Assembly: GCA_903877135.1 (NCBI GenBank)
Contig: CAIRCN010000006.1
Location: 62,001 to 126,000, forward strand
Reading direction: 5' to 3'
Origin: an uncultured Opitutia bacterium
Lineage (GTDB): Bacteria > Verrucomicrobiota > Verrucomicrobiia > Opitutales > Opitutaceae
Length of the DNA: 64,000 bases
Shown here: positions 1 through 64,000 of the stretch, piece by piece
Layout of the letters: each line of letters begins with the position of its first letter
How positions within the stretch are numbered: the stretch's first letter is position 1
Position numbers and translations under genes: made by a program
Notes under the pieces: model-generated
What the model was told of the DNA's origin: nothing
Database searches by the model: none
The model's input: the letters and a program-made list of their open reading frames with translations, nothing else

Positions 1-2
1 GT

Positions 3-197
3 GTTGTGTCGCGGGACGGCCGGCTGATCGGGGTGATCACCGGCTTCAAAATGAAGTGGTCGGCCTTGCACAATGCTAAACTGGTCTGCGCACCCGACAA
101 GGACTTCGTTGAGTCCATCGTCGAGGTTGACCGAGCCCACTTCGCTTCAAAGCCCTCCGCTGCTTCCGCGACCAGCCAGACAGGGTCGGACTTCTGA
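3..197 (+). CDS. C-terminal end of an unidentified protein (5' end outside window)
   Basis: An open frame runs in from the left edge and stops at 197. A GTG at position 6 could serve as a start, but the frame stays open to the edge, so this is most likely the tail of a longer gene. The readable part starts with a short beta-like stretch (GRLIGVITGFK) and ends in a low-complexity Ser/Ala/Thr tail. I do not recognise the family. The next 127 bases, up to the convergent SDR gene, hold nothing I can identify. Confidence 0.35.
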   Translation, partial: VVSRDGRLIGVITGFKMKWSALHNAKLVCAPDKDFVESIVEVDRAHFASKPSAASATSQTGSDF

Positions 198-324
198 GAA
201 TTACATTTTCACAGCAGACTATGGCTGACGAGGACCATTTAATTTTCGCGTTTTTTCAAGCAGCAGACCGGAATGTCGCCCCGCGCCAATCAACAGAGCC
301 GTCGGGCACTATGAAATCCCCACG

Positions 325-1083
325 CTACCACGCCGTCCAGCCGCCGTCGACGCAGAGGGTGTGACAGTTGACCATCGCGGCTTCGTCGCTCGCGAGAAAC
401 GCCGCGGCGGCGGCCACGTGCTCCACCTCGGCCAGCCGGCCGCAGGGAATTTTGCCGAGCACAAACGCACGGAACTCCGGTTGCTGCAGCCGGTGCCGGG
501 TGAGGTTGGTTTCCACGAACGTCGGGGCGACCGAGTTGACCGTAAGGCCGTGCCGCGCCCACTCCACGCCGAGCGTGCGCACGAGCTGGATCACGGCGCC
601 CTTGGTCGAGCAGTAAACGGGCTGGCCGGGAATGCCGATCAGGCCCGACTGGCTCGACACCCAGATCACGCGGCCCCAATGCGCCGCGATCATCGCCGGC
701 GCCAGTTGCTGCGCGAGGAAGAATCCGCCGCGCACGTTGGTCTGGTAATGGTCCTCCCAGTTGGCGGCATCGACCTCGAGGCCGGGCGCGGGACGGTTGA
801 TGCCGGCGTTGTTGACGAGGATGTCTACGCGGCCCCAGCGGGCGAGTGCCGTGGCGGCGCCTTGCCGGATCTGTGCCAGATCGCGGACGTCGATCGCGAC
901 GGGCTCGGGTAAATCGCCGGTGGTCACGGCGCGCAACTGGCCGAGGCTTTCCTCCATCGGTTCGCCGGGCCGGTCGGAGAGAATCACCCGCGCGCCCTGC
1001 CGGGCCAGCGCGACGGCGATGCCCTGACCCAGACCAGTGGCGGAGCCGGTGACCAGTGCGGTTTTGCCGTCGAGGCGAAACAT
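325..1083 (-). CDS. Short-chain dehydrogenase/reductase (SDR)
   Basis: This 252-residue protein has all the marks of a classical NAD(P)-dependent SDR. It has the dinucleotide motif TGSATGLG (residues 12-19), NNAG (91-94), a catalytic Ser near 144 and the YxxxK pair Tyr157/Lys161. A hydrophobic C-terminal turn ends in CVDGGWTAW, as in 3-oxoacyl-ACP-reductase-like members. The ATG at 1083 follows the stop of the HisD-like gene by two bases, so the two are co-transcribed and probably translationally coupled. In described 2,3-dihydroxypropane-1-sulfonate (DHPS) degraders a HisD-family dehydrogenase (HpsN) is accompanied by an SDR (HpsO). That is the closest functional parallel I know, but the substrate here is inference. 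Confidence 0.9.
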   Translation of the reverse strand: MFRLDGKTALVTGSATGLGQGIAVALARQGARVILSDRPGEPMEESLGQLRAVTTGDLPEPVAIDVRDLAQIRQGAATALARWGRVDILVNNAGINRPAPGLEVDAANWEDHYQTNVRGGFFLAQQLAPAMIAAHWGRVIWVSSQSGLIGIPGQPVYCSTKGAVIQLVRTLGVEWARHGLTVNSVAPTFVETNLTRHRLQQPEFRAFVLGKIPCGRLAEVEHVAAAAAFLASDEAAMVNCHTLCVDGGWTAW

Positions 1084-1085
1084 GG

Positions 1086-2357
1086 TCAGGCGCCTCCGAA
1101 CCGTGTCACGCGCACATCGGCGGTGATGGCATGTGCGAGCATGCGCTCGACCTTGCACTGACGCGAGGTGACGCGCGCCACCTCGACGGAGGCTGCTGGC
1201 GTCATGCGCTGGTAGGTGACGGTTTTGAGAAATTTTCCGACCCACACGCCGCCCGTGTAACGCGCGGCTCGGCTTGTCGGGAGGATGTGGTTCGTGCCAA
1301 TGGTTTTGTCGCCGTAGGCGACGGTCGTCTCCTCGCCGATGAAGAGTGAGCCGTAGTTGCGCAGGCGTGCGAAATAGAACTCGGGGTCGGCCACTTGAAG
1401 TTCGAGGTGCTCGGGTGCGTAGTCGTCGCTGAGCGCGACCGCCTCGTCGGGGCTGTCCGCCGCGTAGATTCGGCCATTGGTGGCCCAACTTTGTCTGGCA
1501 ATTTCGCGAGTAGGCAGCACCGCCAGTTGCCGCTCGACTTCCGCGAGGCAGCGCTGGCCGAAATCCTCGCTCAAGCAGATGAGCGCGACGCCGCTGTTGG
1601 GGTCGTGCTCCGCCTGTCCCAGTAGGTCGCAGGCGACGAGGGCGAGGTCCGCGGAGTCGTCGGCGAGCACCATGATCTCGGTGGGGCCCGCGAGCAGGTC
1701 GATGCCGCAGCGGCCGAAGAGCTGGCGCTTGGCCTCGGCGACGAATTTGTTGCCGGCGCCGCAAAGAATGTCGACTGGTTCGACGACTCCCATGCCGAAG
1801 GCCATGAGCGCGAGCGCTGGAACGCCGCCCACGACGAAGATGCGGTCGGCGCCGGCGGCGTGGATGGCGTTGATCGTGGCGGGAAAATAGCCTTCGCCCT
1901 TCACCGGCGGCGTGCAGGCCGAGACCGTCATCACGCCGGCGACTTTGGCGGGAATGATGCTCATCTGGGCCGAGCCGAACATCGGGTAGCGCCCGCCGGG
2001 GATGTAGCTACCAACCGAGCTGACTGGAATGTGCCGGTGGCCGAGGGTGACGCCGGGCCGAATCTCGACCTCAAGCGCGTGGAGTGTGCTGAATTGAGCC
2101 TCGGCGAAGCGGCGGACATTGCCCTGACAATAGCGCGTGTCGGCGACGACCTGCGTGTCGAGCCGCGCGATGGCTTCGCGAATCTGGCTCGCGTCGAGCT
2201 CGAATGAAACCGGGGACCAGCCGTCGAATTTTTCGCTGTAGCGCCTGACGGCGTCGAGCCCGTGTTTTTCCAAGTCCAGCAGCATCACGGAGACGACGCT
2301 GGCCGTCTCGGGATCGTTTTCAAACAGCCGATGCCCGCCTTGCTTGACGACTCTCAT
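1086..2357 (-). CDS. Histidinol-dehydrogenase-family NAD-dependent dehydrogenase, possibly HpsN-like
   Basis: The protein is 423 residues from the ATG at 2357. An upstream in-frame ATG at 2456 would add 33 poorly conserved residues. HisD-family landmarks are present: GAGNKFVAEAKR near residue 200, GPTEIMVLAD near 224, the zinc and catalytic region QAEHDP near 248, and APEHLEL near 315. The late region GDKTIGTNHILPT followed by ARYTGGVWVGKFLKTVTYQ differs from what I recall for biosynthetic histidinol dehydrogenases and resembles the DHPS-3-dehydrogenase (HpsN) subgroup. No other his genes are nearby, and the downstream neighbour is an SDR. A catabolic alcohol or sulfonate dehydrogenase is therefore more likely than a histidine-biosynthesis enzyme. 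The subfamily call is inference. Confidence 0.85.
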   Translation of the reverse strand: MRVVKQGGHRLFENDPETASVVSVMLLDLEKHGLDAVRRYSEKFDGWSPVSFELDASQIREAIARLDTQVVADTRYCQGNVRRFAEAQFSTLHALEVEIRPGVTLGHRHIPVSSVGSYIPGGRYPMFGSAQMSIIPAKVAGVMTVSACTPPVKGEGYFPATINAIHAAGADRIFVVGGVPALALMAFGMGVVEPVDILCGAGNKFVAEAKRQLFGRCGIDLLAGPTEIMVLADDSADLALVACDLLGQAEHDPNSGVALICLSEDFGQRCLAEVERQLAVLPTREIARQSWATNGRIYAADSPDEAVALSDDYAPEHLELQVADPEFYFARLRNYGSLFIGEETTVAYGDKTIGTNHILPTSRAARYTGGVWVGKFLKTVTYQRMTPAASVEVARVTSRQCKVERMLAHAITADVRVTRFGGA

Positions 2358-2474
2358 GGCGCGAGAGCCTTGGCGCGGAGCGACCGACAGCACAAGTAAG
2401 TTTGTGCCACTTTGCGGGGCAGGATCTGTCTCGACCTTGCGCATGCCGCGGGGCACAAAACCTCACCTGAACTC

Positions 2475-3035
2475 ATGTTTCGCCGAAAATGGCTCTTGGT
2501 CGGATGGGATGCCTATGCCGGGGAATCGTATACCATTCGGGGTCGATACTGGACGAGCCGGGGCGCGCGTTGGGCCGCGTGGTGGCGTATTTTTGAACTT
2601 GAGCGGAGACAGCCTTCCGAAACTTCAGGCGGGCAAAAAGGCATTCAGGACCGGGTGACCATCGTTGGCCCGGCAGGCGTTCACTGGCAATACGACGGCC
2701 CATCAGCGCATGCCCTGGCTTCGCGGTTGCAACAGGCCAGGTTGGCTGTGTTCACGCATTTGACGCGCAGTCGCGCCCAGTTGATTGCCGGTATTCTATT
2801 ACTGCCGATGGCGTCTTCGATTATCTTCGGCTTTCCCCGAGAGAAAGGAAACCCAGCGAACGCCCTGTTGATCACCCTGTCCCTGATGGCCGCCGTGCTA
2901 TTTACGCTATATGGAACAGTCCTTTTGCCGCGAATGAATCGCGGGCAGAATAGATTTCCAACCAAAGCCAACCCTGGCGCACCGAAGCCGAGAGCTACGC
3001 CAGGGTCTGATGACACAAATGCCCCGCCGTCATAA
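2475..3035 (+). CDS. Small membrane protein of unknown function
   Basis: This 186-residue protein starts at the ATG at 2475. The frame opens earlier, but the upstream part looks non-coding. The first 100 residues are basic and Trp-rich with a soluble, possibly beta, character. Two hydrophobic segments follow (about residues 97-116 and 127-147), with a short positively charged loop between them. The tail is Pro/Lys-rich. It is divergent from the HisD-like gene and convergent with the outer-membrane protein gene, so it appears to be a single-gene unit. I do not recognise a family. Confidence 0.6.
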   Translation: MFRRKWLLVGWDAYAGESYTIRGRYWTSRGARWAAWWRIFELERRQPSETSGGQKGIQDRVTIVGPAGVHWQYDGPSAHALASRLQQARLAVFTHLTRSRAQLIAGILLLPMASSIIFGFPREKGNPANALLITLSLMAAVLFTLYGTVLLPRMNRGQNRFPTKANPGAPKPRATPGSDDTNAPPS

Positions 3036-3084
3036 CGGCTGAAGATTCGCGAACCGGCAATCCGGCTTGGCTGGAGAGATGATG

Positions 3085-4359
3085 CTACCAGCGCCAGGCG
3101 GAGGAGAGGCCGACCGAGTAGGCCTTGAAATTATCTCCCGTGTCGTAGTTGAAGCCGATGGTCAGGCTATGGGTCTTGGTGATGCGGAAAGAAAGGGATC
3201 CGCCCAGGGTCTCGAAACTTTTCACGGCGGCATCTTTGAGGAAACGGGTGTCGATCACGAAGAAATCGCCGATCAATCGGGCGTTAAGCGGCGTGACGAA
3301 ACGCAGGCCGTTTTTCAAGATCTGCTGGTCGACCTTGGGATCGAAATGATAGTCGCCGTAGTCGACGGCGATGCTGTGGTGCGTGGTCAGTTGGTTGACC
3401 ACGCAGACGATCAATTTGGAACTGACTTTGTAGTCTACAGTGTTGGTGAGGCCGGCTTGCCAGAGGAGTGCGCCGCTGGCGAGGTCGACCGAACCACGGA
3501 CGCTGGTGGCGGCCATCGGCGTGATCCGCCAGTTGTAGGGACTGTCTTTTCCCATGGTCTCAACGGTGATGGGCAGGCCGAGGCCGACGCTGAAGCCGCC
3601 CACCCGCGCGCCGGCGACCTTGAGATAGCTGAAGCCGACAGGTGTCACCAGACGCACATTCGGGCCGAGGCCGAAGTTGAGGCCGGTGATGGAGACATCG
3701 GTGTTTTCGCCATCGATGCCGGCGGCCTTGAATTTGCCGCTATTGAAACCGATGCCCAGGCCACCAAAGCTAGGTTTGGCGGTTGCGCTGGTGCTGGTGC
3801 CAGTAGTGGTGGTATCTGCCGCCAAAGTCTCCACCTCGGTCGCAGGCGTGAAACCTTGGTCCATGAATGTGGTGGAGGCGCTGCTGGCAGTGGCGGCGTT
3901 GGGATTGCCGTCGGTGACGGCAACGGCTGACATTTTGGCTATGGCACTGAGAAAGTCGCCAACGGTGCCGGAGCCGGATTTCTCAATGAAGTTGGTGACC
4001 TGGTTTTCAACGTCTCCCTGACTGGTGCCGTTGAAGGTCTTGTTGAAGGCAATGGGCGTCAGGTTTAGATTAACGACCGTGCCGGTCGAATTGACGTTGA
4101 ACACAATCGCGTTGGGCACGCCCAGAAAGGTCGAGGTGCCGGTGAAGGCGTGGCCGTTCAATTGCTGGAACTGGCCAAGGTTCTTGATGAGATTGTTGAT
4201 TAAGTCGGTCAGGTTGGAGCCGGTGGCTGTTACCGTGATGGGATTGTTATCGGTGGTAACAACGGAGATTTGAAATGGCTGTTGGTCGCCGGAGCAGACT
4301 AACGCAGTCGACAGACTGAGGCAGCAGACAAGTAGCAGGAACTTGATGTTTTTTTGCAT
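3085..4359 (-). CDS. Outer-membrane beta-barrel protein with N-terminal passenger-like region
   Basis: This 424-residue protein has a clear signal peptide (Lys-containing n-region, hydrophobic LLLVCCLSLSTALVC). The next stretch, to about residue 190, is rich in Thr, Ser and Asn and low in charge. The C-terminal half alternates polar and hydrophobic residues with many Gly and aromatics. It ends in an aromatic residue (SSAWRW), the usual C-terminal signature for outer-membrane barrel insertion. The Cys after the signal could mark a lipoprotein, but the context VCSGD is not an ideal lipobox. Base composition is lower in GC than its neighbours. The function is unknown: a porin or autotransporter-like surface protein is plausible. 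Confidence 0.65.
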   Translation of the reverse strand: MQKNIKFLLLVCCLSLSTALVCSGDQQPFQISVVTTDNNPITVTATGSNLTDLINNLIKNLGQFQQLNGHAFTGTSTFLGVPNAIVFNVNSTGTVVNLNLTPIAFNKTFNGTSQGDVENQVTNFIEKSGSGTVGDFLSAIAKMSAVAVTDGNPNAATASSASTTFMDQGFTPATEVETLAADTTTTGTSTSATAKPSFGGLGIGFNSGKFKAAGIDGENTDVSITGLNFGLGPNVRLVTPVGFSYLKVAGARVGGFSVGLGLPITVETMGKDSPYNWRITPMAATSVRGSVDLASGALLWQAGLTNTVDYKVSSKLIVCVVNQLTTHHSIAVDYGDYHFDPKVDQQILKNGLRFVTPLNARLIGDFFVIDTRFLKDAAVKSFETLGGSLSFRITKTHSLTIGFNYDTGDNFKAYSVGLSSAWRW

Positions 4360-4680
4360 GGGGTTTCGGGATGGCGTGGGCAGGCAATACCGGGGGTCAG
4401 ACAGGTTAAGCAGAACCGCACGTGTAAAAAATTGATCAAACCTTTGAAAGAAAAGATTCGCGTGAGCAGGCAGACCAGTAGGCAGACGAAGGTCAGTAGT
4501 AGCGCGAGGGGTGGCTGCATGACGACTTGGCAGCCGGCGCTGAAGCGCAAGCGGGCGAGAAAATTGGGCAATTGTGTGAACTTCACATCCGCGTGGTTGA
4601 GACGGATGAGTGATGGCCAGCCGGACGAACCGAGGCGGCTCGGGTAAGTCCGCACTCGGTCCGACGCGCGAGTCTCAACT
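4360..4680. other. Intergenic region, no gene seen
   Basis: These 321 bases lie between two minus-strand genes. Short open frames cross the region on both strands, but none has family character or a good start. The segment nearest 4360 is AT-richer and includes A/T runs around 4425-4460, so it probably holds the promoter of the outer-membrane protein gene. I could not fix a -35/-10 pair with confidence. Confidence 0.4.
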
Positions 4681-5670
4681 TCAGGATTTGGCGTAGCTTG
4701 CGGCCAGCGCAGTCACAGTCTGGCGGATGTTTTCGCGTAGCTCCGCAGGGCCAACCACCTCGGCGGCGGCGCCCCAGCCGAGAATCCATTGCTCGACCTC
4801 CATGAGCGCGCCGAGGCGCAGGCGCAGTTCGAGGCCGCCGCCGGGGAGCTCGCGCATCTCCTGCGACTCGTGCCACTCGCGTTCGCGCACCCGCTCCGCG
4901 ACGGCCGGCGCGAACCGGATCACGACCCGGTAGTCGCCCGCGCCGCCGAGGACGCCGAGGGCGCTGGCGAAGAATTTCTCCGGAGAAAAATCCACCGGAC
5001 GGGTGAACGGCTCCTTTGTCACCTCGACCTCGGCGATCCGTGGCAGGGCGAACGTGCGCAGACCACGGCGCTCGGGATCGAAGCCGATCAGATACCAGGA
5101 GTTTTCACGGTTGGCCAAATGATAGGGATGCACGCGCCGGCGCGACTTCTTCGGCTCCCCCGGCTTGCGGTAGTCGAACTCCACGGCCATCTGCCGCAGC
5201 ACGGCGCTGCTGAGGGCGTTGAACACCGTGAGGTCGGTCTTGCCGAGGCCGATGTTCTTGAATGAAACGGCGCGCAGCTCGTCGGCCGGCGAAAACGAAA
5301 TCCGGTCGCGCAGGCCGCCGGCGAGCTTCTCGAACGCGATCTCCAGCTGCCGGTGGAACGGGGTGCCGCGATACTGCTCCAGCGCGCGCTGGGCCACGAG
5401 CAGCGCGAGCAGCTCGCCCTCCGTCATGTGCACGGTCGGGAACGCGTTCACCGGGTGCGTGTAGCGGTAGGCCTGGATCTGGGCGTCGAACTCGATCGGC
5501 AGGTCGAGCCGGTCGCGCATGAAGGCGATGTCACGCACCACGGTTTTGCGGGAGACCTCGAGCGTCTTCATCAGCTTCGTGCAATTGATGAGCGTGCCCC
5601 GGCGGAGCTCGTCGTGGATCCGGAGCATGCGCTCAAGCGGTGGGCGGGAAAGTTGGGCGCGAGGGGTCAT
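4681..5670 (-). CDS. WYL-domain transcriptional regulator
   Basis: This 329-residue protein has an N-terminal helix-turn-helix (about residues 10-60, with SRKTVVRDIAFMRDRL typical of HTH_11/DeoR-like recognition helices). A central WYL domain follows at about 150-240, including RRRVHPYHLANRENSWYLIG and a downstream FALPRIAEV strand. The C-terminal WCX-like region lies at about 250-325. WYL regulators bind small ligands or nucleic acids and control diverse genes, including defence islands. It is divergent from the unknown gene at 5740 with only about 70 bases between the starts, so shared control is likely. No defence genes are adjacent. Confidence 0.9.
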   Translation of the reverse strand: MTPRAQLSRPPLERMLRIHDELRRGTLINCTKLMKTLEVSRKTVVRDIAFMRDRLDLPIEFDAQIQAYRYTHPVNAFPTVHMTEGELLALLVAQRALEQYRGTPFHRQLEIAFEKLAGGLRDRISFSPADELRAVSFKNIGLGKTDLTVFNALSSAVLRQMAVEFDYRKPGEPKKSRRRVHPYHLANRENSWYLIGFDPERRGLRTFALPRIAEVEVTKEPFTRPVDFSPEKFFASALGVLGGAGDYRVVIRFAPAVAERVREREWHESQEMRELPGGGLELRLRLGALMEVEQWILGWGAAAEVVGPAELRENIRQTVTALAASYAKS

Positions 5671-5739
5671 GGCGATTTTCTTTCAGATTTTTTAGGCTGG
5701 GCCAAGCAATGTCCCACCCCACCCGCTAGGATGTGCGCC

Positions 5740-6366
5740 ATGAACTCCACCCCCCGCCGCAAGAAATCCCTCGTCCCCCTCGCTCTCACCTGGTCGCACG
5801 GCGGCGTGCCGTGGCGCGTGACGCCGTGGCCGGAAGTCGGCTTCGAGTGCCGCTATGGCGACGACTGGATCCCGGCGGCCCCGACGGAGGAGGCGTTGGC
5901 CTCGGCGGCCCAGACCTGCGGCCCGCTGGGCTGGCAGCCGTATCTGGAGTTCGTGCCGGCGGCGGTGCGCGAATTTCTCGGCCGCTTCGCGGTGGCGCGG
6001 ATGGAGGCGCTGCAGGTCGCGGCCCGCTGCCCGGCACTCCTACGCACGCTGGCGGAGACGCCGGCGCTGACCGCCTTCCTGGCGGCGCACACCAGCCTGC
6101 GCGGCACGCCCGAGCCGGGCTGGGCGGAGATCGGCGCGGTGCACGAGCGCAGCGGCGTTTTCGGCCTGCTGGAATGGCTGGGCCTGCCGGCGTCGCGGCA
6201 GACGCTTGCGATCCTGCGCGCCATCGTGGAGCCCGACCTGCCCAACCGGTTTCTCGAGCCGCTACGCTCACTTCTCTGGGAGCCGACGACGATCTTCGCG
6301 CTGCAACGGCTGCCCGCGATCACCGACCGGCAGCTCAACCACTTCTGCCACGCGCTGGCGGCGTAA
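5740..6366 (+). CDS. Unknown protein, divergent partner of the WYL regulator
   Basis: This 208-residue protein starts at ATG 5740; ATG 5731 is also possible and adds three residues. It is rich in Ala, Leu and Arg, mostly helical in character, with no signal peptide or membrane segment. The N-terminal tract has a basic start (PRRKKS), then WSHGGVPWRVTPWPE. I recognise no domain. The position head to head with a WYL regulator suggests that it is the regulator's target. It converges on the DUF885 gene with nine bases between the stops. Confidence 0.6.
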   Translation: MNSTPRRKKSLVPLALTWSHGGVPWRVTPWPEVGFECRYGDDWIPAAPTEEALASAAQTCGPLGWQPYLEFVPAAVREFLGRFAVARMEALQVAARCPALLRTLAETPALTAFLAAHTSLRGTPEPGWAEIGAVHERSGVFGLLEWLGLPASRQTLAILRAIVEPDLPNRFLEPLRSLLWEPTTIFALQRLPAITDRQLNHFCHALAA

Positions 6367-6375
6367 GCCTTCAGA

Positions 6376-7668
6376 TTACTTGAGTGTCGAGGGCAGCCGG
6401 GGCGAGGAGTTCAGCTCGGCAAAGGCGTCCCAGCGGCGCCTAGCGTCGCCATCGGCGCGTGCCTCCACGTAGTGCTCCACCAGATCCTCGCCGAGGTTGT
6501 AGTTGATCACATAGCTGCGATAGCGGTCGATGAAGCGCACGTGCTTGGCCGCTTGCGCGGGCTCGGCGAGGGTGTAGCGCGTCAGCCAGGCGGCTGCCGT
6601 GGCGGCGGCGATCTCGCCGTTGAGGTAGCGCCGCGCGGCCTCGTTGGCGGCGTAGCCGAGCTGTTTCATCAACCGACCCACGCGTTCGAACTCCGCGGCG
6701 CGGGCGGAATCGAGACCGGCGAGCGGAAAGAGCACGGCGCGCTCGAAGGCGAGTTTCTCGTCGCCGGGGAAAGCCACCTTGATCCCGTAGTTGCCACTGC
6801 CCTCGGCGATCAGCGATTGCGGACTGTACAGCGCATAGACGGAAAACTCCACCCAGCCGCGGTCGCGCACGAGATGTTTTTCAAGGAGCGAATTGTAGAC
6901 GTGGTGGCCCGGGTAGCCCTCGTGGCAGGCGAGGTCGATGATGCGGTCTATGGTGATCGGCAGATCGGTGTTCACCTGGATCACGCTCTGGAAATTGCCC
7001 TTATACCAGTTGTAAGCGCCCCACGGCGTGCCTTTGACGTATTCGACCGTGAAACTCTCGCCGGGTGGGAGCGCGATGTGCAGGGCGGTCCGCCGGCGGC
7101 ACTCGGCAATGGCGGTCCGGAAGACCACGTCGAGCTTGTCGCGCGGAACGAAAAAGCGCCGCCGGTAAGCCTCCCAGCGCTCCGCCAGCGTGCCTTTGCC
7201 AGGAAGCGTCCGGTCGAGCTGCGCGAGGACCTCGCGGAAGTGTTCCTCGGGGTTGAACGGGGCGGTGGCGTCGTAGAGCCGGCGCGACTCCTCGTCGAAG
7301 GAGAATTTCCGACCCTCCAGCATCTCGACCCTGGCCTCCATCGCGCCGAGCTGTTTATCGAGGTATTGGCGGCGGAGATTTTCCAATTCGGCGTTGGCCG
7401 GCGTGTCTGCCGAGGCGAGTTCTTGCCGCAGGGTGTGCGCTCTGGTTCTGATCTGCGCCAGCGGCAGCGGCGCGGCTTTCGAGGCGGCCTGCCAGGTTGT
7501 GGGGCCGTAGTAAGCGTCGACGTAGTCGGCGTCGAAATTCCCGAGAGCGAGCACGAGCTTCACGTAGGACTCAGCGATGGCGTTCATGTTTGTGGATTGG
7601 GCGAAACCGCCTCCGGCAGCCAGCAGGACGACCACAAGCATGGCACCACGGCGTGGAATGGAGAGCAT
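6376..7668 (-). CDS. DUF885-family secreted metallopeptidase-like protein
   Basis: The protein is about 430 residues from ATG 7668; ATG 7641 would also leave a usable signal peptide. The N-terminus has a hydrophobic core (AMLVVVLLAAGGGFA) compatible with secretion. The diagnostic motif HEGYPGHH lies in the middle, preceded by a helix (IDRIIDLACHEGYPGHH) and followed downstream by SLIAEGSGNYG. This corresponds to the zinc site of the DUF885 family (HExxPGHH) with its distal Glu. Family members are putative peptidases with few defined substrates. The gene is divergent from the export operon that starts at 7772. Confidence 0.85.
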   Translation of the reverse strand: MLSIPRRGAMLVVVLLAAGGGFAQSTNMNAIAESYVKLVLALGNFDADYVDAYYGPTTWQAASKAAPLPLAQIRTRAHTLRQELASADTPANAELENLRRQYLDKQLGAMEARVEMLEGRKFSFDEESRRLYDATAPFNPEEHFREVLAQLDRTLPGKGTLAERWEAYRRRFFVPRDKLDVVFRTAIAECRRRTALHIALPPGESFTVEYVKGTPWGAYNWYKGNFQSVIQVNTDLPITIDRIIDLACHEGYPGHHVYNSLLEKHLVRDRGWVEFSVYALYSPQSLIAEGSGNYGIKVAFPGDEKLAFERAVLFPLAGLDSARAAEFERVGRLMKQLGYAANEAARRYLNGEIAAATAAAWLTRYTLAEPAQAAKHVRFIDRYRSYVINYNLGEDLVEHYVEARADGDARRRWDAFAELNSSPRLPSTLK

Positions 7669-7771
7669 CCGGCGAAAATCAAACGGCCGCTGGCGGCGAG
7701 GCAAGCCGCGGAAGAGGGGCGGCGCATCGCCATTGACCAGTGCCGAGAAGGACTGATTGGATGGGTGCCAG

Positions 7772-8989
7772 ATGAGCCCACCGCCGTCCAAACTGGATGA
7801 TCTGCGCATCGAACGCCGCGAAACTCCAGCGTCATCCCGGCAAACGCTGGCGATTGTCGTCGCCGTCGTCGTTTTACTCCTGCTGGCGGTGGTCGCCTGG
7901 TGGCTGATGCGGCCTATGGTGATGGCGGTCCGCACGGCGGTTGCGCGCGAGGCGGCGGGTGCCGGCGGCGACCGCACGGTGCTGAACGCCTCCGGCTACG
8001 TCACCGCCCGCCGCGAAGCGACCGTTTCCTCCAAGATCACCGGCAAGGTCACCGAGGTCATGATCGAGGAGGGGTTGAAGGTGAAGGAGGGTCAGATTCT
8101 CGCCAGGCTCGATGACACCAATGCCCAGGCGAGTCTGCACCTCGCCCGCGCGCAGCTCGATGCGGCCAAAACCGCCCTTGAGGAGACGCGCGTCCGCATC
8201 ACCGAGGCGGAGCAGGAGTGGCAGCGCCAGACCAAGCTCAACCAGGCCAATGTCGTCGCGCGCGCCGACTACGACCATGCCGAGGCGGCTGTGCTCGCCT
8301 TTCGCGCGCGGCTGGCGCAGCAGCAGACCGAGATCACTGTCGCGGAGCGCACCGTCGCCATCTGGCAGCAGCAGTTGGAGGACACCGTCATTCGGGCGCC
8401 TTTTGCCGGCATCGTCACCTCGAAGAACGCCCAGCCGGGCGAGATGATCTCCCCGATGTCCGCCGGCGGTTTCACGCGCACCGGCATCTGCACCATCGTG
8501 GACATGCAGTCGCTGGAAATTGAAATCGACGTGAACGAGAGCTACATCAACCGCGTGGAGCCCGGCCAGCCGGTCGCGGCGACGCTCGATGCGTATCCCG
8601 AGTGGAAGATTCCCTGCAAGGTCATCGCCATCATCCCCACGGCTGACCGGGAGAAATCCACCGTCAAGGTGCGCGTGGGCTTCGAGAAACTCGATCCGCG
8701 CATCCTGCCGCAGATGAGCGTGAAGGTCGCCTTTCGCGAAGCTGCCGCACCCGCCGCCAACCCGGCCCGGCGCATCATCGTGCCCAAGGACGCGCTGCTG
8801 TCCCGCGACGGCCGCGACGTGGTGTTCGTGGTCCAAAACGGCCGCGCCGAGCGGCGGGCGGTGTCCGTGACGGAGACCGTGGGCAGCGAGGCCACGCTCA
8901 GCGCGGGTGTGACCGCCGGCGAACTGGTGATCATCGGAGCGCCGGCGGATCTGGCCGACGGCGTGGCGGTGGAGGAGAAAAAACTATGA
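7772..8989 (+). CDS. Periplasmic adaptor (membrane fusion) protein of a MacAB-type ABC exporter
   Basis: The protein has 405 residues from ATG 7772; a TTG 15 bases upstream is the alternative start. A single N-terminal membrane anchor (residues about 25-45) is followed by the split lipoyl domain (KITGKVTEVMIEEGLKVKEG and later PFAGIVTSKNAQPGEMISPM). In between lies a long alpha-hairpin of about 100 residues that should mediate hexamer assembly. A beta-barrel and membrane-proximal domain form the C-terminal part. It overlaps the ATPase gene by four bases (ATGA), so the two are translationally coupled. Together with the ATPase and two permeases it forms a MacA-like export or lipoprotein-trafficking machine. 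The substrate cannot be read from sequence. Confidence 0.92.
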   Translation: MSPPPSKLDDLRIERRETPASSRQTLAIVVAVVVLLLLAVVAWWLMRPMVMAVRTAVAREAAGAGGDRTVLNASGYVTARREATVSSKITGKVTEVMIEEGLKVKEGQILARLDDTNAQASLHLARAQLDAAKTALEETRVRITEAEQEWQRQTKLNQANVVARADYDHAEAAVLAFRARLAQQQTEITVAERTVAIWQQQLEDTVIRAPFAGIVTSKNAQPGEMISPMSAGGFTRTGICTIVDMQSLEIEIDVNESYINRVEPGQPVAATLDAYPEWKIPCKVIAIIPTADREKSTVKVRVGFEKLDPRILPQMSVKVAFREAAAPAANPARRIIVPKDALLSRDGRDVVFVVQNGRAERRAVSVTETVGSEATLSAGVTAGELVIIGAPADLADGVAVEEKKL

Positions 8990-9693
8990 GCGAAAACCAA
9001 GCAAACGGCGGTCCGCTGGTGCGCCTCGATGGCGTCGAGAAGGTCTTTCATCGCGGCACGGAGGAAATCCGGGTCTTGTCGGAGCTGCACCTCGAGGTGG
9101 CGGAGGGCGAGTTCCTCGCGCTGATGGGCCCGTCGGGCTCGGGCAAGAGCACCTTGCTCAACCTGATCGGCGGGCTCGACCACCCGACCAAGGGCACCGT
9201 CACCATCGCCGGCGAACGCATCGACCGGATGTCCGACCGCGCGCTCTCCGGCTGGCGCGCGCGGCACATCGGGTTCGTCTTCCAGCTCTACAACCTGATG
9301 CCGACGCTCTCGGCGGAGCGTAACGTCGAGCTGCCGCTCCTGCTCACGCACCTCGGCAAGGCGGAGCGCCGCCAGCACGTCGCGACTGCACTCGCGATGG
9401 TCGGGCTCGCGCACCGGGCGAAGTATTTTCCGCGCACGCTCTCCGGCGGCGAACAGCAGCGCGTGGGCATCGCCCGCGGCATCGTCACAGACCCGACGCT
9501 GCTCCTGTGCGACGAGCCGACGGGCGACCTCGACCGCAAGGCGGGCGACGAGGTGCTCAACCTGCTGCAGGCGCTCAACCGCGAGCAGGGCAAGACCATC
9601 ATCATGGTCACGCACGACCCGCACGCCTCCGCCCGGGCCTCGCGCACGGTGCACCTCGACAAGGGCCAGCTCGGCGACGAGCCCGCGAAATGA
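8986..9693 (+). CDS. ABC transporter ATPase, LolD/MacB type
   Basis: The 235-residue ATPase has Walker [10 protein letters not shown] (about residue 48), a Q-loop in [16 protein letters not shown], signature [14 protein letters not shown], Walker [13 protein letters not shown] and switch His in VTHDPHAS. The VFQxYNLxP and GDLD features are typical of the LolD/MacB/FtsE branch. That branch drives mechanotransmission through FtsX-type permeases rather than classic transport. It is coupled on both sides by ATGA overlaps, with the adaptor upstream and the first permease downstream. Confidence 0.95.
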
Positions 9694-10841
9694 AATTTGC
9701 GCATCTCATCTGGGGCAACCTGAAGCGGAAGAAACTCCGCACCGCGCTCACGCTGCTCACGATCCTCGTCGCGTTCGTGCTGTTCGGGCTACTGTGTGCG
9801 ATCAAGCAGGGGCTCATCGGCGGCGTGGAGCTCGCCGGCGCGGACCGGCTGATCGTGCGCCACAAGGTTTCGATCATCCAGCTCCTGCCCGTGAGCTACA
9901 AGGCGAGGATGGAGAAGATTCCCGGCGTGGCCGGCGTGGCCCACCAGACATGGTTCGGCGGCGTCTACCAGGACCCCAAGAATTTCTTCATGCAGTGCCC
10001 GGTCGTGCCGGAGGAATTCATGGCGATATTTCCCGAGTTTCTCCTGCCGCCGGCGCAGATGAAGGCCTGGCTGCACACCCGCACCGGCGCCATTGTCGGC
10101 CGCAAGACCGCGGAGCGGTTAAAGTTCAAAGTCGGCGACAAAGTGCCGATCCTGTCGCCGATCTGGGGCCGCCGCACCTGGGAATTCGACATCGTCGGCA
10201 TTTTTGACGGCCAGAAGAAGGGAACCGACACCACCGCGATGTTTTTCCGCTATGACTATTTCGACGAAGTCCGGAACAGCCTCAATTGGGGCAAGGGCCT
10301 TGTCGGCTGGTATACAATTCGGGTAAAGAATCCGGCCGAGGCCTCGGAGGTCGCGAAGCGCGTCGACGGAGAATTTGAAAACTCCCCGGCTGAGACGAAG
10401 ACAGAGCCCGAGGGGGCGTTCATCCAGGGCTGGGCAAACCAGATCGGCAACATCACGCTCATCGTCGCCGCGATTCTCGCCGCGGTGTTCTTCACAATCC
10501 TGCTCGTGACCGGCAGCACGATGTCGCAGGCCGTGCGGGAGCGCATCGGCGAACTCGGCGTGCTCAAGGCGATCGGCTTCACCAACGGGCAACTGCTCGC
10601 GCTCGTGCTCGCGGAGTCGTGCCTGCTGACCGTGGTCGGCGGCGGCCTCGGGCTCGCGGCCGCGTGGCTGTTCGCGTCGCACGGCGATCCCACAGGCGGC
10701 CTGCTGCCCCTTTTTCACCTGCCGACGGTCGACCTCCTGATCGGGGCGGGCATCAGCATCGCCCTCGGCGTGATCACGGGTGTCCTGCCCGCGGTCCAGG
10801 CCATGCGCCTCCGCGTCGCGGACGCCCTCCGGCGGATGTAA
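9690..10841 (+). CDS. FtsX/MacB-type ABC permease 1
   Basis: The start at ATG 9690 overlaps the ATPase stop. The 383-residue protein has an N-terminal membrane helix right after a basic stretch ([19 protein letters not shown]). A large periplasmic domain of about 220 residues follows, then three C-terminal helices (about residues 255-380). This is the four-helix topology of MacB/LolC/E permeases. The C-terminal part has the usual [19 protein letters not shown] loop. It should pair with the second permease encoded immediately downstream. Confidence 0.92.
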
Positions 10842-10842
10842 C

Positions 10843-12042
10843 ATGGCCGGCCCGCTCAACTGGTTCTCGCAAGTCGGCTCGATCACGAAGTTCGGGTTGC
10901 TGAGCATTCCCCAGCGCCGCGGCGCCGTGGCCGCGACGATCCTCGGCGTCGCCGGGGTCGTGGCCGTGCTCATCGGCGTGCTGTCGATCGCCGCCGGGTT
11001 TCGCCGCGCCATGGCGGCGTCGGGCGCCGCGGATTCCGCCGTCGTGCTGCGCAGCGGCGCCGACAGCGAGATGGTCAGTGGCTTCAGTCGCGAGGAAACA
11101 CGCCTCATCGCCGATGCGCCCGGTGTCGCGCGCAATGCCCGCGGCCCGCTCGCGTCCGCGGAGTTGTTCGTCATCATCAATCTTCCCAAGCGCTCAACCG
11201 GCACCGACACCAATCTCCCCCTGCGCGGCGTCGAGGGCGCCGCGGTCGAGGTGCGTGATCAGGTGAAATTTGTCGCCGGCCGGATGTTCGAGCCGGGCAA
11301 AAACGAGGTGATTGTCGGCCTCGGCGCCGCGCGGGAAACCGCGGGCATCGAAGTGGGCGCCAACATCAAGGTCGGGCGCGAGTCGTGGCCGGTGGTCGGG
11401 ATTTTCTCCGCTGGCGGCGGCATTGCCGAATCGGAAATCTGGACCGATGCGAAGGTGCTGCAGGACGCCTACCACCGCGGCGATTCCTTCCAGTCGGTCT
11501 ACGTGCGGCTGGCGTCACCGGGGGCTTTTCAGCAGTTCAAGGATGCGCTGACGGCCAATCCGCGGCTCAGCGTCAAAGCCGAGCGCCAGTCCGAATACTA
11601 CGCGGAGCAGTCGACGCTGCTGACGACGTTGATCACGACGCTTGGCATCGGCATTGCCGCGCTCATGGCGGTGGGCGCGGTCTTCGGCGCGCTCAACACG
11701 ATGTATAGCGCGGTCGCGGCGCGGACGCGCGAAATCGCGACGTTGCGGGCGCTCGGCTTCGGCCGCGGCGCCGTCGTGGTCGCGCTTATGATCGAGTCGC
11801 TGGTGCTCGCACTGGCCGGCGGCGCGGTCGGCGCGGGGCTGGCTTACGTGGCCTTCAACAATTTCCGCGCGGCGACGATGAACTGGCAGAGTTTCAGCCA
11901 GGTGACGTTTGCCTTTGCCGTGACCCCGCGACTGCTCGTGCAGGGCGTGATCTGGGCGACGCTGATCGGCCTGGTCGGTGGCCTGCTGCCGGCGATCCGA
12001 GCGGCGCGGCTGCCGATCGCCGCGGCGCTGCGGGAGCTGTGA
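10843..12042 (+). CDS. FtsX/MacB-type ABC permease 2
   Basis: This 399-residue permease has the same four-helix layout as its upstream neighbour: one N-terminal helix (AATILGVAGVVAVLIGVLS), a periplasmic domain, then three C-terminal helices. TREIATLRALGFGRG is the conserved cytoplasmic loop. Two non-identical permeases plus a separate ATPase make this a heterodimeric system of the LolCDE/YknXYZ kind, not a fused MacB. ATG 10843 lies one base after the previous stop. Confidence 0.92.
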   Translation: MAGPLNWFSQVGSITKFGLLSIPQRRGAVAATILGVAGVVAVLIGVLSIAAGFRRAMAASGAADSAVVLRSGADSEMVSGFSREETRLIADAPGVARNARGPLASAELFVIINLPKRSTGTDTNLPLRGVEGAAVEVRDQVKFVAGRMFEPGKNEVIVGLGAARETAGIEVGANIKVGRESWPVVGIFSAGGGIAESEIWTDAKVLQDAYHRGDSFQSVYVRLASPGAFQQFKDALTANPRLSVKAERQSEYYAEQSTLLTTLITTLGIGIAALMAVGAVFGALNTMYSAVAARTREIATLRALGFGRGAVVVALMIESLVLALAGGAVGAGLAYVAFNNFRAATMNWQSFSQVTFAFAVTPRLLVQGVIWATLIGLVGGLLPAIRAARLPIAAALREL

Positions 12043-12527
12043 ACCCTCACTTCACGGTGCGCTTCCTTAAAAACTGGCTGCCGGTGTTTCTCTGGATGGG
12101 ACTGATCTTCATCTTGTCCACGGACCTCGGATCAGCCGTGCACACCTCGCGCATTCTTGGGCCGTTGCTGCGGTGGCTGAAACCCGACATCACGCCCGAA
12201 CAGATGGCGTTCGTGCATTTTCTCGTGCGCAAGGGTGGTCACCTGTCGGAATACGCCGTGCTAGCGATGCTACTCGTCCGCGCCATCTGCTCGTCGCCGC
12301 GCGCCGCGCCAGCATGGTCGTGGAAGGCAGCGGGCCTCGCGCTGGCCGTAGCGGCGGCTTACGCGGCGAGCGACGAGTTTCACCAGTCGTTTGTCTCGAC
12401 ACGCACCGCGTCAGCGGGCGACGTGATGATCGACACCGTCGGCGCCGCCATCGGACTGGTGCTGGTCTTCGGTTGGCGAAAGTTCGTCCAGAGCGCGGAT
12501 CGGTTGGTCGAGCAATCAGTCGGTTAA
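12039..12527 (+). CDS. VanZ-family membrane protein
   Basis: The 162-residue protein starts at a GTG that overlaps the stop of permease 2, making it the last gene of the export operon. Hydrophobic helices lie at about residues 10-30, 70-85, 98-115 and 128-145. Family motifs are visible: RKGGHLSEYAVLA after the first loop, SDEFHQSFV, and RTASAGDVMIDTVGAAIG. VanZ-like proteins are small four-helix membrane proteins; the founding member gives low-level teicoplanin resistance by an unclear mechanism. A link with cell-envelope export is plausible here. Confidence 0.85.
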   Translation: MNPHFTVRFLKNWLPVFLWMGLIFILSTDLGSAVHTSRILGPLLRWLKPDITPEQMAFVHFLVRKGGHLSEYAVLAMLLVRAICSSPRAAPAWSWKAAGLALAVAAAYAASDEFHQSFVSTRTASAGDVMIDTVGAAIGLVLVFGWRKFVQSADRLVEQSVG

Positions 12528-12631
12528 CGCATCCCTGGCAAAACAGGCCTCTTCCCGGGAGCATGCGGGATTGGGCACGGCGAATTATTGTGCGGTTTTT
12601 CAGATGGTGACGGCTATGATGCGTTATCACC

Positions 12632-14263
12632 ATGCCGGACGACGCTGAGTTACTCCGCCGCTACGCCAAGGATAAATCCGAGGAGGCTTTTGCCGAATTG
12701 GTCCGGCGCCACCTGAACCTCGTCTATGCGGTCGCGCTGCGGCAGGTGGGCGGTGACGCACACCTGGCGCAGGATGTGGCCCAAACGGTGTTCACTGCGT
12801 TGGCCCGAAAAGCAACCGCGCTCGCCCGGCGACCGGTGCTGGGCGGCTGGCTTTACCGGACGGCACAATATGCGGCCATCGATGTGGTCCGCGCGGAGAC
12901 CAGACGGCGTGCCCGTGAACAGGAGGCCCAGATGATACATGAAGACGACAACAACCCCGAGACCGCCCCGGATTGGGAAAAACTTCGCGGTGTGCTCGAC
13001 CATATCCTGAGTGAACTCCGTGACGGCGACCGCGATGCGGTCGTGCTGCGTTTTTTCGAGGGGAAATCATATGCTGACATGGGCGCATGCATATGGCTCA
13101 GCGAGAATGGCGCCCGGATGCGGGTGGAGCGCGCGCTCGAAAAATTGCGCGTTGCGTTGGGGCGGCGGGGCATCACATCGACGACCGGCGCCCTCGGGGT
13201 GGCGCTGGCCAATCAGGTGGCAGTTGCCGCACCCGCCGGGCTGGCGGCTACCGTGACGGGCTCGGTGCTGGCTAGGGCAACCGCCAGCGCCGGCACCGCC
13301 GCAGTCGCAGCATTTTTCACTACTATGAGCACTACAAAAACGATTACGGTTATCACGGGAATTGTCGCCCTTTTCTCCATCTGCACGGCAATCTACGAAG
13401 TTGGCCGCAGCCGCGCAGCGGAATCGGCCTTGGCAGCCCGCAACAGCGAGACCGATGCCCTGCGCGCCCGATTGGTTCGGTCGGACAAGGAGTTGCGAAC
13501 CACCGAGATGAACCTCGCTGATTTGCGCAAAGAAAACGACCGAATCCATGTTGCAACCGCTGCCGCCAAGCCGGCAGATCTGACGGCGCGCCACGAGGAG
13601 GTCATCGACCGACTCGTCGTTAACAATCCCGAGCTGAGAAAACTCTACGCGCGGCAACAGACCATTCGGTTCCGAGTGCGCTACGGTCCGCTCTATCGGA
13701 CGTTTGGGCTCACGCCCGAGCAGGTCGGGGCATTCGAGCGCATCCGCAGCGACAACGTGCTGGCGCAGTCGGACGTCTTCAAGGAAGGGCTAGCGCAAGG
13801 CTTGGCGAAATCAGACCCCATCGTGCAGGACCTGATCAAGCAGGTGAACCAACGTCAGGAGGACAACCTGCGCGCGCTGCTCGGTGCCGAAGGCGTGCAG
13901 CAACTCCAAACCTACGAGCGAACGCTGCCCCTGCGCAATGTGGCGAACACTCTGGCTGATAGCGTCTATTTCACAGATACGCCGCTAACCCCCAAGCAGG
14001 CGGATCAACTGACGCAGGTCGTGGTTGAGTCGATGAGCATGCCGCCCGGGAGCAATACGCTGGGAGCCATCAACTGGGAAAAGGTGTTGGCGAAGGCGCC
14101 GACGGTGCTCACGCCGGTGCAACTGGAAGCACTTTCCACGATGGTGGAACAAGCCGAGGTCGGCAAAAAGGTCTACGCCATAGTCGAGCCAGCGTTGAAC
14201 AGCCAAGGGCTCAGCGTTCAGGACAACTTACCGACTCCTACCATATCTAGCGGGAAGAAATAA
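12632..14263 (+). CDS. ECF-type RNA polymerase sigma factor with membrane-anchored C-terminal domain
   Basis: The first 185 residues are a complete ECF sigma factor: sigma2 with AEELVRR-like core and AQDVAQTVFTALARK, then sigma4 with AVVLRFFEGKSYADM and ARMRVERALEKLR. Instead of ending there, the 543-residue protein continues. It has an Ala/Val-rich linker, a hydrophobic segment near 230-250 (TITVITGIVALFSICTAIY), a coiled-coil region (AARNSETDALRARLVRSDKE and following) and a C-terminal helical domain of about 230 residues. Known families of ECF sigma factors with C-terminal extensions include membrane-tethered types in Planctomycetes and Verrucomicrobia. The tail may act as a built-in anti-sigma or sensor. 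No separate anti-sigma gene is adjacent. Confidence 0.88.
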   Translation: MPDDAELLRRYAKDKSEEAFAELVRRHLNLVYAVALRQVGGDAHLAQDVAQTVFTALARKATALARRPVLGGWLYRTAQYAAIDVVRAETRRRAREQEAQMIHEDDNNPETAPDWEKLRGVLDHILSELRDGDRDAVVLRFFEGKSYADMGACIWLSENGARMRVERALEKLRVALGRRGITSTTGALGVALANQVAVAAPAGLAATVTGSVLARATASAGTAAVAAFFTTMSTTKTITVITGIVALFSICTAIYEVGRSRAAESALAARNSETDALRARLVRSDKELRTTEMNLADLRKENDRIHVATAAAKPADLTARHEEVIDRLVVNNPELRKLYARQQTIRFRVRYGPLYRTFGLTPEQVGAFERIRSDNVLAQSDVFKEGLAQGLAKSDPIVQDLIKQVNQRQEDNLRALLGAEGVQQLQTYERTLPLRNVANTLADSVYFTDTPLTPKQADQLTQVVVESMSMPPGSNTLGAINWEKVLAKAPTVLTPVQLEALSTMVEQAEVGKKVYAIVEPALNSQGLSVQDNLPTPTISSGKK

Positions 14264-14311
14264 GAGGTCGGCGGGGAAGATTTCCAGGCGTGGCTGGACC
14301 AGTGGCAAGCG

Positions 14312-16213
14312 CTAGGGCTGCTCCATCTCGGTCAGCTTCGTCGCGGCTTCCTCCCAGGCGGAGGTGGCGGTCGCGATCTGGTCCACGATGGTGCTCAACT
14401 CGCGGTTGAGGTGGTGGAATTTGCCCTTGTCGGTGTAGGTCTCCGGATCTTCCAGCTCGCCGGTGATTTCGGACTGCTTGGCTTCCAGATCGACGACGGC
14501 TTTTTCGAGCTGGCCGACATGTTCGCGGAAACGGCGGAGTTCGTTCGGGCTGGATTTTTTTGCGGATGAGATTCCAGGGTGGTTGGGGACAACCGCCCCT
14601 ACCTTTTCCTGCACAGGGCGGGCGTCGGTGAAGCCGGCCTTGAGCGCGGCGCGGGTATCGGAGAAGCCGGCGGTGAGCGCGGCGCGGGCGTCGATGGCCT
14701 TCGATTTCTCGAGGTAATAATCGTAGTTTCCGGCGTAGGGGGTGAGCCGGCCGCTGTGGACGTGAAGGACGTTTTCGGCGAGGGCACGGATGAAATGCAC
14801 GTCGTGACTGATGAAGATGAAGGTGCCTTCGTAGGCTTTCAGCGCGCCGATGAGGGCGTCGATTGACGGGATGTCGAGATGGGTCGTCGGCTCGTCCATG
14901 AGGAGAAGGTTCGGCGGCTTGACAAGTAGGCGGGCGAGGGCGAGGCGGGATTTTTCGCCGCCGGAGAGGACGCTGATGGGCTTGTGGACATCGTCCTTGC
15001 GGAAGAGGAAGGCGCCGAGAATGGCGCGAGCCTGCTGCTCGGTGAGCTGGTTCTCGGCCGTGCGCAGCTCCATGATGTTTTCAAAAACCGTAACGCTGGC
15101 ATGGAGGTTGTCGAGGCGGTTCTGGGCGAAGTAGCCGGGGACGACGTTGGAGCCGAGTTCGCGCGTGCCGCCGTTGATCGGGACAACGTCGGCGAGGATT
15201 TTGAGGAGCGTGGACTTGCCGGCGCCGTTGGGACCGACGAGGACGATTTTCTGGCCGCGCTCACAGGTGAAGTTGAGGTCGCGATAGACGACGTGGTCGC
15301 CGTAGGCCTGCCGGACGTGTTCGAGCTCGATGACTTTAAGGCCGGAGCGCGGCGGCTGGGGAAACTTGAAATGGATGCGTTTCAGCTCCTCGGTCGGTTC
15401 CTCGACGGCGACGGCTTCGAGGCGCTCGATTTGTTTTTCCTTGGACTTGGCGCGCGAGGCCATGGAGGCCTTGGCGCCGAAGCGGTCGACGAAGCGCTGG
15501 AGGTGAGCGATCTCGCGCTGCTGGTTCTTGAAGGCGGAGGCCTGCTGCAGTTTGCGCGCCTCCTTTTCCTGGAGGAAATTGTCGTAGTTGCCGTGGTAGT
15601 AATGAAGCAGGCCGCTGCGCAGCTCGAGCATGCCGGTGCAAAGGGCGTTGAGAAAGGCGCGGTCGTGGGAGATGACGACGAGGCCGCCGGGGTAGCGCGT
15701 GAGGTAGTCCTGAAACCAGAGGAGCGCCTCGAGATCGAGGTGGTTGGTCGGCTCGTCGAGGAGGAGGAGGGCGGGCTCGGCAACGAGCAGGCGAGCGAGG
15801 TGGGCGCGCATGACCCAGCCGCCGGAGAAGGTTTTGCCGAGCTTGTCGGCGTCGCCTTCCTTGAAGCCGAGGCCAGCGAGGATCTTTCTGGCGCGGGGTT
15901 CGAGGGTGTAGTCGATGTCGTCGTCGTCGTGGGTGGGCTCGAGTTTCCGACCGCTGGTAGCGATGTGGAGAATAGTCTCGTCGCCGGCGGGGGCGCTCTC
16001 CTGGGGCAGGAAGCCGAAGTCGGCGCCGCGCTCCCACTCGATGGTGCCGGTGTCGGGTTTTTCCTCGCCAAGGATGAGGTTGAAGAGGGTGGTTTTGCCA
16101 GCACCGTTGGGGCCGACAAGGCCGAGCCGATCGGTGCGCGCGATGAAGAGCGATACCTCGCGGAAGAGTTCGCGGGTGCCGTAGGACTTGGAGACGTCGG
16201 CGATAGTGAGCAT
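14312..16213 (-). CDS. ABC-F family ATPase (Uup/YheS-like)
   Basis: This 633-residue protein has two complete ATPase modules and no membrane helices. Walker A is GPNGAGKTT in the first half and GPNGAGKST in the second. The signatures are FSGGWVMRAHLARLL and LSGGEKSRLALARLL, and the Walker B motifs end in DEPTNHLD and DEPTTHLD. The inter-domain linker (about residues 220-300) is charged and helical. The C-terminus has a coiled coil (about 560-630), as in Uup-type proteins. ABC-F proteins act on ribosomes as translation factors or antibiotic-protection proteins. The domain order and the tail favour the housekeeping Uup/YheS side. Confidence 0.93.
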   Translation of the reverse strand: MLTIADVSKSYGTRELFREVSLFIARTDRLGLVGPNGAGKTTLFNLILGEEKPDTGTIEWERGADFGFLPQESAPAGDETILHIATSGRKLEPTHDDDDIDYTLEPRARKILAGLGFKEGDADKLGKTFSGGWVMRAHLARLLVAEPALLLLDEPTNHLDLEALLWFQDYLTRYPGGLVVISHDRAFLNALCTGMLELRSGLLHYYHGNYDNFLQEKEARKLQQASAFKNQQREIAHLQRFVDRFGAKASMASRAKSKEKQIERLEAVAVEEPTEELKRIHFKFPQPPRSGLKVIELEHVRQAYGDHVVYRDLNFTCERGQKIVLVGPNGAGKSTLLKILADVVPINGGTRELGSNVVPGYFAQNRLDNLHASVTVFENIMELRTAENQLTEQQARAILGAFLFRKDDVHKPISVLSGGEKSRLALARLLVKPPNLLLMDEPTTHLDIPSIDALIGALKAYEGTFIFISHDVHFIRALAENVLHVHSGRLTPYAGNYDYYLEKSKAIDARAALTAGFSDTRAALKAGFTDARPVQEKVGAVVPNHPGISSAKKSSPNELRRFREHVGQLEKAVVDLEAKQSEITGELEDPETYTDKGKFHHLNRELSTIVDQIATATSAWEEAATKLTEMEQP

Positions 16214-16281
16214 CGGAACCGGTCAAAGGACCGCAGAGAGGCGGCTTCGTCAATGACGAGATGCGTGCGCCGGAAAAAGAG

Positions 16282-17196
16282 CTAACGGGCGAGCGTGAGG
16301 GCGATGCACCCAGCCACGGCGAGAACAGCGCCGCCAAGGGCGCGTTTCGAGGGGCGGTCGCCTTCGAGCCAGTAAGCGATGGGGATCGAGAGGAGCGGGG
16401 TGGTGGCGGCGATGGGGAGCACGATGCCGCTGGGGGTGGTGGCCAGGGCCCATTGGTAGCAGCTCACGCCGATGACCGGACCGGCCAGGCCGTTGGCCAA
16501 AATCCACCAGAGACTGCGCCGGCGCTCCGCCGGAGTTTTTGGCAGATGCACAACGGCCAGGCGACGGAGTGCGCGCATCACCAGAAACCAGGCGACAGTG
16601 AACACCAAGCCCGCGAGGATGCGGTGGTAGGCGGCATTGAGCCCGAAGGTCGCCCGATGGGTCACTTCGCCGGCGGCGGCAGCCACCATCACACCTTTGC
16701 GGCTGGCGAGCGCGCCAAACCCCTGACCGGCGGCGGCGACCAGTCCAAATAGAAAGCCGATGGGCCGGACGTGAACGCGGGGCGGGTGGGCCTTGCTCGG
16801 CATGATGGCAACGGCTACGCCGGCGAGGATCATCAGGCCCCACAGCACCTGGGTCAGGGTCAGCCGCGTGCCGAGCCACCACAATTCACCGAGGGCGGCA
16901 ATCGGGGCGGCGAGGCATTGGGTCATCAGCACGGTCAGGCGCGACCCAAGCGTCGGCAGCGCGGCGTAAACGCCAAGGTCGCCGAGACCCATCCCGATGA
17001 CGCCGCTAAGCATAAACCACCAGACACTTGCGCTAGCGAATCCGTGTCCGATCGAATGTGCGAAAAGTGCGAGGATAACCACCGCGACCACCAACCGGCT
17101 GAGATTGGCGCGCATGGTGCCGATTGTTCGCACACTGTGGCTGGCACAGGTGGCGTTGAGGGCGAAAAAGAAAGCGGCGAGAAAGGAAGGAAGCAT
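16282..17196 (-). CDS. EamA/DMT-family transporter
   Basis: This 304-residue polytopic protein has about ten hydrophobic helices in two five-helix halves, the EamA duplication. The first half includes GMGLGDLGVYAALPTLGSR. The second repeats the pattern with VIGVSCYQWALATTPSGIV followed by PIAATTPLLSIPIAYWLEGD, a typical EamA ending. Members export or import metabolites such as amino acids, nucleotides or drugs. Nothing around it points to a substrate. It is divergent from the deoxyhypusine-synthase-like gene, with 95 bases between. Confidence 0.88.
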   Translation of the reverse strand: MLPSFLAAFFFALNATCASHSVRTIGTMRANLSRLVVAVVILALFAHSIGHGFASASVWWFMLSGVIGMGLGDLGVYAALPTLGSRLTVLMTQCLAAPIAALGELWWLGTRLTLTQVLWGLMILAGVAVAIMPSKAHPPRVHVRPIGFLFGLVAAAGQGFGALASRKGVMVAAAAGEVTHRATFGLNAAYHRILAGLVFTVAWFLVMRALRRLAVVHLPKTPAERRRSLWWILANGLAGPVIGVSCYQWALATTPSGIVLPIAATTPLLSIPIAYWLEGDRPSKRALGGAVLAVAGCIALTLAR

Positions 17197-17291
17197 CGCG
17201 AACGGTGGCGACGAGAGCGCACTGGGGGACGGGAAGCGACCGTTTTTTGTCGCGCCAAGGCCGGTCGGGGCGTATCTTGCGCTCCAAATCC

Positions 17292-18338
17292 ATGAAAGCC
17301 AAGAAAGCCAATGTGAAGGCCGAGGCCGTCAATGCCGCACTGGCCGCGAAGAAGGGGCCGGTTTCGCAGTTCATCGCCGAACACTACCGTCATTTCAACG
17401 CGGCTGCCCTAGTTGACGCTGCCAAGGGTTACGAGAATCACCTGAAGGCCGGCGGCAAGATGCTCGTCACGCTCGCCGGGGCGATGTCAACCGCCGAACT
17501 CGGCATCTCGCTCGCCGAGATGATCCGCCAGGACAAGGTCCACGCTATCGTCTGCACCGGGGCGAACCTGGAGGAGGACGTGTTCAACCTAGTGGCCCAC
17601 GACTATTACGAGCGCGTGCCGCACTATCGCCACCTGACGGCAGATGACGAGCAGGCCCTGCTCAACCGCCACATGAACCGGGTGACCGACACCTGCATCC
17701 CCGAGATGGAGGCCATGCGCCGCATCGAGGCCGTCGTGCTGGAGGAATGGGTTGCCGCCGACCGGGCCGGCGAGCGGTATTTCCCACACGAGTTCATGTA
17801 TAAAATCCTGCGCGGCGGGAAGCTGGCGAAGAGTTACCAGATCGATCCGAAGAACTCCTGGCTGCTCGCGGCGAGCGAAAATAACCTCCCGATCATAGTC
17901 CCGGGCTGGGAAGACGCGACCTTGGGCAACATGTATGCCGGTCACGTGATCAGCGGCGACGTGAAGAACGTCCACACGGTGCGCACTGGCATCGAATACA
18001 TGACGTGGCTGGCCGAATGGTATACGAAGTCGGCGAAACGGCTCCGCAACGGCGAGGGCTCGCTCGGGTTTTTCCAGATCGGCGGTGGGATCGCGGGCGA
18101 TTTTCCCATCTGCGTTGTGCCGATGCTGCACCAGGATCTCCAACGCACCGGCGTGCCGCTTTGGGGGTATTTCGCGCAGATCAGCGACTCGACCACGAGC
18201 TATGGCAGCTATTCCGGCGCGGTGCCTAACGAGAAGATCACTTGGGGTAAACTCGGAGCGAAGACGCCGAAGTTCATCGTCGAGAGCGATGCCACAATTA
18301 TTGCGCCACTGATTTTCGCATGGGTGCTGGGGCAGTGA
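17292..18338 (+). CDS. Deoxyhypusine-synthase-family protein
   Basis: The start at ATG 17292 gives 348 residues, matching the family. Conserved NAD and spermidine-binding segments are visible: VTLAGAMSTAELG, VCTGANLEEDVFN, WEDATLGNM, GGGIAGDFP and SYSGAVPNEKITWGKLG. The Lys in WGK sits where deoxyhypusine synthase forms its catalytic enzyme-imine. Bacteria lack eIF5A, so bacterial members probably make a small polyamine such as homospermidine or act on another acceptor. The exact reaction is unknown. It is monocistronic, and no polyamine genes are adjacent. Confidence 0.88.
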   Translation: MKAKKANVKAEAVNAALAAKKGPVSQFIAEHYRHFNAAALVDAAKGYENHLKAGGKMLVTLAGAMSTAELGISLAEMIRQDKVHAIVCTGANLEEDVFNLVAHDYYERVPHYRHLTADDEQALLNRHMNRVTDTCIPEMEAMRRIEAVVLEEWVAADRAGERYFPHEFMYKILRGGKLAKSYQIDPKNSWLLAASENNLPIIVPGWEDATLGNMYAGHVISGDVKNVHTVRTGIEYMTWLAEWYTKSAKRLRNGEGSLGFFQIGGGIAGDFPICVVPMLHQDLQRTGVPLWGYFAQISDSTTSYGSYSGAVPNEKITWGKLGAKTPKFIVESDATIIAPLIFAWVLGQ

Positions 18339-18415
18339 GCTAAGCGCGAAGACGCCTACGTCATATTTTCGCATCTGACTTTGCGTCTTTGCTTCTTGGC
18401 GCTTCCAGTTTCTGG

Positions 18416-20563
18416 ATGTCCAACGCGCTCGCCGGCGAGAAATCGCCCTATCTCATCCAGCACGCGGACAATCCCGTCGCCTGGCTGCCGTGGGGCGAGG
18501 CGGCGTTTGCCAAGGCGCGCGCCGAACAGAAGCCGATTTTCCTGAGCATCGGCTACTCGACGTGCCACTGGTGTCACGTCATGGCGCACGAGTCGTTCGA
18601 GGATGCAGTCATCGTGGCGCTCCTGAACGAACATTTCGTTTCGATCAAGGTGGACCGCGAGGAGCGGCCCGATGTGGACAAGGTCTACATGACCTATGTG
18701 CAGGCGCTCACCGGCCACGGGGGCTGGCCGCTCAGCGCTTGGCTCACGCCAGAGCTCAAGCCGTTTTTTGGTGGCACTTATTTTCCGCCGAGGGACCGGC
18801 AGGGACGGGCGGGATTTCCGACGATCCTGCGGGCGATCGCCCGCGGTTGGCGCGAGGAACGCGTCAAGCTCGTGGCCGAAGGAGAGCGCGTGATTAACAT
18901 GCTGCGCGATCACCAGGGCAGTCCACCGTCCATGTCCGGCGAACAGCCCGACCTCGCGGTCGCGGCGGGCGAGGCGTTTGAGAAGGGGTTTGGATATTTT
19001 CGCGAGACGTTTGAAGCCACTCACGGCGGGTTTGGCGGGGCACCGAAGTTTCCCCGGGCGAGCAACCTCTCGTTTCTTTTCCGCTGCGCAGCGCTGCAAG
19101 GCGTCGAGTTGGAGTTGGGTGCGGAGGCTGTGGCGATGGCGTCCGCCACGCTGCGGGCGATGGCGCGCGGCGGCATCCATGACCATGTCGGCGGCGGGTT
19201 TCACCGCTACTCGGTCGATGAGACCTGGTTCGTGCCGCATTTCGAAAAAATGCTCTACGACCAGGCGCAGATCGCTGTGAACTGTCTCGAGGCGAGACAG
19301 GCCACGGGCGATGAGCACTTCGCATGGATGGCGCGCGACATCTTCGACTATGTGCGGCGCGACCTCACCAGTCCGGCCGGCGGCTTTTACACGGCGGAAG
19401 ATGCCGACTCGCTCGTCGCGCACGGCCAGACCGCGCACGCCGAAGGGGCGTTTTATGTCTGGACGGCGGCGGAGCTGCGGGCGGCGCTGGGCGACGATTT
19501 CGCGTTCACGGCGGCGCATTTTGGGGTATCAGAGGAGGGCAACGTCCCGGAGGCGCTCGACCCACAGGGCGAGTTTTCGGGGAAAAACATTCTCGTGCAG
19601 AGGCGGTTGCTTGAGGACACGGCGAAGGAGTTTTCCTTCACGCCCGAGCAGGCCAGCGAACGGTTGCTGGCGGCGTTGGAGCGGCTACGGGTGGCGCGGG
19701 CCGACCGACCGAGGCCGCTGCTCGACGACAAGATAATTACGGCGAACAACGGGCTGATGATCTCGGCGCTGGCACGCGGCGCGCAGGTGCTCTGCGAGTC
19801 GGCCTACCTCGCTGCGGCGGTGCGGGCGGCGGAGTTCGTGGAGCACGAGTTGCACGACCGGGCGCGTGGCGTGCTTTTTCGCTGTTGGCGCGCGGGCCGT
19901 GGGGCGACGGAGGGGTTTGCCGAGGACTATGCTTTTTTCATCCAGGGGCTGCTCGACCTTTACGAGGCATCGTTTGAGCTGCGCTGGTTGCAGTGGGCGG
20001 TAGGGCTGCAGGAGACTTTGGACGCGCGCTTCTGGGACGAGGCGCACGGTGGCTATTTCAATTCACCGGCGGACGACGCCAGCCTCGTGTTACGCCTGAA
20101 GGAGGACTACGATGGCGCGGAACCGGCGCCGGGCAGCGTGGCAGCCATGAACCTCCTCCGCTTAGCTGGAATGTTGCACGACGACGCACTGCGCTCGCGC
20201 GGCCGGGAGACTTGCGAGTCACTGAGTGCCCAGTGGGGCCGGGCGCCGCACGCGCTGCCGCAGCTGCTCTGCGCGCTTGAGCTCGCGCTGGAGTCACCGC
20301 GGCAGGTGATGCTGACCGGCGATCCCCACACGAGAAAATTTCAGGAGCTGGTGGCCGTGTTGCACGAAAAACCAGGCCCGCGACGGCTGTTGCTGGCGAT
20401 CACCAGTGAAGCAGATCGCGCGTGGCTCTGTGCGCGGGTGCCTTGGCTGGCGGAAATGCAGGCGCCGGCCGGCGACGACGCCGTCGCCTACGTCTGCGAA
20501 GACCACGTCTGTCAGGCACCCGTGACAGAACCTGCTGAGCTGCGGGCGATCCTGCGAAGTTGA
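18416..20563 (+). CDS. DUF255 / YyaL-type thioredoxin-fold and alpha-toroid protein
   Basis: The 715-residue protein starts at ATG 18416; a TTG at 18389 would add nine residues without a clear signal. It begins with the family hallmark [20 protein letters not shown] thioredoxin-like domain follows with [14 protein letters not shown] near residue 45, [14 protein letters not shown] and GGTYFPP. The C-terminal part is a long helical region with N-acylglucosamine-epimerase-like toroid motifs ([28 protein letters not shown]). Mammalian SSP411 (SPATA20) belongs to this family; the bacterial role is not established. A redox function is suggested by the CxxC pair. Confidence 0.92.
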
Positions 20564-20664
20564 CCTGTGCGCACATATTTTAGGTCATTTGGTGCGGATT
20601 CCGGGCGCTATGGCTGCATTCGCCGTTGCCTGCGGGCGGAAAACCGTTTTGTCGTAGTGCATTC

Positions 20665-21258
20665 ATGAAAGTGCTCGCGGTGGATGACGATGCCGTGGCT
20701 CGCGCCGTGTTGCGGCAGGCTTTGCGCCGGCTCGGTCACGAGGTCATAGAGGCCAACGATGGGGAGGCAGCGTGGCACCGGCTACAGACGGAGCCTGCGC
20801 GAGTGATCGTGTGCGATTGGGTGATGCCGGAGCTCGACGGACTCGGGCTGTGCCGCCGCGTCCGCGCCCGGACAGGTGGCGAGTATATTTACTTCATTTT
20901 GCTCACCAGCAGCGACGCAACCGAGGTCAACCAGCGCATGGCCGCCGACGCCGGCGTGGACGACTTCCTGACCAAGCCGCTCAATCTCACCGAGCTATGG
21001 ACACGACTGCGCGTGGCTGAGCGCGTGCTGCACTACACCACGCAAGTCCGTCAGCTCGAGGAGTTGCTGCCCATCTGCTCTTACTGCAAAAAAATCCGCG
21101 ACGACCACAATTACTGGCAGCAGATTGAGGGCTATATCAACGAGCGCACGGGCAGCGAGTTCAGCCATTCGGTCTGTCCCGACTGCTACCAGCGCGTGCT
21201 GGTGCCCGAACTCCTGGCGCTCAAGGCCGCCACTCCCACCGTTGCACGAAAACATTAA
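20665..21258 (+). CDS. Response regulator with C-terminal cysteine-rich output domain
   Basis: This 197-residue protein starts with a complete receiver domain: acidic pair in AVDDDAVAR, phosphoacceptor Asp in VIVCDWVMPELDG (about residue 52), switch Thr in LLTSSD and Lys in LTKPLN. The C-terminal part (about 130-190) holds LLPICSYCKKIRDD and SHSVCPDCY, two CxxC pairs that probably bind zinc. This compact ending is common on stand-alone receivers in many bacteria and has no defined output. No histidine kinase is adjacent. The SlyX-like gene overlaps its end. Confidence 0.9.
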   Translation: MKVLAVDDDAVARAVLRQALRRLGHEVIEANDGEAAWHRLQTEPARVIVCDWVMPELDGLGLCRRVRARTGGEYIYFILLTSSDATEVNQRMAADAGVDDFLTKPLNLTELWTRLRVAERVLHYTTQVRQLEELLPICSYCKKIRDDHNYWQQIEGYINERTGSEFSHSVCPDCYQRVLVPELLALKAATPTVARKH

Positions 21259-21454
21259 ACGCCTCGAAGAGAAGATCGCCTACTTGGAGCGGCACGTCAC
21301 CGAGCAGGACAAGGCGATGCTGGAACTCGCGGACGAACTTGCGCGGTTGCGACGCGAAATGGCGGCGCTGCGCAGCCGGCTCACGCATGGTGTCGGCGGC
21401 GGATCCCTGCTGCCAGACGAACTACCCGGGGATGAGCGCCCGCCGCACTACTGA
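21242..21454 (+). CDS. slyX: SlyX-family small coiled-coil protein
   Basis: The frame gives about 70 residues from a TTG at 21242 that overlaps the response-regulator stop by 17 bases. The sequence IKRLEEKIAYLERHVTEQD and following heptads form the coiled coil typical of SlyX. The PPHY ending is also characteristic. The function of SlyX is unknown. The non-ATG start is inferred from the family N-terminus, because the frame continues upstream in poor-quality sequence inside the previous gene. Confidence 0.75.
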   Translation: MHENIKRLEEKIAYLERHVTEQDKAMLELADELARLRREMAALRSRLTHGVGGGSLLPDELPGDERPPHY

Positions 21455-21504
21455 GCGTCGATGGTGAGCGCGCGCTCCCGACTGGAATCCGGACAAGGAT
21501 CCCC

Positions 21505-22596
21505 ATGACTTCCCGTGAACGCATGTGCGCGGCTCTCACCGGCGGAAAGACTGATCGCGTGCCCTTTTTCCCTTGCATCTTCACCGACCATGCTTGCATC
21601 GCCTTGGGGCGCACTTTTGAGGAAGCCTTGGTAGATCCGCGCTTCGGTGTCCGCTGCATGGTTGAGACGGGTTTTTTCTACGGCTGCGACGCCGTGCGTG
21701 TTCGCGCCACGCCAGAGCGAGCGTGGTTTGAGGAGAAGGAAGTGCGCTCTCACGACGGCCAACTCAAGCAAGTGGACCGGCGGACGGGACAGGTTGACGG
21801 ATATTTCGATATACGGGGTGGCGGCCAGTTGGTGCTGCTGAATCCTCCGTCGCCTGTCACCACGATGGAGCAAATCGAAGCGATTACTTATCCCACGGCG
21901 GAGCAACTGCTGGCCACCGGTTGCCTCGACACGGCGCGCGAGATGACCCACGAGGCGCACCAACGCGGATTGTTCGTTGTTGGCATGGCCGGCGCTCAGA
22001 CCATCAACACATTGGTTGCCCGGGTCGGTGACAGTGAAGAGGCCCTGCTCATGATGGTCACCGATCCGATGTTTGTGCACCGCATGTTCCGGATGGCTAC
22101 AGACGCTTCCATTGAGTTGATCAAGGCTTTCGCGCGGATCGGCGTGGATTGTGTTTACATCGGGGATTCTTACGCGTCCGCCAGTGTCATCTCACCGCAG
22201 ATGTATCGGGAGTTCTGCATTTCCTGCTACCGTCGCGCTGCCGACGCCGCGCACGCCCTCGGCCTGCTGGTCTACAAGCACTGCTGTGGGAACTACAACG
22301 CGTTCCTGCCGTTCATGGCCGACAACCATCTCGACGCCATGGAAGGGCTCGATCCGACCAGTGGTATGAGCGTCGGCCACACTCGCGAGACGATCGGAGA
22401 CCGGCTGTGCCTGATTGGCGGCGTCAGTTGCCTCAGTCTGCTCCGGGCGCGTTCGGACCAAGTTCACGCCGAAGCGATGGGCTGCATCCGGGCTGGCGGC
22501 AAGGATGGGCGGTTCGTCCTCGGTAGCGCATGTGCTGTGCCCCGTTACACTCCGGTCGAGAACATGCGCGCCATGGCCCGGGCCGCGTTGGGTTAA
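21505..22596 (+). CDS. Uroporphyrinogen-decarboxylase-like (MtaA/CmuA-type) methyltransferase
   Basis: This 363-residue protein starts with MTSRERMCAALTGGKTDRVP, a standard URO-D superfamily opening. It contains VYIGDSYASASVISPQMYRE and YKHCCGN. The latter carries the His-x-Cys zinc ligands of corrinoid-dependent methyltransferases, which argues against a heme-biosynthetic HemE. A later Cys-containing segment (GSACAVPRYTPVENM) supplies another possible ligand. Related proteins demethylate methylated amines, alcohols, halides or aromatic ethers onto a corrinoid protein, but no corrinoid-protein gene is adjacent. The substrate is unknown. Confidence 0.88.
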   Translation: MTSRERMCAALTGGKTDRVPFFPCIFTDHACIALGRTFEEALVDPRFGVRCMVETGFFYGCDAVRVRATPERAWFEEKEVRSHDGQLKQVDRRTGQVDGYFDIRGGGQLVLLNPPSPVTTMEQIEAITYPTAEQLLATGCLDTAREMTHEAHQRGLFVVGMAGAQTINTLVARVGDSEEALLMMVTDPMFVHRMFRMATDASIELIKAFARIGVDCVYIGDSYASASVISPQMYREFCISCYRRAADAAHALGLLVYKHCCGNYNAFLPFMADNHLDAMEGLDPTSGMSVGHTRETIGDRLCLIGGVSCLSLLRARSDQVHAEAMGCIRAGGKDGRFVLGSACAVPRYTPVENMRAMARAALG

Positions 22597-23565
22597 CGCA
22601 GACGAAAAAAATGGGGTCAGGGCACTATTACTTGAATTTATGCGCCGCCACCGGCTTAGAAACACGCTCACCGATTTACCGCTGGTTCCCATGCTGAGTT
22701 CTTGGGCGATCCATCTGTTAGTTGCCGTAGTGGAGCGCCTCAACTCTGCTGCAATTTTCACTTTCCATTCCGCACCGAACCAATCATCCGCCGCCTCGTT
22801 CCTCGTTTTTATCGCCTTGGTGAGCAGTTTCTCAAGTTCTTGAGTCCATATTGCTTCCTTCAGATCGTCCACCTCGCTGCCACGGAGTGCATGCGACTGC
22901 AATTCCTCTGCATGATCCTTTGCGACGGATTTTCGCCAAGTCTGACTGCCAAGTGCCCAGCCACGCGACATTGACTCGAACGTCTGTCTCTTTTGTTCGC
23001 CTTGATCGGCAGCCAGCCAAACGAGGTAATCTTGGTAGCGCCGCCAGCCTTCCTCGGTGTCGGTAAGCCCGCCGATCGCATCTAGCCAGTCTGTGCAAGC
23101 GAGAAACGTCGGCCGCTCGCCTTTAAGAAACCGCCGGTAGCTGCTCCAACGAAACTGTGCCAGTTGATCCACGGGCACTATTCTCGCCCTCACCGGATTG
23201 AGATGGATGTAGTTCACTACTTGGGCGAAATGAGGTCCAGGCTCCACGAGAATGGCCTGATACCGTCCTTGAAACAGATGCCCGCGCTCGCCACGGAATC
23301 GATTGAACCGCGTAGCGAACGTGCTCTGCAACCAGTGCATGCCCTCCATCAGGTTCGCCCGAGGCGTCTCAAGTGCGAGGTGATAGTGGTTTCGCATCAG
23401 CGTAAACGCATGCAACTGCCATCCCGACTGTTCGCAGGCCTCGAACAGACACTGCTCAAACGCCTGCGCTGTTACCGCTGATTCGAACACATCGCGCCGA
23501 TAGTTGCCACGATTGATTACATGATAGTGCGCACCTTCAAATTGGATCCGTGGTTTGCGAGCCAT
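22192..23565 (-). CDS. RAYT (TnpA-REP, Y1 HUH) transposase, 3' end run-on into neighbour
   Basis: The N-terminal half is a clear REP-associated tyrosine transposase: MARKPRIQFEGAHYHVINRG, HUH motif in LMRNHYHLALETP, LFQGRYQAILVE, and the catalytic-Tyr helix in VVNYIHLNPVRARIV. The C-terminal helical part with SVFLSRWRRINSS resembles RAYT DNA-binding tails. The reading frame does not stop at the expected place near 22640. It runs about 400 bases antisense through the 3' end of the URO-D-like gene, and that last part is almost certainly not conserved protein. Next to the expected end (22611-22640) lies a stretch, TGGGGTCAGGGCACTATTAC, of the kind often seen beside RAYTs. GC content is lower than the neighbours, consistent with acquisition. 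Confidence 0.8.
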   Translation of the reverse strand: MARKPRIQFEGAHYHVINRGNYRRDVFESAVTAQAFEQCLFEACEQSGWQLHAFTLMRNHYHLALETPRANLMEGMHWLQSTFATRFNRFRGERGHLFQGRYQAILVEPGPHFAQVVNYIHLNPVRARIVPVDQLAQFRWSSYRRFLKGERPTFLACTDWLDAIGGLTDTEEGWRRYQDYLVWLAADQGEQKRQTFESMSRGWALGSQTWRKSVAKDHAEELQSHALRGSEVDDLKEAIWTQELEKLLTKAIKTRNEAADDWFGAEWKVKIAAELRRSTTATNRWIAQELSMGTSGKSVSVFLSRWRRINSSNSALTPFFSSALTQRGPGHGAHVLDRSVTGHSTCATEDEPPILAASPDAAHRFGVNLVRTRPEQTEATDAANQAQPVSDRLASVADAHTTGRIEPFHGVEMVVGHERQERVVVPTAVLVDQQAEGVRGVGSATVAGNAELPIHLR

Positions 23566-23684
23566 GCAACGAAGCTACTTAACGTCTGTATCATTTCAAC
23601 TAAAATGCAAATATTAGATGGCAGACTCCATATCCGAGCGGAGATTTTCGTTTACTTATTGATTCAGCGACTGACGATGTTCCG

Positions 23685-23924
23685 ATGCCAAACTGCAGCA
23701 ATTCTTACTGGTTAAGGGTATTCCGCTGGTTGTTGGCTGCCGCCGGTGCCATGTCTGTGATGTCGGCGGTCGTGAACATCATCGCGGCGGTGCAGTTATT
23801 TGAACCTTCCGACGAAGCAGCGCTGGGAATCAGTCGCCGCGAAGTCATCTGGTGGTATATGCCGGTGCTGGTGGGCGGTCTAGTGATGCTGTATTATAGC
23901 TTTCGCCCACTAAGGCGGAAATGA
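23685..23924 (+). CDS. Small two-helix membrane protein
   Basis: This 79-residue frame has hydrophobic segments at about 15-36 and 55-72 and a basic C-terminus (RPLRRK). The middle contains a short charged loop. It stands alone between the RAYT and the respiratory island. I recognise no family, and gene status rests on membrane-protein character only. Confidence 0.45.
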   Translation: MPNCSNSYWLRVFRWLLAAAGAMSVMSAVVNIIAAVQLFEPSDEAALGISRREVIWWYMPVLVGGLVMLYYSFRPLRRK

Positions 23925-24005
23925 TGCCGCGTGCTAATGGTTACTGCTGACGTTTTTTTGCGGGTTCAGACCTTCTGATGCCATGGGCTGAGAAAGAGAG
24001 GATGG

Positions 24006-24167
24006 ATGAGCGGAAAAGCGGCACGTAAGCCGGCGTTCAGGTTCATCTTCGTCACACTCGTTCTACTGGTGCTGGCTTCAGCATCCCCATACTGTTTCAT
24101 CCCGGGGATCCGGGCTCAAGCCACTCGGACTCGCTTGGTAAAAGGCGGCTCTTTTCCCTCGGAATAG
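24006..24167 (+). CDS. Possible small single-span membrane peptide
   Basis: An ATG at 24006 opens 53 codons ending in TAG. A purine-rich stretch (GAGAGG) lies just upstream. The product has a basic start (SGKAARKP) and one hydrophobic segment (IFVTLVLLVLASA), so it could be a small membrane protein or a signal-like peptide. It converges with the minus-strand operon that ends at 24173. The rest of the 23925-24172 interval shows nothing else. Confidence 0.25.
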   Translation: MSGKAARKPAFRFIFVTLVLLVLASASPYCFIPGIRAQATRTRLVKGGSFPSE

Positions 24168-24172
24168 TGGGT

Positions 24173-24622
24173 TCAGGCGCAGCCGCAGTCGCTGATCGGA
24201 TCCACCAGCTCGCACAGTCGTTCGTAATACGCGTCTTCGGCGAGACCCAGCGCCGCGGCACCAAAGGTCACCGCATCGTCGCCCGAGGCAAACTCCCCGT
24301 AGTTCACGGCCACGAGCTGATAGAGCACGAGGAATGGCACTTCCGGCAGACGAGTCATGAAGAACGGATGGACGAACATCGTGAAACCGTCCTCGGGGTT
24401 CCCGCCCTTCGCCACGGGATGAGCAAACTCGCCGGGCTGTAGCGATTCCGCGTTGAACTCGATCGCACAGGGATAGCGCACGCAGGTGCGATCCTCGAGC
24501 ATGAGCTCCAGTTCGCTCCAACCGAGGTTCGGGCCGTATTTGGCGCGGATTTCCACGCCTTTGGCCGCCACATGGGCGTTCAAGGGAACCCGGACGTCAT
24601 CAGCGGTAAGTTGCTTGGGCAT
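24173..24622 (-). CDS. Unknown 149-residue protein at the end of NrfD module A
   Basis: This soluble protein has no signal peptide. It looks like a compact alpha/beta protein, with paired Leu/Glu-rich strands (GWSELELMLEDRTCVRYPC), a central Pro/Phe-rich piece (FVHPFFMTRLPEVPFL) and a Cys-containing end (DCGCA). I recognise no family. It follows the NrfD/cNMP gene by 42 bases on the same strand and has no counterpart in the paralogous operon at 36.9-39.9 kb. It may therefore be tied to the regulatory feature peculiar to module A. Confidence 0.65.
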   Translation of the reverse strand: MPKQLTADDVRVPLNAHVAAKGVEIRAKYGPNLGWSELELMLEDRTCVRYPCAIEFNAESLQPGEFAHPVAKGGNPEDGFTMFVHPFFMTRLPEVPFLVLYQLVAVNYGEFASGDDAVTFGAAALGLAEDAYYERLCELVDPISDCGCA

Positions 24623-24664
24623 GGCGCGGTGCGTTCCTGACGGAAATCTCCTCCCGGGGACGGA

Positions 24665-26353
24665 TCAGATGGAGCCTTCGTTAGCCCGGGTGAGCCGCCC
24701 TTGGAGAATGGGCACCGTCATGCGCAGGAAAATGGTGTAGCACAGCAGCCCGAAGGCCCAGATGCCGAAACAGACCAGCGTCTCGTTGAGCGAGGGCGTG
24801 TATTCGATGATCGCGCCGAGTGGCGTGGGAATGAAACCGGGGATGACGAGGCCCATGCCCTTCTCGATCCAGATGCCGACGATGGCGAGAACGCAGGCGA
24901 GGTTGAGCCACTTCAGGCTGCGGCTGAGCGGGAGCAAGAGCAGCACCATGGCGACGATGTTGAGTGCGATGGCGCTCCAGATCCACGGCACGAGCGCGTG
25001 GTGGCCGTGCAGGCCGATAAAGAGGTATTTCGATGACGCGACGTGGAGGTTGCCGGAGTAGAATTCCTTGAACACCTCGTTCGCGAGCAGGAAGACGTTG
25101 ATGATCATCGAAACCTGAACGATGCCGCGCAGCGTGAGCAGGGCGTGGTCGGTGATCATGAGCCGCTCGGCCATGCGCGAACGGACGATCTGGTTCATCT
25201 CGCGGGTCTCCATCAGCACGCGCAGTGAATCGGCGTGCAGGCGCAGGATGAGCGAGTTTTCCTCGGCAATGGCGGTGGCCATGCGGGGCGAGCCGTGCAG
25301 CGCGGAAACTTCGCCGAACTGATCGCCGGGATTGGCGGTCCGGGTGATTCGCGCGCGATCGCCCTCGGCGCGTTTCACCACTACGCGGCCCTTCAGCACG
25401 AAAAAAGCATACGACGAATCGGTGCCCTGACGGAGCAGCACCTCGCCGGCAGACACTTCCACCACCGAGGCTGTGGCGAGCGCGCGCTGGCGGTCGGCGG
25501 AAGGGACCAAGGAGAGTTCCGGCAACCGGAGACTGAGTTGTTCGAGATCCTGGAGCGTTGCCGGTCGGCCCGGCCGGGCGCCGGCATCTGCGCCCTTGTC
25601 CAGTTCGGTCGCGGAACCGGAGGCGGTCACGCGGCGGACCACCTGAAGCGCGAGGATGATGAGCGCGGGACCGGCGGTGAAGGCGGAGGCGAGGAAGCGC
25701 GGCCCGACGATGGCGGAGTTCCAGAACGGCCGGCCGCCGAGGCCGACGTAGAGAAAGGCGGTGACGGTGTGAATCGAGACGGCCCACACGATGGCGATGA
25801 ACACGAAGGGAATGTAGAACCACTTGCTGGGCTTGATACCGCGGTAGCGGCAGTAAATCAGGTAGCCGCAGATGTGGACGTTGAGCAGCAGGTAGCCATT
25901 GAGCACAAGCACGTCCCAGCTCAGCATCGACGCCGGGAAGTTGAACTGGCCGATGCCCGGAATCAGATGCCAGAAGCGGTCTGGCCGGCCGAGATCGACC
26001 GTCACGAACATCAGGCACATGATGATAGCGGCGACGGCGAGCAGTTCGCCGAAGATCACCAGATCGTGCATCTCCTCGTTGTCGTAGATGTAAACGGGTA
26101 TGACCATCATGACGGCGGCGGCAGCCACGCCGACGAGGAAGGTGAAGTTGGCGATATAGACGCCCCACGAGACCTCGTCGCTCATGCCGGTGACGATCAG
26201 GCCGTGGGAAAACTGTTTGGCGTAGGCGTTGAGCCCGAACAGGGCCACGACCGTCAGCACGCCCATCCAGGTGTAGTAGCGCCAGTCTCCGACGAAGGCG
26301 ACTCGGGTGCAACGCCGGACGAAGACGAGGTAGTTGCGGGCGGCAGTGATCAT
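24665..26353 (-). CDS. NrfD/PsrC-family quinone-interacting membrane subunit with inserted cyclic-nucleotide-binding domain
   Basis: This 562-residue protein has about five membrane helices before residue 245 and about four after residue 403, with NrfD-like features in both parts (DLGRPDRFWHL near 120; INVFLLANEVFKEFY near 418). The two halves are split by a full cNMP-binding domain at about 278-395. Its phosphate-binding cassette is intact: FGEVSALHGSPRMATA, with Glu348 and Arg357 in the positions that hold the cyclic phosphate. NrfD proteins oxidise or reduce quinone and pass electrons to a periplasmic ferredoxin, here the gene upstream, which overlaps by four bases (ATGA). The insert lies after a positive RR pair and should face the cytoplasm. 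A normal NrfD is 300-420 residues. The fusion is visible directly; cAMP or c-di-nucleotide gating of electron flow is inference. Confidence 0.92.
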   Translation of the reverse strand: MITAARNYLVFVRRCTRVAFVGDWRYYTWMGVLTVVALFGLNAYAKQFSHGLIVTGMSDEVSWGVYIANFTFLVGVAAAAVMMVIPVYIYDNEEMHDLVIFGELLAVAAIIMCLMFVTVDLGRPDRFWHLIPGIGQFNFPASMLSWDVLVLNGYLLLNVHICGYLIYCRYRGIKPSKWFYIPFVFIAIVWAVSIHTVTAFLYVGLGGRPFWNSAIVGPRFLASAFTAGPALIILALQVVRRVTASGSATELDKGADAGARPGRPATLQDLEQLSLRLPELSLVPSADRQRALATASVVEVSAGEVLLRQGTDSSYAFFVLKGRVVVKRAEGDRARITRTANPGDQFGEVSALHGSPRMATAIAEENSLILRLHADSLRVLMETREMNQIVRSRMAERLMITDHALLTLRGIVQVSMIINVFLLANEVFKEFYSGNLHVASSKYLFIGLHGHHALVPWIWSAIALNIVAMVLLLLPLSRSLKWLNLACVLAIVGIWIEKGMGLVIPGFIPTPLGAIIEYTPSLNETLVCFGIWAFGLLCYTIFLRMTVPILQGRLTRANEGSI

Positions 26354-27300
26354 ACGTCGAAGTAGTAGTAGAAGCGCGGATTGGTCCCGACGTCCTCCTT
26401 GAGCTGCATGAAGACGCGCTTGGTGCGCAGAATCTGGGAAATCTCGCTATTGGGGTCGAGGACGTTGCCGAACTTGCGCGAACCTGTCGGGCAGACCTCA
26501 AGGCAGGCCGGGTAGCGGCCAGCGCGGGTGCGTTGAATGCAGAAATGGCATTTCTCCATCACGCCCTTCTTGCGCGGACGGTTGCCGAGGTAGGCCATCT
26601 CCGGATTGAGCCGGTCCGCGGGAATGGAGGGTTTAGTGAAGTTGAACCGGCGCGCCCAGTAGGGGCAGGCGGCCTCGCAATAGCGGCAGCCGATACACCA
26701 GTCATAGTCGATCACGGTGATGCCGTCAGTCTCCTGCCAGGTGGCGTGCACGGGGCAGACCTTCACGCAGGGCGGATTGTGGCATTGCTGGCACTGTACC
26801 GGCATGGTGAAGAAACCCTTCTCCGGAACCTGGTCTGGTGCGTAGTTGTGGTCGCTTTTCTCCAGATCGAAGGTGCCATGCGGCAGCTTCAGCACCCGGA
26901 TGTATTGAATCTCAGGGTTGCGTGACTGGTTGTTCTCGGCGACACAGGCATGCACGCATTTGCGGCAGCCGATACAGCGGGAGAGATTCAGCGCATAGGC
27001 AAACTCGACGCCGTCCAGCGGCTTCAGGTCGCGCACATGGGGGCGCACGCCGTATTGTTTTTCCACCTCGCGCTCGATGCGCTGCAGGACCTTCGCCATG
27101 TCCGCGGGCGTGAGTTCCTTATAGTATTTCTGCATGAATTGCTCGGCGGAGGGAATATCCTCCATCTCGAACAGCGGTTTGAGGCTGGCGGCGACCGCCG
27201 CCAGACCGGTGGCCAGCACGGCGGAGGTGCGCAGAAAGCTACGCCTGGTTGTGCCCGCATCGGGTGCCGCTTGCGGGTCGTGTGGTGCGGACAATGACAT
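26350..27300 (-). CDS. Tat-exported polyferredoxin electron-transfer subunit (module A)
   Basis: The 316-residue protein begins with a Tat signal (TTRRSFLRTSAVLATGLAA). An unusual spacer of about 70 residues follows before the Fe-S domain. Four cysteine clusters are present: CIGCRKCVHAC, CQQCHNPPCVKVC, CIGCRYCEAAC and CHFCIQRTRAGRYPAC with CPTG. This fits four 4Fe-4S clusters as in DsrO, HybA, PsrB and NrfC. It should sit in the periplasm between the NrfD subunit and the cytochromes encoded upstream. No molybdopterin catalytic subunit is encoded nearby, so the partner must be a cytochrome or an enzyme elsewhere. Confidence 0.93.
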   Translation of the reverse strand: MSLSAPHDPQAAPDAGTTRRSFLRTSAVLATGLAAVAASLKPLFEMEDIPSAEQFMQKYYKELTPADMAKVLQRIEREVEKQYGVRPHVRDLKPLDGVEFAYALNLSRCIGCRKCVHACVAENNQSRNPEIQYIRVLKLPHGTFDLEKSDHNYAPDQVPEKGFFTMPVQCQQCHNPPCVKVCPVHATWQETDGITVIDYDWCIGCRYCEAACPYWARRFNFTKPSIPADRLNPEMAYLGNRPRKKGVMEKCHFCIQRTRAGRYPACLEVCPTGSRKFGNVLDPNSEISQILRTKRVFMQLKEDVGTNPRFYYYFDV

Positions 27301-27301
27301 G

Positions 27302-27958
27302 TCAGTGGGTGGACGGGGATTCGGCTTCGGCTGCGCGGTCCGCCGTATCCGACGGATGCAGGGTATGCGGGCCTGGGGCCGGCTTGCGGCCGGGGAAGCG
27401 CGGCGAATGCGGGTTGTGGCAGTTCACACAATCCTTCTTCAGGGCCGGTCCGAGTTTGGTGTTCCAATAGCCGTTGGTGCGGCCATGCGCGCCGGAATCC
27501 CAGTCGCGGTAGGTCGGTCCGTGGCAGCTGCCGCACAGCTGCGTGCTGTTCTCCAGCTTCAGCTCGCGGCCGTCGCGCGGCTGCAGCGTCGTGAGGTTGT
27601 TTTCGTTGTGGCAGTTGAAACAGTTGTTGTTTCGGCCGTGCGAACCGTGCCCCATCACCACATCCGAATGCTCTGGGGGGACGATCAATTTCTGATTCTC
27701 GTCATACCGCAGCGGCGGCGGCTGCTTCTTGTCGTGGCAGCCGTAGCAATCGAAATCGGAGAGGTCCTCCTTGGCGCGGATCAGATCGGCGTAGGATCGC
27801 CGCACCGTGGCGGTGTCGAGGAGCGCCTTGTCCACGAGCGGGATCGCCGCGCGTGGCGGCGGATAGCCCCAGGAGTCGGAGTAGAATGCCGCCGCGAGGC
27901 CGACAAAGACCACCGCTAGCAGGGTGAGAACCAGCGGGGTCCGGTTGTTCGCGTGCAT
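27302..27958 (-). CDS. Membrane-anchored tetraheme cytochrome c (module A)
   Basis: The 218-residue protein has one N-terminal hydrophobic segment (residues about 8-25), probably an uncleaved anchor. Four CxxCH heme motifs follow: CYGCH, CFNCH, CGSCH and CVNCH. Extra His residues between them can act as distal ligands. The C-terminal 35 residues are Pro-rich and lack heme motifs. It is one base from the ferredoxin gene and 36 bases after the monoheme cytochrome gene. It probably relays electrons between the ferredoxin and soluble periplasmic carriers. Confidence 0.9.
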   Translation of the reverse strand: MHANNRTPLVLTLLAVVFVGLAAAFYSDSWGYPPPRAAIPLVDKALLDTATVRRSYADLIRAKEDLSDFDCYGCHDKKQPPPLRYDENQKLIVPPEHSDVVMGHGSHGRNNNCFNCHNENNLTTLQPRDGRELKLENSTQLCGSCHGPTYRDWDSGAHGRTNGYWNTKLGPALKKDCVNCHNPHSPRFPGRKPAPGPHTLHPSDTADRAAEAESPSTH

Positions 27959-27994
27959 CGCGTGACGCTGTGATAAGGGTAGTCCGGCCAGAGC

Positions 27995-28321
27995 TTACTT
28001 TTTGAGGGTGCGGAAATATTTCACCATCGCGGTGATGTCGGCATCCGACATTCCCTCGACAGCCTTCATGCGGACTTTGCCGTTCTTGTCCTTCGTGCCT
28101 TCCTTGAGGGCCTTGAAGGCCTCCTCGTCGGTGAAACTGGCCTGCACTTTGGCGTCGGTATAGTCCTTGATGCTGAGCTTCTTCCCCATCTTGGTGTCGC
28201 CGACGCCTTCCTTGCCGTGGCATTTGGCGCATTGTTCGCCCCAAGTGGCGGCGGCGTCGAACCCGTAGGCGGCGACGGAAAGGCTGGAGAGAGCGGCGAG
28301 CAGGAGGAGGGAGCGCTTCAT
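27995..28321 (-). CDS. Monoheme class I cytochrome c (module A)
   Basis: The start at ATG 28321 gives 108 residues with a cleavable signal peptide (MKRSLLLLAALSSLSVAAYG) and one heme motif, CAKCH. A Met-containing C-terminal helix (VRMKAVEGMSDADITAMV) offers the axial ligand. It is closely similar to the product of 36901-37227, sharing stretches such as TKMGKKL and IKDYTDAKVQA. It is the first gene of module A and is preceded by promoter copy 1. Confidence 0.93.
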   Translation of the reverse strand: MKRSLLLLAALSSLSVAAYGFDAAATWGEQCAKCHGKEGVGDTKMGKKLSIKDYTDAKVQASFTDEEAFKALKEGTKDKNGKVRMKAVEGMSDADITAMVKYFRTLKK

Positions 28322-28364
28322 GGTGGATTTTGGATTAAAGGATGGGGTTGATTTGACGCCGGGA

Positions 28365-28428
28365 AGCATCGCCGATTCTGAGCGAGCTCTCTACCTGCGC
28401 ATTGGCTAAATGTGCGCATATCTTGGCT
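28365..28428 (-). promoter_or_regulatory. Activator-type promoter element, copy 1 (upstream of module A)
   Basis: Read on the minus strand, a 26-base box (28426 down to 28401, CCAAGATATGCG...CCAAT) is followed after 7 bases by TAGAGA (28393-28388), then 17 bases, then GATGCT (28370-28365). The start codon of the monoheme cytochrome lies 43 bases further on. The same arrangement with the same spacings occurs at 36772 and 41696. The poor -35 and the conserved upstream box suggest an activator-dependent promoter. The activator is not known. Confidence 0.5.
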
Positions 28429-28467
28429 TCGGTGGAAAAGCCCGGTCCCAGCTTCAACTTAGCGCGA

Positions 28468-28489
28468 GGGCGCGGCAACGACCGCGCCC
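28468..28489 (-). terminator. GC-rich hairpin after the cytochrome bc operon
   Basis: GGGCGCGG (28468-28475) and CCGCGCCC (28482-28489) form a perfect 8-bp stem with a 6-base loop. It lies 36 bases past the stop of the last bc-operon gene. There is no good T-run on the minus strand, so it is a weak or Rho-assisted terminator at best. It separates that operon from the promoter of module A. Confidence 0.4.
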
Positions 28490-28524
28490 CTTTGCCCGAC
28501 TCGAAAATGGCCGGCGGGCAGTCA

Positions 28525-29904
28525 TTAAAACGCGATCCAAGCCTCGAAGTAGAGCGTGTTGTTGTTGCGGGCGTTGGCACCGGCGCCGTCGTAATTCAAC
28601 CGCGATCCGTCGAAGCGGTTGTAGATCGTGTATTGGACGGAGAATTTGACGTTGCTGCGCGACCAGGCCGAGGGGCCGCCGCTCTTGTTCAACGGGAGGT
28701 AGCTGGCTTGGAGCACAAAGCCATCGCTGGCGGGCGAGCCGGTCGCGCTGCCGCTGTAGAGCGCGGCGTCGCTCGACCCGTTGATCTCGAAATACTGGAC
28801 GGTGGCGCCGTAGGTCTTGTCGTAGAGGTAGCTCAGGGTGAGCTTCAGGTTGCGCAGGCTGTCGGAGGCATTGTCGGTGTTGCCGAGCGCCTCGCTGGCG
28901 GCCCAGTTCTGGCGCTCGTAAATCAGGGTGGCCATCGCCGTGAGATCGTGGGGGCCGCGCGAAAACTGATACTGCGTGTCGAACCCGTAGTCCACGATCC
29001 GGTCATGGCCCGCGCTCGAATCGCGGCCCGGATAAGTGTTGGCCGCCATACCGAAGGTGCCGAACTCCCAGCGCCCGTCGTCCGCCGGTTTGTCGTAGGC
29101 GAAGCGCCAGTAGGGCGCGAGGCCGGTGATCTGTGTCTGGCCCGCGGGATCGAGCCCGAGGGTTTTCTGAAGGTGCACGCCGAGGGTGCGGTAACCGCCG
29201 AGGTCAAAGTAGAATTTGTCGGCCACCATGGCATAAGCGCCGATGCCGCCGACCTGCTGGGAGACGCCGCCGTCGATCAGGGTGCCGGCGGCCGGCCCCG
29301 GAGCCAGCCCGGAACCCGAGAAGGGATAGCCCCACGCCGGCGCGGTGTTCCACGGATCCTGCATCGTTGGGTTGTTGTTCGCGTAGATACCGTAGGTCAC
29401 ATCCTTTTCGCCCACGGTGGCGGTGTCGGCGAAGCGCAACTCGGTGTTGTCCCAGGACCAATCCTTGCCGATGCCGTCATAGGTGGTCTGGCTGAAGATG
29501 CCGAACTTGTTCGCGATGACCGCACCCTCCTTGCCGAAGAGGTTCTCGGCAAACGGTCCGAACAGCCGGCCGGCGTAGAAGAGGCTCACTTGGGTGATGG
29601 CCCAGTTGTTGTTGTCGCCAAAGCCCGGCGCGGCGCCCCCGACCTGGGGTGCCTGAGTGTGGGTGAACGAGGGCATCAACATGACCGCGACCGGCGGGAG
29701 TTGCACCGGGTTGTCGCTGAGCGTGTAGCCACTCAGCTTGAACTGGCGACCAAACGCGTTGAGCAGCGGAAACTCGGTGTGGCAGTCCGTGCACTGCATG
29801 TTCATCTGGCGGGCGAAGCTCGGCAGCGCCCGGACGGTCGATGGGGCCAGCAGGGCCGCTGTCAGCAGCAGAGTGGCGACGGGGTTTTGTGAATAGATCT
29901 TCAT
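28525..29904 (-). CDS. Outer-membrane beta-barrel with N-terminal c-type heme motif (porin-cytochrome fusion)
   Basis: The start at ATG 29904 gives 459 residues. A signal peptide (about 1-26) is followed directly by LPSFARQMNMQCTDCHTEFP, which contains one CxxCH at Cys38-His42. The rest is barrel-like: alternating strands rich in Tyr, Gly, Asn and Trp, ending in FEAWIAF with a terminal Phe. Proteins with this FARQ...CxxCH...FGRQFKLxGY opening are known from several phyla but are poorly studied. A heme at the periplasmic mouth of a barrel would suit electron transfer across the outer membrane. It is the last gene of the bc operon, 31 bases after the hexaheme cytochrome. Confidence 0.85.
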   Translation of the reverse strand: MKIYSQNPVATLLLTAALLAPSTVRALPSFARQMNMQCTDCHTEFPLLNAFGRQFKLSGYTLSDNPVQLPPVAVMLMPSFTHTQAPQVGGAAPGFGDNNNWAITQVSLFYAGRLFGPFAENLFGKEGAVIANKFGIFSQTTYDGIGKDWSWDNTELRFADTATVGEKDVTYGIYANNNPTMQDPWNTAPAWGYPFSGSGLAPGPAAGTLIDGGVSQQVGGIGAYAMVADKFYFDLGGYRTLGVHLQKTLGLDPAGQTQITGLAPYWRFAYDKPADDGRWEFGTFGMAANTYPGRDSSAGHDRIVDYGFDTQYQFSRGPHDLTAMATLIYERQNWAASEALGNTDNASDSLRNLKLTLSYLYDKTYGATVQYFEINGSSDAALYSGSATGSPASDGFVLQASYLPLNKSGGPSAWSRSNVKFSVQYTIYNRFDGSRLNYDGAGANARNNNTLYFEAWIAF

Positions 29905-29935
29905 GGTGATAGAGGTGATTTTGGAGTAAGTAGGC

Positions 29936-31324
29936 TTAGAATCCGGCGTCCTCGCCCTTGGGCTTGAGGGTGAAGAGATAGGCGACAAGGTCGTCGATCT
30001 CGGCATCCTTGATGGTGTTGCCCCAGGCGGGCATGTAGAGCGGCGGAGCCGGGTGGTGCGGATCGAGCGCGACGATCTCGCGCTGGCCATTGACGATGAG
30101 TTTTTTCAGCTCGGGCTTGGTGTAGCCGTCGGCGACGTAGGTCAGGGCGGGCACCTGCTGGGCGGTCTTGGCGTTGGGATTGGGCACGCCGCCCTTGCCC
30201 TCTGGACCGTGGCAGCCGGCGCAGCCATATTTGCGGAAAACTTCTCGGCCGCGGACCGTCGGCTCCATCAACGCGGGAATGCTCAGGGAGACTTTCTGGT
30301 CGCGCAGGTGAACCAAAAACTCTGTCAGCGCACGCGCCTCGGCCTCGGTAAAGCCGAACCGCGGCATCACCGAACCGGGGCTGACCGACTGCGGGTCGCG
30401 GAAATGCTGCATCATCCACTCGGGCTTGCGCCGCAGACCGACATCGTCGAGCGCGGGCCCGATTTTGCCGCCCTGGCCGGCGACAGTGTGGCAGCCGATG
30501 CAGCCCTTCAACTGGAAGAGCCGTCGGCCTTCGCTGACGCTGGGCAGCACCTTCATCGAGCCGTAGAAACCGGGTAGGTTGGCGCCGGTCTGGCTCAGCA
30601 TGTAGAGGACAATCGCTTCGAGGTCGGGCTCTGCGAATTTCTGCGGCGGCATGCCGGAGCCGGGCGTGACCGTGGCGGGCGAGAGAAAATGCTGCTTCAG
30701 CCACTCGGGTGCGCGGCGGGCGCCGACGCGGTCAAGTTCTGGGCCGAGGTTGCCGCCGACGCCGCCGAGCTTATGGCAGCCGCGGCAGCCCACGGTCTCG
30801 AACAACTGGTTACCGCGCGCCAGCTCCGGCGCCGCCGGGTTGTCTGCGGCCTCGTGACACTGGCCGCAGGAGGCCTGGAGGTACTTGGTCGGCAGCATCG
30901 GCTCGTTCCAGAAGGGGACGTTGCCATGCGCGTCGGCGACGGTGGTGGCGCGGCCCTGGCCGCGGTGGCAGACGGTGCAGCCGAACTTGTCGAACGGGTG
31001 CTGGTCGTGCAGCGGATGGTAGGCGAGCGGCTGCGCGAAGTTGCCGTAGCTCGGGTCCTCGACCGCAAGGTGGCACGTCGTGCAGCGGTCCACGCGGTTG
31101 AGCTCGGGCAGGAGAATCTGGCGGATCTGCAGCGGGGTGTTCTGGGCGAGGAGCCGCTGATCGGGCGTGACCGCCCGGCGGATTTCCTCCTGGAGGAACT
31201 TTCGCTGGTATACCTTCCACGGGCGGTTCTCGTCGCGGTAGTAGCCGACGATGACGAGCACGCCGACCACCAGGCCGAGCAGGGTGAACCAGCCGTAGAA
31301 TTTGCGGAGCGAAAAGTCGTTCAT
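29936..31324 (-). CDS. Hexaheme cytochrome c of the bc-type complex
   Basis: This 462-residue protein is anchored by an N-terminal helix (residues about 9-29). Six heme motifs follow in order: CTTCH, CTVCH, CGQCH, CRGCH, CIGCH and CAGCH. The first three lie in a compact multiheme domain. The last three begin successive class I cytochrome c domains with Met-containing ends (SGMPPQKF, SVMPRFGF, LYMPAWGN). It follows the cytochrome b gene by one base, so it most likely replaces cytochrome c1 or f as the electron acceptor of the Rieske protein. Confidence 0.93.
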   Translation of the reverse strand: MNDFSLRKFYGWFTLLGLVVGVLVIVGYYRDENRPWKVYQRKFLQEEIRRAVTPDQRLLAQNTPLQIRQILLPELNRVDRCTTCHLAVEDPSYGNFAQPLAYHPLHDQHPFDKFGCTVCHRGQGRATTVADAHGNVPFWNEPMLPTKYLQASCGQCHEAADNPAAPELARGNQLFETVGCRGCHKLGGVGGNLGPELDRVGARRAPEWLKQHFLSPATVTPGSGMPPQKFAEPDLEAIVLYMLSQTGANLPGFYGSMKVLPSVSEGRRLFQLKGCIGCHTVAGQGGKIGPALDDVGLRRKPEWMMQHFRDPQSVSPGSVMPRFGFTEAEARALTEFLVHLRDQKVSLSIPALMEPTVRGREVFRKYGCAGCHGPEGKGGVPNPNAKTAQQVPALTYVADGYTKPELKKLIVNGQREIVALDPHHPAPPLYMPAWGNTIKDAEIDDLVAYLFTLKPKGEDAGF

Positions 31325-31325
31325 C

Positions 31326-32615
31326 TCAGTGGCCCTCCGTTATCGCCGGGGGCGGGCCCCACGGCTCGACCCAGCCCCAGTTCGGGCCACGGAACATCGT
31401 GCCGATGATCGTCAGCACGATGGCGACGATGAGGCACACGGTGAAAATGGTGTTGGCGACGGTGCGCTCGCGGGCGAACCAGCGCCCGACGCCCGCGCGG
31501 CCGCGGTCGATGTAGGGCAGCACGCCCAGCATGGTCACCAGCAGCGCCGGCACCACCACGCCGCCCCAGAACGCCGAGTAGCTGACGAGCTCCTGCAGTC
31601 CGAGGAAATACCACGGCGCCTTCGCCGGATTCGGCGGATGGATCGGGTTGGCGAACTCCTCCAGCGGCGCGTTCCAGAAAATTGCCAGGAACAGCACCAC
31701 CGCGATCACGAGCAAAAACAGCAGCAGTTCGCGGAACACCAGGTGCGGCCACGAAAACACTTCGTCGTCGGGATTCTTGCCGACCTGCGGCGTCGTGCCG
31801 CGCGCCAGCTCCATCAGGCCGTAGCTCTTGTTGGTCGGCAGCTGCGCCAGCGGAATCGACTCGACGCTGGTGTCATCGGCCTCGCCCGGCCGCGAGAGGC
31901 CGCCGTCCTTGCGCACGCGGAAGAGGTGGACTGAGATCATCAGGCCGGCGATCGCCGGCAGCACGATCACGTGGAGCGCGTAGAAGCGCGTCAGCGCGTC
32001 CTGCCCGACGACGTTGCCGCCGAGGAGGAGGTATTTGAGCTTGGGGCCGACGATCGGCGCATAGCCGGCGATGTTGGTGCCGACCGTGATCGCCCAGAAC
32101 GCGAGCTGGTCCCACGGCAACAGGTAACCGGTGAAGCTCAGCCCCAGCGTGATGAGAAACAGGCCAACGCCGATCACCCAGTTGAACTCACGGGGCCGCT
32201 TGTAGGCGCCGGTGTAAAACACGCGGCACATGTGCAGCATCACGAAGAGCACCATGAGGTGCGCTGCCCAGCGGTGCATGTTGCGCACCACCAGCCCGGC
32301 GGACACGACGAACTGCAGGTCCTTCATCACGTCGTAGGCCTGCGCCGTGCTCGGCACGTAGTAAAACATCAGCAGCACGCCCGTGCCGCACAGGATGAAA
32401 AACAGGTAGAGCGAGATCAGGCCCAAGCCCAGCGTGTAGGAGGCGCGCAACGCGTGCCGGCTGACCTTCGCCGGCTGCACGTGCAGCAGGAAACTGGAGA
32501 CCATCGCCTGCGAGCGCTCGAGGTTGCTCTGCGGCAGGCCGACCCTGAAAACCGAGCGGCCGACGCGCGTCTGCGCCAGCCAGAGCCAGAGGCGTTTGGG
32601 CAGGGGAGCGTTCAT
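31326..32615 (-). CDS. Cytochrome b (b6 plus subunit IV fused) of a menaquinol-type bc complex
   Basis: The 429-residue protein starts at ATG 32615, which overlaps the Rieske stop (ATGA). It has about eight helices. Heme-ligand His pairs are in [15 protein letters not shown] (13 residues between) and in the helix ending HLFRV, reached from ALHVIV (14 residues between). The 14-residue spacing is the b6-type pattern. The C-terminal part includes [15 protein letters not shown], the Qo-site region where many bc1 complexes have PEWY; the Glu is missing here, as in several low-potential quinol systems. It oxidises quinol and feeds the Rieske centre. Confidence 0.94.
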
Positions 32616-33085
32616 ATGACGAGATATTTGTCCGCGCTGACGTTCTGCCCCTTGTCCACCAAGAGCCGGTTGTCCTTGCTCAGTGCCACCAGATACCAGG
32701 TCAACGCCCGCGGCGCCGGGCCGCTTTCCACGCCGCCCTCGTCGTTGAACACGCTGCCGTGGCACGGGCAGTGGTAGCCCTTGCCGGCGCGGTTGACCGT
32801 GCAGCCCAGGTGGGTGCACACCGCCGAGAGGCAGCGGAAGGTATTGCCCTTGCGCACGAGGTAAACGCGTTCGTCCTCGAGAAACGTGATGGAGCCGTCG
32901 GGATAGTCGTCGGGCTTGCCCGCCTTGAAGCGCTGGCCTGGCTCGAAGAGCACGTTGGGCACGAGGAAGCGGACCGCGGCGGCCACGGTCGCCGTGGCGG
33001 CAAACGAGCCTGCGACCCAGCCCAGCGTGAGCTGGAAGAATCCGCGGCGGGTTACCCCATTGGGGTCAGAGGGAGGTAGGTTCAT
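32612..33085 (-). CDS. Rieske iron-sulfur protein
   Basis: The 157-residue protein has a Tat-type N-terminus ([16 protein letters not shown]) serving as signal anchor. The Rieske fold has both cluster-binding boxes, CTHLGC and CPCHGS, and the usual [10 protein letters not shown] turn. The bridging disulfide Cys residues are present. It is one base from the FAD/Fe-S oxidoreductase gene and overlaps cytochrome b. It is the high-potential acceptor in the bc complex encoded here. Confidence 0.95.
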
Positions 33086-33086
33086 G

Positions 33087-35009
33087 TCAGGCGGGAATAA
33101 GTTCGATGCGTTCCATGGTGATCGCCCCGGTGGGGCAGCGGACGGCGCACAGACCACAGCGGATGCAGCGGGTCTCGTCCTTGATGATGGCGCCCTGCTC
33201 GCCGGGCGCCGGAACATGGCCGTAGCGCGCCAGGTAGGCCGCCTGCAGTTTCTCGTCGCCGCGCAACCGCGCCACGTCCACGAGTCGCAGGCAATATTCT
33301 GGGCAGACGTCGGCGCAGCCGCCGCAGAGGATGCACTCGTCGCCGTTGAACACGGGGCCGACGTGGCATTTTAGGCAGCGGTCGGCTTGCATCCGCGCGG
33401 CAGGTTCCGGGTAATTTTTTTCCACTTCTGCAATCCCGATGCGCCGGTCCAGCGGCAACGTCGGCGGTGCCGCGCGGACCAGTTTCTCGTAATCGGGCTT
33501 CATCCGGTAGCGCGATGTTTCGTAAATCGTCACCCGCGCTTGCTGTGGCTCGGCGGGCACACGCCCGGTGAGAAACTTGGCGATCGAGCGTGCCGCGCGT
33601 TTGCCCTCGGCCACGGCGGTGATGATGATGCGCGGCCCGAAGGCCGCGTCGCCGCCGGCAAACACGTCGGGGCGCGAGGTCGCCAGCGTCACCGGGTCGG
33701 CTTGCAGCGTGCCGCGCGGCGTGGTCTTCAGGTTGTCTTCGGGGCGGATCCACGTGAGGTCCGGCGCCTGCCCGATGGCGAGCACCACGGTGTCGGCGTC
33801 CACGACTTCCTCGCTGCCCTCGACGAAGTGGGGGTTGAACCGGCGGTTTTCGTCGAAGACGCGGTCGGCCTTGATCAGCTCGATGCCGGTGACCTTGCCG
33901 TCGCGGCCGAGAATGCGTTTCGGGCCGTAGCGCGTGTGGAGGTGGATGCCCTCCTTCTCGGCCTCCTCGATCTCTTCGCGCGCGGCGGGAATCTCGTCGA
34001 GGCTTTCAAGGCAATACATGTGGACCTCGGGCACGCCCTTGCGGATCGCCTCGCGGGCCACGTCGAGCGCGAGCCGCACCTCGTCGGGAGCCTCGGCGTC
34101 CTTCGCGGTCAGCTCCTCGAGCACCGCGGCGGCGTGGTGCAGCGCCGTGCGCAGTTCAGTCTCGTTCATCCCGGCAAATTTCTCCGTCTGACGCACGACC
34201 GAGCGGGCGACGTCGAACGCGACGTTGCCGCCGCCGATGACCACGACCTTGCGGCCGAGCGTCACCTTGTAGCCGAGGTTGATGTTGAGCAGAAAATCGA
34301 TCGCGCGCAGTACGCCGTCGTTTTGCACACCCTCGATCGCCATCTCGCGGCTCTTGTGCGCGCCGATGCCGAGGAACACCGCCTCATAGCCCTGCGCCTT
34401 GAGATCGGCGAATGCGAAATCTTTGCCGAGCCGGGCGTTCAGCCGGATCTCGACGCCGAGCGACTCGATGGCGGCGATCTCCGCCCGGATGATTTCGCGC
34501 GGCAACCTGTATTCGGGAACGCCCAACACGAGCATGCCGCCTGAAAGATTTTGTGCCTCGAACACCGTCGGAGCGAAACCCATCAGCGCCAGCTCATGCG
34601 CGCAGGACAGACCGGCCGGGCCGCCACCGACGACCGCGACCTTGCGCCCGGCACCGGGCCGCTCGCGGCGTGCATCGTGCAATTCCGGATAGACCCGCCC
34701 AAGGTCGAACGCGTCCGACTCGACGCCGTAGCGTTCGCAGACAAACCGTTTCAGCGCCCGGATCGACACGGCGCCATCGAGCGCCCCGCGCCGGCATTTC
34801 GCCTCGCAGGGCGCGGCGCATACTCGTCCGCAGATCGACGCGAACGGATTGGGCGTGCGCGCGATGATATAGGCCTCCTCGTAACGACCCTCTGCGATAG
34901 CCTGCACATAGGCGCCGGAATCCGTGCGCACCGGGCAGCCCTCACGGCACAGCACCTGCCGGGCAAAATAGCCGGCATCGGGCAACTCGACGGAGTAGGT
35001 GGTCGGCAT
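33087..35009 (-). CDS. GltD-like FAD/NAD(P) oxidoreductase with N- and C-terminal Fe-S domains
   Basis: The start at ATG 35009 gives 640 residues. The N-terminal Fe-S domain has the GltD/dihydropyrimidine-dehydrogenase cysteine pattern (CREGCP, CGRVCAAPCEAKC). FAD motif VVGGGPAGLSCAHEL lies near residue 130 and NAD(P) motif VIGGGNVAFDVARS near 260. The C-terminal 80 residues add CILCGGCADVCPEYC and CIRCGLCAVRCPTG, two 4Fe-4S clusters. No signal peptide is present, so it is cytoplasmic. Its place inside a Rieske/cytochrome b operon is unusual. Similar NAD(P)-oxidoreductase subunits accompany Rieske/b complexes in the anammox bacterium Kuenenia. A link between NAD(P)H, quinone and cytochromes is inferred. 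Confidence 0.9.
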   Translation of the reverse strand: MPTTYSVELPDAGYFARQVLCREGCPVRTDSGAYVQAIAEGRYEEAYIIARTPNPFASICGRVCAAPCEAKCRRGALDGAVSIRALKRFVCERYGVESDAFDLGRVYPELHDARRERPGAGRKVAVVGGGPAGLSCAHELALMGFAPTVFEAQNLSGGMLVLGVPEYRLPREIIRAEIAAIESLGVEIRLNARLGKDFAFADLKAQGYEAVFLGIGAHKSREMAIEGVQNDGVLRAIDFLLNINLGYKVTLGRKVVVIGGGNVAFDVARSVVRQTEKFAGMNETELRTALHHAAAVLEELTAKDAEAPDEVRLALDVAREAIRKGVPEVHMYCLESLDEIPAAREEIEEAEKEGIHLHTRYGPKRILGRDGKVTGIELIKADRVFDENRRFNPHFVEGSEEVVDADTVVLAIGQAPDLTWIRPEDNLKTTPRGTLQADPVTLATSRPDVFAGGDAAFGPRIIITAVAEGKRAARSIAKFLTGRVPAEPQQARVTIYETSRYRMKPDYEKLVRAAPPTLPLDRRIGIAEVEKNYPEPAARMQADRCLKCHVGPVFNGDECILCGGCADVCPEYCLRLVDVARLRGDEKLQAAYLARYGHVPAPGEQGAIIKDETRCIRCGLCAVRCPTGAITMERIELIPA

Positions 35010-35038
35010 GGCAGTTGACGCCAACGCAAGCGCGCCGG

Positions 35039-35512
35039 TCACTTCTGCGGGTAGGCGGCGAGAATTTCCTTAATCTTGGCGTCGGTCTCGGCTTGTTCCT
35101 CGGGCGTCGCCTGGGCGAGTTTCGCGTCGAACAGCGCCTTCTTGCGCACCATGGAGTCGTAGGCGAGGAACTGGTAGATTTTTTTCGCGTTGGCGTCGCT
35201 GATCTTGGCGCCGGGTTTGTGCATCATACGCTTCACGTAGCGGGACCACTCGCCGGGCAGCGCGAAGTCGGAACTGATGGGGCGGGCAAGCGTGTGGCAC
35301 AGCACGCAGCGCTCGCGGAACACCTCGTAATTTTTCTGCAGGCCCGCCGGATAGGCGGAGACATCGATCTTCGTCGGACCCTTGTCGAACTCGGCGATCT
35401 TGGCCTTGGTGGCGGCGTCTATTTCTTCGGCGGCGCGAACCGCGGTGGTGCCGAGCAGGGCGAGCCCGGCCACGGCCAGAAACAGGGAGGAAAGAAGCGA
35501 GATCGATTTCAT
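35039..35512 (-). CDS. Periplasmic monoheme cytochrome c, first gene of the bc operon
   Basis: The 157-residue protein has a signal peptide ending near TTAVRAAEE. It has a single heme motif CVLCH, followed by GEWSRYVKRMMHKPG with candidate axial Met residues. The remainder is a helical, Lys- and Ala-rich tail (about 110-157). The region around the heme resembles small diheme-elbow-type cytochromes, but only one site is present. It opens the operon 29 bases before the oxidoreductase gene. No copy of the shared promoter box is visible upstream, so this operon may be controlled differently. Confidence 0.87.
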   Translation of the reverse strand: MKSISLLSSLFLAVAGLALLGTTAVRAAEEIDAATKAKIAEFDKGPTKIDVSAYPAGLQKNYEVFRERCVLCHTLARPISSDFALPGEWSRYVKRMMHKPGAKISDANAKKIYQFLAYDSMVRKKALFDAKLAQATPEEQAETDAKIKEILAAYPQK

Positions 35513-35663
35513 GGGTCAGGTGAGTTTGAGCAAATGTCCGACTGCGGCGCGGTATGCGCTATGTTCGCCCGTAGAATACCAGAACGCCGGGGCGGCGGCT
35601 ACTTGCCGCTTGGTGTTCTCTGCTTGCCGTTTGGCCTGACCACCTCTGTGGCTCGAGGGTGGC

Positions 35664-36554
35664 TCAACCCGGAAACGGCGCCCGCTGCGCGGCACGGTAA
35701 TCGGTCGGCGTCATGCCCACGTAGCGCTTGAACACGCTGTTGAAACGGGGAATGGAGCCGAAGCCCGCCGCATAGACGATCTCCGAGACACGGAGCGCGG
35801 GATCCACGAGCAGCGTCTTGGCTTTTTCTAGGCGCACGCGCGTCACGTATTCTGTCAGCGTCATGCCTGTGGCCCGCTTGAAAAGCTTGCAGAAGTAAAA
35901 CCGGCTCACCCGCACGTGCGCCACCACCTGCGCCAAGGCGATCGGCTCATCGACATGCGCCTGGATATACTCCTTCGCGCTGGCCACTGCTGGTGGTTCA
36001 TGGTCCGCCGCGGCGATGGTCTGGCGGCTGGCATAGTCGGACAAGAATTGCGCAAAAACATTCAGGAGTTGGATGATCGCCTCGAACCGCGCCGCATCCA
36101 CCACAGGCGTGCCGAAGTAAGACTGCCGCAGCCGTGCCTCCCAGTCTTTGCTCTGCCCGGGCGCCAGCATTTTCAGGATCATGGCAAAGTCGCGCTGGGT
36201 CGGTTCGCGGCGGAAAACCTGTCCGCTCATCAGCGTCGCCACATGTTGACCGTTGAGCATCACCGGCACTGCCACATCAGTCAGTCCGGCGAAGCAGTTG
36301 ACCTGCTGCGGCCCGCGTTGCCGCGCGACGCCGCGGTGGGCCCGCATCTCGGCTTCCAGGCAGGCGGCGCAACCCGTCGCCGTGCCAGTGGCGAGGGCAC
36401 AAAATTGGTTTTCGGCCTCCCCGAAACTGCGCCGTTGCTTCGGCTCTTCCGGTGGCACCACCTTGAGCACGACGCCGGTCGCCTTGCGAAAAGCTTCCTC
36501 GTAATACCGGATTACGGGCAGGCGCGCGATGTTGGTGTAATTTAGCTCGTTCAA
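35664..36554 (-). CDS. PocR-sensor AraC-family transcriptional regulator
   Basis: This 296-residue protein has an N-terminal PocR-type sensory domain (about 10-175). It is Cys-rich in the ligand or metal region: FCALATGTATGCAACLEAEM and VNCFAGLTDVAVPV. The AraC double HTH lies at about 190-290 (FYFCKLFKRATGMTLTEYV; VSEIVYAAGFGSIPRFNSVF). PocR domains sense small organic ligands, and the Cys residues leave room for a metal or redox input. It stands between the bc operon and module B, divergent from module B, and is the only regulator inside the respiratory island. It is the natural candidate to act on the shared promoter boxes. Confidence 0.9.
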   Translation of the reverse strand: MNELNYTNIARLPVIRYYEEAFRKATGVVLKVVPPEEPKQRRSFGEAENQFCALATGTATGCAACLEAEMRAHRGVARQRGPQQVNCFAGLTDVAVPVMLNGQHVATLMSGQVFRREPTQRDFAMILKMLAPGQSKDWEARLRQSYFGTPVVDAARFEAIIQLLNVFAQFLSDYASRQTIAAADHEPPAVASAKEYIQAHVDEPIALAQVVAHVRVSRFYFCKLFKRATGMTLTEYVTRVRLEKAKTLLVDPALRVSEIVYAAGFGSIPRFNSVFKRYVGMTPTDYRAAQRAPFPG

Positions 36555-36900
36555 GGGGACCCTACGGCAGTGAACAGACGCCGAACAAGGGAGGGGTCAA
36601 GTGTCGTCATCCTATGGATTGCCACTGTCAAGCGCATCAGCGGCGTAAATTATCTATCCCGAGTTAGATATTTAATTTTATTACTTGATAGAAAGCATAT
36701 CTAATGAGCCAAAGCAATCCGACTTATCACATGGATCTTCGTTATCCTTGAATTCAATGTAATCATAATAACCAAGATATGCGCAATCTTGGCCAATTCA
36801 GGAGTAGTCCGTTTCTGCGGTTTGCCTGATACTCGCTGTCCGACGCCGCGCTTGGTTTGAACCACCGGCGCCATGGAACCCCGCACCTAACAAGAGACTT
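36555..36900. other. AT-rich divergent regulatory region
   Basis: These 346 bases separate the PocR/AraC gene and module B and are much richer in A+T than the surroundings. The left part (36645-36720) has TATCTATCCCGAGTTAGATA, an imperfect inverted repeat, and T/A runs that could hold the regulator's own promoter. The right part holds promoter copy 2. Short frames crossing the region do not look coding. Confidence 0.5.
36772..36833 (+). promoter_or_regulatory. Activator-type promoter element, copy 2 (upstream of module B)
   Basis: The box at 36772-36797 is the most symmetrical copy: CCAAGAT, seven bases, ATCTTGG is an inverted repeat, followed by CCAAT. After 7 bases comes TAGTCC (36805-36810), then exactly 17 bases, then GATACT (36828-36833). 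The ATG of the monoheme cytochrome follows 67 bases later. Spacing is identical to copies at 28365 and 41696, although the sequence between the blocks differs. Confidence 0.55.
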
Positions 36901-37227
36901 ATGAAAAATCTTGCATTCGCAGTTATACTCGTCTGCAGCCCGGCTTTGGCTGGCTATGCTGCCGGCGCAAAAACCATCTGGGCAGACCAATGCGTCAAAT
37001 GCCACGGGGCAGAGGGCAATGGCGCCACGAAGATGGGGAAGAAACTCGGCATCAAAGACTACACCGACGCCAAAGTGCAGGCCGGATTTACCGACGAACA
37101 GGCTTTCAAGGCTCTCAAAGAAGGCGTCAAGGACAAGTCTGGCGCCACCCGCATGAAGCCAGTCGACGGCCTGTCAGACGCCGACATCACCGGCTTGGTG
37201 GCCCATGTTCGCAGCCTGAAGAAATAG
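36901..37227 (+). CDS. Monoheme class I cytochrome c (module B)
   Basis: The 108-residue protein has a signal peptide (MKNLAFAVILVCSPALAGYA) and one heme motif, CVKCH. It is the close paralogue of the module A cytochrome at 27995, of the same length, with roughly two thirds of the mature residues identical by eye and the shared segments TKMGKKL and IKDYTDAKVQA. It opens module B behind promoter copy 2. It probably accepts electrons from the tetraheme cytochrome or ferredoxin. Confidence 0.93.
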   Translation: MKNLAFAVILVCSPALAGYAAGAKTIWADQCVKCHGAEGNGATKMGKKLGIKDYTDAKVQAGFTDEQAFKALKEGVKDKSGATRMKPVDGLSDADITGLVAHVRSLKK

Positions 37228-37354
37228 GCCTCCCAGTCGCTGTTGCCCCGAAAGCATTCTTCCCCTCGCCAGCCAATCGAGTGCTGATGCAGAACCTAGC
37301 CCACCCCGTCCCGGCGGGGAGCAGACCCCATCGGACTCAGCCTGAGATGCAAAT

Positions 37355-37816
37355 ATGAATCACTTCAAAATGCCGCCGCAAATCGTCCGCCTAGTTTTGC
37401 TCACGCTGGTGGTTGTCGGCTCCTATGGTGTAGCCCGGCGGCTGCTGGTGCCGCCCTCGTTCGGCGAGTATGGCTGGTTCCGCGGAGCCGCGATCGCGGA
37501 GCTCGCTCAGACCAAACCGGTGCTTGCCGGCATGAAGTCTTGCGACGAATGCCACTCCGAGATCCTCCAGACGCTAGCCAAACACGACCACAAGACCTTG
37601 TCCTGCGAATCGTGCCATGGCGCCAGCCGCACACATGCCGACGATCCGGACACCAAGCCACCCAAGGTAAAGTTCGCCGACAGCGATTGCCTGCGCTGTC
37701 ATCAATCCAATTTCTCGCGGCCGGCGTGGTTCAAGCAGGTCGATCCCTACGAGCATTTTCGTGGCGACCATTGCACCGGTTGCCATATGCCGCACCAACC
37801 GAAGGACACGCCATGA
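37355..37816 (+). CDS. Membrane-anchored tetraheme cytochrome c (module B)
   Basis: The 153-residue protein has one N-terminal helix (about residues 11-25) and four heme motifs: CDECH, CESCH, CLRCH and CTGCH. It is shorter than the module A counterpart and has different spacing, so the two are functional analogues or distant relatives. Its stop overlaps the start of the ferredoxin gene (ATGA). The 127 bases between it and the monoheme gene show no feature. Confidence 0.9.
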   Translation: MNHFKMPPQIVRLVLLTLVVVGSYGVARRLLVPPSFGEYGWFRGAAIAELAQTKPVLAGMKSCDECHSEILQTLAKHDHKTLSCESCHGASRTHADDPDTKPPKVKFADSDCLRCHQSNFSRPAWFKQVDPYEHFRGDHCTGCHMPHQPKDTP

Positions 37817-38625
37817 ATTTCGTGATATCACGCCGCCGCATGCTCGGTGCCCTGGCTGGCGCACTGGGGTGGATTGCCTCCCAGCCAGTGGCCAAAGCCT
37901 CAAAAGCCACCGTGCAAAAGCTTCTGGCCGGGTCGCCCGCACCCAAGGGCTACGATCCCACCCAGCATAAGTGGCTCATGTGCATCGACGTCGACCGCTG
38001 CATCGGCTGCGGCTTGTGCGTCGATGCCTGCAAGACCGAGAACCACGTGCCCGAGGCGTCCAGTTTCTTCCGGACTTGGGTTGAGCGTTACATCATCAAG
38101 AAACCGGCCGACGGCGGCAACGACGTCCGCGGCGAGGTGCTGGTCGACTCACCGAATGGCGGTCGCGGCGGATTCCAGCCTTCGCTTGTGCCGCGCGAGG
38201 AGATCCTGCGCTCGTTTTTCGTCCCGAAGCTCTGCAACCTCTGCGAGCATTCGCCCTGCGCCCAGGCGTGCCCGGTCGGCGCCACGTTTGACAGTCCCGA
38301 CGGTGCCGTGCTGGTCGATCCCACCTATTGCATCGGCTGCGGTTTCTGCATCCAGGCCTGTCCCTACGGCTGCCGGTTCATGAACCCGCATACCAAGACA
38401 GCGGAAAAATGCTCGCTGTGCTACCACCGGATCACGCGGGGCCTCAAGCCAGCCTGCGTCGAAGTTTGCCCCGGCCATGCGCGCATTTTCGGCGACTTGA
38501 AAAACCCGGTCGAGAACGACCCGATTCAGGAATTCGTCCGCAAGAACAAGGTGTTCACCCTCAAACCGCACCTAGGCACCGATCCGCGTGTGCTCTACGC
38601 CAACATGGACAAGGAGGTCAGGTAA
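37813..38625 (+). CDS. Tat-exported polyferredoxin electron-transfer subunit (module B)
   Basis: The 270-residue protein starts at ATG 37813 and has a Tat signal (SRRRMLGALAGALGW). Four Cys clusters follow: CIGCGLCVDAC, CNLCEHSPCAQAC, CIGCGFCIQAC and CSLCYHRITRGLKPAC with CPGH. This is the NrfC/PsrB/DsrO-type four-cluster arrangement. It should stand between the NrfD subunit encoded next and the tetraheme cytochrome encoded just before. No catalytic molybdoenzyme gene is present. Confidence 0.93.
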   Translation: MNFVISRRRMLGALAGALGWIASQPVAKASKATVQKLLAGSPAPKGYDPTQHKWLMCIDVDRCIGCGLCVDACKTENHVPEASSFFRTWVERYIIKKPADGGNDVRGEVLVDSPNGGRGGFQPSLVPREEILRSFFVPKLCNLCEHSPCAQACPVGATFDSPDGAVLVDPTYCIGCGFCIQACPYGCRFMNPHTKTAEKCSLCYHRITRGLKPACVEVCPGHARIFGDLKNPVENDPIQEFVRKNKVFTLKPHLGTDPRVLYANMDKEVR

Positions 38626-38626
38626 C

Positions 38627-39871
38627 ATGGATCCCGCACTTACTCCCATTCTGGAAGCCGCTGGAGAAGCGCACCAGCTCGCGACGAGCATCGAAGGCTA
38701 CGTCTATCCCAACGAACAGAACCTCCTCTGGAGCGTGCTGATTGTCGTCTATCCCTATATCACCGGCCTCGTCGCAGGCGCGTTTATCATGGCCTCGCTG
38801 GTGCGCGTATTCAACGTGAAGGCGCTGACGCCGGTCTACCGCATGGCATTGCTTACCGCGCTGGGATTTCTCATCTGCGCGCCGCTGCCGCTGCTGTTTC
38901 ACCTCGGGCATCCCGAGCGGAGCTATCAGGTGATGATCACGCCCCACGTGTCCTCGCCGATGGCAATGTTTGGTTTTGTTTACGCCTGGTATATGATGGC
39001 GGTGCTACTGCTCGAACTATGGTGCGAATACCGCCGCGACTTGGTCGTCTGGTCCGTGCGCGAGCGCGGCCTCAAGGGCCTGCTGTATCGCGTGCTGACC
39101 CTCGGCGTGCGTGATCTTTCCCCGGCGGCGCTGCATCTCGATGAGCGCATGAGCAAGATTATCACGGTAATCGGTATTCCCTCGGCATTTCTCCTGCACG
39201 GGTATGTCGGCTTCATCTTCGGCTCCATCAAGGCCAACCCATGGTGGGGTAATGTGCTCATGCCGGTCATCTTCATCTTTTCGGCCGTGGTGTCAGGCAT
39301 CGCCCTGTGCGTCGTGCTTTACAAGGAGCTTTGCTGGTTCCGCCGCAAGGTCGTGGACGCCGCCTGCTATGACGACATGGGCAAGTTCCTGTTCTACGCG
39401 CTCCTCGTCGACTTCACGGTCGAAGGCCTCGACTGGCTCCACCGGCTCTATGCTGCTGAAGAATCCATTTTTGTCCTCAAGCAACTGGCGGGTGGGCGAC
39501 TCTTCAACACGCTTCTCGTCATCCAGCTTTGCCTCGGCACGCTGCTGCCGCTGGTGGCACTGGGCGCGACACAAATGGTGCCGGAGAAATTGCCCGTGTG
39601 GTTCCGACAACGCATCTACTACAACAGTGCTGTCCTTATCCTAGCTGGCGTGCTGGCCATGCGTTGGAACGTCGTCATCGGCGGCCAGCTCTTCTCGAAG
39701 AGCCTGCGTGGCTTCACCACCTTCAAACTGGGCCTCGCCGGCCAGGAAGGCTGGCTCCTAGCCGTCGGTCTGATCGTGCTGCCTTTCATCGTCCTCGGCG
39801 TGCTCATCTGGCTTTTTCTCCCGGACGACACCAAGGCCACGGAGACGGTGACCACGCCCGCGGCGGGCTGA
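38627..39871 (+). CDS. NrfD/PsrC-family quinone-interacting membrane subunit (module B)
   Basis: The start at ATG 38627 has a strong ribosome-binding site (AAGGAGG at 38611) and gives 414 residues. About ten helices are visible. Typical landmarks are the first periplasmic/Q-site segment LLWSVLIVVYPYITGLVAGAF, LFHLGHPERSYQVMITPH, and the paired late helices. Unlike the module A protein it has no cNMP domain; the corresponding loop is short. It ends in a charged Thr-rich tail. It should carry electrons between quinone and the ferredoxin. Confidence 0.93.
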   Translation: MDPALTPILEAAGEAHQLATSIEGYVYPNEQNLLWSVLIVVYPYITGLVAGAFIMASLVRVFNVKALTPVYRMALLTALGFLICAPLPLLFHLGHPERSYQVMITPHVSSPMAMFGFVYAWYMMAVLLLELWCEYRRDLVVWSVRERGLKGLLYRVLTLGVRDLSPAALHLDERMSKIITVIGIPSAFLLHGYVGFIFGSIKANPWWGNVLMPVIFIFSAVVSGIALCVVLYKELCWFRRKVVDAACYDDMGKFLFYALLVDFTVEGLDWLHRLYAAEESIFVLKQLAGGRLFNTLLVIQLCLGTLLPLVALGATQMVPEKLPVWFRQRIYYNSAVLILAGVLAMRWNVVIGGQLFSKSLRGFTTFKLGLAGQEGWLLAVGLIVLPFIVLGVLIWLFLPDDTKATETVTTPAAG

Positions 39872-39902
39872 GTTCGAAGCGCACCCGCAGTTAGGTTCGT
39901 GC

Positions 39903-39940
39903 CGGCGAGGGGTCAAACGTCGCCCTCGCCGCACTGTTTT
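39903..39940. terminator. Bidirectional terminator between module B and DUF2339 gene
   Basis: CGGCGAGGG (39903-39911) pairs perfectly with CCCTCGCCG (39923-39931) around an 11-base loop, and a T-run (GTTTTC) follows on the plus strand. The genes on both sides converge here, so the hairpin can serve both. Confidence 0.7.
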
Positions 39941-39951
39941 CCCGAGCCCGT

Positions 39952-41616
39952 TCACGCCGCTGGCGGCGGCTCCGCGGACTTCGCCCGCTGCCGCGCCCGC
40001 CAGCGGGTGAATGACAGCGATACGATCAGCAGCACGGTGCCAAGCACCAGAAACGATACGATGCGGTAAACCGGCTCGAACCTCCGCGTGCCGACGACCA
40101 CGAGGTAACATGTCGCCAGCAGCAGCGTCGCATGGCCCATCCAGCGGTATTTTCGGTTTTGCACCACCAAGTTCAGCAAGTAGTAGACTAGTGCGAGGCC
40201 GACCCACGCGAGGCCGACATGCATGCCAGGCACCAAATGGTATAGCGCGTAGGGAAACACCAGAAACGCCCCCACCAAATACGCGTTGCGCATCAACTCC
40301 GTCTTCAGTTCCAACCGGTCCCTCTGCCAGTTTAAGATCCGCGCGCTTCCCAGCGCCACGAGGCCAAAACCAAGGCTGATCCCGGTCTCCCGCTCCGCGA
40401 CGATGATGTAGCCCAGAATGATGGCGACGTAGATGAGGAAATTCGCCACGACGATGAACCGCGACCGAAACCACACCGCCGTCGTCACCACCACAACGCT
40501 CTGCAGAGATAGCCACACAAACATCTCTGGCACCTCCGTCGCCTTCATGATCGCCACGCTCAGCGCCCCGTAACCGGTCATCGCATAAAAAAAAGTGGAG
40601 ACGCGGCTGCGCTCGCGCAGCCAGAACAGCACGGCCAGCCCAAGAAACACCACCGACGCCAGCCCGTGCGCCAACGCCACATCCGCCGGGAACGCCATCA
40701 CCGTATGCACCAGAAACAGGAGGTAGCCGAAGCCACAGTTGAGCAACGCTCCGATGCTGGTGCTCGCGTCTTCTGTCTCGCGGTTCGGTCGCAACCAGGT
40801 GCCCGCCGCGAAAATCGCAGCCACCGCCAGCACCATCCCGGGGGCGAGCACTGGCGCCGTGGCAAAATGAAGCACGCCGCCGCGCAACGGATTCCCAATT
40901 GCCCAGATAAAATACGTCGTGTAGCTCAGCGGGATGCCGACGACACCCAACCTCGGCCAGTGCGCCCGGAGACTGGTGGTGACCACGAGCGCCGATAGCA
41001 GCGCCACTGACCCAAGGACAAACCACGCAGATCCAACGGCGAGCGCCGTGGCGTAGCCCGTCAGCAGTGCGAGCCCGGTGAGCCAGGGTGATTGCCGGCG
41101 CCACGCGATCGCGAAGTTGAGCGCCACGGCCAGCTGTAGCGGTGCCCGGCCCGCGAGGCTCTCCGTGCTCAGGGCATGTTGTGCTCCGAAGAAATACATC
41201 CGTAGCGTGGCAAAATAAAGTAGCGCCATTCCCGCGCCCCGGAGGTAGCTGGCGACCAGCTCAAACGAACGCTGCCACAGGTGCGCGAGCCAAAAAAGCC
41301 CCGCAGCGACCGCGAACCCGACGAGTGACGGCACGACAGTGGGCAGTCGCGCATACGGCAGCAACAGCATGAACGCGGCGCCGATCGCCAGCGCGAGGAT
41401 GCCCGCCACCGCGAACCAGTTTTGCCCGACCTCAAACTCGAGATCTTCCTCCGCACGTTCGGTGTCGGCCGTCACAGTCGTAGGTGGTGGCACCGCCGCG
41501 AGCGGCTCCTCGGCGGCAAGACCGACCCGCGCTTCCAATTTTGCCACTCGCTCCTCGAGCTGCGCGAGGCGACGGACGGTATCATCCTCTCGGTTGCGCT
41601 CGTTGGGTTCGTTCAT
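39952..41616 (-). CDS. DUF2339-type polytopic membrane protein
   Basis: The start at ATG 41616 gives 554 residues; a TTG at 41649 is the alternative. The N-terminus has a coiled-coil stretch (LAQLEERVAKLEARVG), then an acidic linker, then about 14 to 16 hydrophobic helices to the C-terminus, the layout of DUF2339 proteins. The opening of the membrane part, EFEVGQNWFAVAGILALAIG, is the family signature. The function is unknown. It is preceded by promoter copy 3, so it may be expressed with the respiratory modules. Confidence 0.82.
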   Translation of the reverse strand: MNEPNERNREDDTVRRLAQLEERVAKLEARVGLAAEEPLAAVPPPTTVTADTERAEEDLEFEVGQNWFAVAGILALAIGAAFMLLLPYARLPTVVPSLVGFAVAAGLFWLAHLWQRSFELVASYLRGAGMALLYFATLRMYFFGAQHALSTESLAGRAPLQLAVALNFAIAWRRQSPWLTGLALLTGYATALAVGSAWFVLGSVALLSALVVTTSLRAHWPRLGVVGIPLSYTTYFIWAIGNPLRGGVLHFATAPVLAPGMVLAVAAIFAAGTWLRPNRETEDASTSIGALLNCGFGYLLFLVHTVMAFPADVALAHGLASVVFLGLAVLFWLRERSRVSTFFYAMTGYGALSVAIMKATEVPEMFVWLSLQSVVVVTTAVWFRSRFIVVANFLIYVAIILGYIIVAERETGISLGFGLVALGSARILNWQRDRLELKTELMRNAYLVGAFLVFPYALYHLVPGMHVGLAWVGLALVYYLLNLVVQNRKYRWMGHATLLLATCYLVVVGTRRFEPVYRIVSFLVLGTVLLIVSLSFTRWRARQRAKSAEPPPAA

Positions 41617-41695
41617 CGGTCGACGTGAATGCGCGAAGGCAGACTCCAAGATGTGGGTAGAATTTTGCGCGGGGGTGGCGCTGACTGCACCGCCA

Positions 41696-41757
41696 AGTAT
41701 CGCGTGAAATGGCCGGATGAACTACCGTTGGATTGGCCGAAGCTCCGCATATCTTGG
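41696..41757 (-). promoter_or_regulatory. Activator-type promoter element, copy 3 (upstream of DUF2339 gene)
   Basis: On the minus strand the box (41757 down to 41732) reads CCAAGATATGCG...CCAAT, then 7 bases, TAGTTC (41724-41719), 17 bases, GATACT (41701-41696). The DUF2339 ATG is 80 bases further. The box also lies 130 bases upstream of the 13-heme gene on the other strand, so a shared activator site is possible. Spacings match copies 1 and 2 exactly. Confidence 0.5.
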
Positions 41758-41886
41758 CTTGACCTGAAACTCTTTCCCTCGCTCCCGCGCCTGGAGCCGA
41801 AACAGCAAGAAGTGCTCCGGTTTCGTCAAGGGATGCGAAGTCGAAAACGCCTGTCGGCCTATGATGTGGGAAGAGTAACTCCGACC

Positions 41887-44121
41887 ATGACACCCGTCTC
41901 TTTCGTTTCACGCCCGTCACGCGGGGAGGGCCGCGTGGGGATACTTTGGTTCGCCGCTCTGCTCGGCTTGGCCGGCGCATCTGGCCTGACTGCCGCCGAG
42001 CCGGCCAAACCCGCCGCACCCAACGCCAGCGCCGCCTGCCTCGAATGCCACAGCGACCGCGGACTCACCATGCGCAAGGCCGGCCAGAAGGTCTCGCTGT
42101 TCGTCGACGAAAAAATCACCGCCATGTCTGCGCACCGCTCCCTCGACTGCACGGACTGCCACGAAAATTTCGACCCCGAAAGCTCGCCGCACCGCAAGGA
42201 TATCAAACCCGTCGATTGCGCCTCCTGCCACGAAAAGACCGGCGCCAAGCACGCCTTCCACCCCCGGCTCGCGCAGACGCCCTTGCCCGCCGGTAAGGAT
42301 ACTGCGTGCACCGCCTGCCACGGCACCCATGCCGTCGTCCCGGTCAAGAACGCCGCGTTCCCCTTTGTCGACGGCGCGCAACCCAACGTCTGCGGTCAGT
42401 GCCACCAGCAGGCGCGCGATCATTTCTCCGCCTCGGCTCACGGCCGGGCCTTCCGCGCCAAGGAGGCCAACGCCCCCGACTGCCTCACCTGCCACAAACA
42501 GCCCGTCGTGCCGGCCGCTCTTGCCAAGGCCACGCTTGCCCAAAAGCTCGCTCAAACCAAGCAGTGCGAGTCCTGCCACGTCGGCAAAGAAAACGTCGCC
42601 GGCCAGGCGCTGCGCGGCACGAAGTTTGTCACCTCCTTCGACCTGAGCGTGCACGGTGCGGCGCTCGCCGCCGGCAAGGCCGGGGCCGCCAACTGCGTCG
42701 ACTGTCACGGAGCTCACGACATGAATCGCGCGATGGCGTCCAGCGCCCGCATGAACCGGCTCCACGTCGCCGAGACCTGCGCCAAATGCCACGACAAGAT
42801 TGCGGCCGAGTTCGACGCCAGCGTCCACGCCGGAGCCCTGCGCAAGGGCAACCTCGACTCGCCCGCGTGCACCACCTGCCACGGCGAGCACGATATCCGC
42901 GGCCACAAGGACCCCACCTCGCCCGTCCACGCCAGCAACGTTGCGCAGCAGGTCTGCGCCACCTGCCACGCCTCCCTCCGCCTCACCCAGAAATACAACC
43001 TCCCCTCGCAGTCGTTCAAGACCTTCACCGACAGCTACCACGGCCTTGCCGTCCGCGGCGGCGCCGTCGAGGTAGTTAACTGCGCCAGCTGCCACAGCTC
43101 GCACTCCATCAAGTCGCAGACCGACCCGACCTCCACGATCAACAAGGCCCACCTCGTCCAGACCTGCGGCCAGTGCCACCCTGGGGCCAACACGCGCTTC
43201 ACGGTGGGCAAGGTCCACGTCAGCCCCGAAGCCGCCGGTGGCAAGGATGGCAACAGCCCCGTCCTCTACATTATTTCCACGCTTTACGTCATTTTGATCG
43301 TGCTCGTGGTCGGCGGCATGTTCGCGCACAACGCGCTCGATTTCTTCAAAAAAGTCCGCCGCAAGCTCGACATTCAAAAGGGCCTCATCGTCGAGGAGCA
43401 CGTCGCGCACCGGCTCTACCTCCGCATGACCGTGCACGAGCGCCTGCAGCACGCCACGCTGGTCATCAGCTTCGTGCTGCTCGTGATCACCGGCTTCATG
43501 CTGCGCTATCCCGAGGCGTGGTGGGTCGTCGGCATCCGCAACCTCAGCGCGGGCGCCTTCGAGTGGCGCGGCCTCATCCACCGCATCGCCGGCGTCGTCC
43601 TTCTCGTCGCGGGCGCGTGGCACATCGGCTATCTCGCGTTCACCAAGCCCGGCCGCGCGCTCTTCTGGGACCTCTTCCCGCGCTGGCGCGACGTCACCGA
43701 TCCTTGGGGTGTCCTGAAATACAACCTCGGCTTCGCGGCGACCAAGCCGCAGTTCCCGCGCTTCAGCTACATCGAGAAAGCCGAGTATTGGGCGCTCGTC
43801 TGGGGCACGCTGCTGATGGGCGCCACCGGTGCGATCCTCTGGTTCGAAAACACCTCGATGGGCCTCTTCACCAAGCTCGGCTTCGACATCTCGCGCACGG
43901 TCCACTTCTACGAGGCGATCCTCGCCACGCTCGCGATCATCGTCTGGCACTTCTACTTCGTGATCTTCAACCCCGACGTCTACCCGATGAACCTCTCGTG
44001 GCTCACCGGCCGCATGTCTGAGCAGGAATTGCTTGAGGAACATCCGCTCCAACTCGCCGACCTGAAGGCCAAGGAAGCCGCCAAGGCCGCGCCGCAAGAT
44101 CCGCCGCCCGCTAGCAAGTGA
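41887..44121 (+). CDS. Tridecaheme cytochrome c fused to b-type membrane cytochrome (CbcL-like)
   Basis: The start at ATG 41887 gives 744 residues; the frame opens 258 bases earlier, but that part is promoter region. After a signal segment (LWFAALLGLAGASG), thirteen CxxCH motifs lie in residues about 45-435: CLECH, CTDCH, CASCH, CTACH, CGQCH, CLTCH, CESCH, CVDCH, CAKCH, CTTCH, CATCH, CASCH and CGQCH. A membrane part follows from about 457 with five helices and the FdnI/HydC-like b-heme pattern (HERLQHATLVISF, LIHRIAGVVLL, GAWHIGYL, TVHFYEAILATLAIIVWHFY). This order is that of Geobacter CbcL, an inner-membrane quinol oxidase with nine c hemes needed for reducing low-potential Fe(III). The role in extracellular electron transfer is inference. 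Confidence 0.92.
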   Translation: MTPVSFVSRPSRGEGRVGILWFAALLGLAGASGLTAAEPAKPAAPNASAACLECHSDRGLTMRKAGQKVSLFVDEKITAMSAHRSLDCTDCHENFDPESSPHRKDIKPVDCASCHEKTGAKHAFHPRLAQTPLPAGKDTACTACHGTHAVVPVKNAAFPFVDGAQPNVCGQCHQQARDHFSASAHGRAFRAKEANAPDCLTCHKQPVVPAALAKATLAQKLAQTKQCESCHVGKENVAGQALRGTKFVTSFDLSVHGAALAAGKAGAANCVDCHGAHDMNRAMASSARMNRLHVAETCAKCHDKIAAEFDASVHAGALRKGNLDSPACTTCHGEHDIRGHKDPTSPVHASNVAQQVCATCHASLRLTQKYNLPSQSFKTFTDSYHGLAVRGGAVEVVNCASCHSSHSIKSQTDPTSTINKAHLVQTCGQCHPGANTRFTVGKVHVSPEAAGGKDGNSPVLYIISTLYVILIVLVVGGMFAHNALDFFKKVRRKLDIQKGLIVEEHVAHRLYLRMTVHERLQHATLVISFVLLVITGFMLRYPEAWWVVGIRNLSAGAFEWRGLIHRIAGVVLLVAGAWHIGYLAFTKPGRALFWDLFPRWRDVTDPWGVLKYNLGFAATKPQFPRFSYIEKAEYWALVWGTLLMGATGAILWFENTSMGLFTKLGFDISRTVHFYEAILATLAIIVWHFYFVIFNPDVYPMNLSWLTGRMSEQELLEEHPLQLADLKAKEAAKAAPQDPPPASK

Positions 44122-44127
44122 AGGTGG

Positions 44128-44155
44128 AGCGCGTTGTCTCCAACGTGCTTTCCCA
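44128..44155 (+). terminator. Hairpin after the tridecaheme gene
   Basis: AGCGCGTTG (44128-44136) pairs with CAACGTGCT (44141-44149) with one G-U pair and a 4-base loop, six bases past the stop codon. Only a short T-run (TTTCCC) follows, so termination may be partial. Confidence 0.45.
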
Positions 44156-44225
44156 GCACGCCCCGGGCGGTATTTGCACGGAAGACTTGTAAGGATTGGC
44201 CGGCTGCGGCGACTAATCATCGTTG

Positions 44226-44750
44226 ATGAGCCTTCCTGCCGAATCCCTTTTCCAGCGCTGGCTGGCGGAGCATCGCGGCATCGTCGTCAAGGTGGCGCGC
44301 TCGTTCACCGCTGCGCCCGCCGACACCGCGGACGTGCAGCAGGAACTCTGGCTGCAACTCTGGCTCTCGCTTCCGACCTACGCTGGACAGGCGAAGCCCT
44401 CGAAGTGGATCTACCGCGTGTGCCTCAACACCGCGCTGACGTGGCGACGCGGCACTGCTCGCCTCGAGCGTCGGATCGAGCCAGGCGCCGACACCGCAAA
44501 TGTCGCGACACCGGACGCCTCGCCCTCCGAGCATGCCGGCGACCGGGAACTGTTGGAGAAACTTTATGCGGCCATCCACACCCTGTCAGAATTCGACCGG
44601 GTGCTGGTGCTGCTTTTGCTCGACGGTCAGGCGTATCGCTAGATCGCCGAGACCACCGGGTTGACCGAAAACCATGTCGGCGTGGCGTTGACACGTGCGC
44701 GCAAACGCCTCGCCGTCCTCTTGAAAGGAGTGACCGATGAACTGGAATGA
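44226..44750 (+). pseudogene. ECF sigma factor interrupted by an in-frame amber codon
   Basis: From ATG 44226 the frame encodes a sigma2 region (RGIVVKVARSF, DVQQELWLQLW, KWIYRVCLNTALTWRR) and the start of sigma4 (LSEFDRVLVLLLLDGQAYR). It then meets TAG at 44640-44642. Reading on in the same frame gives IAETTGLTENHVGVALTRAR and KRLAVLLKG to a stop at 44750, exactly the rest of sigma4. The family normally has Glu at the stop position (YREIAE), and GAG to TAG is a single base change. So the gene is either a recent nonsense mutant, a sequencing error or read by suppression. The full-length end overlaps the start of the next gene, the usual coupling to an anti-sigma partner. Confidence 0.8.
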
Positions 44751-45345
44751 CTACCGAGCCGTCTGGAAACGTCAGGAACTGCCCGTCGGCGCCGCCGCCG
44801 ATCTGGCGAGCCTCAAGGCGACCTTCGAGAACAGACACCGCAAGCAGGCCGCCGCGCTGCTGGTGCGCGATTTCGCCGAGGCCGGGGCTGGCGTGCTCGG
44901 ATGCATCGGCTTCGCTTTTATCTGGCGTAAACTGGGGTCGACCGGCTGGCCTATCGGGCTGGCGATGGCGCTCATCCTCGGCGTCTCCGGGGTCTTTGTC
45001 CGCGAGCGCTTCCAAGCGCGAAAGCTCCGGCTGGGTGAAGACGCGCCGGTGCTGGCCAAGGTCGAGGCGGACCTTGCCGTGCTCCGACGCCAAGGCCACC
45101 TGTTGCACACGATCTGGTGGTGGTATCTCGGACCGTTGCTGGCGGCTATTCTGATCGGCCACTTCACCCTCGTTTTCAATCGCCCGGGGCCGCAGCGCGA
45201 TCCGGTCTTGAACGCTGGTTTTGTCGGCTTCTATCTATTTTGTATCTGGTTCGCCTGGCTGATCAACCGCCGGGCGGTCCGGAAGCAGGTTGAGCCGCGA
45301 ATCGCCGAACTCGAGAAACTGCACCGCGACCTCGTTGGTGGCTGA
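44737..45345 (+). CDS. Membrane protein, probable partner of the adjacent ECF sigma factor
   Basis: The 202-residue protein starts at ATG 44737, inside the last codons of the full-length sigma frame. It has four hydrophobic segments (about 48-64, 68-86, 131-148 and 158-176) separated by charged helices, and a charged tail. The N-terminus NWNDYRAVWKRQELP is cytoplasmic in character and could bind the sigma factor. I recognise no zinc-binding anti-sigma motif. Position and overlap are the main evidence for a regulatory role. Confidence 0.6.
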   Translation: MNWNDYRAVWKRQELPVGAAADLASLKATFENRHRKQAAALLVRDFAEAGAGVLGCIGFAFIWRKLGSTGWPIGLAMALILGVSGVFVRERFQARKLRLGEDAPVLAKVEADLAVLRRQGHLLHTIWWWYLGPLLAAILIGHFTLVFNRPGPQRDPVLNAGFVGFYLFCIWFAWLINRRAVRKQVEPRIAELEKLHRDLVGG

Positions 45346-45392
45346 CCGCAAGCGGTAGTCCCGCTCTACTCCAACACGGCGGACCGCTGGCG

Positions 45393-46289
45393 CTACGTCG
45401 TGGCAACCGCGCCGAATTCGTAGCGCAGGGTCCAGGCACGCGTGTCGCCGGGCGCGAGCTCGGACACGATGTAGGGCTCGATTGACCAGGTGTTGCTGTT
45501 GCCCCAGACGGGGCAGGTGTCGGGCGTGAAATCGGTCGTGAACACGATTTGCGCGAGCCGCGGGTGCGAGACGCCGGCGCGCAGCAGGGTGCCGGGCGCG
45601 ATGCGCAGTTGCTCAAAATGCCCGTTGTCCTTGTGCAGGAAACGGCGCTTGAAGGTGAGGACGTGGTGCGCGTCGAGCGTGTAGCCGACATTGTCCGCTA
45701 TGCCCCAACTCGTGGGCAGGCCGCAGGTGAGCAGGCGGTCGGTGAGCGCGAAAAATGGATGGGCGAACCAGTGCAACGGCAGCGGCCGGGCGCCGGTGTT
45801 GGCGAGGAGTGTGGCCGAAGTGAGCGTGCGGCCGGCGAGGGCGACGCGGCGCGTGAGCTGGCAGGCGTAGCCGTTGCCAGCCTGCTCGGTGCAAAACTCC
45901 AGCGCGCCTGTGCTGCGTGTCATGGTCCATGGGCACGGTTGCGCGACGGCGAGTTCGCCGGCCGGATTGGGAGCGACGTCGCCGATGCCGATAATGAAGC
46001 CGCGGTTGTTTTCGAGGATGAGCGGCCGGCCGGTGTCAAACTCGGCATGGCGGAACGACTCGGGGAGGCCCTGACCGTTGAACGCCAACGGTTGCGGCTC
46101 CGGCCACTCGGGACCGGTCAGGAGGTCGCCAGCCTGCTCATCACGGACTTGCCAGATGTAGCCTCCCCAGCAGTAACGCGTGCCGAGGCGCGCCTGGTCG
46201 GCGGGGGCCGACGGATCGAGAAGGTCGGCGGTCAGACCGCCGGCTTGCAGTTGCAGCTGGCTGGGGCGACACGCGGAGGAGCGCGTCAT
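45393..46289 (-). CDS. Aldose-1-epimerase-like (galactose mutarotase fold) protein
   Basis: This 298-residue protein is beta-rich with a sequence pattern like mutarotase-fold proteins: a GRPLILENNRGFIIGIGDV opening, GYACQLTRRVALAGRTLTS in the middle, PLHWFAHPFFALTD with candidate catalytic His residues, and a late PDTCPVWGNSNTWSIEPYI segment. There is no signal peptide. It is coupled to the secreted-protein gene upstream by an ATGA overlap. The exact sugar substrate is unknown and the family call is moderately sure. Confidence 0.55.
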   Translation of the reverse strand: MTRSSACRPSQLQLQAGGLTADLLDPSAPADQARLGTRYCWGGYIWQVRDEQAGDLLTGPEWPEPQPLAFNGQGLPESFRHAEFDTGRPLILENNRGFIIGIGDVAPNPAGELAVAQPCPWTMTRSTGALEFCTEQAGNGYACQLTRRVALAGRTLTSATLLANTGARPLPLHWFAHPFFALTDRLLTCGLPTSWGIADNVGYTLDAHHVLTFKRRFLHKDNGHFEQLRIAPGTLLRAGVSHPRLAQIVFTTDFTPDTCPVWGNSNTWSIEPYIVSELAPGDTRAWTLRYEFGAVATT

Positions 46290-46777
46290 TTGACGCGGCG
46301 CACACGGATCGTCGTGTTTTTGCCGTTGACGACCAGATCATACATGCCGCCTGGGCGCGGCTGGATTTCGATTTCCTTGCCCACCAGATCAATGGTGATC
46401 GGCTCGATGCCCGCCCAGACTTGGGCGTTGTCGAGACGGAAGCTGTTGCCGCCCACCCAACTCGTGCAGCGGCCCTTGATGCCGGTCTTGTCGCGGTAAT
46501 CGTCGCCGACGTCGGGCAGGCCGAATTTCGAGAGCCAGCCACGCTCGTTGTCGTTGCTGGCTTCAATGTTGGCTTGGGCGGCGACGTTTTCGATCGTACG
46601 GACATAGTGGCGGATGATGGCGGCATCGACCACGCCGAGTTGGTCGGGGGTGAGTTTGTCGAGTCCGGCGCGGGCGAATTCTTGGGGCGTCAGGACGACT
46701 TTCAGTCCGGGAAAATAGTTTTCGGCGAGCGCGGTGGAGGCGAGGCAGAGGAGGAGCAGTGCGAGCAGCTTTTTCAT
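46286..46777 (-). CDS. Secreted protein of unknown function
   Basis: The start at ATG 46777 gives 163 residues with a textbook signal peptide (KKLLALLLLCLASTALAEN). The mature part has a short helical region (FARAGLDKLTPDQLGVVDAA) that resembles sequences in SH3-like or LTD-type envelope proteins. A small beta region with SWVGGNSFRLDNAQVW and NGKNTTIRVRRVK follows. I cannot assign a function. It overlaps the mutarotase-like gene and follows the ABC exporter gene by 94 bases on the same strand. Confidence 0.7.
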   Translation of the reverse strand: MKKLLALLLLCLASTALAENYFPGLKVVLTPQEFARAGLDKLTPDQLGVVDAAIIRHYVRTIENVAAQANIEASNDNERGWLSKFGLPDVGDDYRDKTGIKGRCTSWVGGNSFRLDNAQVWAGIEPITIDLVGKEIEIQPRPGGMYDLVVNGKNTTIRVRRVK

Positions 46778-46871
46778 GGATAGGAGGGTTGGAAAGAAGG
46801 ACGTGGAAAATGGGGCGTTGTTCCGGGTCGGAACCGGAGATTGGGCGGAACTGACCTTCAAGCGGGCGGGG

Positions 46872-48626
<1,755 letters not shown>

Positions 48627-48669
48627 GGTGCCGTGGCGACTGCGGAACTTGCGCAGGACGCGGCCGGAA

Positions 48670-49779
48670 TCAAGTTTGGCCTGCGCCTTTGGTGCGCTTG
48701 GGCGCAAGGCCGCCGTGCACCGCGGCGTAGAAAGGGTCGCCCGGCCGGATGGAGCCGCGTGTGACGGTTGTGTCCGTGAACGCCGACTTGTAGATCGCGG
48801 TGAGGAATTCGATGGTGCGGCGCGCCTCGTGACCGCTGGTGAGCGGGCGGGTGCCTTCGTCCAGGCATTTGACGACTGCCTCCAGTTGGGCCGCGTGGGT
48901 TGAACCGACGTCAGGCGGGAAGTTTTCCCACGCTTGCTGGAGGGCCGTGGCGTGGGCGGGATCGGCCGGCGTCATTTTCCAGTTTTCCTTCTGGAAGGCG
49001 TAGAGGTGGGTGAGCTCGACGGTGGCGCATTCGCAGTCGAGCCGGAGGTAGGTTTCCTGGCGGGGGCAGAGCGTGCTGTTGACGACGGAGGCGCAGGCGC
49101 CGTTGGCAAACTTCACGAGCGCCATGGAGACATCTTCGACCTCGATGGCGTGGTAGAGCGTGTCGGCGGTGGCGCGGATCTCCTCCCAATCGCCGAGGAG
49201 ATGGAGCAGTTGGTCCATTAGGTGGATGCCCTGGCTCATCGTTGGGCCGCCGAACTCGGTGTCCCAGCGGCCGCGCCACGGCATGGCGTAGTAGGCGGCG
49301 TCGCGATACCAGAGGGTGTGGCAGACCGCAACAAGCGGCCGGCCGAGGAGGCCGGCGGCCAGCAGCGCGCGGACGTGGCGGTTGGAGGAGGCGAAACGCA
49401 TCTGGAACACGCTCGAGGTGTAGCGACCGGTGCGGGTCTCGGCGGCGGCAATGCGGTCAAACTCAGCGAGTGAGGCGCAGAGGGGTTTCTCGCAGATGAC
49501 CGAGGCACCGGCCTCCATGGCGGCGATGCTCATGTCGGCGTGGAGCGCGGGCGGCGCGGCGATCAACACGAGGTCGGGCCGCTCGGTGCGGAGCATCGTG
49601 GCGTAATCGGTGTAGGCGGCGGCGATGTGGTTTTGGTCGCAAAAAGCCCGGGCCCGGGTGGCATCGACGTCGCAGGCGGCAACGAGAACAGTGCGATCTG
49701 AGTTGGCTGCGACAGATTGGACGTGAGCTCCGGCTATGCCGCCGGTGCCGACGAGAACGGTGCGATAGGTTGGTTTCAT
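48670..49779 (-). CDS. Gfo/Idh/MocA-family oxidoreductase
   Basis: The 369-residue protein has an N-terminal Rossmann fold (VLVGTGGIAGAHVQS) and the family Lys in CEKPLCASLAEFD. The C-terminal alpha/beta domain includes the GGPTMSQGIHLMDQLLHLLGD motif, whose His is usually catalytic. It follows the sodium symporter gene by four bases, so the symporter probably imports the substrate or precursor, likely a sugar or sugar acid. Confidence 0.92.
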   Translation of the reverse strand: MKPTYRTVLVGTGGIAGAHVQSVAANSDRTVLVAACDVDATRARAFCDQNHIAAAYTDYATMLRTERPDLVLIAAPPALHADMSIAAMEAGASVICEKPLCASLAEFDRIAAAETRTGRYTSSVFQMRFASSNRHVRALLAAGLLGRPLVAVCHTLWYRDAAYYAMPWRGRWDTEFGGPTMSQGIHLMDQLLHLLGDWEEIRATADTLYHAIEVEDVSMALVKFANGACASVVNSTLCPRQETYLRLDCECATVELTHLYAFQKENWKMTPADPAHATALQQAWENFPPDVGSTHAAQLEAVVKCLDEGTRPLTSGHEARRTIEFLTAIYKSAFTDTTVTRGSIRPGDPFYAAVHGGLAPKRTKGAGQT

Positions 49780-49783
49780 GGCG

Positions 49784-51889
49784 TTAGTGAAGACTGACTT
49801 TGGCTGGATCGAGAATGAGCGGCTCCTTCAGTTGGTCGTAAATCGTCAGACCGCGGAGCGACTTGGTGGAAGCAGGGAACAGGAGACTGCCGAAATAACC
49901 AAAGAGTATGCAGGCGCCGATGGAGATGAAGGCATACATCAGCACATGGATGGGGGTGTAGAGTTTGGTCAGCACCGTCATGACGATGCTGGAGACGATG
50001 CCGATGACGCTGCCTTGCCAGTTCGCGCGGCGGGTGAACATACCGAGCGCGTAAATGCCGGCAAAGCCGCCGCCGAGCAGCGCCATCAGCTCGATGAATT
50101 TGTCCCAAAGCGACTTGATGTCCATGGTCGACATGTAGAGTGCGAGGCCCGTGCCGAGGATGCCGGTGACGACCGTCGTCCACTCGGCGAGGAGCACGCT
50201 TTTCGCCGGTGTGGGTTTCTTGGCGTAGCGTTCATAAAAATCGACCGAGACGAGGGTGGCGATGGAGTTGATGTTCGAGCTGAGCGTGGCCATCGACGCC
50301 GCAAACACGCCGGCGATGATGAGGCCGGTCACGCCCGGTGGCAGTTCGGCAGCGATGAACTGAGGGAAGGTCTGGTCGGTGGTGAGCAGCGGGTTAAGGC
50401 CGCCGGGGTGCATCTTGTAGAAAGCGTAGAGCAGTGTGCCGAGGCTGAAGAACATGAAGCTGCCGGGCAGCGCGATGGCCGTGAGCATGAAGAGCGAGCC
50501 GCGTGCGGCTTTGTCGTCCTTTGTCGAGAGCACGCGTTGCGTCATGACCTGGTCCTGCGGCCAGGTGAGAGTGCCGACGACCAGGAGGAGGACGAACGTC
50601 CACACGTTCGGCAGCGTGAAATCAAAGCTCCAGTCGAAGAGCTGGGTCTTGCCGTCGGCGAGTGCGATGCGGGTGACATTGCCCAGCCCGCCCGCGCCGT
50701 GAACCATCCACGACATCGCGAAGATGGCGCCGCCGACCATGACGAAGACCTGAAGAACGTCCGTCCAGATGACGGCCTTCATGCCGCCGAGCACGGTGTA
50801 AACCGTGGTGATGACGCCCATGATGAGGATGCTGACGGCGACGCTGATGCCAGTCACAGCCGAGAGCGCCAGCGCGGGCAGCAAGAGGACGATGCTCATG
50901 CGGCCGGCTAGGTGCTGCACGATGCAGATGAACGATGCCATCAGGCGCACTGCGGGGTGAAAGCGCATCTCGAGATATTCGTAAACCGACATCAGGTTCA
51001 ACCGACGCACGAGCGGCACGATAGCAAAAGCGACATAGATCGTGCCGATAAAGCCGATGACGTTTTGTGCGAGGTAGAACCAGTTGGTGGCGTAGGATTT
51101 TGCGGGGATGGCGATGTAGCTGATCGCGCTGGTGCCGGTGGCGTAGAGCGAGAGGCCGGCGGCCCACCAGGGAATCTTGCGGCCGGCGAGGAAGAAGTTC
51201 GCGGTGTCTTTTTTTCCTGTGAGGTAAAAATAAAGCCCGATGCCGGCGACAACACAGAGGTAAATTACGATGACGATGTAATCGACGACGAGCAGACCGC
51301 GCTTGACGGTGGTGAGTTCGAGCTGGGTGCTCACTCGCGCGCCGGCGGCGTTGCGGGTGGTCACGATGAAGCCGTTCCCCCAGCCGAACACGTTTTCCAA
51401 CGTGCCCGGGACAGGCCAGATGCCGAATGACGCCCAGGTGTCGGTGATAGTGTGATAGCCGAGCACCTGCAGGCTGCCGTCCTTCGCTGGCGAGACGAAG
51501 AGCACATGGGACTGGCCGACGGCCTGCGCGGCGCCGAGAAGGGCCGAAGGTGGCGCAACGCGGCGTTGCCAGCCGGTTTTTTTTGAGTAGCGCATAAGCA
51601 CCTGCGCGCCGGCGCGGTCGGTGGCGGCGACGAAAAGTTCACCCTCCAGCGCAGCGGCGGCGACTGGCGTGAGCGTGGGATCGAGCCCGGGCACGCTGCG
51701 GCCACGCAGATTGCCCAGCGGCGCGGATTGCCGGACGAGCAGGAAGGCCCGGCCAGTCACTGCCTGCGCACGGTCAGCCACCACTGTCTGTGCGACCGTC
51801 ACCGTTTTCAGGGAAACGAGACTGCCGGCGTGGCTGGCGAAGGGGAGGCAGCCAGCAAGCGCCACAAGGCGCAGGAGTTTGAGCAACAT
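49784..51889 (-). CDS. Sodium:solute symporter with N-terminal periplasmic beta-propeller-like extension
   Basis: The start at ATG 51889 gives 701 residues; the frame opens at 51946, but a terminator hairpin lies in that part. A signal peptide (KLLRLVALAGCLPFASHA) is followed by about 170 residues of beta-type sequence with Kelch/NanM-like turns (LEGELFVAATDR, GQSHVLFVSPAKD, LQVLGYHTITDTWASF). About 13 helices of a SSS-family symporter begin near residue 200, with AGRKIPWWAAGLSLYATGTS and WPQDQVMTQRVLSTKDD. Full-length fusions with a six-bladed NanM-type propeller occur in related bacteria; here only about half a propeller remains. It may bind or mutarotate a sugar such as sialate before uptake. 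Confidence 0.85.
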   Translation of the reverse strand: MLLKLLRLVALAGCLPFASHAGSLVSLKTVTVAQTVVADRAQAVTGRAFLLVRQSAPLGNLRGRSVPGLDPTLTPVAAAALEGELFVAATDRAGAQVLMRYSKKTGWQRRVAPPSALLGAAQAVGQSHVLFVSPAKDGSLQVLGYHTITDTWASFGIWPVPGTLENVFGWGNGFIVTTRNAAGARVSTQLELTTVKRGLLVVDYIVIVIYLCVVAGIGLYFYLTGKKDTANFFLAGRKIPWWAAGLSLYATGTSAISYIAIPAKSYATNWFYLAQNVIGFIGTIYVAFAIVPLVRRLNLMSVYEYLEMRFHPAVRLMASFICIVQHLAGRMSIVLLLPALALSAVTGISVAVSILIMGVITTVYTVLGGMKAVIWTDVLQVFVMVGGAIFAMSWMVHGAGGLGNVTRIALADGKTQLFDWSFDFTLPNVWTFVLLLVVGTLTWPQDQVMTQRVLSTKDDKAARGSLFMLTAIALPGSFMFFSLGTLLYAFYKMHPGGLNPLLTTDQTFPQFIAAELPPGVTGLIIAGVFAASMATLSSNINSIATLVSVDFYERYAKKPTPAKSVLLAEWTTVVTGILGTGLALYMSTMDIKSLWDKFIELMALLGGGFAGIYALGMFTRRANWQGSVIGIVSSIVMTVLTKLYTPIHVLMYAFISIGACILFGYFGSLLFPASTKSLRGLTIYDQLKEPLILDPAKVSLH

Positions 51890-51904
51890 GCAGCCGGCAG
51901 CAAA

Positions 51905-51937
51905 AGGAAGGCCCACCGCACTTTCAAGCGGTGAGCC
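51905..51937 (-). terminator. Terminator-like hairpin just upstream of the symporter start
   Basis: On the minus strand GGCTCACCGC pairs with GCGGTGGGCC (G-U pairs included) around an 8-base loop, followed by CTTCCTTTT. It lies 44 bases after the ferritin-like gene's stop and 15 bases before the symporter ATG. It may end the upstream transcript or act as an attenuator. Confidence 0.55.
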
Positions 51938-51980
51938 TCCGAACATTCAGCGATTTTGCTCCGAAGAACGGTCGGAACAA

Positions 51981-53306
51981 TCAGGTGACGCCGGCGAGCC
52001 GAAGGATTTTTTCGGCGGTTAACCTGCGATCGCGCGGCAACGAATGCGGCACTTTGCCGCCGTAGATGGCGGCGAACACTTTGAATTTCTCCTGCGTGGC
52101 CTTGACGAAGTCCTCGACGGGCCGCGTCTCACCGAAGAGCGCCATCATCTCGGGCAGCCAGCGGTGGCCGTAGCGGACGTGGTTCTGCTCGTCGTTGCGG
52201 TCGAAGGCGAGGAGCGTGTCGGCCTCGAAGTCGTTGAGTTCGCGCACGCGGTCCATGACGGTGGCCTTGGTCGAGAAACTGCCCGCCTCGAATTCCATCG
52301 TCATCATCGCGTAGCGTTCGTGCGGCGGCATCTGCACGAGGATGTTATAGAGGTCGAGCGAGTGCTCGACGGTCATCAAATCGACGCCGAGTTTCGGGAG
52401 CTGGCGGAACCCGAACTGGCTGTGGCGCGACTCGTCCCACAGATGGCGTGCAAGATCGTGGTGCAGGTCGAAGGGAGCGTGCGGCGTCTCGATGAAGACG
52501 GTCGCGAGGTAGTCGATCGCGTCCATTTCCATCATCAGCCAGACGTAAACCATGAGACGGATGACACGGGCGTCGGTCTTGGGATCGACGAGCCACGGGC
52601 GCACGATGGGATCTTCCTTCGGATCAAAACCAAATACGCCGGAGCAGAGCGGGTATTTGCCGCGGCTGCAGGTCGGCGGGTGGGTGTAGGGCGTTTTCTC
52701 CTGCTGCCATACGTAGGTTGGGGAGAGCGGGAGGCGCGTTTCCTGGCCGAGCCAGCCGCCGAGGTCGTCGAGAGCCTGCGTGAGATGGAGTTTCCATTCG
52801 CGCGCGTCGATGCCTGCGAGGTAGGGTGCAATTTCGTGGGCGTGGCGCTCCTCATCAGCGACAAATTCCTCCACGAGTTTTTTCGAGGGCCAGTCGGCGA
52901 GTGGGTCGGTGACCTTGAGGTAGTGGCGGTAGGCCTCTAGCAGTGCGGGCTTGAGCACCTCGTAGAAACCGGCGGTGAGCACGAACGGATCGGCCGCAGC
53001 TTTGCCGACGGCCTCAACGAAGACGCGCCGAATCGAGTCGTGGACGTTGTCATTGGTGCCGAAGGTTGTCAGCTCGCGGCCGCGTTCGCGGAGAAAGCGC
53101 GCGTGGCCGGCGGATTCCCACGCATGCTGGCAAAGGAGATATTTCAGCTCGGGTTCGCCGACGCGGTAGACGAGTGTGGTGACGGTGCGGAGGAACTCGC
53201 GCTCGACCTCGAAGAGCAGGCGGAGCAGGCGCGTCATCTCGTTGACCGCAGCCATGCGGCCGGCGCCGCCCGCTGGTGCGGGACGGGTGGAAGTGGTGGC
53301 GGACAT
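51981..53306 (-). CDS. Ferritin-like putative di-metal protein
   Basis: The 441-residue protein is mostly helical and contains three ExxH motifs: ADEERHAHE (near 173), WDESRHSQF (near 290) and NDEQNHVRYGH (near 377). There is also an early WESAGHARF and further Glu-rich helices. The spacing suggests a ferritin-like four-helix bundle that binds two metal ions, possibly duplicated. A central insertion has TCSRGKYPLCSGVFGF. There is no signal peptide. The gene follows the PhyH dioxygenase gene by 21 bases and is probably co-expressed with it. An oxygen-dependent reaction on a sugar or amine is possible but unproven. Confidence 0.7.
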   Translation of the reverse strand: MSATTSTRPAPAGGAGRMAAVNEMTRLLRLLFEVEREFLRTVTTLVYRVGEPELKYLLCQHAWESAGHARFLRERGRELTTFGTNDNVHDSIRRVFVEAVGKAAADPFVLTAGFYEVLKPALLEAYRHYLKVTDPLADWPSKKLVEEFVADEERHAHEIAPYLAGIDAREWKLHLTQALDDLGGWLGQETRLPLSPTYVWQQEKTPYTHPPTCSRGKYPLCSGVFGFDPKEDPIVRPWLVDPKTDARVIRLMVYVWLMMEMDAIDYLATVFIETPHAPFDLHHDLARHLWDESRHSQFGFRQLPKLGVDLMTVEHSLDLYNILVQMPPHERYAMMTMEFEAGSFSTKATVMDRVRELNDFEADTLLAFDRNDEQNHVRYGHRWLPEMMALFGETRPVEDFVKATQEKFKVFAAIYGGKVPHSLPRDRRLTAEKILRLAGVT

Positions 53307-53327
53307 GGCGGGAGGGGCGCTGGAGGT

Positions 53328-54248
53328 TCAGCAGATCAGGCCGCGTTTGCCGTTGGGACCGTGGGCCGGCGGGTTGACGCCGATCCAGCGTTCGTCGACC
53401 GGTTCGCTGGCGCGTTGATAACGCGTGTCGCTCGAGATGCGCAGGCGGTTCTCGGTGCGGTTGTCGAGCGAAGCGTGCACCATGAACATGCCGAATGTGA
53501 GGAAATCGCCGGCCTCATACTCCGTCGTGAGCCACCGGCCGCCGAATTTGTTGCGCACGACCGGAGGATTGTGGGAGAGCGTGCCTGTGAAGGTCCACTT
53601 TCCGTCCCTCACCTTGGTGACGTCGGAGGACTTGTTCTCGCAGAAAGCATCGACGTCGCGAAAGACGTAGTTTTCGAGGAGGTCCATGCGTTCAAAGGAA
53701 CCCTCGAGAAGCATCAGTCCGCCGAGCTCGAACGAGACATCGCCGTAGGGCAGCCAGCAGGTCATGTGCTGGTGCGTGCCGCGGCCCATGTAGGGCAGGT
53801 CGCAGTGCGGGTTGGTCCCCTTGCCGGGACCGATGGCGCGCAGCCACGTAAAATCGTAGTGACGGATTTCCTCGCCGTAGAGCTGGCGGTAAAACTCGGT
53901 CAGGCGACCGGAGTAGAGGAGTTTTTGCACGGGCGCGTTGCCGGTAGTGAGGTCGGGTTTGAAGAGATAGCCGGCATCCTTGCGGGCGATGGCCTCGACG
54001 TGCGGATAATCGGGATCGAGGCAGCCGGCGGCGGCCAGCCGTTCGGTGAGCGCCGCTCGCGCCTCGAGCACCTGACCGCGGTCGAGATAGCCCTTCATAT
54101 AAAGGTAGCCGTCGGTCGCGAAACGGCTGCGCAGTTCGGTGAAATCGGTGGCGGCGTCGGACGAGTCGCGCAGCAGGCCGAACTTGTCCTCGCTCATGTC
54201 GAGTGCGTGTCCGAAGGAATGGATCTGGGGCAGGGTTGTGGTGCTCAT
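53328..54248 (-). CDS. Phytanoyl-CoA dioxygenase (PhyH) family protein
   Basis: The start at ATG 54248 gives 306 residues. Metal ligands are visible: NPHCDLPY provides the HxD pair near residue 167, and MVHASLDNRTENRLRIS provides the distal His and the 2-oxoglutarate-binding Arg. The N-terminal FATDGYLYMKGYLDRGQV is a standard PhyH opening. PhyH proteins are Fe(II)/2-oxoglutarate oxygenases with varied substrates, and many copies occur in Verrucomicrobia and Planctomycetes with no known role. It is divergent from the AraC regulator at 54386. Confidence 0.88.
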   Translation of the reverse strand: MSTTTLPQIHSFGHALDMSEDKFGLLRDSSDAATDFTELRSRFATDGYLYMKGYLDRGQVLEARAALTERLAAAGCLDPDYPHVEAIARKDAGYLFKPDLTTGNAPVQKLLYSGRLTEFYRQLYGEEIRHYDFTWLRAIGPGKGTNPHCDLPYMGRGTHQHMTCWLPYGDVSFELGGLMLLEGSFERMDLLENYVFRDVDAFCENKSSDVTKVRDGKWTFTGTLSHNPPVVRNKFGGRWLTTEYEAGDFLTFGMFMVHASLDNRTENRLRISSDTRYQRASEPVDERWIGVNPPAHGPNGKRGLIC

Positions 54249-54385
54249 GGGGAAATCAGGCGGGTGGTGGGCAAAAAATGTCCGGCTCCGGCGGTGAAGG
54301 CGGGAACGGGCTGCGGAACATACACTCGGAGTGGGGAGGATTAAATGGTTGAAATGAGATTTGGCATGTAGAATTTGGGACACCG

Positions 54386-55237
54386 ATGAAACTGCCCGAA
54401 CCCTTCCGGCCCCATGCCTGGTTGGAAAGCCCGTTGCGGACTGCCGCTGGGGAAATCCAACTGGCCGGGGCCCTGCAAAACGTCCGCAGTATCGATCCCA
54501 AGGCCATGCGTGTTTTGGGAAGCTACGGTTTGGTGTATATGACCGATGTCGATGGTTACTATTGTGACGCCAACGGCACCAAACTCGACCTAGCCAGCGG
54601 CGATTTGGTGATGATATTCCCCGAGCTGGCGCACGCCTACGGCCCGAAACACGGGCGATCGTGGAACCAGATTTATTTTGTCGTCAACGGGCCTCAGCTC
54701 GATTTCTGGCGGGAGCGCGGGATGCTCTCGCCGAGCAGGCCAGTGTGGCATCTGGAGCCGGTCGATTACTGGCGGCGTCGGATGGAGGAAATCATCGCGC
54801 CGAAGGCCGGGCACACAGTGCCGGCGGCGCTGCGCGCATTCGGCCGCTTCCTTGAGCTGGTGTGCGACATGCTGGCGGCGCAGGCGGAATCGACCACACG
54901 CCCGGGCGGCGACGCGTGGTTGGAGGAGAGCCAGCGGCTGCTCGGGTCGCCGAGCGGGCGCGGCTGGCTGACGCCGCAGCAGGTGGCCCGGGAGGTGGGG
55001 CTGAGCTACGATAACTTTCGGAAACAATTCACGGTGCGGCTGGGCTCGTCACCGGGTCAGTTTCAGAAACGCCGCCGCCTCGACCGCGCCTGCTCGGCGA
55101 TCTACCAGGGCGAGCGGACGTTCAAGCAACTGGCGGAGGAGCTGGAGTTCTGCGACGTGTTTCATTTTTCCAAGGCCTTCAAGCAGGTCGTCGGCGTGAC
55201 GCCGTCGGAGTTCCGCTGGAAGGTCCGCGGGCGGTGA
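54386..55237 (+). CDS. AraC-family transcriptional regulator with cupin sensor
   Basis: This 283-residue protein has an N-terminal cupin-like beta region (about 15-100, including SGDLVMIFPELAHAYGP and NQIYFVVNGPQLDFW). The C-terminal AraC HTH pair lies at about 185-280 (PQQVAREVGLSYDNFRKQF; LAEELEFCDVFHFSKAFKQV). Such regulators usually sense a sugar and activate the adjacent catabolic genes. It faces the PhyH gene across 137 bases and leads into the plus-strand sugar operon. Confidence 0.92.
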   Translation: MKLPEPFRPHAWLESPLRTAAGEIQLAGALQNVRSIDPKAMRVLGSYGLVYMTDVDGYYCDANGTKLDLASGDLVMIFPELAHAYGPKHGRSWNQIYFVVNGPQLDFWRERGMLSPSRPVWHLEPVDYWRRRMEEIIAPKAGHTVPAALRAFGRFLELVCDMLAAQAESTTRPGGDAWLEESQRLLGSPSGRGWLTPQQVAREVGLSYDNFRKQFTVRLGSSPGQFQKRRRLDRACSAIYQGERTFKQLAEELEFCDVFHFSKAFKQVVGVTPSEFRWKVRGR

Positions 55238-55354
55238 CAATCTTGCCGGCCGGACGCCGGGGTGGACGTGCCGCCCAAAAAGCTTGTTCGCTGGTCTGGA
55301 CGAGAGTTTGTTGGGCGCGCTGGGCACCTCTTTCTCCGCCTGCGTTTTTCCCCC

Positions 55355-56365
55355 ATGACTAATTCTCGCATCATCCGTGCCGCGATTGTTGGCTGCGGCA
55401 GCTATGGCGCCGAGCACGCCAAATTTCTCTCCGGCTTTGCCGGCGCCAAACTGCACGCCGTGGCGGATCTCGATGGCACGCGCGCCGAGGACTTTCGTCA
55501 AAAATACGGCGCTGCTTACGCCACGACCGACGTCGCGCGCATCTGGGCCGACCCCGAAATCGATGCGGTGTGGATATGCACGCAGCACCACACGCACGCG
55601 CCGCTCGCCGAGGCCGCGGCGGCGGCGGGCAAGAATTTCTTCCTCGAGAAACCGCTCGCGCTCACGCTGGCCGACTGCGACCGGATCGTCGCGGCGGTCG
55701 AGCGGGGCGGGGTGATTGCGAGCTCCGGCTTCAAGCTACGGTTCTTTCCGGCGGTGATCGCGGCCAAGGCGTTCCTGGCCAAGCCCACGCTCACCACGGC
55801 CCATGTGATCGACGATCACTGGGCTTCGGAATTCTGGGCCAACGATCCCATCCAAGGTGGCGGCAACGTCCTCTCGCAGGGCTGCCACATCACCGACACC
55901 GTGCTGCACCTCCATCCGACGGGTCCGGTGCGCGTCTATGCGGCGGGAGGCAACCGCCACCACCCGACGCGCGACATCGTCGACGTTGCGGCAATCACGC
56001 TGACCTTCGCCGATGGCGCCGTGGCGAACATTTCGGTCGGCGACGTCGGCGTCCCGCCGCACGCGTCGAAGTTCGCCCTGCAGCAGTCCGACGGCGCGAA
56101 GAGCTTCAGTCTCTACAACCGGCTGAATTCGCTTATGAAGCGTGAGGACAAGAAAATCACCGAGCTGCCGGCCTGGCCAGAGGAAGGGGCGGCGGTGATC
56201 GACGGACCATTTATTACCGCGGTCGCGGAGGGCCGGCCGTCGCCCTGCTCGATACAGTCGGCCCGCCGGACTTCGGCGGTGGTGCTGGCGGCGATCGAGT
56301 CGATTCGCACGGGCCGCGTGGTTGACCTCACGGCTGCGCCCTACGCGGCGGCGATGATTTGCTGA
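55355..56365 (+). CDS. Gfo/Idh/MocA-family oxidoreductase
   Basis: The start at ATG 55355 gives 336 residues. It has the Rossmann motif IVGCGSYGAEHAKF, FLEKPLALTLADCD with the conserved Lys, and GGGNVLSQGCHITDTVLH, which carries the His used by many members. The ORF continues upstream, but the family start fits this ATG. It is the first enzyme gene of the sugar operon and is followed by one base and then the unknown 624-residue protein gene. Likely role: oxidation or epimerisation of a sugar or uronate. Confidence 0.92.
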   Translation: MTNSRIIRAAIVGCGSYGAEHAKFLSGFAGAKLHAVADLDGTRAEDFRQKYGAAYATTDVARIWADPEIDAVWICTQHHTHAPLAEAAAAAGKNFFLEKPLALTLADCDRIVAAVERGGVIASSGFKLRFFPAVIAAKAFLAKPTLTTAHVIDDHWASEFWANDPIQGGGNVLSQGCHITDTVLHLHPTGPVRVYAAGGNRHHPTRDIVDVAAITLTFADGAVANISVGDVGVPPHASKFALQQSDGAKSFSLYNRLNSLMKREDKKITELPAWPEEGAAVIDGPFITAVAEGRPSPCSIQSARRTSAVVLAAIESIRTGRVVDLTAAPYAAAMIC

Positions 56366-56366
56366 G

Positions 56367-58241
56367 ATGAACGCGATCGGCCAGTGGCTGACAGGTCTGG
56401 CTCGCGAACACGGTCGCCGCTGGTTCGATTTGGCGACGCGCCAGTGCGTCGGCCCGCGCGACACGCTGTGGTATGCCATCGCGCTGTTGTTCTCCGACGA
56501 CAGCAGGGAGCGCGCTCTCGGCGATGCGCTGCTCGGCGAGGCCCGCAGCGCCGACGGCACGCACACGCCGGCGACGATGCTGGCGATCCTCCTCGCTATT
56601 CCGGAGCGCATCTCGGCGTCGACCGCCGCCAACCTAGAAACGCAGGTGAAAAATTCCTTGCCTGAGGCGGCGCTCTGCGAATGGCACGACGGCAACGTCA
56701 ACCACCCGCTCGCCGCTTGGGCGGCGCTGATTCTCGCCGGCGAACGGTTCGCCGAGCCGCTCGCGGTGGCCGGCGGAGCGGGGCGGCTGCGGATGTTCGC
56801 GCGCACGGTGGGCAACCGCCGCCACCTGCACCACCGGCAAGCGACATTTTCAGAATACAACAGCCCGACCTACACCGCGCTCGGCCTCTGGTTTCTCGCA
56901 CTCGTGGCGGAATACGCGCGCGATCCGGCGGTAAAACGGCTGGCGCTGTTCCTCGAACAGCGGCTGTGGGTCGAGACGGCGCTGTTTTACCACGCGCCTT
57001 CGCAGCAATTTTCGGGGCCGCATTGTCGCGCCTACCTCGACGATTCGCTCGGCGGCTGGTCGGCGCTACATTGCACGGTGGCGGTGGCGTTCGACGCGCC
57101 GATCCTGCTGGACCCGCAGCGCTCTATCGGCACGAACCATCCCTCAGCGATGTTGGAAAACTCGCTGGTGGCGATCACGCCGTTCCATGTGCCCGCCGAG
57201 GCGCGCCGGCTCGCGTTCGCGAAACCACTGCCGTGCGAGCTGCGGCTGACGACCTACGGCGAGAGCTACCATGAGAACCACGCCACGCGCGGCTTCGAGG
57301 ACGGGCTTTATCCCGGCGGCTGGAGCCAGCTGACGAGTTACCAGACGGCGGAGTTCGCGCTCGGCACGGCGGCGCGGCCCTACGTCAACGCCGGCCACGC
57401 CGACGCGTTCATGGCGCGGCTGCGCCGCCGGCCGGTGATCCGCTCGATCGCGGACTTCCGCTCGATTTTCAGCCGTGGTGTGTTCAACGCCGCCGTCGTC
57501 GGCCAATGCAACCGCGTGCATGTCACCGGCGGCGCGACCGACGAGAGCTATCTTTACGAGGAGGGCCGCACCTACACGCTGCAGCACCGCAATCGCGCGC
57601 TCGTGTGTTACGCCCCCAAGGGCGCGGGCCACCGTGGGGTGGAAAGTTTCCGCGTGGACGTGATGTTTTCGCTCGACGCGCCATTCGATGAATTCCGCAT
57701 CGACGGCCGGCCGGCGACGACGGCGGACGCGGCGCTGCCGGCGACGAGCCGGTTGCTCTTCCGCGATGGCAACGTGCTTGGCGTGCTGATCCCGCTGCCG
57801 CCGCAGCCGGCCGCCAGCGCGACGCCGGTGAGCCTGCGCACGGTGGGCGGGTGTTTCATCGTGTCCATCGCGAACCATGCCGGGCCGGCGCGTGACTTCG
57901 ACCGCGACACGCTGCGTGGCTGGGCGAACGGATTTTACTGTGAGCTGTGGAGCACGGCGGAGTTCGCCGGCCTCGACGCGCTTTGGGCGCACGCAGCGAC
58001 GATCACGATTGACGACACGCCAGCGGGCGCCGGCCGTCACCGCTGCACGGTCGTGCGCAGCGGTGCGGAGACGCTCGAGCTGGTCCACAACCCGTGGTCC
58101 GAGGAAATGGTGCGCGCGACAGTCAACGGCGCGGACGCCGGCGTGTCTCACTTCAAGGCGGTCGCGCTGGAGACCGGCGCGCCGCTGCTGGAGTTGCCGA
58201 CGCTGTATGGCGAGGAGGCGCTCGCCGTCTTTCCCCCGTGA
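56367..58241 (+). CDS. Unknown 624-residue protein, probable alpha-toroid plus beta-sandwich
   Basis: The first half (about 1-350) is helical with repeated aromatic pairs, including WHDGNVNHPLAAWAALILAG and FSEYNSPTYTALGLWFLALV. The second half (about 380-620) is beta-rich. This two-part plan resembles heparinase-like polysaccharide lyases and some glycoside hydrolases, and NHP plus YNSPTY could mark an active-site groove. There is no signal peptide, so it would act in the cytoplasm on imported oligosaccharides. It overlaps the permease gene start (GTGA). I cannot name a family, and it is a good candidate for a new enzyme. Confidence 0.75.
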   Translation: MNAIGQWLTGLAREHGRRWFDLATRQCVGPRDTLWYAIALLFSDDSRERALGDALLGEARSADGTHTPATMLAILLAIPERISASTAANLETQVKNSLPEAALCEWHDGNVNHPLAAWAALILAGERFAEPLAVAGGAGRLRMFARTVGNRRHLHHRQATFSEYNSPTYTALGLWFLALVAEYARDPAVKRLALFLEQRLWVETALFYHAPSQQFSGPHCRAYLDDSLGGWSALHCTVAVAFDAPILLDPQRSIGTNHPSAMLENSLVAITPFHVPAEARRLAFAKPLPCELRLTTYGESYHENHATRGFEDGLYPGGWSQLTSYQTAEFALGTAARPYVNAGHADAFMARLRRRPVIRSIADFRSIFSRGVFNAAVVGQCNRVHVTGGATDESYLYEEGRTYTLQHRNRALVCYAPKGAGHRGVESFRVDVMFSLDAPFDEFRIDGRPATTADAALPATSRLLFRDGNVLGVLIPLPPQPAASATPVSLRTVGGCFIVSIANHAGPARDFDRDTLRGWANGFYCELWSTAEFAGLDALWAHAATITIDDTPAGAGRHRCTVVRSGAETLELVHNPWSEEMVRATVNGADAGVSHFKAVALETGAPLLELPTLYGEEALAVFPP

Positions 58242-59134
58242 AAGCGGAAACCCGCCAAGGCTGGCTTTTCGTGGCGCCGTGGGTGATCGGCTTTGTGCTG
58301 CTCACGGCCGGGCCAATGATCTATTCGCTCTACCTAAGCTTCACGGCGTCCACGCTGCTGTCCCCGCCGCAATGGATCGGGCTCGAAAACTACCGGCGGC
58401 TGGCCGCCGACCCGCTGTTCTACCGCAGCCTCGGCAACACCGCCTATTATGCCGTGCTCGGCGTGCCACTCGGCCTGCTGCTGGCGCTCGGACTGGCGCT
58501 GCTGCTGAACGCGCCGGTGCGTGGCATCGGGTTTTTCCGCACGCTATTTTTCCTGCCCTCGGTCACAAACGCGGTGGCGCTCTCGCTGCTCTGGCTCTGG
58601 CTGCTGAACCCCGAGTTTGGCCTGCTCAACTCCGCCCTGCGCGCCTGCGGCGTCGCTGGCCCGCTGTGGCTGCAGAGCGAGGCGTGGGCCAAGCCCGCGC
58701 TCATCCTGATGTCGCTGTGGACGGCGGGCGGGCAGGCGGTGATTTTTCTGGCGGCATTGCAAGGCGTGCCGCGCGAGCTGATCGAGGCGGCGGCGATCGA
58801 CGGCGCGGGGGTGGTGCGGCGGTTTTTCGCGGTGACGCTGCCGATGATTTCGCCGGCGCTGCTGTTCAACCTCATCATGGGCCTGGTGGGCGCACTCCAG
58901 GTGTTCACACAGGCGTTCGTGATGACCGGCGGCGTGCAGCCGGGCAGCGAGGGCGGGCCGAACCAGAGCACGCTCTTCATCGTGCTCTACGTCTATAAAA
59001 AGGCGTTTCAGGAGTTCGAGATGGGTTACGCGTCGGCGCTGGCGTGGGCCTTGTTCGTGCTCATAGTCGGCTGCACGGCGCTGGCGTGGCGCGTGTCGCG
59101 CGACCGGGTGCATTACGAGGGAGGCGCGGCATGA
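58238..59134 (+). CDS. Sugar ABC importer permease 1 (UgpA/MalF type)
   Basis: The start is GTG 58238, which overlaps the stop of the preceding gene. The 298-residue protein has six helices and the coupling motif EAAAIDGAGVVRRFFAVTLP (EAA loop). The opening GWLFVAPWVIGFVLLTAGPM is typical of the CUT1 family of carbohydrate importers. It is the heterodimer partner of the next gene. Confidence 0.94.
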   Translation: MKAETRQGWLFVAPWVIGFVLLTAGPMIYSLYLSFTASTLLSPPQWIGLENYRRLAADPLFYRSLGNTAYYAVLGVPLGLLLALGLALLLNAPVRGIGFFRTLFFLPSVTNAVALSLLWLWLLNPEFGLLNSALRACGVAGPLWLQSEAWAKPALILMSLWTAGGQAVIFLAALQGVPRELIEAAAIDGAGVVRRFFAVTLPMISPALLFNLIMGLVGALQVFTQAFVMTGGVQPGSEGGPNQSTLFIVLYVYKKAFQEFEMGYASALAWALFVLIVGCTALAWRVSRDRVHYEGGAA

Positions 59135-59979
59135 GTGCCCCGGCGGCGGCGCGGTTGACGCGGATCGGCACGCTCTACGCCGTGCTGGCGGCGTTGGGCG
59201 CGATGTTCAGTGTGCCGGTGGTGTGGATGCTGAGCTCGTCGCTGCACGAGCTGGCGGCGGTGTTCGCACAGCCCTACCGTTGGCTGCCGGTGCCGCTGCA
59301 CTGGGAAAACTATGTGCGCGCAGTCACGATTCTCCCGGTGCCGCGTTTCCTGCTCAACACGGTCATCATCACAGCGCCGGTGATGCTCGCCACGGTGGTG
59401 TCGTCCGCGCTGGTGGCGTATGGTTTCGCGCGGTTCCGGTTTCCGGGCCGCGACGCGCTGTTTGCGCTCTGTCTTGTGACCATGATGCTGCCGGGGCAGG
59501 TGACGATGATTCCGCTCTACATGCTTTTTTCCCGGCTCGGCTGGGTGGACACCTACCTGCCGCTGATCGTGCCGAGCCTGTTCGGCTCGCCGTTCTACAT
59601 TTTCCTGCTCCGGCAGTTTTTCCTGACGATCCCGCGCGACAGCGAGGAGGCGGCTCTGATCGATGGCGCGTCGCGGCTGCGCATCTGGTGGAGCATAATG
59701 CTGCCGCAGGCGCGCCCGGCGGTGGCGACGGTGCTTATCTTCACGTTCATCGGCACCTGGAACGATTTCTTCGGGCCGCTGCTCTACCTCAACTCGCCAG
59801 AGAAGGCCACACTCACGCTTGGGCTCAACCTCATGAAGACCCAGGTGCTCGGCTCCGGCGTCGTCGAGTGGAACGTCCTCATGGCCGCGTCGCTGCTCGT
59901 GCTCGCGCCGAATGTCATCCTGTTCTTCCTCGCGCAGCGGCACTTCATCCGCGGACTGTCGATGGGGGCGGGCAAATGA
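59131..59979 (+). CDS. Sugar ABC importer permease 2 (UgpE/MalG type)
   Basis: The 282-residue protein starts at ATG 59131, overlapping the previous stop. It has six helices and the EAA loop EEAALIDGASRLRIWWSIML. The C-terminal segment after IGTWNDFFGPLLYLNSPEKA is standard for MalG-like subunits. No ATPase gene is in the operon, so a shared MsmX/UgpC-type ATPase encoded elsewhere must power it. Confidence 0.94.
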   Translation: MSAPAAARLTRIGTLYAVLAALGAMFSVPVVWMLSSSLHELAAVFAQPYRWLPVPLHWENYVRAVTILPVPRFLLNTVIITAPVMLATVVSSALVAYGFARFRFPGRDALFALCLVTMMLPGQVTMIPLYMLFSRLGWVDTYLPLIVPSLFGSPFYIFLLRQFFLTIPRDSEEAALIDGASRLRIWWSIMLPQARPAVATVLIFTFIGTWNDFFGPLLYLNSPEKATLTLGLNLMKTQVLGSGVVEWNVLMAASLLVLAPNVILFFLAQRHFIRGLSMGAGK

Positions 59980-61295
59980 AATCACTTCGGCTCATCGCGC
60001 TCGCGTTTTTTGTCGCCGGCTGCGGACCCAAGACCGGCGGCGACCGCACCGTCATCTATAACTGCGCGGCGAGCACGTCGGGCATCGCGGCGCTCCAGCG
60101 CGAGCAGGAGGGTTTTTTCGCGCTGACGGGCATCCGCGTGAAACTGAATCCGTTCAGCGGCGAGGAGAAACTCTACGCGATGATGGCCGCGGGCCAGGCG
60201 CCGGATGTGTTCTACACCAACGGCGCCGTGCGCGACCGGCTCGCCGCCGAGGGCCGGCTGCTCGACCTGCGGCCGTTTGCGGAGCAGGATCCGTTTTTCC
60301 AACGGCTCCGGACCGAGGTGCGCGCCGCAGCCGCCGCGCCCGACGGCGGCATTTACGGCGTCGGCAACTGGACACACACCTGCGGCGTTTACTACAACCG
60401 CGCAGCGTTCGCCGCGGCGGGGCTGGCGCCGCCCACGGCAGACTGGACTTGGGACGATTTTGTGGCGGTGGCGCGCAAGCTAACGCGGGTCGGCCAGGCC
60501 GGCGACCGGCCCGGGCGCTACGGACTGTTCATCCCGGCGCATTTTATCGAGTGCTTCGAGCAGATGAACCACGCGCCGATTCCGCGCGACGCGCTGCTGC
60601 TGGGAATTTCGCCCGAGGCGCGGGAAGTTTACGCGGCTTACCTCGGCCTCATCCGTGACGGGGTGATGCCGGACATCCGCCACGTGCAGGCGCTGGGCAT
60701 GCAGGCGGCGCAGATGCTCGAATCCGGCCGCGTGGCGATGCTGGTCGAGGCAGTGCCGCACCCGGGGCTAATCGAGACACTCACGATCAACTGGGGCGTG
60801 GCACCGCTACCGCGCTTCGGCGCGAAGGCGCCGCGTTATTTTCGTTCGGCCAGCGGTGGACTGTCGGTCAGCGCGACGACGGCGCATCCCGCTGACGCGT
60901 GGCGGACGCTCGCGTGGCTGATCGGCGAGGCCGCGCCCTATCAGCCGAACCCGGTGCTCACCGACGCCGATTTTGTCGGCGGTTGGGAGGCGAAGTATCC
61001 GCGGCTGCGCGGCACGGGGTTTCGTGAGGTGTGGACGCTGAGCGAGCGGCACGCCGGCGGCGACCCGCGGTATTTCGTGCGCTTCGCGAGCTGGTCGATG
61101 GGGCCGGTGATGACCCGTTTCCAGCCGTGGCTCGACCGGCTGTGGGCGGGCGATGCGACGCTGGACGAAGTTGTGGCGGCGGTCTCGGACATCAATGCCG
61201 GCGTGCGGCAGGATCTGGAGCGGCAGTTGCGGTCGCCGGCGCTGCGCCCGGCGTGGCGGGCGGCGCTCGAGCGCGAGTTGGCGGCGGCAAAATGA
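59976..61295 (+). CDS. Sugar ABC importer substrate-binding lipoprotein
   Basis: The 439-residue protein starts at ATG 59976 with a lipobox (LIALAFFVAGC, Cys16). The mature part has extracellular-solute-binding family 1 features: an N-lobe with GIRVKLNPFSGEEKLYAMMA and APDVFYTNG, a hinge near GIYGVGNWTHTCGVYYN, and a tail helix region. Cluster I binding proteins of this kind deliver oligosaccharides. Its place between the permeases and two unknown proteins suggests a glycan fragment rather than a simple sugar. Confidence 0.93.
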   Translation: MKSLRLIALAFFVAGCGPKTGGDRTVIYNCAASTSGIAALQREQEGFFALTGIRVKLNPFSGEEKLYAMMAAGQAPDVFYTNGAVRDRLAAEGRLLDLRPFAEQDPFFQRLRTEVRAAAAAPDGGIYGVGNWTHTCGVYYNRAAFAAAGLAPPTADWTWDDFVAVARKLTRVGQAGDRPGRYGLFIPAHFIECFEQMNHAPIPRDALLLGISPEAREVYAAYLGLIRDGVMPDIRHVQALGMQAAQMLESGRVAMLVEAVPHPGLIETLTINWGVAPLPRFGAKAPRYFRSASGGLSVSATTAHPADAWRTLAWLIGEAAPYQPNPVLTDADFVGGWEAKYPRLRGTGFREVWTLSERHAGGDPRYFVRFASWSMGPVMTRFQPWLDRLWAGDATLDEVVAAVSDINAGVRQDLERQLRSPALRPAWRAALERELAAAK

Positions 61296-62674
61296 CCGTG
61301 AGCCGCGCGCCGACATTTTCCTTTGCCCGCACGGCCCGCGATGGCGGAGTCGTCTGCCTGGGCGGCCGGCCGGTGGTCGAGGTGCGGCGGCTGGCGCTGA
61401 TCGACTTTGCCCCGGTGCCGGGCGCGCCGGCGCTGATCGGGCGCGAGGTGGGCGTGCCGCTTTTCTGGCGGCAATACGCCAATCACCAAAATCCGGAGCG
61501 GAGTCTGGACTCGCACCGCCGGCTCGACGAGCCGAAGATCGGGCCGGGCTGGCTGCGGCTGCGCGCGACGGGCGCCACGCGGTCGCGCTGCGCACTCAGC
61601 ATCTACGAAGTGACGTTTCGGGCTGATGCGCGCGAACGCGTCACACTGGAAGTGCAGGCGCGGTTGGAGATTCCGGCTGGGCCGGGCTGGTGGGTGACGC
61701 CGCAGGCGGACCACGGCGAGCTGGCGTTTTGCACACTGTGGCCGGCGGGCGTTTTTTCGCCGGTCGGGAACGAGCCGAAAAAATTCCAGGCATGCCTCGT
61801 GCAGCGCGGCAAGCGGGTGGAGAAGATCGCGCATCATCATCTGGAAAGTCCCGACAAGCAGCGGCTAAAACTGGGCCCGGGCGACCGGTTCGCGTGGGTG
61901 CTGGAGGATTGGAACCCAGTCATCACGCTTGGCCCCGGCACGCGCGCGGAGGCGGGAGTCTGCGCCTACATGTGGGACACGCATTTCGGCCAGCGCGTGG
62001 GCCAGGGCGCGGACGCGACGGTGCTGCTACCGGGCACCGTGCGCACGGCGGCCTACACGCTCGGGGCGCTGGGCCGCGCAGCGGCACAACGGTGGTTGCG
62101 GCGTGCTGTGCCGCGCTCGCCAGGGGCGGCGGCAGACACGCCGGTTTACACCGGTGGTCGCCATGACTTTCGCGCGACGTTCCGGAGTGCGGACATCGAC
62201 TGCAGCACCGCCTGGCCATGGCAGCGCGCGATCGCGCGGGGAGACCCGGCTGACGTCGAGCTGACCCGCGACACACGCATCGGCTGCGGCGACCGGTATT
62301 CGTTGCGGATTCGGCATCGCGCCGTGGCGCAATCCGCGTGGCAGGCGACAACGCTCGGGCCGGCGTTTGGCGAGCCGGCGTTACGGCGCGGCGGCAAACT
62401 GCGGCTGCGCGCCGTGGTGCGCACGCGCGGCGTGCGTGGCAAAGTGCGGATCGCCTTGCGCGTGCATCGGGCGGGACGGGGCAGCGTGTTCGACGTGGCG
62501 GGCTACGAGGTTTATGCGAGCGCGTGGCTCCGCGCGCTCGATGGCGATTGGCGCGAACTCACGGTCGAGACGCCATCGCTCGCCCCCACGCCGGACCGAG
62601 TGCATCTACGGCTCGAATTCGATGGTGCCGGCAGCGTGTGGTTCGATGACGTCGCACTGGAGCGATTGGCCTGA
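61292..62674 (+). CDS. Unknown beta-rich protein with C-terminal carbohydrate-binding-like domain
   Basis: The 460-residue protein starts at ATG 61292, overlapping the previous stop. The N-terminal 290 residues have a beta-sandwich or mutarotase-like character with repeated turns such as PLFWRQYANHQNPERS and TPQADHGELAFCTLWP. The C-terminal 150 residues look like a jelly-roll module ending in SVWFDDVALERL, as in carbohydrate-binding modules. There is no signal peptide. I do not recognise the N-terminal family. Coupling with the importer and the lyase-like gene downstream puts it in glycan processing. Confidence 0.7.
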   Translation: MTVSRAPTFSFARTARDGGVVCLGGRPVVEVRRLALIDFAPVPGAPALIGREVGVPLFWRQYANHQNPERSLDSHRRLDEPKIGPGWLRLRATGATRSRCALSIYEVTFRADARERVTLEVQARLEIPAGPGWWVTPQADHGELAFCTLWPAGVFSPVGNEPKKFQACLVQRGKRVEKIAHHHLESPDKQRLKLGPGDRFAWVLEDWNPVITLGPGTRAEAGVCAYMWDTHFGQRVGQGADATVLLPGTVRTAAYTLGALGRAAAQRWLRRAVPRSPGAAADTPVYTGGRHDFRATFRSADIDCSTAWPWQRAIARGDPADVELTRDTRIGCGDRYSLRIRHRAVAQSAWQATTLGPAFGEPALRRGGKLRLRAVVRTRGVRGKVRIALRVHRAGRGSVFDVAGYEVYASAWLRALDGDWRELTVETPSLAPTPDRVHLRLEFDGAGSVWFDDVALERLA

Positions 62675-62676
62675 CC

Positions 62677-64000
62677 ATGGCGCTCATCCTGACCTTCAAG
62701 GAAATTTCTCCCGGCGAATATCGCGCCGAGTTGAAACAGGCTGGTCGCGGGGCGGTGCTGGTCGAGGTGGCGCTGTTGTTGCCCGTGAGGTTCCTGGAGC
62801 GTTTTTTTCGGTTTGCACGCGTTAAGACACCGTGGGCCGCGCCGACGTTCCTCAACACGATCTACGCGGAAACGCCGCCCGGGACTCGCGTGGGTCCGTG
62901 GCCGGGCTGGCGCAGCATTCCCGAGATGCCCGTGCTGCGCCTGCACACAGGCGCGGAAGAGGTGCGCGGGAAATTTTATTTTTTGGGTGACGAGAAAATC
63001 ACCGGCGAGCTGCGCATGACGTTCGCCTGCGAGGGCGGGCTGGGCCGCACGGTGAAACTGCTGTCGACCGAGGTGGGACTGCGGCCCTTGCACGCGCAGG
63101 TGTTGGCCAATCTGCCGGCGCGGGCGACGCCACAGCCGTTGACACTGCGGTCGGCGTTGCGCGGCGCGCATCCGCGGCTCGTGGTGGACGCGCGAGAGGT
63201 GGCGGCGTTGCGCGGTCAGTTGCGCGGGCCGCTGGCGCGGCACTGGCAACGGCTGCAGGAACTCGTGAAGACTTCATGGCGCCTGCCCTATGAAACTACG
63301 CCCGAGGGCAAGGTGCTGCCGGGCCCGGAGCGTCTGACGGGAGCGGACCGCGCGCTGATCGCTGCCGCAAGTGCGCTGCTGCGGCCGGAGCGGAAAACGG
63401 TGGCGTGGGCACAGCGCGCCTTTTTTGCCTACCTGCGCGAGACGGCGCGGCCGGAATTCGGACCGCTGGGCATCGACACGCAGAGCGGCGAGGTGCTCTA
63501 CGTGCTCTGCGTCGCTTACGACTGGCTGCAGCCGACGCTCACGCCGGCGCAGCGAGCGCAGGCGAAAAAACGGCTTTGGGAAATCGCGGCCATCTGCCGG
63601 CGTCACCTCGATCCGGCGCGGCGTGACTACGCGCAGGCGCACTACCTCGGGTGCGGGCTCGGGCTGCTGGCGTTCGCCTTTCTCTTTTGGGAGGAGCATC
63701 CCGAGTCGGCGGCTTGGGCGGCGGAGCTGCGCGGGGCGTTGACGCGCGTGCTGGCGATGCTGCCGGCCGACGGCTTTTTCCCGCACGGACTCAACCTGTG
63801 GATTTACGAGCACGGTTTTCTGCTGCGCTGGCTGGAGCTTTTCCGGCAATGCACAGGCGAAGACCTGTGGCGGGCGAATCCGTATTTCGCGGCGTCGTCG
63901 CGGTTCCGCGCCGCGGCGACCGCGCCCGACGGGCGGCACGGCGTGACGTTTGGCGACCCGCAATACCGCGTGACGGGCGACAGCTGGTGCCACCTGCTGA
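62677..64000 (+). CDS. Heparinase II/III-like polysaccharide lyase (3' end outside window)
   Basis: An ATG at 62677 opens a frame that runs without stop to the window edge (441 codons). The first 150 residues are a beta domain (FKEISPGEYRAELKQAGRG; PGTRVGPWPGWRSIPEMPV). From about 155 the sequence is an alpha-toroid typical of heparinase II/III-like lyases: RGAHPRLVVDAREVAALRGQ, SGEVLYVLCVAYDWLQPTL, DYAQAHYLGCGLGLLAFAF and DGFFPHGLNLWIYEHGFLL. The missing part should hold the beta-sandwich. No signal peptide is seen. Substrates in this superfamily are uronic-acid polysaccharides such as heparin or alginate; the exact one is unknown. Confidence 0.8.
   Translation, partial: MALILTFKEISPGEYRAELKQAGRGAVLVEVALLLPVRFLERFFRFARVKTPWAAPTFLNTIYAETPPGTRVGPWPGWRSIPEMPVLRLHTGAEEVRGKFYFLGDEKITGELRMTFACEGGLGRTVKLLSTEVGLRPLHAQVLANLPARATPQPLTLRSALRGAHPRLVVDAREVAALRGQLRGPLARHWQRLQELVKTSWRLPYETTPEGKVLPGPERLTGADRALIAAASALLRPERKTVAWAQRAFFAYLRETARPEFGPLGIDTQSGEVLYVLCVAYDWLQPTLTPAQRAQAKKRLWEIAAICRRHLDPARRDYAQAHYLGCGLGLLAFAFLFWEEHPESAAWAAELRGALTRVLAMLPADGFFPHGLNLWIYEHGFLLRWLELFRQCTGEDLWRANPYFAASSRFRAAATAPDGRHGVTFGDPQYRVTGDSWCHLL

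Follow-up and report, generated by a model that had tools for sequence, protein, structure and literature searches.

Proteins of the NrfD superfamily have 8 to 10 membrane helices, which include two four-helix bundles, and bind quinone near the P-side of the membrane. In bacteria, cAMP is best known as a signal acting on gene expression. In cyclic-nucleotide-binding (CNB) domains, the Glu of the phosphate-binding cassette contacts the ribose and the Arg contacts the phosphate; FGE...PRxAT with invariant Glu and Arg constitutes the cyclic-nucleotide signature, and certain CNB folds of good sequence recognise a different ligand or no ligand at all.

Among the NrfD-like subunits already described, ActC of alternative complex III has both termini in the cytoplasm, PsrC is built without the two outermost helices, so that both of its ends lie outside, and ten helices are predicted for the DsrP proteins; the half of the ion path on the periplasmic side has been proposed to run through the second four-helix bundle (PMC8076601). 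In Verrucomicrobia, including Opitutus, gene clusters for a porin and multihaem cytochromes have been proposed as electron-export conduits (He et al. 2017, PMC5615132). In the part of that article drawn on here, the inner-membrane step is drawn only as "ET in IM", and the word "cyclic" is absent from its text.

The window considered here, a stretch of 64,000 nucleotides from an uncultured Opitutia bacterium, encodes a protein in which a CNB domain interrupts an NrfD-type membrane subunit. Many Verrucomicrobia bacteria have a respiratory membrane protein carrying a complete and conserved cAMP-type sensor, predicted to lie on its cytoplasmic side, an architecture that suggests direct switching of electron flow by a second messenger. 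A sequence-only reading of this DNA had remarked that such a mode of control was not known from described NrfD complexes. The open-access literature searched yielded no protein that combines NrfD or DsrP with a cyclic-nucleotide domain; the one match had the two in separate genes. If the interpretation is true, a cyclic-nucleotide sensor built into the quinone-handling subunit would allow a second messenger to set respiratory electron flow directly and fast.

Architecture of the DsrP-type Protein

The 562-residue protein matched the NrfD family (PF03916) at residues 54-245 (E 4e-37, 128.9 bits against a cut-off of 25.8) and the cNMP_binding family (PF00027) with an E of 1e-17 (64.2 bits, cut-off 27.5). 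The DsrP equivalog NF045798 gave 413.6 bits (cut-off 350) in two stretches, one on either side of the insert, and the insert-free protein of a related locus, L085, gave 424.7 bits. Because the score exceeds the cut-off, the protein can be assigned as a DsrP-type NrfD subunit. The initial description as "NrfD-type" therefore stood at the level of the superfamily, given the PF03916 match, and was narrowed to DsrP. The NrfD helices that it placed on both sides of a full cNMP domain were borne out by the Pfam matches and by the C-terminal NrfD half at residues 399-562, although the domain boundaries, set at about 278-395, were refined to an insert of about 244-398 containing a Pfam domain at 298-383. 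Glu348 and Arg357, claimed to form part of an intact cassette, both occur within FGEVSALHGSPRMAT, which is a canonical phosphate-binding cassette. In the membrane part, polar residues are invariant in the region near the P-side. The tight operon position likewise held, since the start codon of the NrfD gene and the stop codon of the upstream Fe-S gene share a 4-base overlap, ATGA. The features of the locus are collected in Table 1.

Table 1. Features of the locus and related loci (coordinates refer to the window unless a genome and contig are given)
Feature	Coordinates	Strand	Basis
DsrP-type NrfD membrane subunit with inserted CNB domain, 562 aa	24665..26353	(-)	single frame, Pfam, NCBIfam
NrfD part 1, residues 1-243	25625..26353	(-)	AlphaFold2 model, Pfam
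NrfD part 1 helices, residues 24-50, 59-89, 93-121, 144-171, 177-204, 218-243			AlphaFold2
Insert, residues about 244-398	25160..25624	(-)	alignment, DNA comparison; missing en bloc in at least 30 orthologues
cNMP_binding domain (Pfam match), residues 298-383	25205..25462	(-)	Pfam; PKG/PKA CNB fold match
Phosphate-binding cassette, residues 343-361	25271..25327	(-)	G343, F346, G347, E348, S350, R357 and A361 invariant in 51/51 inserts
NrfD part 2, residues 399-562 (C-terminal half of NrfD)	24668..25159	(-)	alignment, AlphaFold2 model, NCBIfam
NrfD part 2 helices, residues 402-432, 455-473, 480-498, 522-551			AlphaFold2
DsrO/NrfC-like Fe-S protein, twin-arginine motif RRSFLRTSAVL, partner of the NrfD protein	26350..27300	(-)	Pfam, NCBIfam, gene order, sequence
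Tetrahaem c-type cytochrome, four CXXCH, conserved partner	27302..27958	(-)	Pfam, gene order
Small monohaem cytochrome c, frequent partner	27995..28369	(-)	Pfam, gene order
149-aa protein, family not recognised, conserved next gene with and without insert	24173..24622	(-)	gene order, model
521-aa protein between cytochrome genes	28525-30090	(-)	
bc-type set and further redox genes	29936-35512	(-)	
AraC-type regulator	35664-36554	(-)	
Second Fe-S/NrfD pair, without insert	37540-39871	(+)	
830-aa fusion protein	41629-44121	(+)	
DsrA-like genes and separate insert-free DsrP	G016:C14:49585-57586		
DsrA-like genes and separate insert-free DsrP	G449:C21:26589-34602		

Predicted Structure and Membrane Side of the Insert

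An AlphaFold2 model based on 48 sequences (mean pLDDT 77.9, pTM 0.81) contained ten long helices, with the CNB domain located between the sixth and the seventh; in the numbering of the core this is the loop that joins helices 5 and 6, within the second four-helix bundle. When the whole model was compared with known structures by means of Foldseek, the best match for the membrane part was ActC (PDB 6btm_C and 6f0k_C). The insert alone matched the CNB domains of PKG and PKA, with a target TM-score up to 0.80 (PKG CNB-B) and about 2 angstrom rmsd, in keeping with the expectation that it folds as a cNMP domain; the sensor domain of DNR, a CRP/FNR-type protein with another ligand, was also matched. 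In the model, no more than about six residues separate the last CNB helix (384-395) from the membrane helix 402-432. The distribution of loop charges was in broad agreement with the assigned sides, as most Lys and Arg residues fell in loops assigned inside, both in the proteins with the insert and in those without it. The helix count, the published orientation of ActC and these charges together led to the prediction that the insert lies on the cytoplasmic and not on the periplasmic side, as the sequence-only reading had supposed.

An Insert That Comes and Goes

The relatives of the protein were taken from a single scan of genome contigs, in which the best 80 were listed and more exist. About 50 of these 80 carry an extra domain, some 155 residues long, at a single site of the alignment, and at least 30 have there a short loop, such as LQVIRRVTHYHITDKALL in L085. 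Comparison of the window with L085 showed that the DNA match stops at 25626 and restarts at 25156. The insert was thus recovered in more than 50 further Verrucomicrobia loci, where identical junctions, in more than 50 separate assemblies and at 67-84% identity, fall within one open frame each, and all 48 aligned full-length members match both Pfam families. Most homologues come from metagenome-assembled genomes, and two records titled Klebsiella and Proteobacteria are probably mislabelled. The homologue search covered Verrucomicrobiota, and the confinement of the insert to this phylum is what was seen there; in a phylum sample of 388 genomes, four had the insert and 12 had an insert-free relative. 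Searches centred on two other insert-bearing genomes found more carriers, in sets of relatives sharing no member with the window's own family, so the insert seems to span at least two lineages, the kinship of those genomes not being given. Three NrfD relatives were found in a plasmid collection, none spanning most of the query. The insert profile identified no free-standing CNB gene in the insert-free loci, which rules out that such a gene replaces the insert there.

Insert-free orthologues share up to 94% identity with the insert-bearing protein in the first half. Among the matches listed, the first half of the window protein was closest to that of the insert-free L085, and its insert was closest to that of another locus, L034. 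When the tree is built from the NrfD part by itself, the presence of the insert needs at least 11 state changes, five of them forced by well-supported branches, and on the tree of the neighbouring Fe-S protein it needs 17. These figures rule out a single gain followed by vertical descent. The inserts are similar to one another and homologous, and several clades of the flanking sequences reappear in the insert tree; a single ancient insert, followed by repeated loss or recombinational exchange, would explain this better than many separate acquisitions. That the complex endures while the module appears and disappears suggests a regulatory rather than a structural role, and so many changes of state point to a conditional benefit. 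As the insert-free orthologues occur in an identical gene order, the complex must work without the insert, which we propose to be an optional regulatory add-on. The existence of orthologues with and without the sensor, so alike in sequence and gene order, provides a natural control: the effect of the domain can be tested by comparing such pairs or by swapping one loop.

The Gene Cluster and the Probable Path of Electrons

The order cytochrome c, tetrahaem cytochrome c, Fe-S protein, NrfD protein and 149-aa protein is unchanged with or without the insert. The 149-aa protein, whose gene follows that of NrfD in most loci, has no Pfam or NCBIfam family and, in spite of a confident model (pLDDT 89), no PDB structure match; it has no obvious signal peptide, and a Cys/Gly-rich tail ends many of its homologues. 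The twin-arginine motif of the Fe-S partner indicates that the electron-accepting side is periplasmic. In around one third of the loci, a figure limited by the length of the flanks, genes for an MtrA/DmsE-like multihaem cytochrome and for a large barrel-like protein are found nearby. The former gave 160-194 bits with the DmsE and GSU2203 models, under their cut-offs, and the latter had no family match and can be called MtrB-like by position and sequence character only. The likely pathway, which the sequence-only reading had not named, is a quinol-to-multihaem-c module, often in a porin-cytochrome setting. By proximity only, the tetrahaem c/Fe-S/NrfD module is a candidate for the inner-membrane step of the scheme of He et al. 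(PMC5615132).

Several other genes of the window deserve mention. Upstream, also on the minus strand, are genes for a bc-type set (cytochrome b and Rieske protein), a cytochrome c with tandem domains, a GltD-like flavoprotein that has ferredoxin domains, and a further cytochrome c; L052 is the only related locus with the same set near the module. The 521-aa protein, whose gene lies between those of the cytochromes, matches no Pfam or NCBIfam family and has, by sequence character only, the look of an outer-membrane barrel. The first gene of the run encodes the AraC-type regulator, which has a PocR sensory domain and may regulate the run. The 830-aa fusion joins a multihaem cytochrome to a cytochrome-b561-type membrane domain, and relatives of this fusion and of the second Fe-S/NrfD pair recur near the insert-bearing module elsewhere.

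The assignment to DsrP raises the matter of sulfur metabolism. No DsrM or DsrK was detected by Pfam among the ten genes up to 35512, and the window's genome had no match to dsrA, on which ground sulfite or sulfate respiration was rejected. Two relatives of the window's organism, G016 and G449, have DsrA-like genes (below the family cut-off), a hint of dissimilatory sulfite metabolism in the group; within a few kilobases on that contig, each also encodes a DsrP without the insert, distinct from its copy of the module studied. The insert-bearing gene is not the DsrAB-linked DsrP.

Conservation of the Cassette and Possible Supply of the Ligand

The Glu/Arg pair expected of a ligand-binding domain is kept in every insert scored, Glu348 and Arg357 being invariant in 51 of 51 inserts whose mean pairwise identity is 58%. 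Invariant positions are concentrated in the cassette (7 of 19, versus 10 of 113 elsewhere in the insert; P 0.003). Arg335 and Arg338, just before the cassette (window 25340-25351), are invariant in the 51 sequences as well and may represent a family-specific contact with the ligand, the membrane or another loop. The insert is under purifying selection, weaker than that on the membrane part (median dN/dS about 0.33 vs. about 0.11, rough values because synonymous sites are near saturation). In a PDB profile search, the insert family matched chains of protein kinase G, PKA-R and Epac.

A class III cyclase was present in every one of the 32 insert-bearing genomes tested and in 27 of the 33 different genomes with an insert-free protein, three pairs of entries with identical matches having been counted once each; the excess has a one-sided Fisher P of 0.013, uncorrected for kinship. 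Because many insert-free relatives have cyclases too, finding them counts as weak evidence. Four class III cyclase matches occur in the window's genome; the strongest, on the same contig, is a receiver-cyclase protein whose best match is adenylate cyclase type 5. In class III cyclases, a Lys and an Asp select ATP, and this protein has both residues at these positions, as adenylate-type enzymes do.

Proposed Mechanism and Alternative Interpretations

The observations can be integrated in a model in which the membrane subunit would be the quinone-binding, and probably ion-conducting, part of a DsrP-type module. Electrons would pass from quinol through NrfD/DsrP to the periplasmic Fe-S protein, the tetrahaem cytochrome and cytochrome c, a path that in many relatives perhaps ends in a porin-multihaem outer-membrane conduit. 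Cellular cAMP, made by class III adenylate cyclases, would bind the cassette of the PKA/PKG-type CNB domain, and the final CNB helix, only a few residues away from the membrane helix that follows, would close. This closing would shift the second four-helix bundle and thereby raise or lower quinol oxidation and ion passage. That the insert binds a cyclic nucleotide is very probable, and cAMP is the likely ligand; a direct action of the ligand on quinone or ion handling is favoured with less assurance, and the same holds for the integrated view in which the insert serves as an optional gate, operated by cAMP, on the transfer of electrons from quinol to cytochrome. The allosteric effect, its sign and the direction of electron flow are what we infer. 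The wider idea, in which respiratory complexes of Verrucomicrobiota have quinol oxidation and ion translocation, and possibly electron export, gated directly and reversibly by cAMP without transcription, is tentative, its chances falling slightly short of even.

A different, and rather unlikely, role for a bound cyclic nucleotide would be docking or localisation, the insert recruiting a cytoplasmic partner or setting the assembly or turnover of the complex while turnover at the quinone site remains unchanged. The CNB domains of PKA regulatory subunits work, in fact, through partner release, and the 149-aa protein encoded next door, conserved, of unrecognised family and with no obvious signal peptide, could be thought of as such a partner. 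However, this neighbour is equally conserved without the insert and so is not a specific partner, and the tying of the CNB domain into the membrane bundle at both ends, with its last helix running straight into a membrane helix, favours direct coupling. Less probable still is that the cAMP-like pocket senses another ligand (a cyclic dinucleotide, haem or a metabolite) and gates the complex accordingly: CRP/FNR-type relatives with other ligands, such as the DNR sensor domain, match the fold, and cAMP binding does not account for the invariant Arg335 and Arg338, but the FGE...PRxAT motif keeps its Glu and Arg without exception and, by sequence, the domain is matched best by those of PKA, PKG and Epac.

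The absence of the insert from many orthologues and its faster evolution relative to the membrane part would suit a structural relic, folded and tolerated but no longer sensing anything; this is very improbable, given that conservation within the insert is highest at the ligand contacts, which are constant in all 51 sequences. As to a joining of two genes by assembly or annotation, an artefact against which the sequence-only reading had already argued, the metagenomic origin of most homologues might invite the suspicion, yet the same junctions in more than 50 homologues from separate assemblies, in single open frames, rule it out for practical purposes. The optional cAMP gate is, accordingly, the reading that we prefer.

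Comparison with Known Systems

The protein resembles the DsrP of DsrMKJOP (NF045798) in its score over the cut-off, its ten predicted helices and its DsrO-like Fe-S and small multihaem c partners, and differs from it in the CNB domain and in having no adjoining DsrM, DsrK or DsrAB gene. ActC is the best structural match to the membrane part and shares the ten helices, the quinol site and the two four-helix bundles; it has, in contrast, no inserted soluble domain, and its partners are others, no ActB-type large subunit being encoded in the window's operon. NrfBCD-type quinol-to-cytochrome modules display the same order of multihaem c, Fe-S and NrfD genes, but the window protein reaches only 27 bits with the NrfD equivalog (cut-off 347.6) and has the CNB insert. 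With PKA-R, PKG, Epac and the SthK and MlotiK1 channels it has in common the CNB fold and cassette and, in the case of the channels, the control of membrane helices by a CNB domain; there, however, the domain is found at the end of a channel or in a soluble regulator, whereas here it lies between two helices of a respiratory subunit. Finally, the Verrucomicrobia porin-multihaem clusters (PMC5615132) belong to the same phylum, and multihaem c and outer-membrane barrel genes stand beside the module in about one third of the loci.
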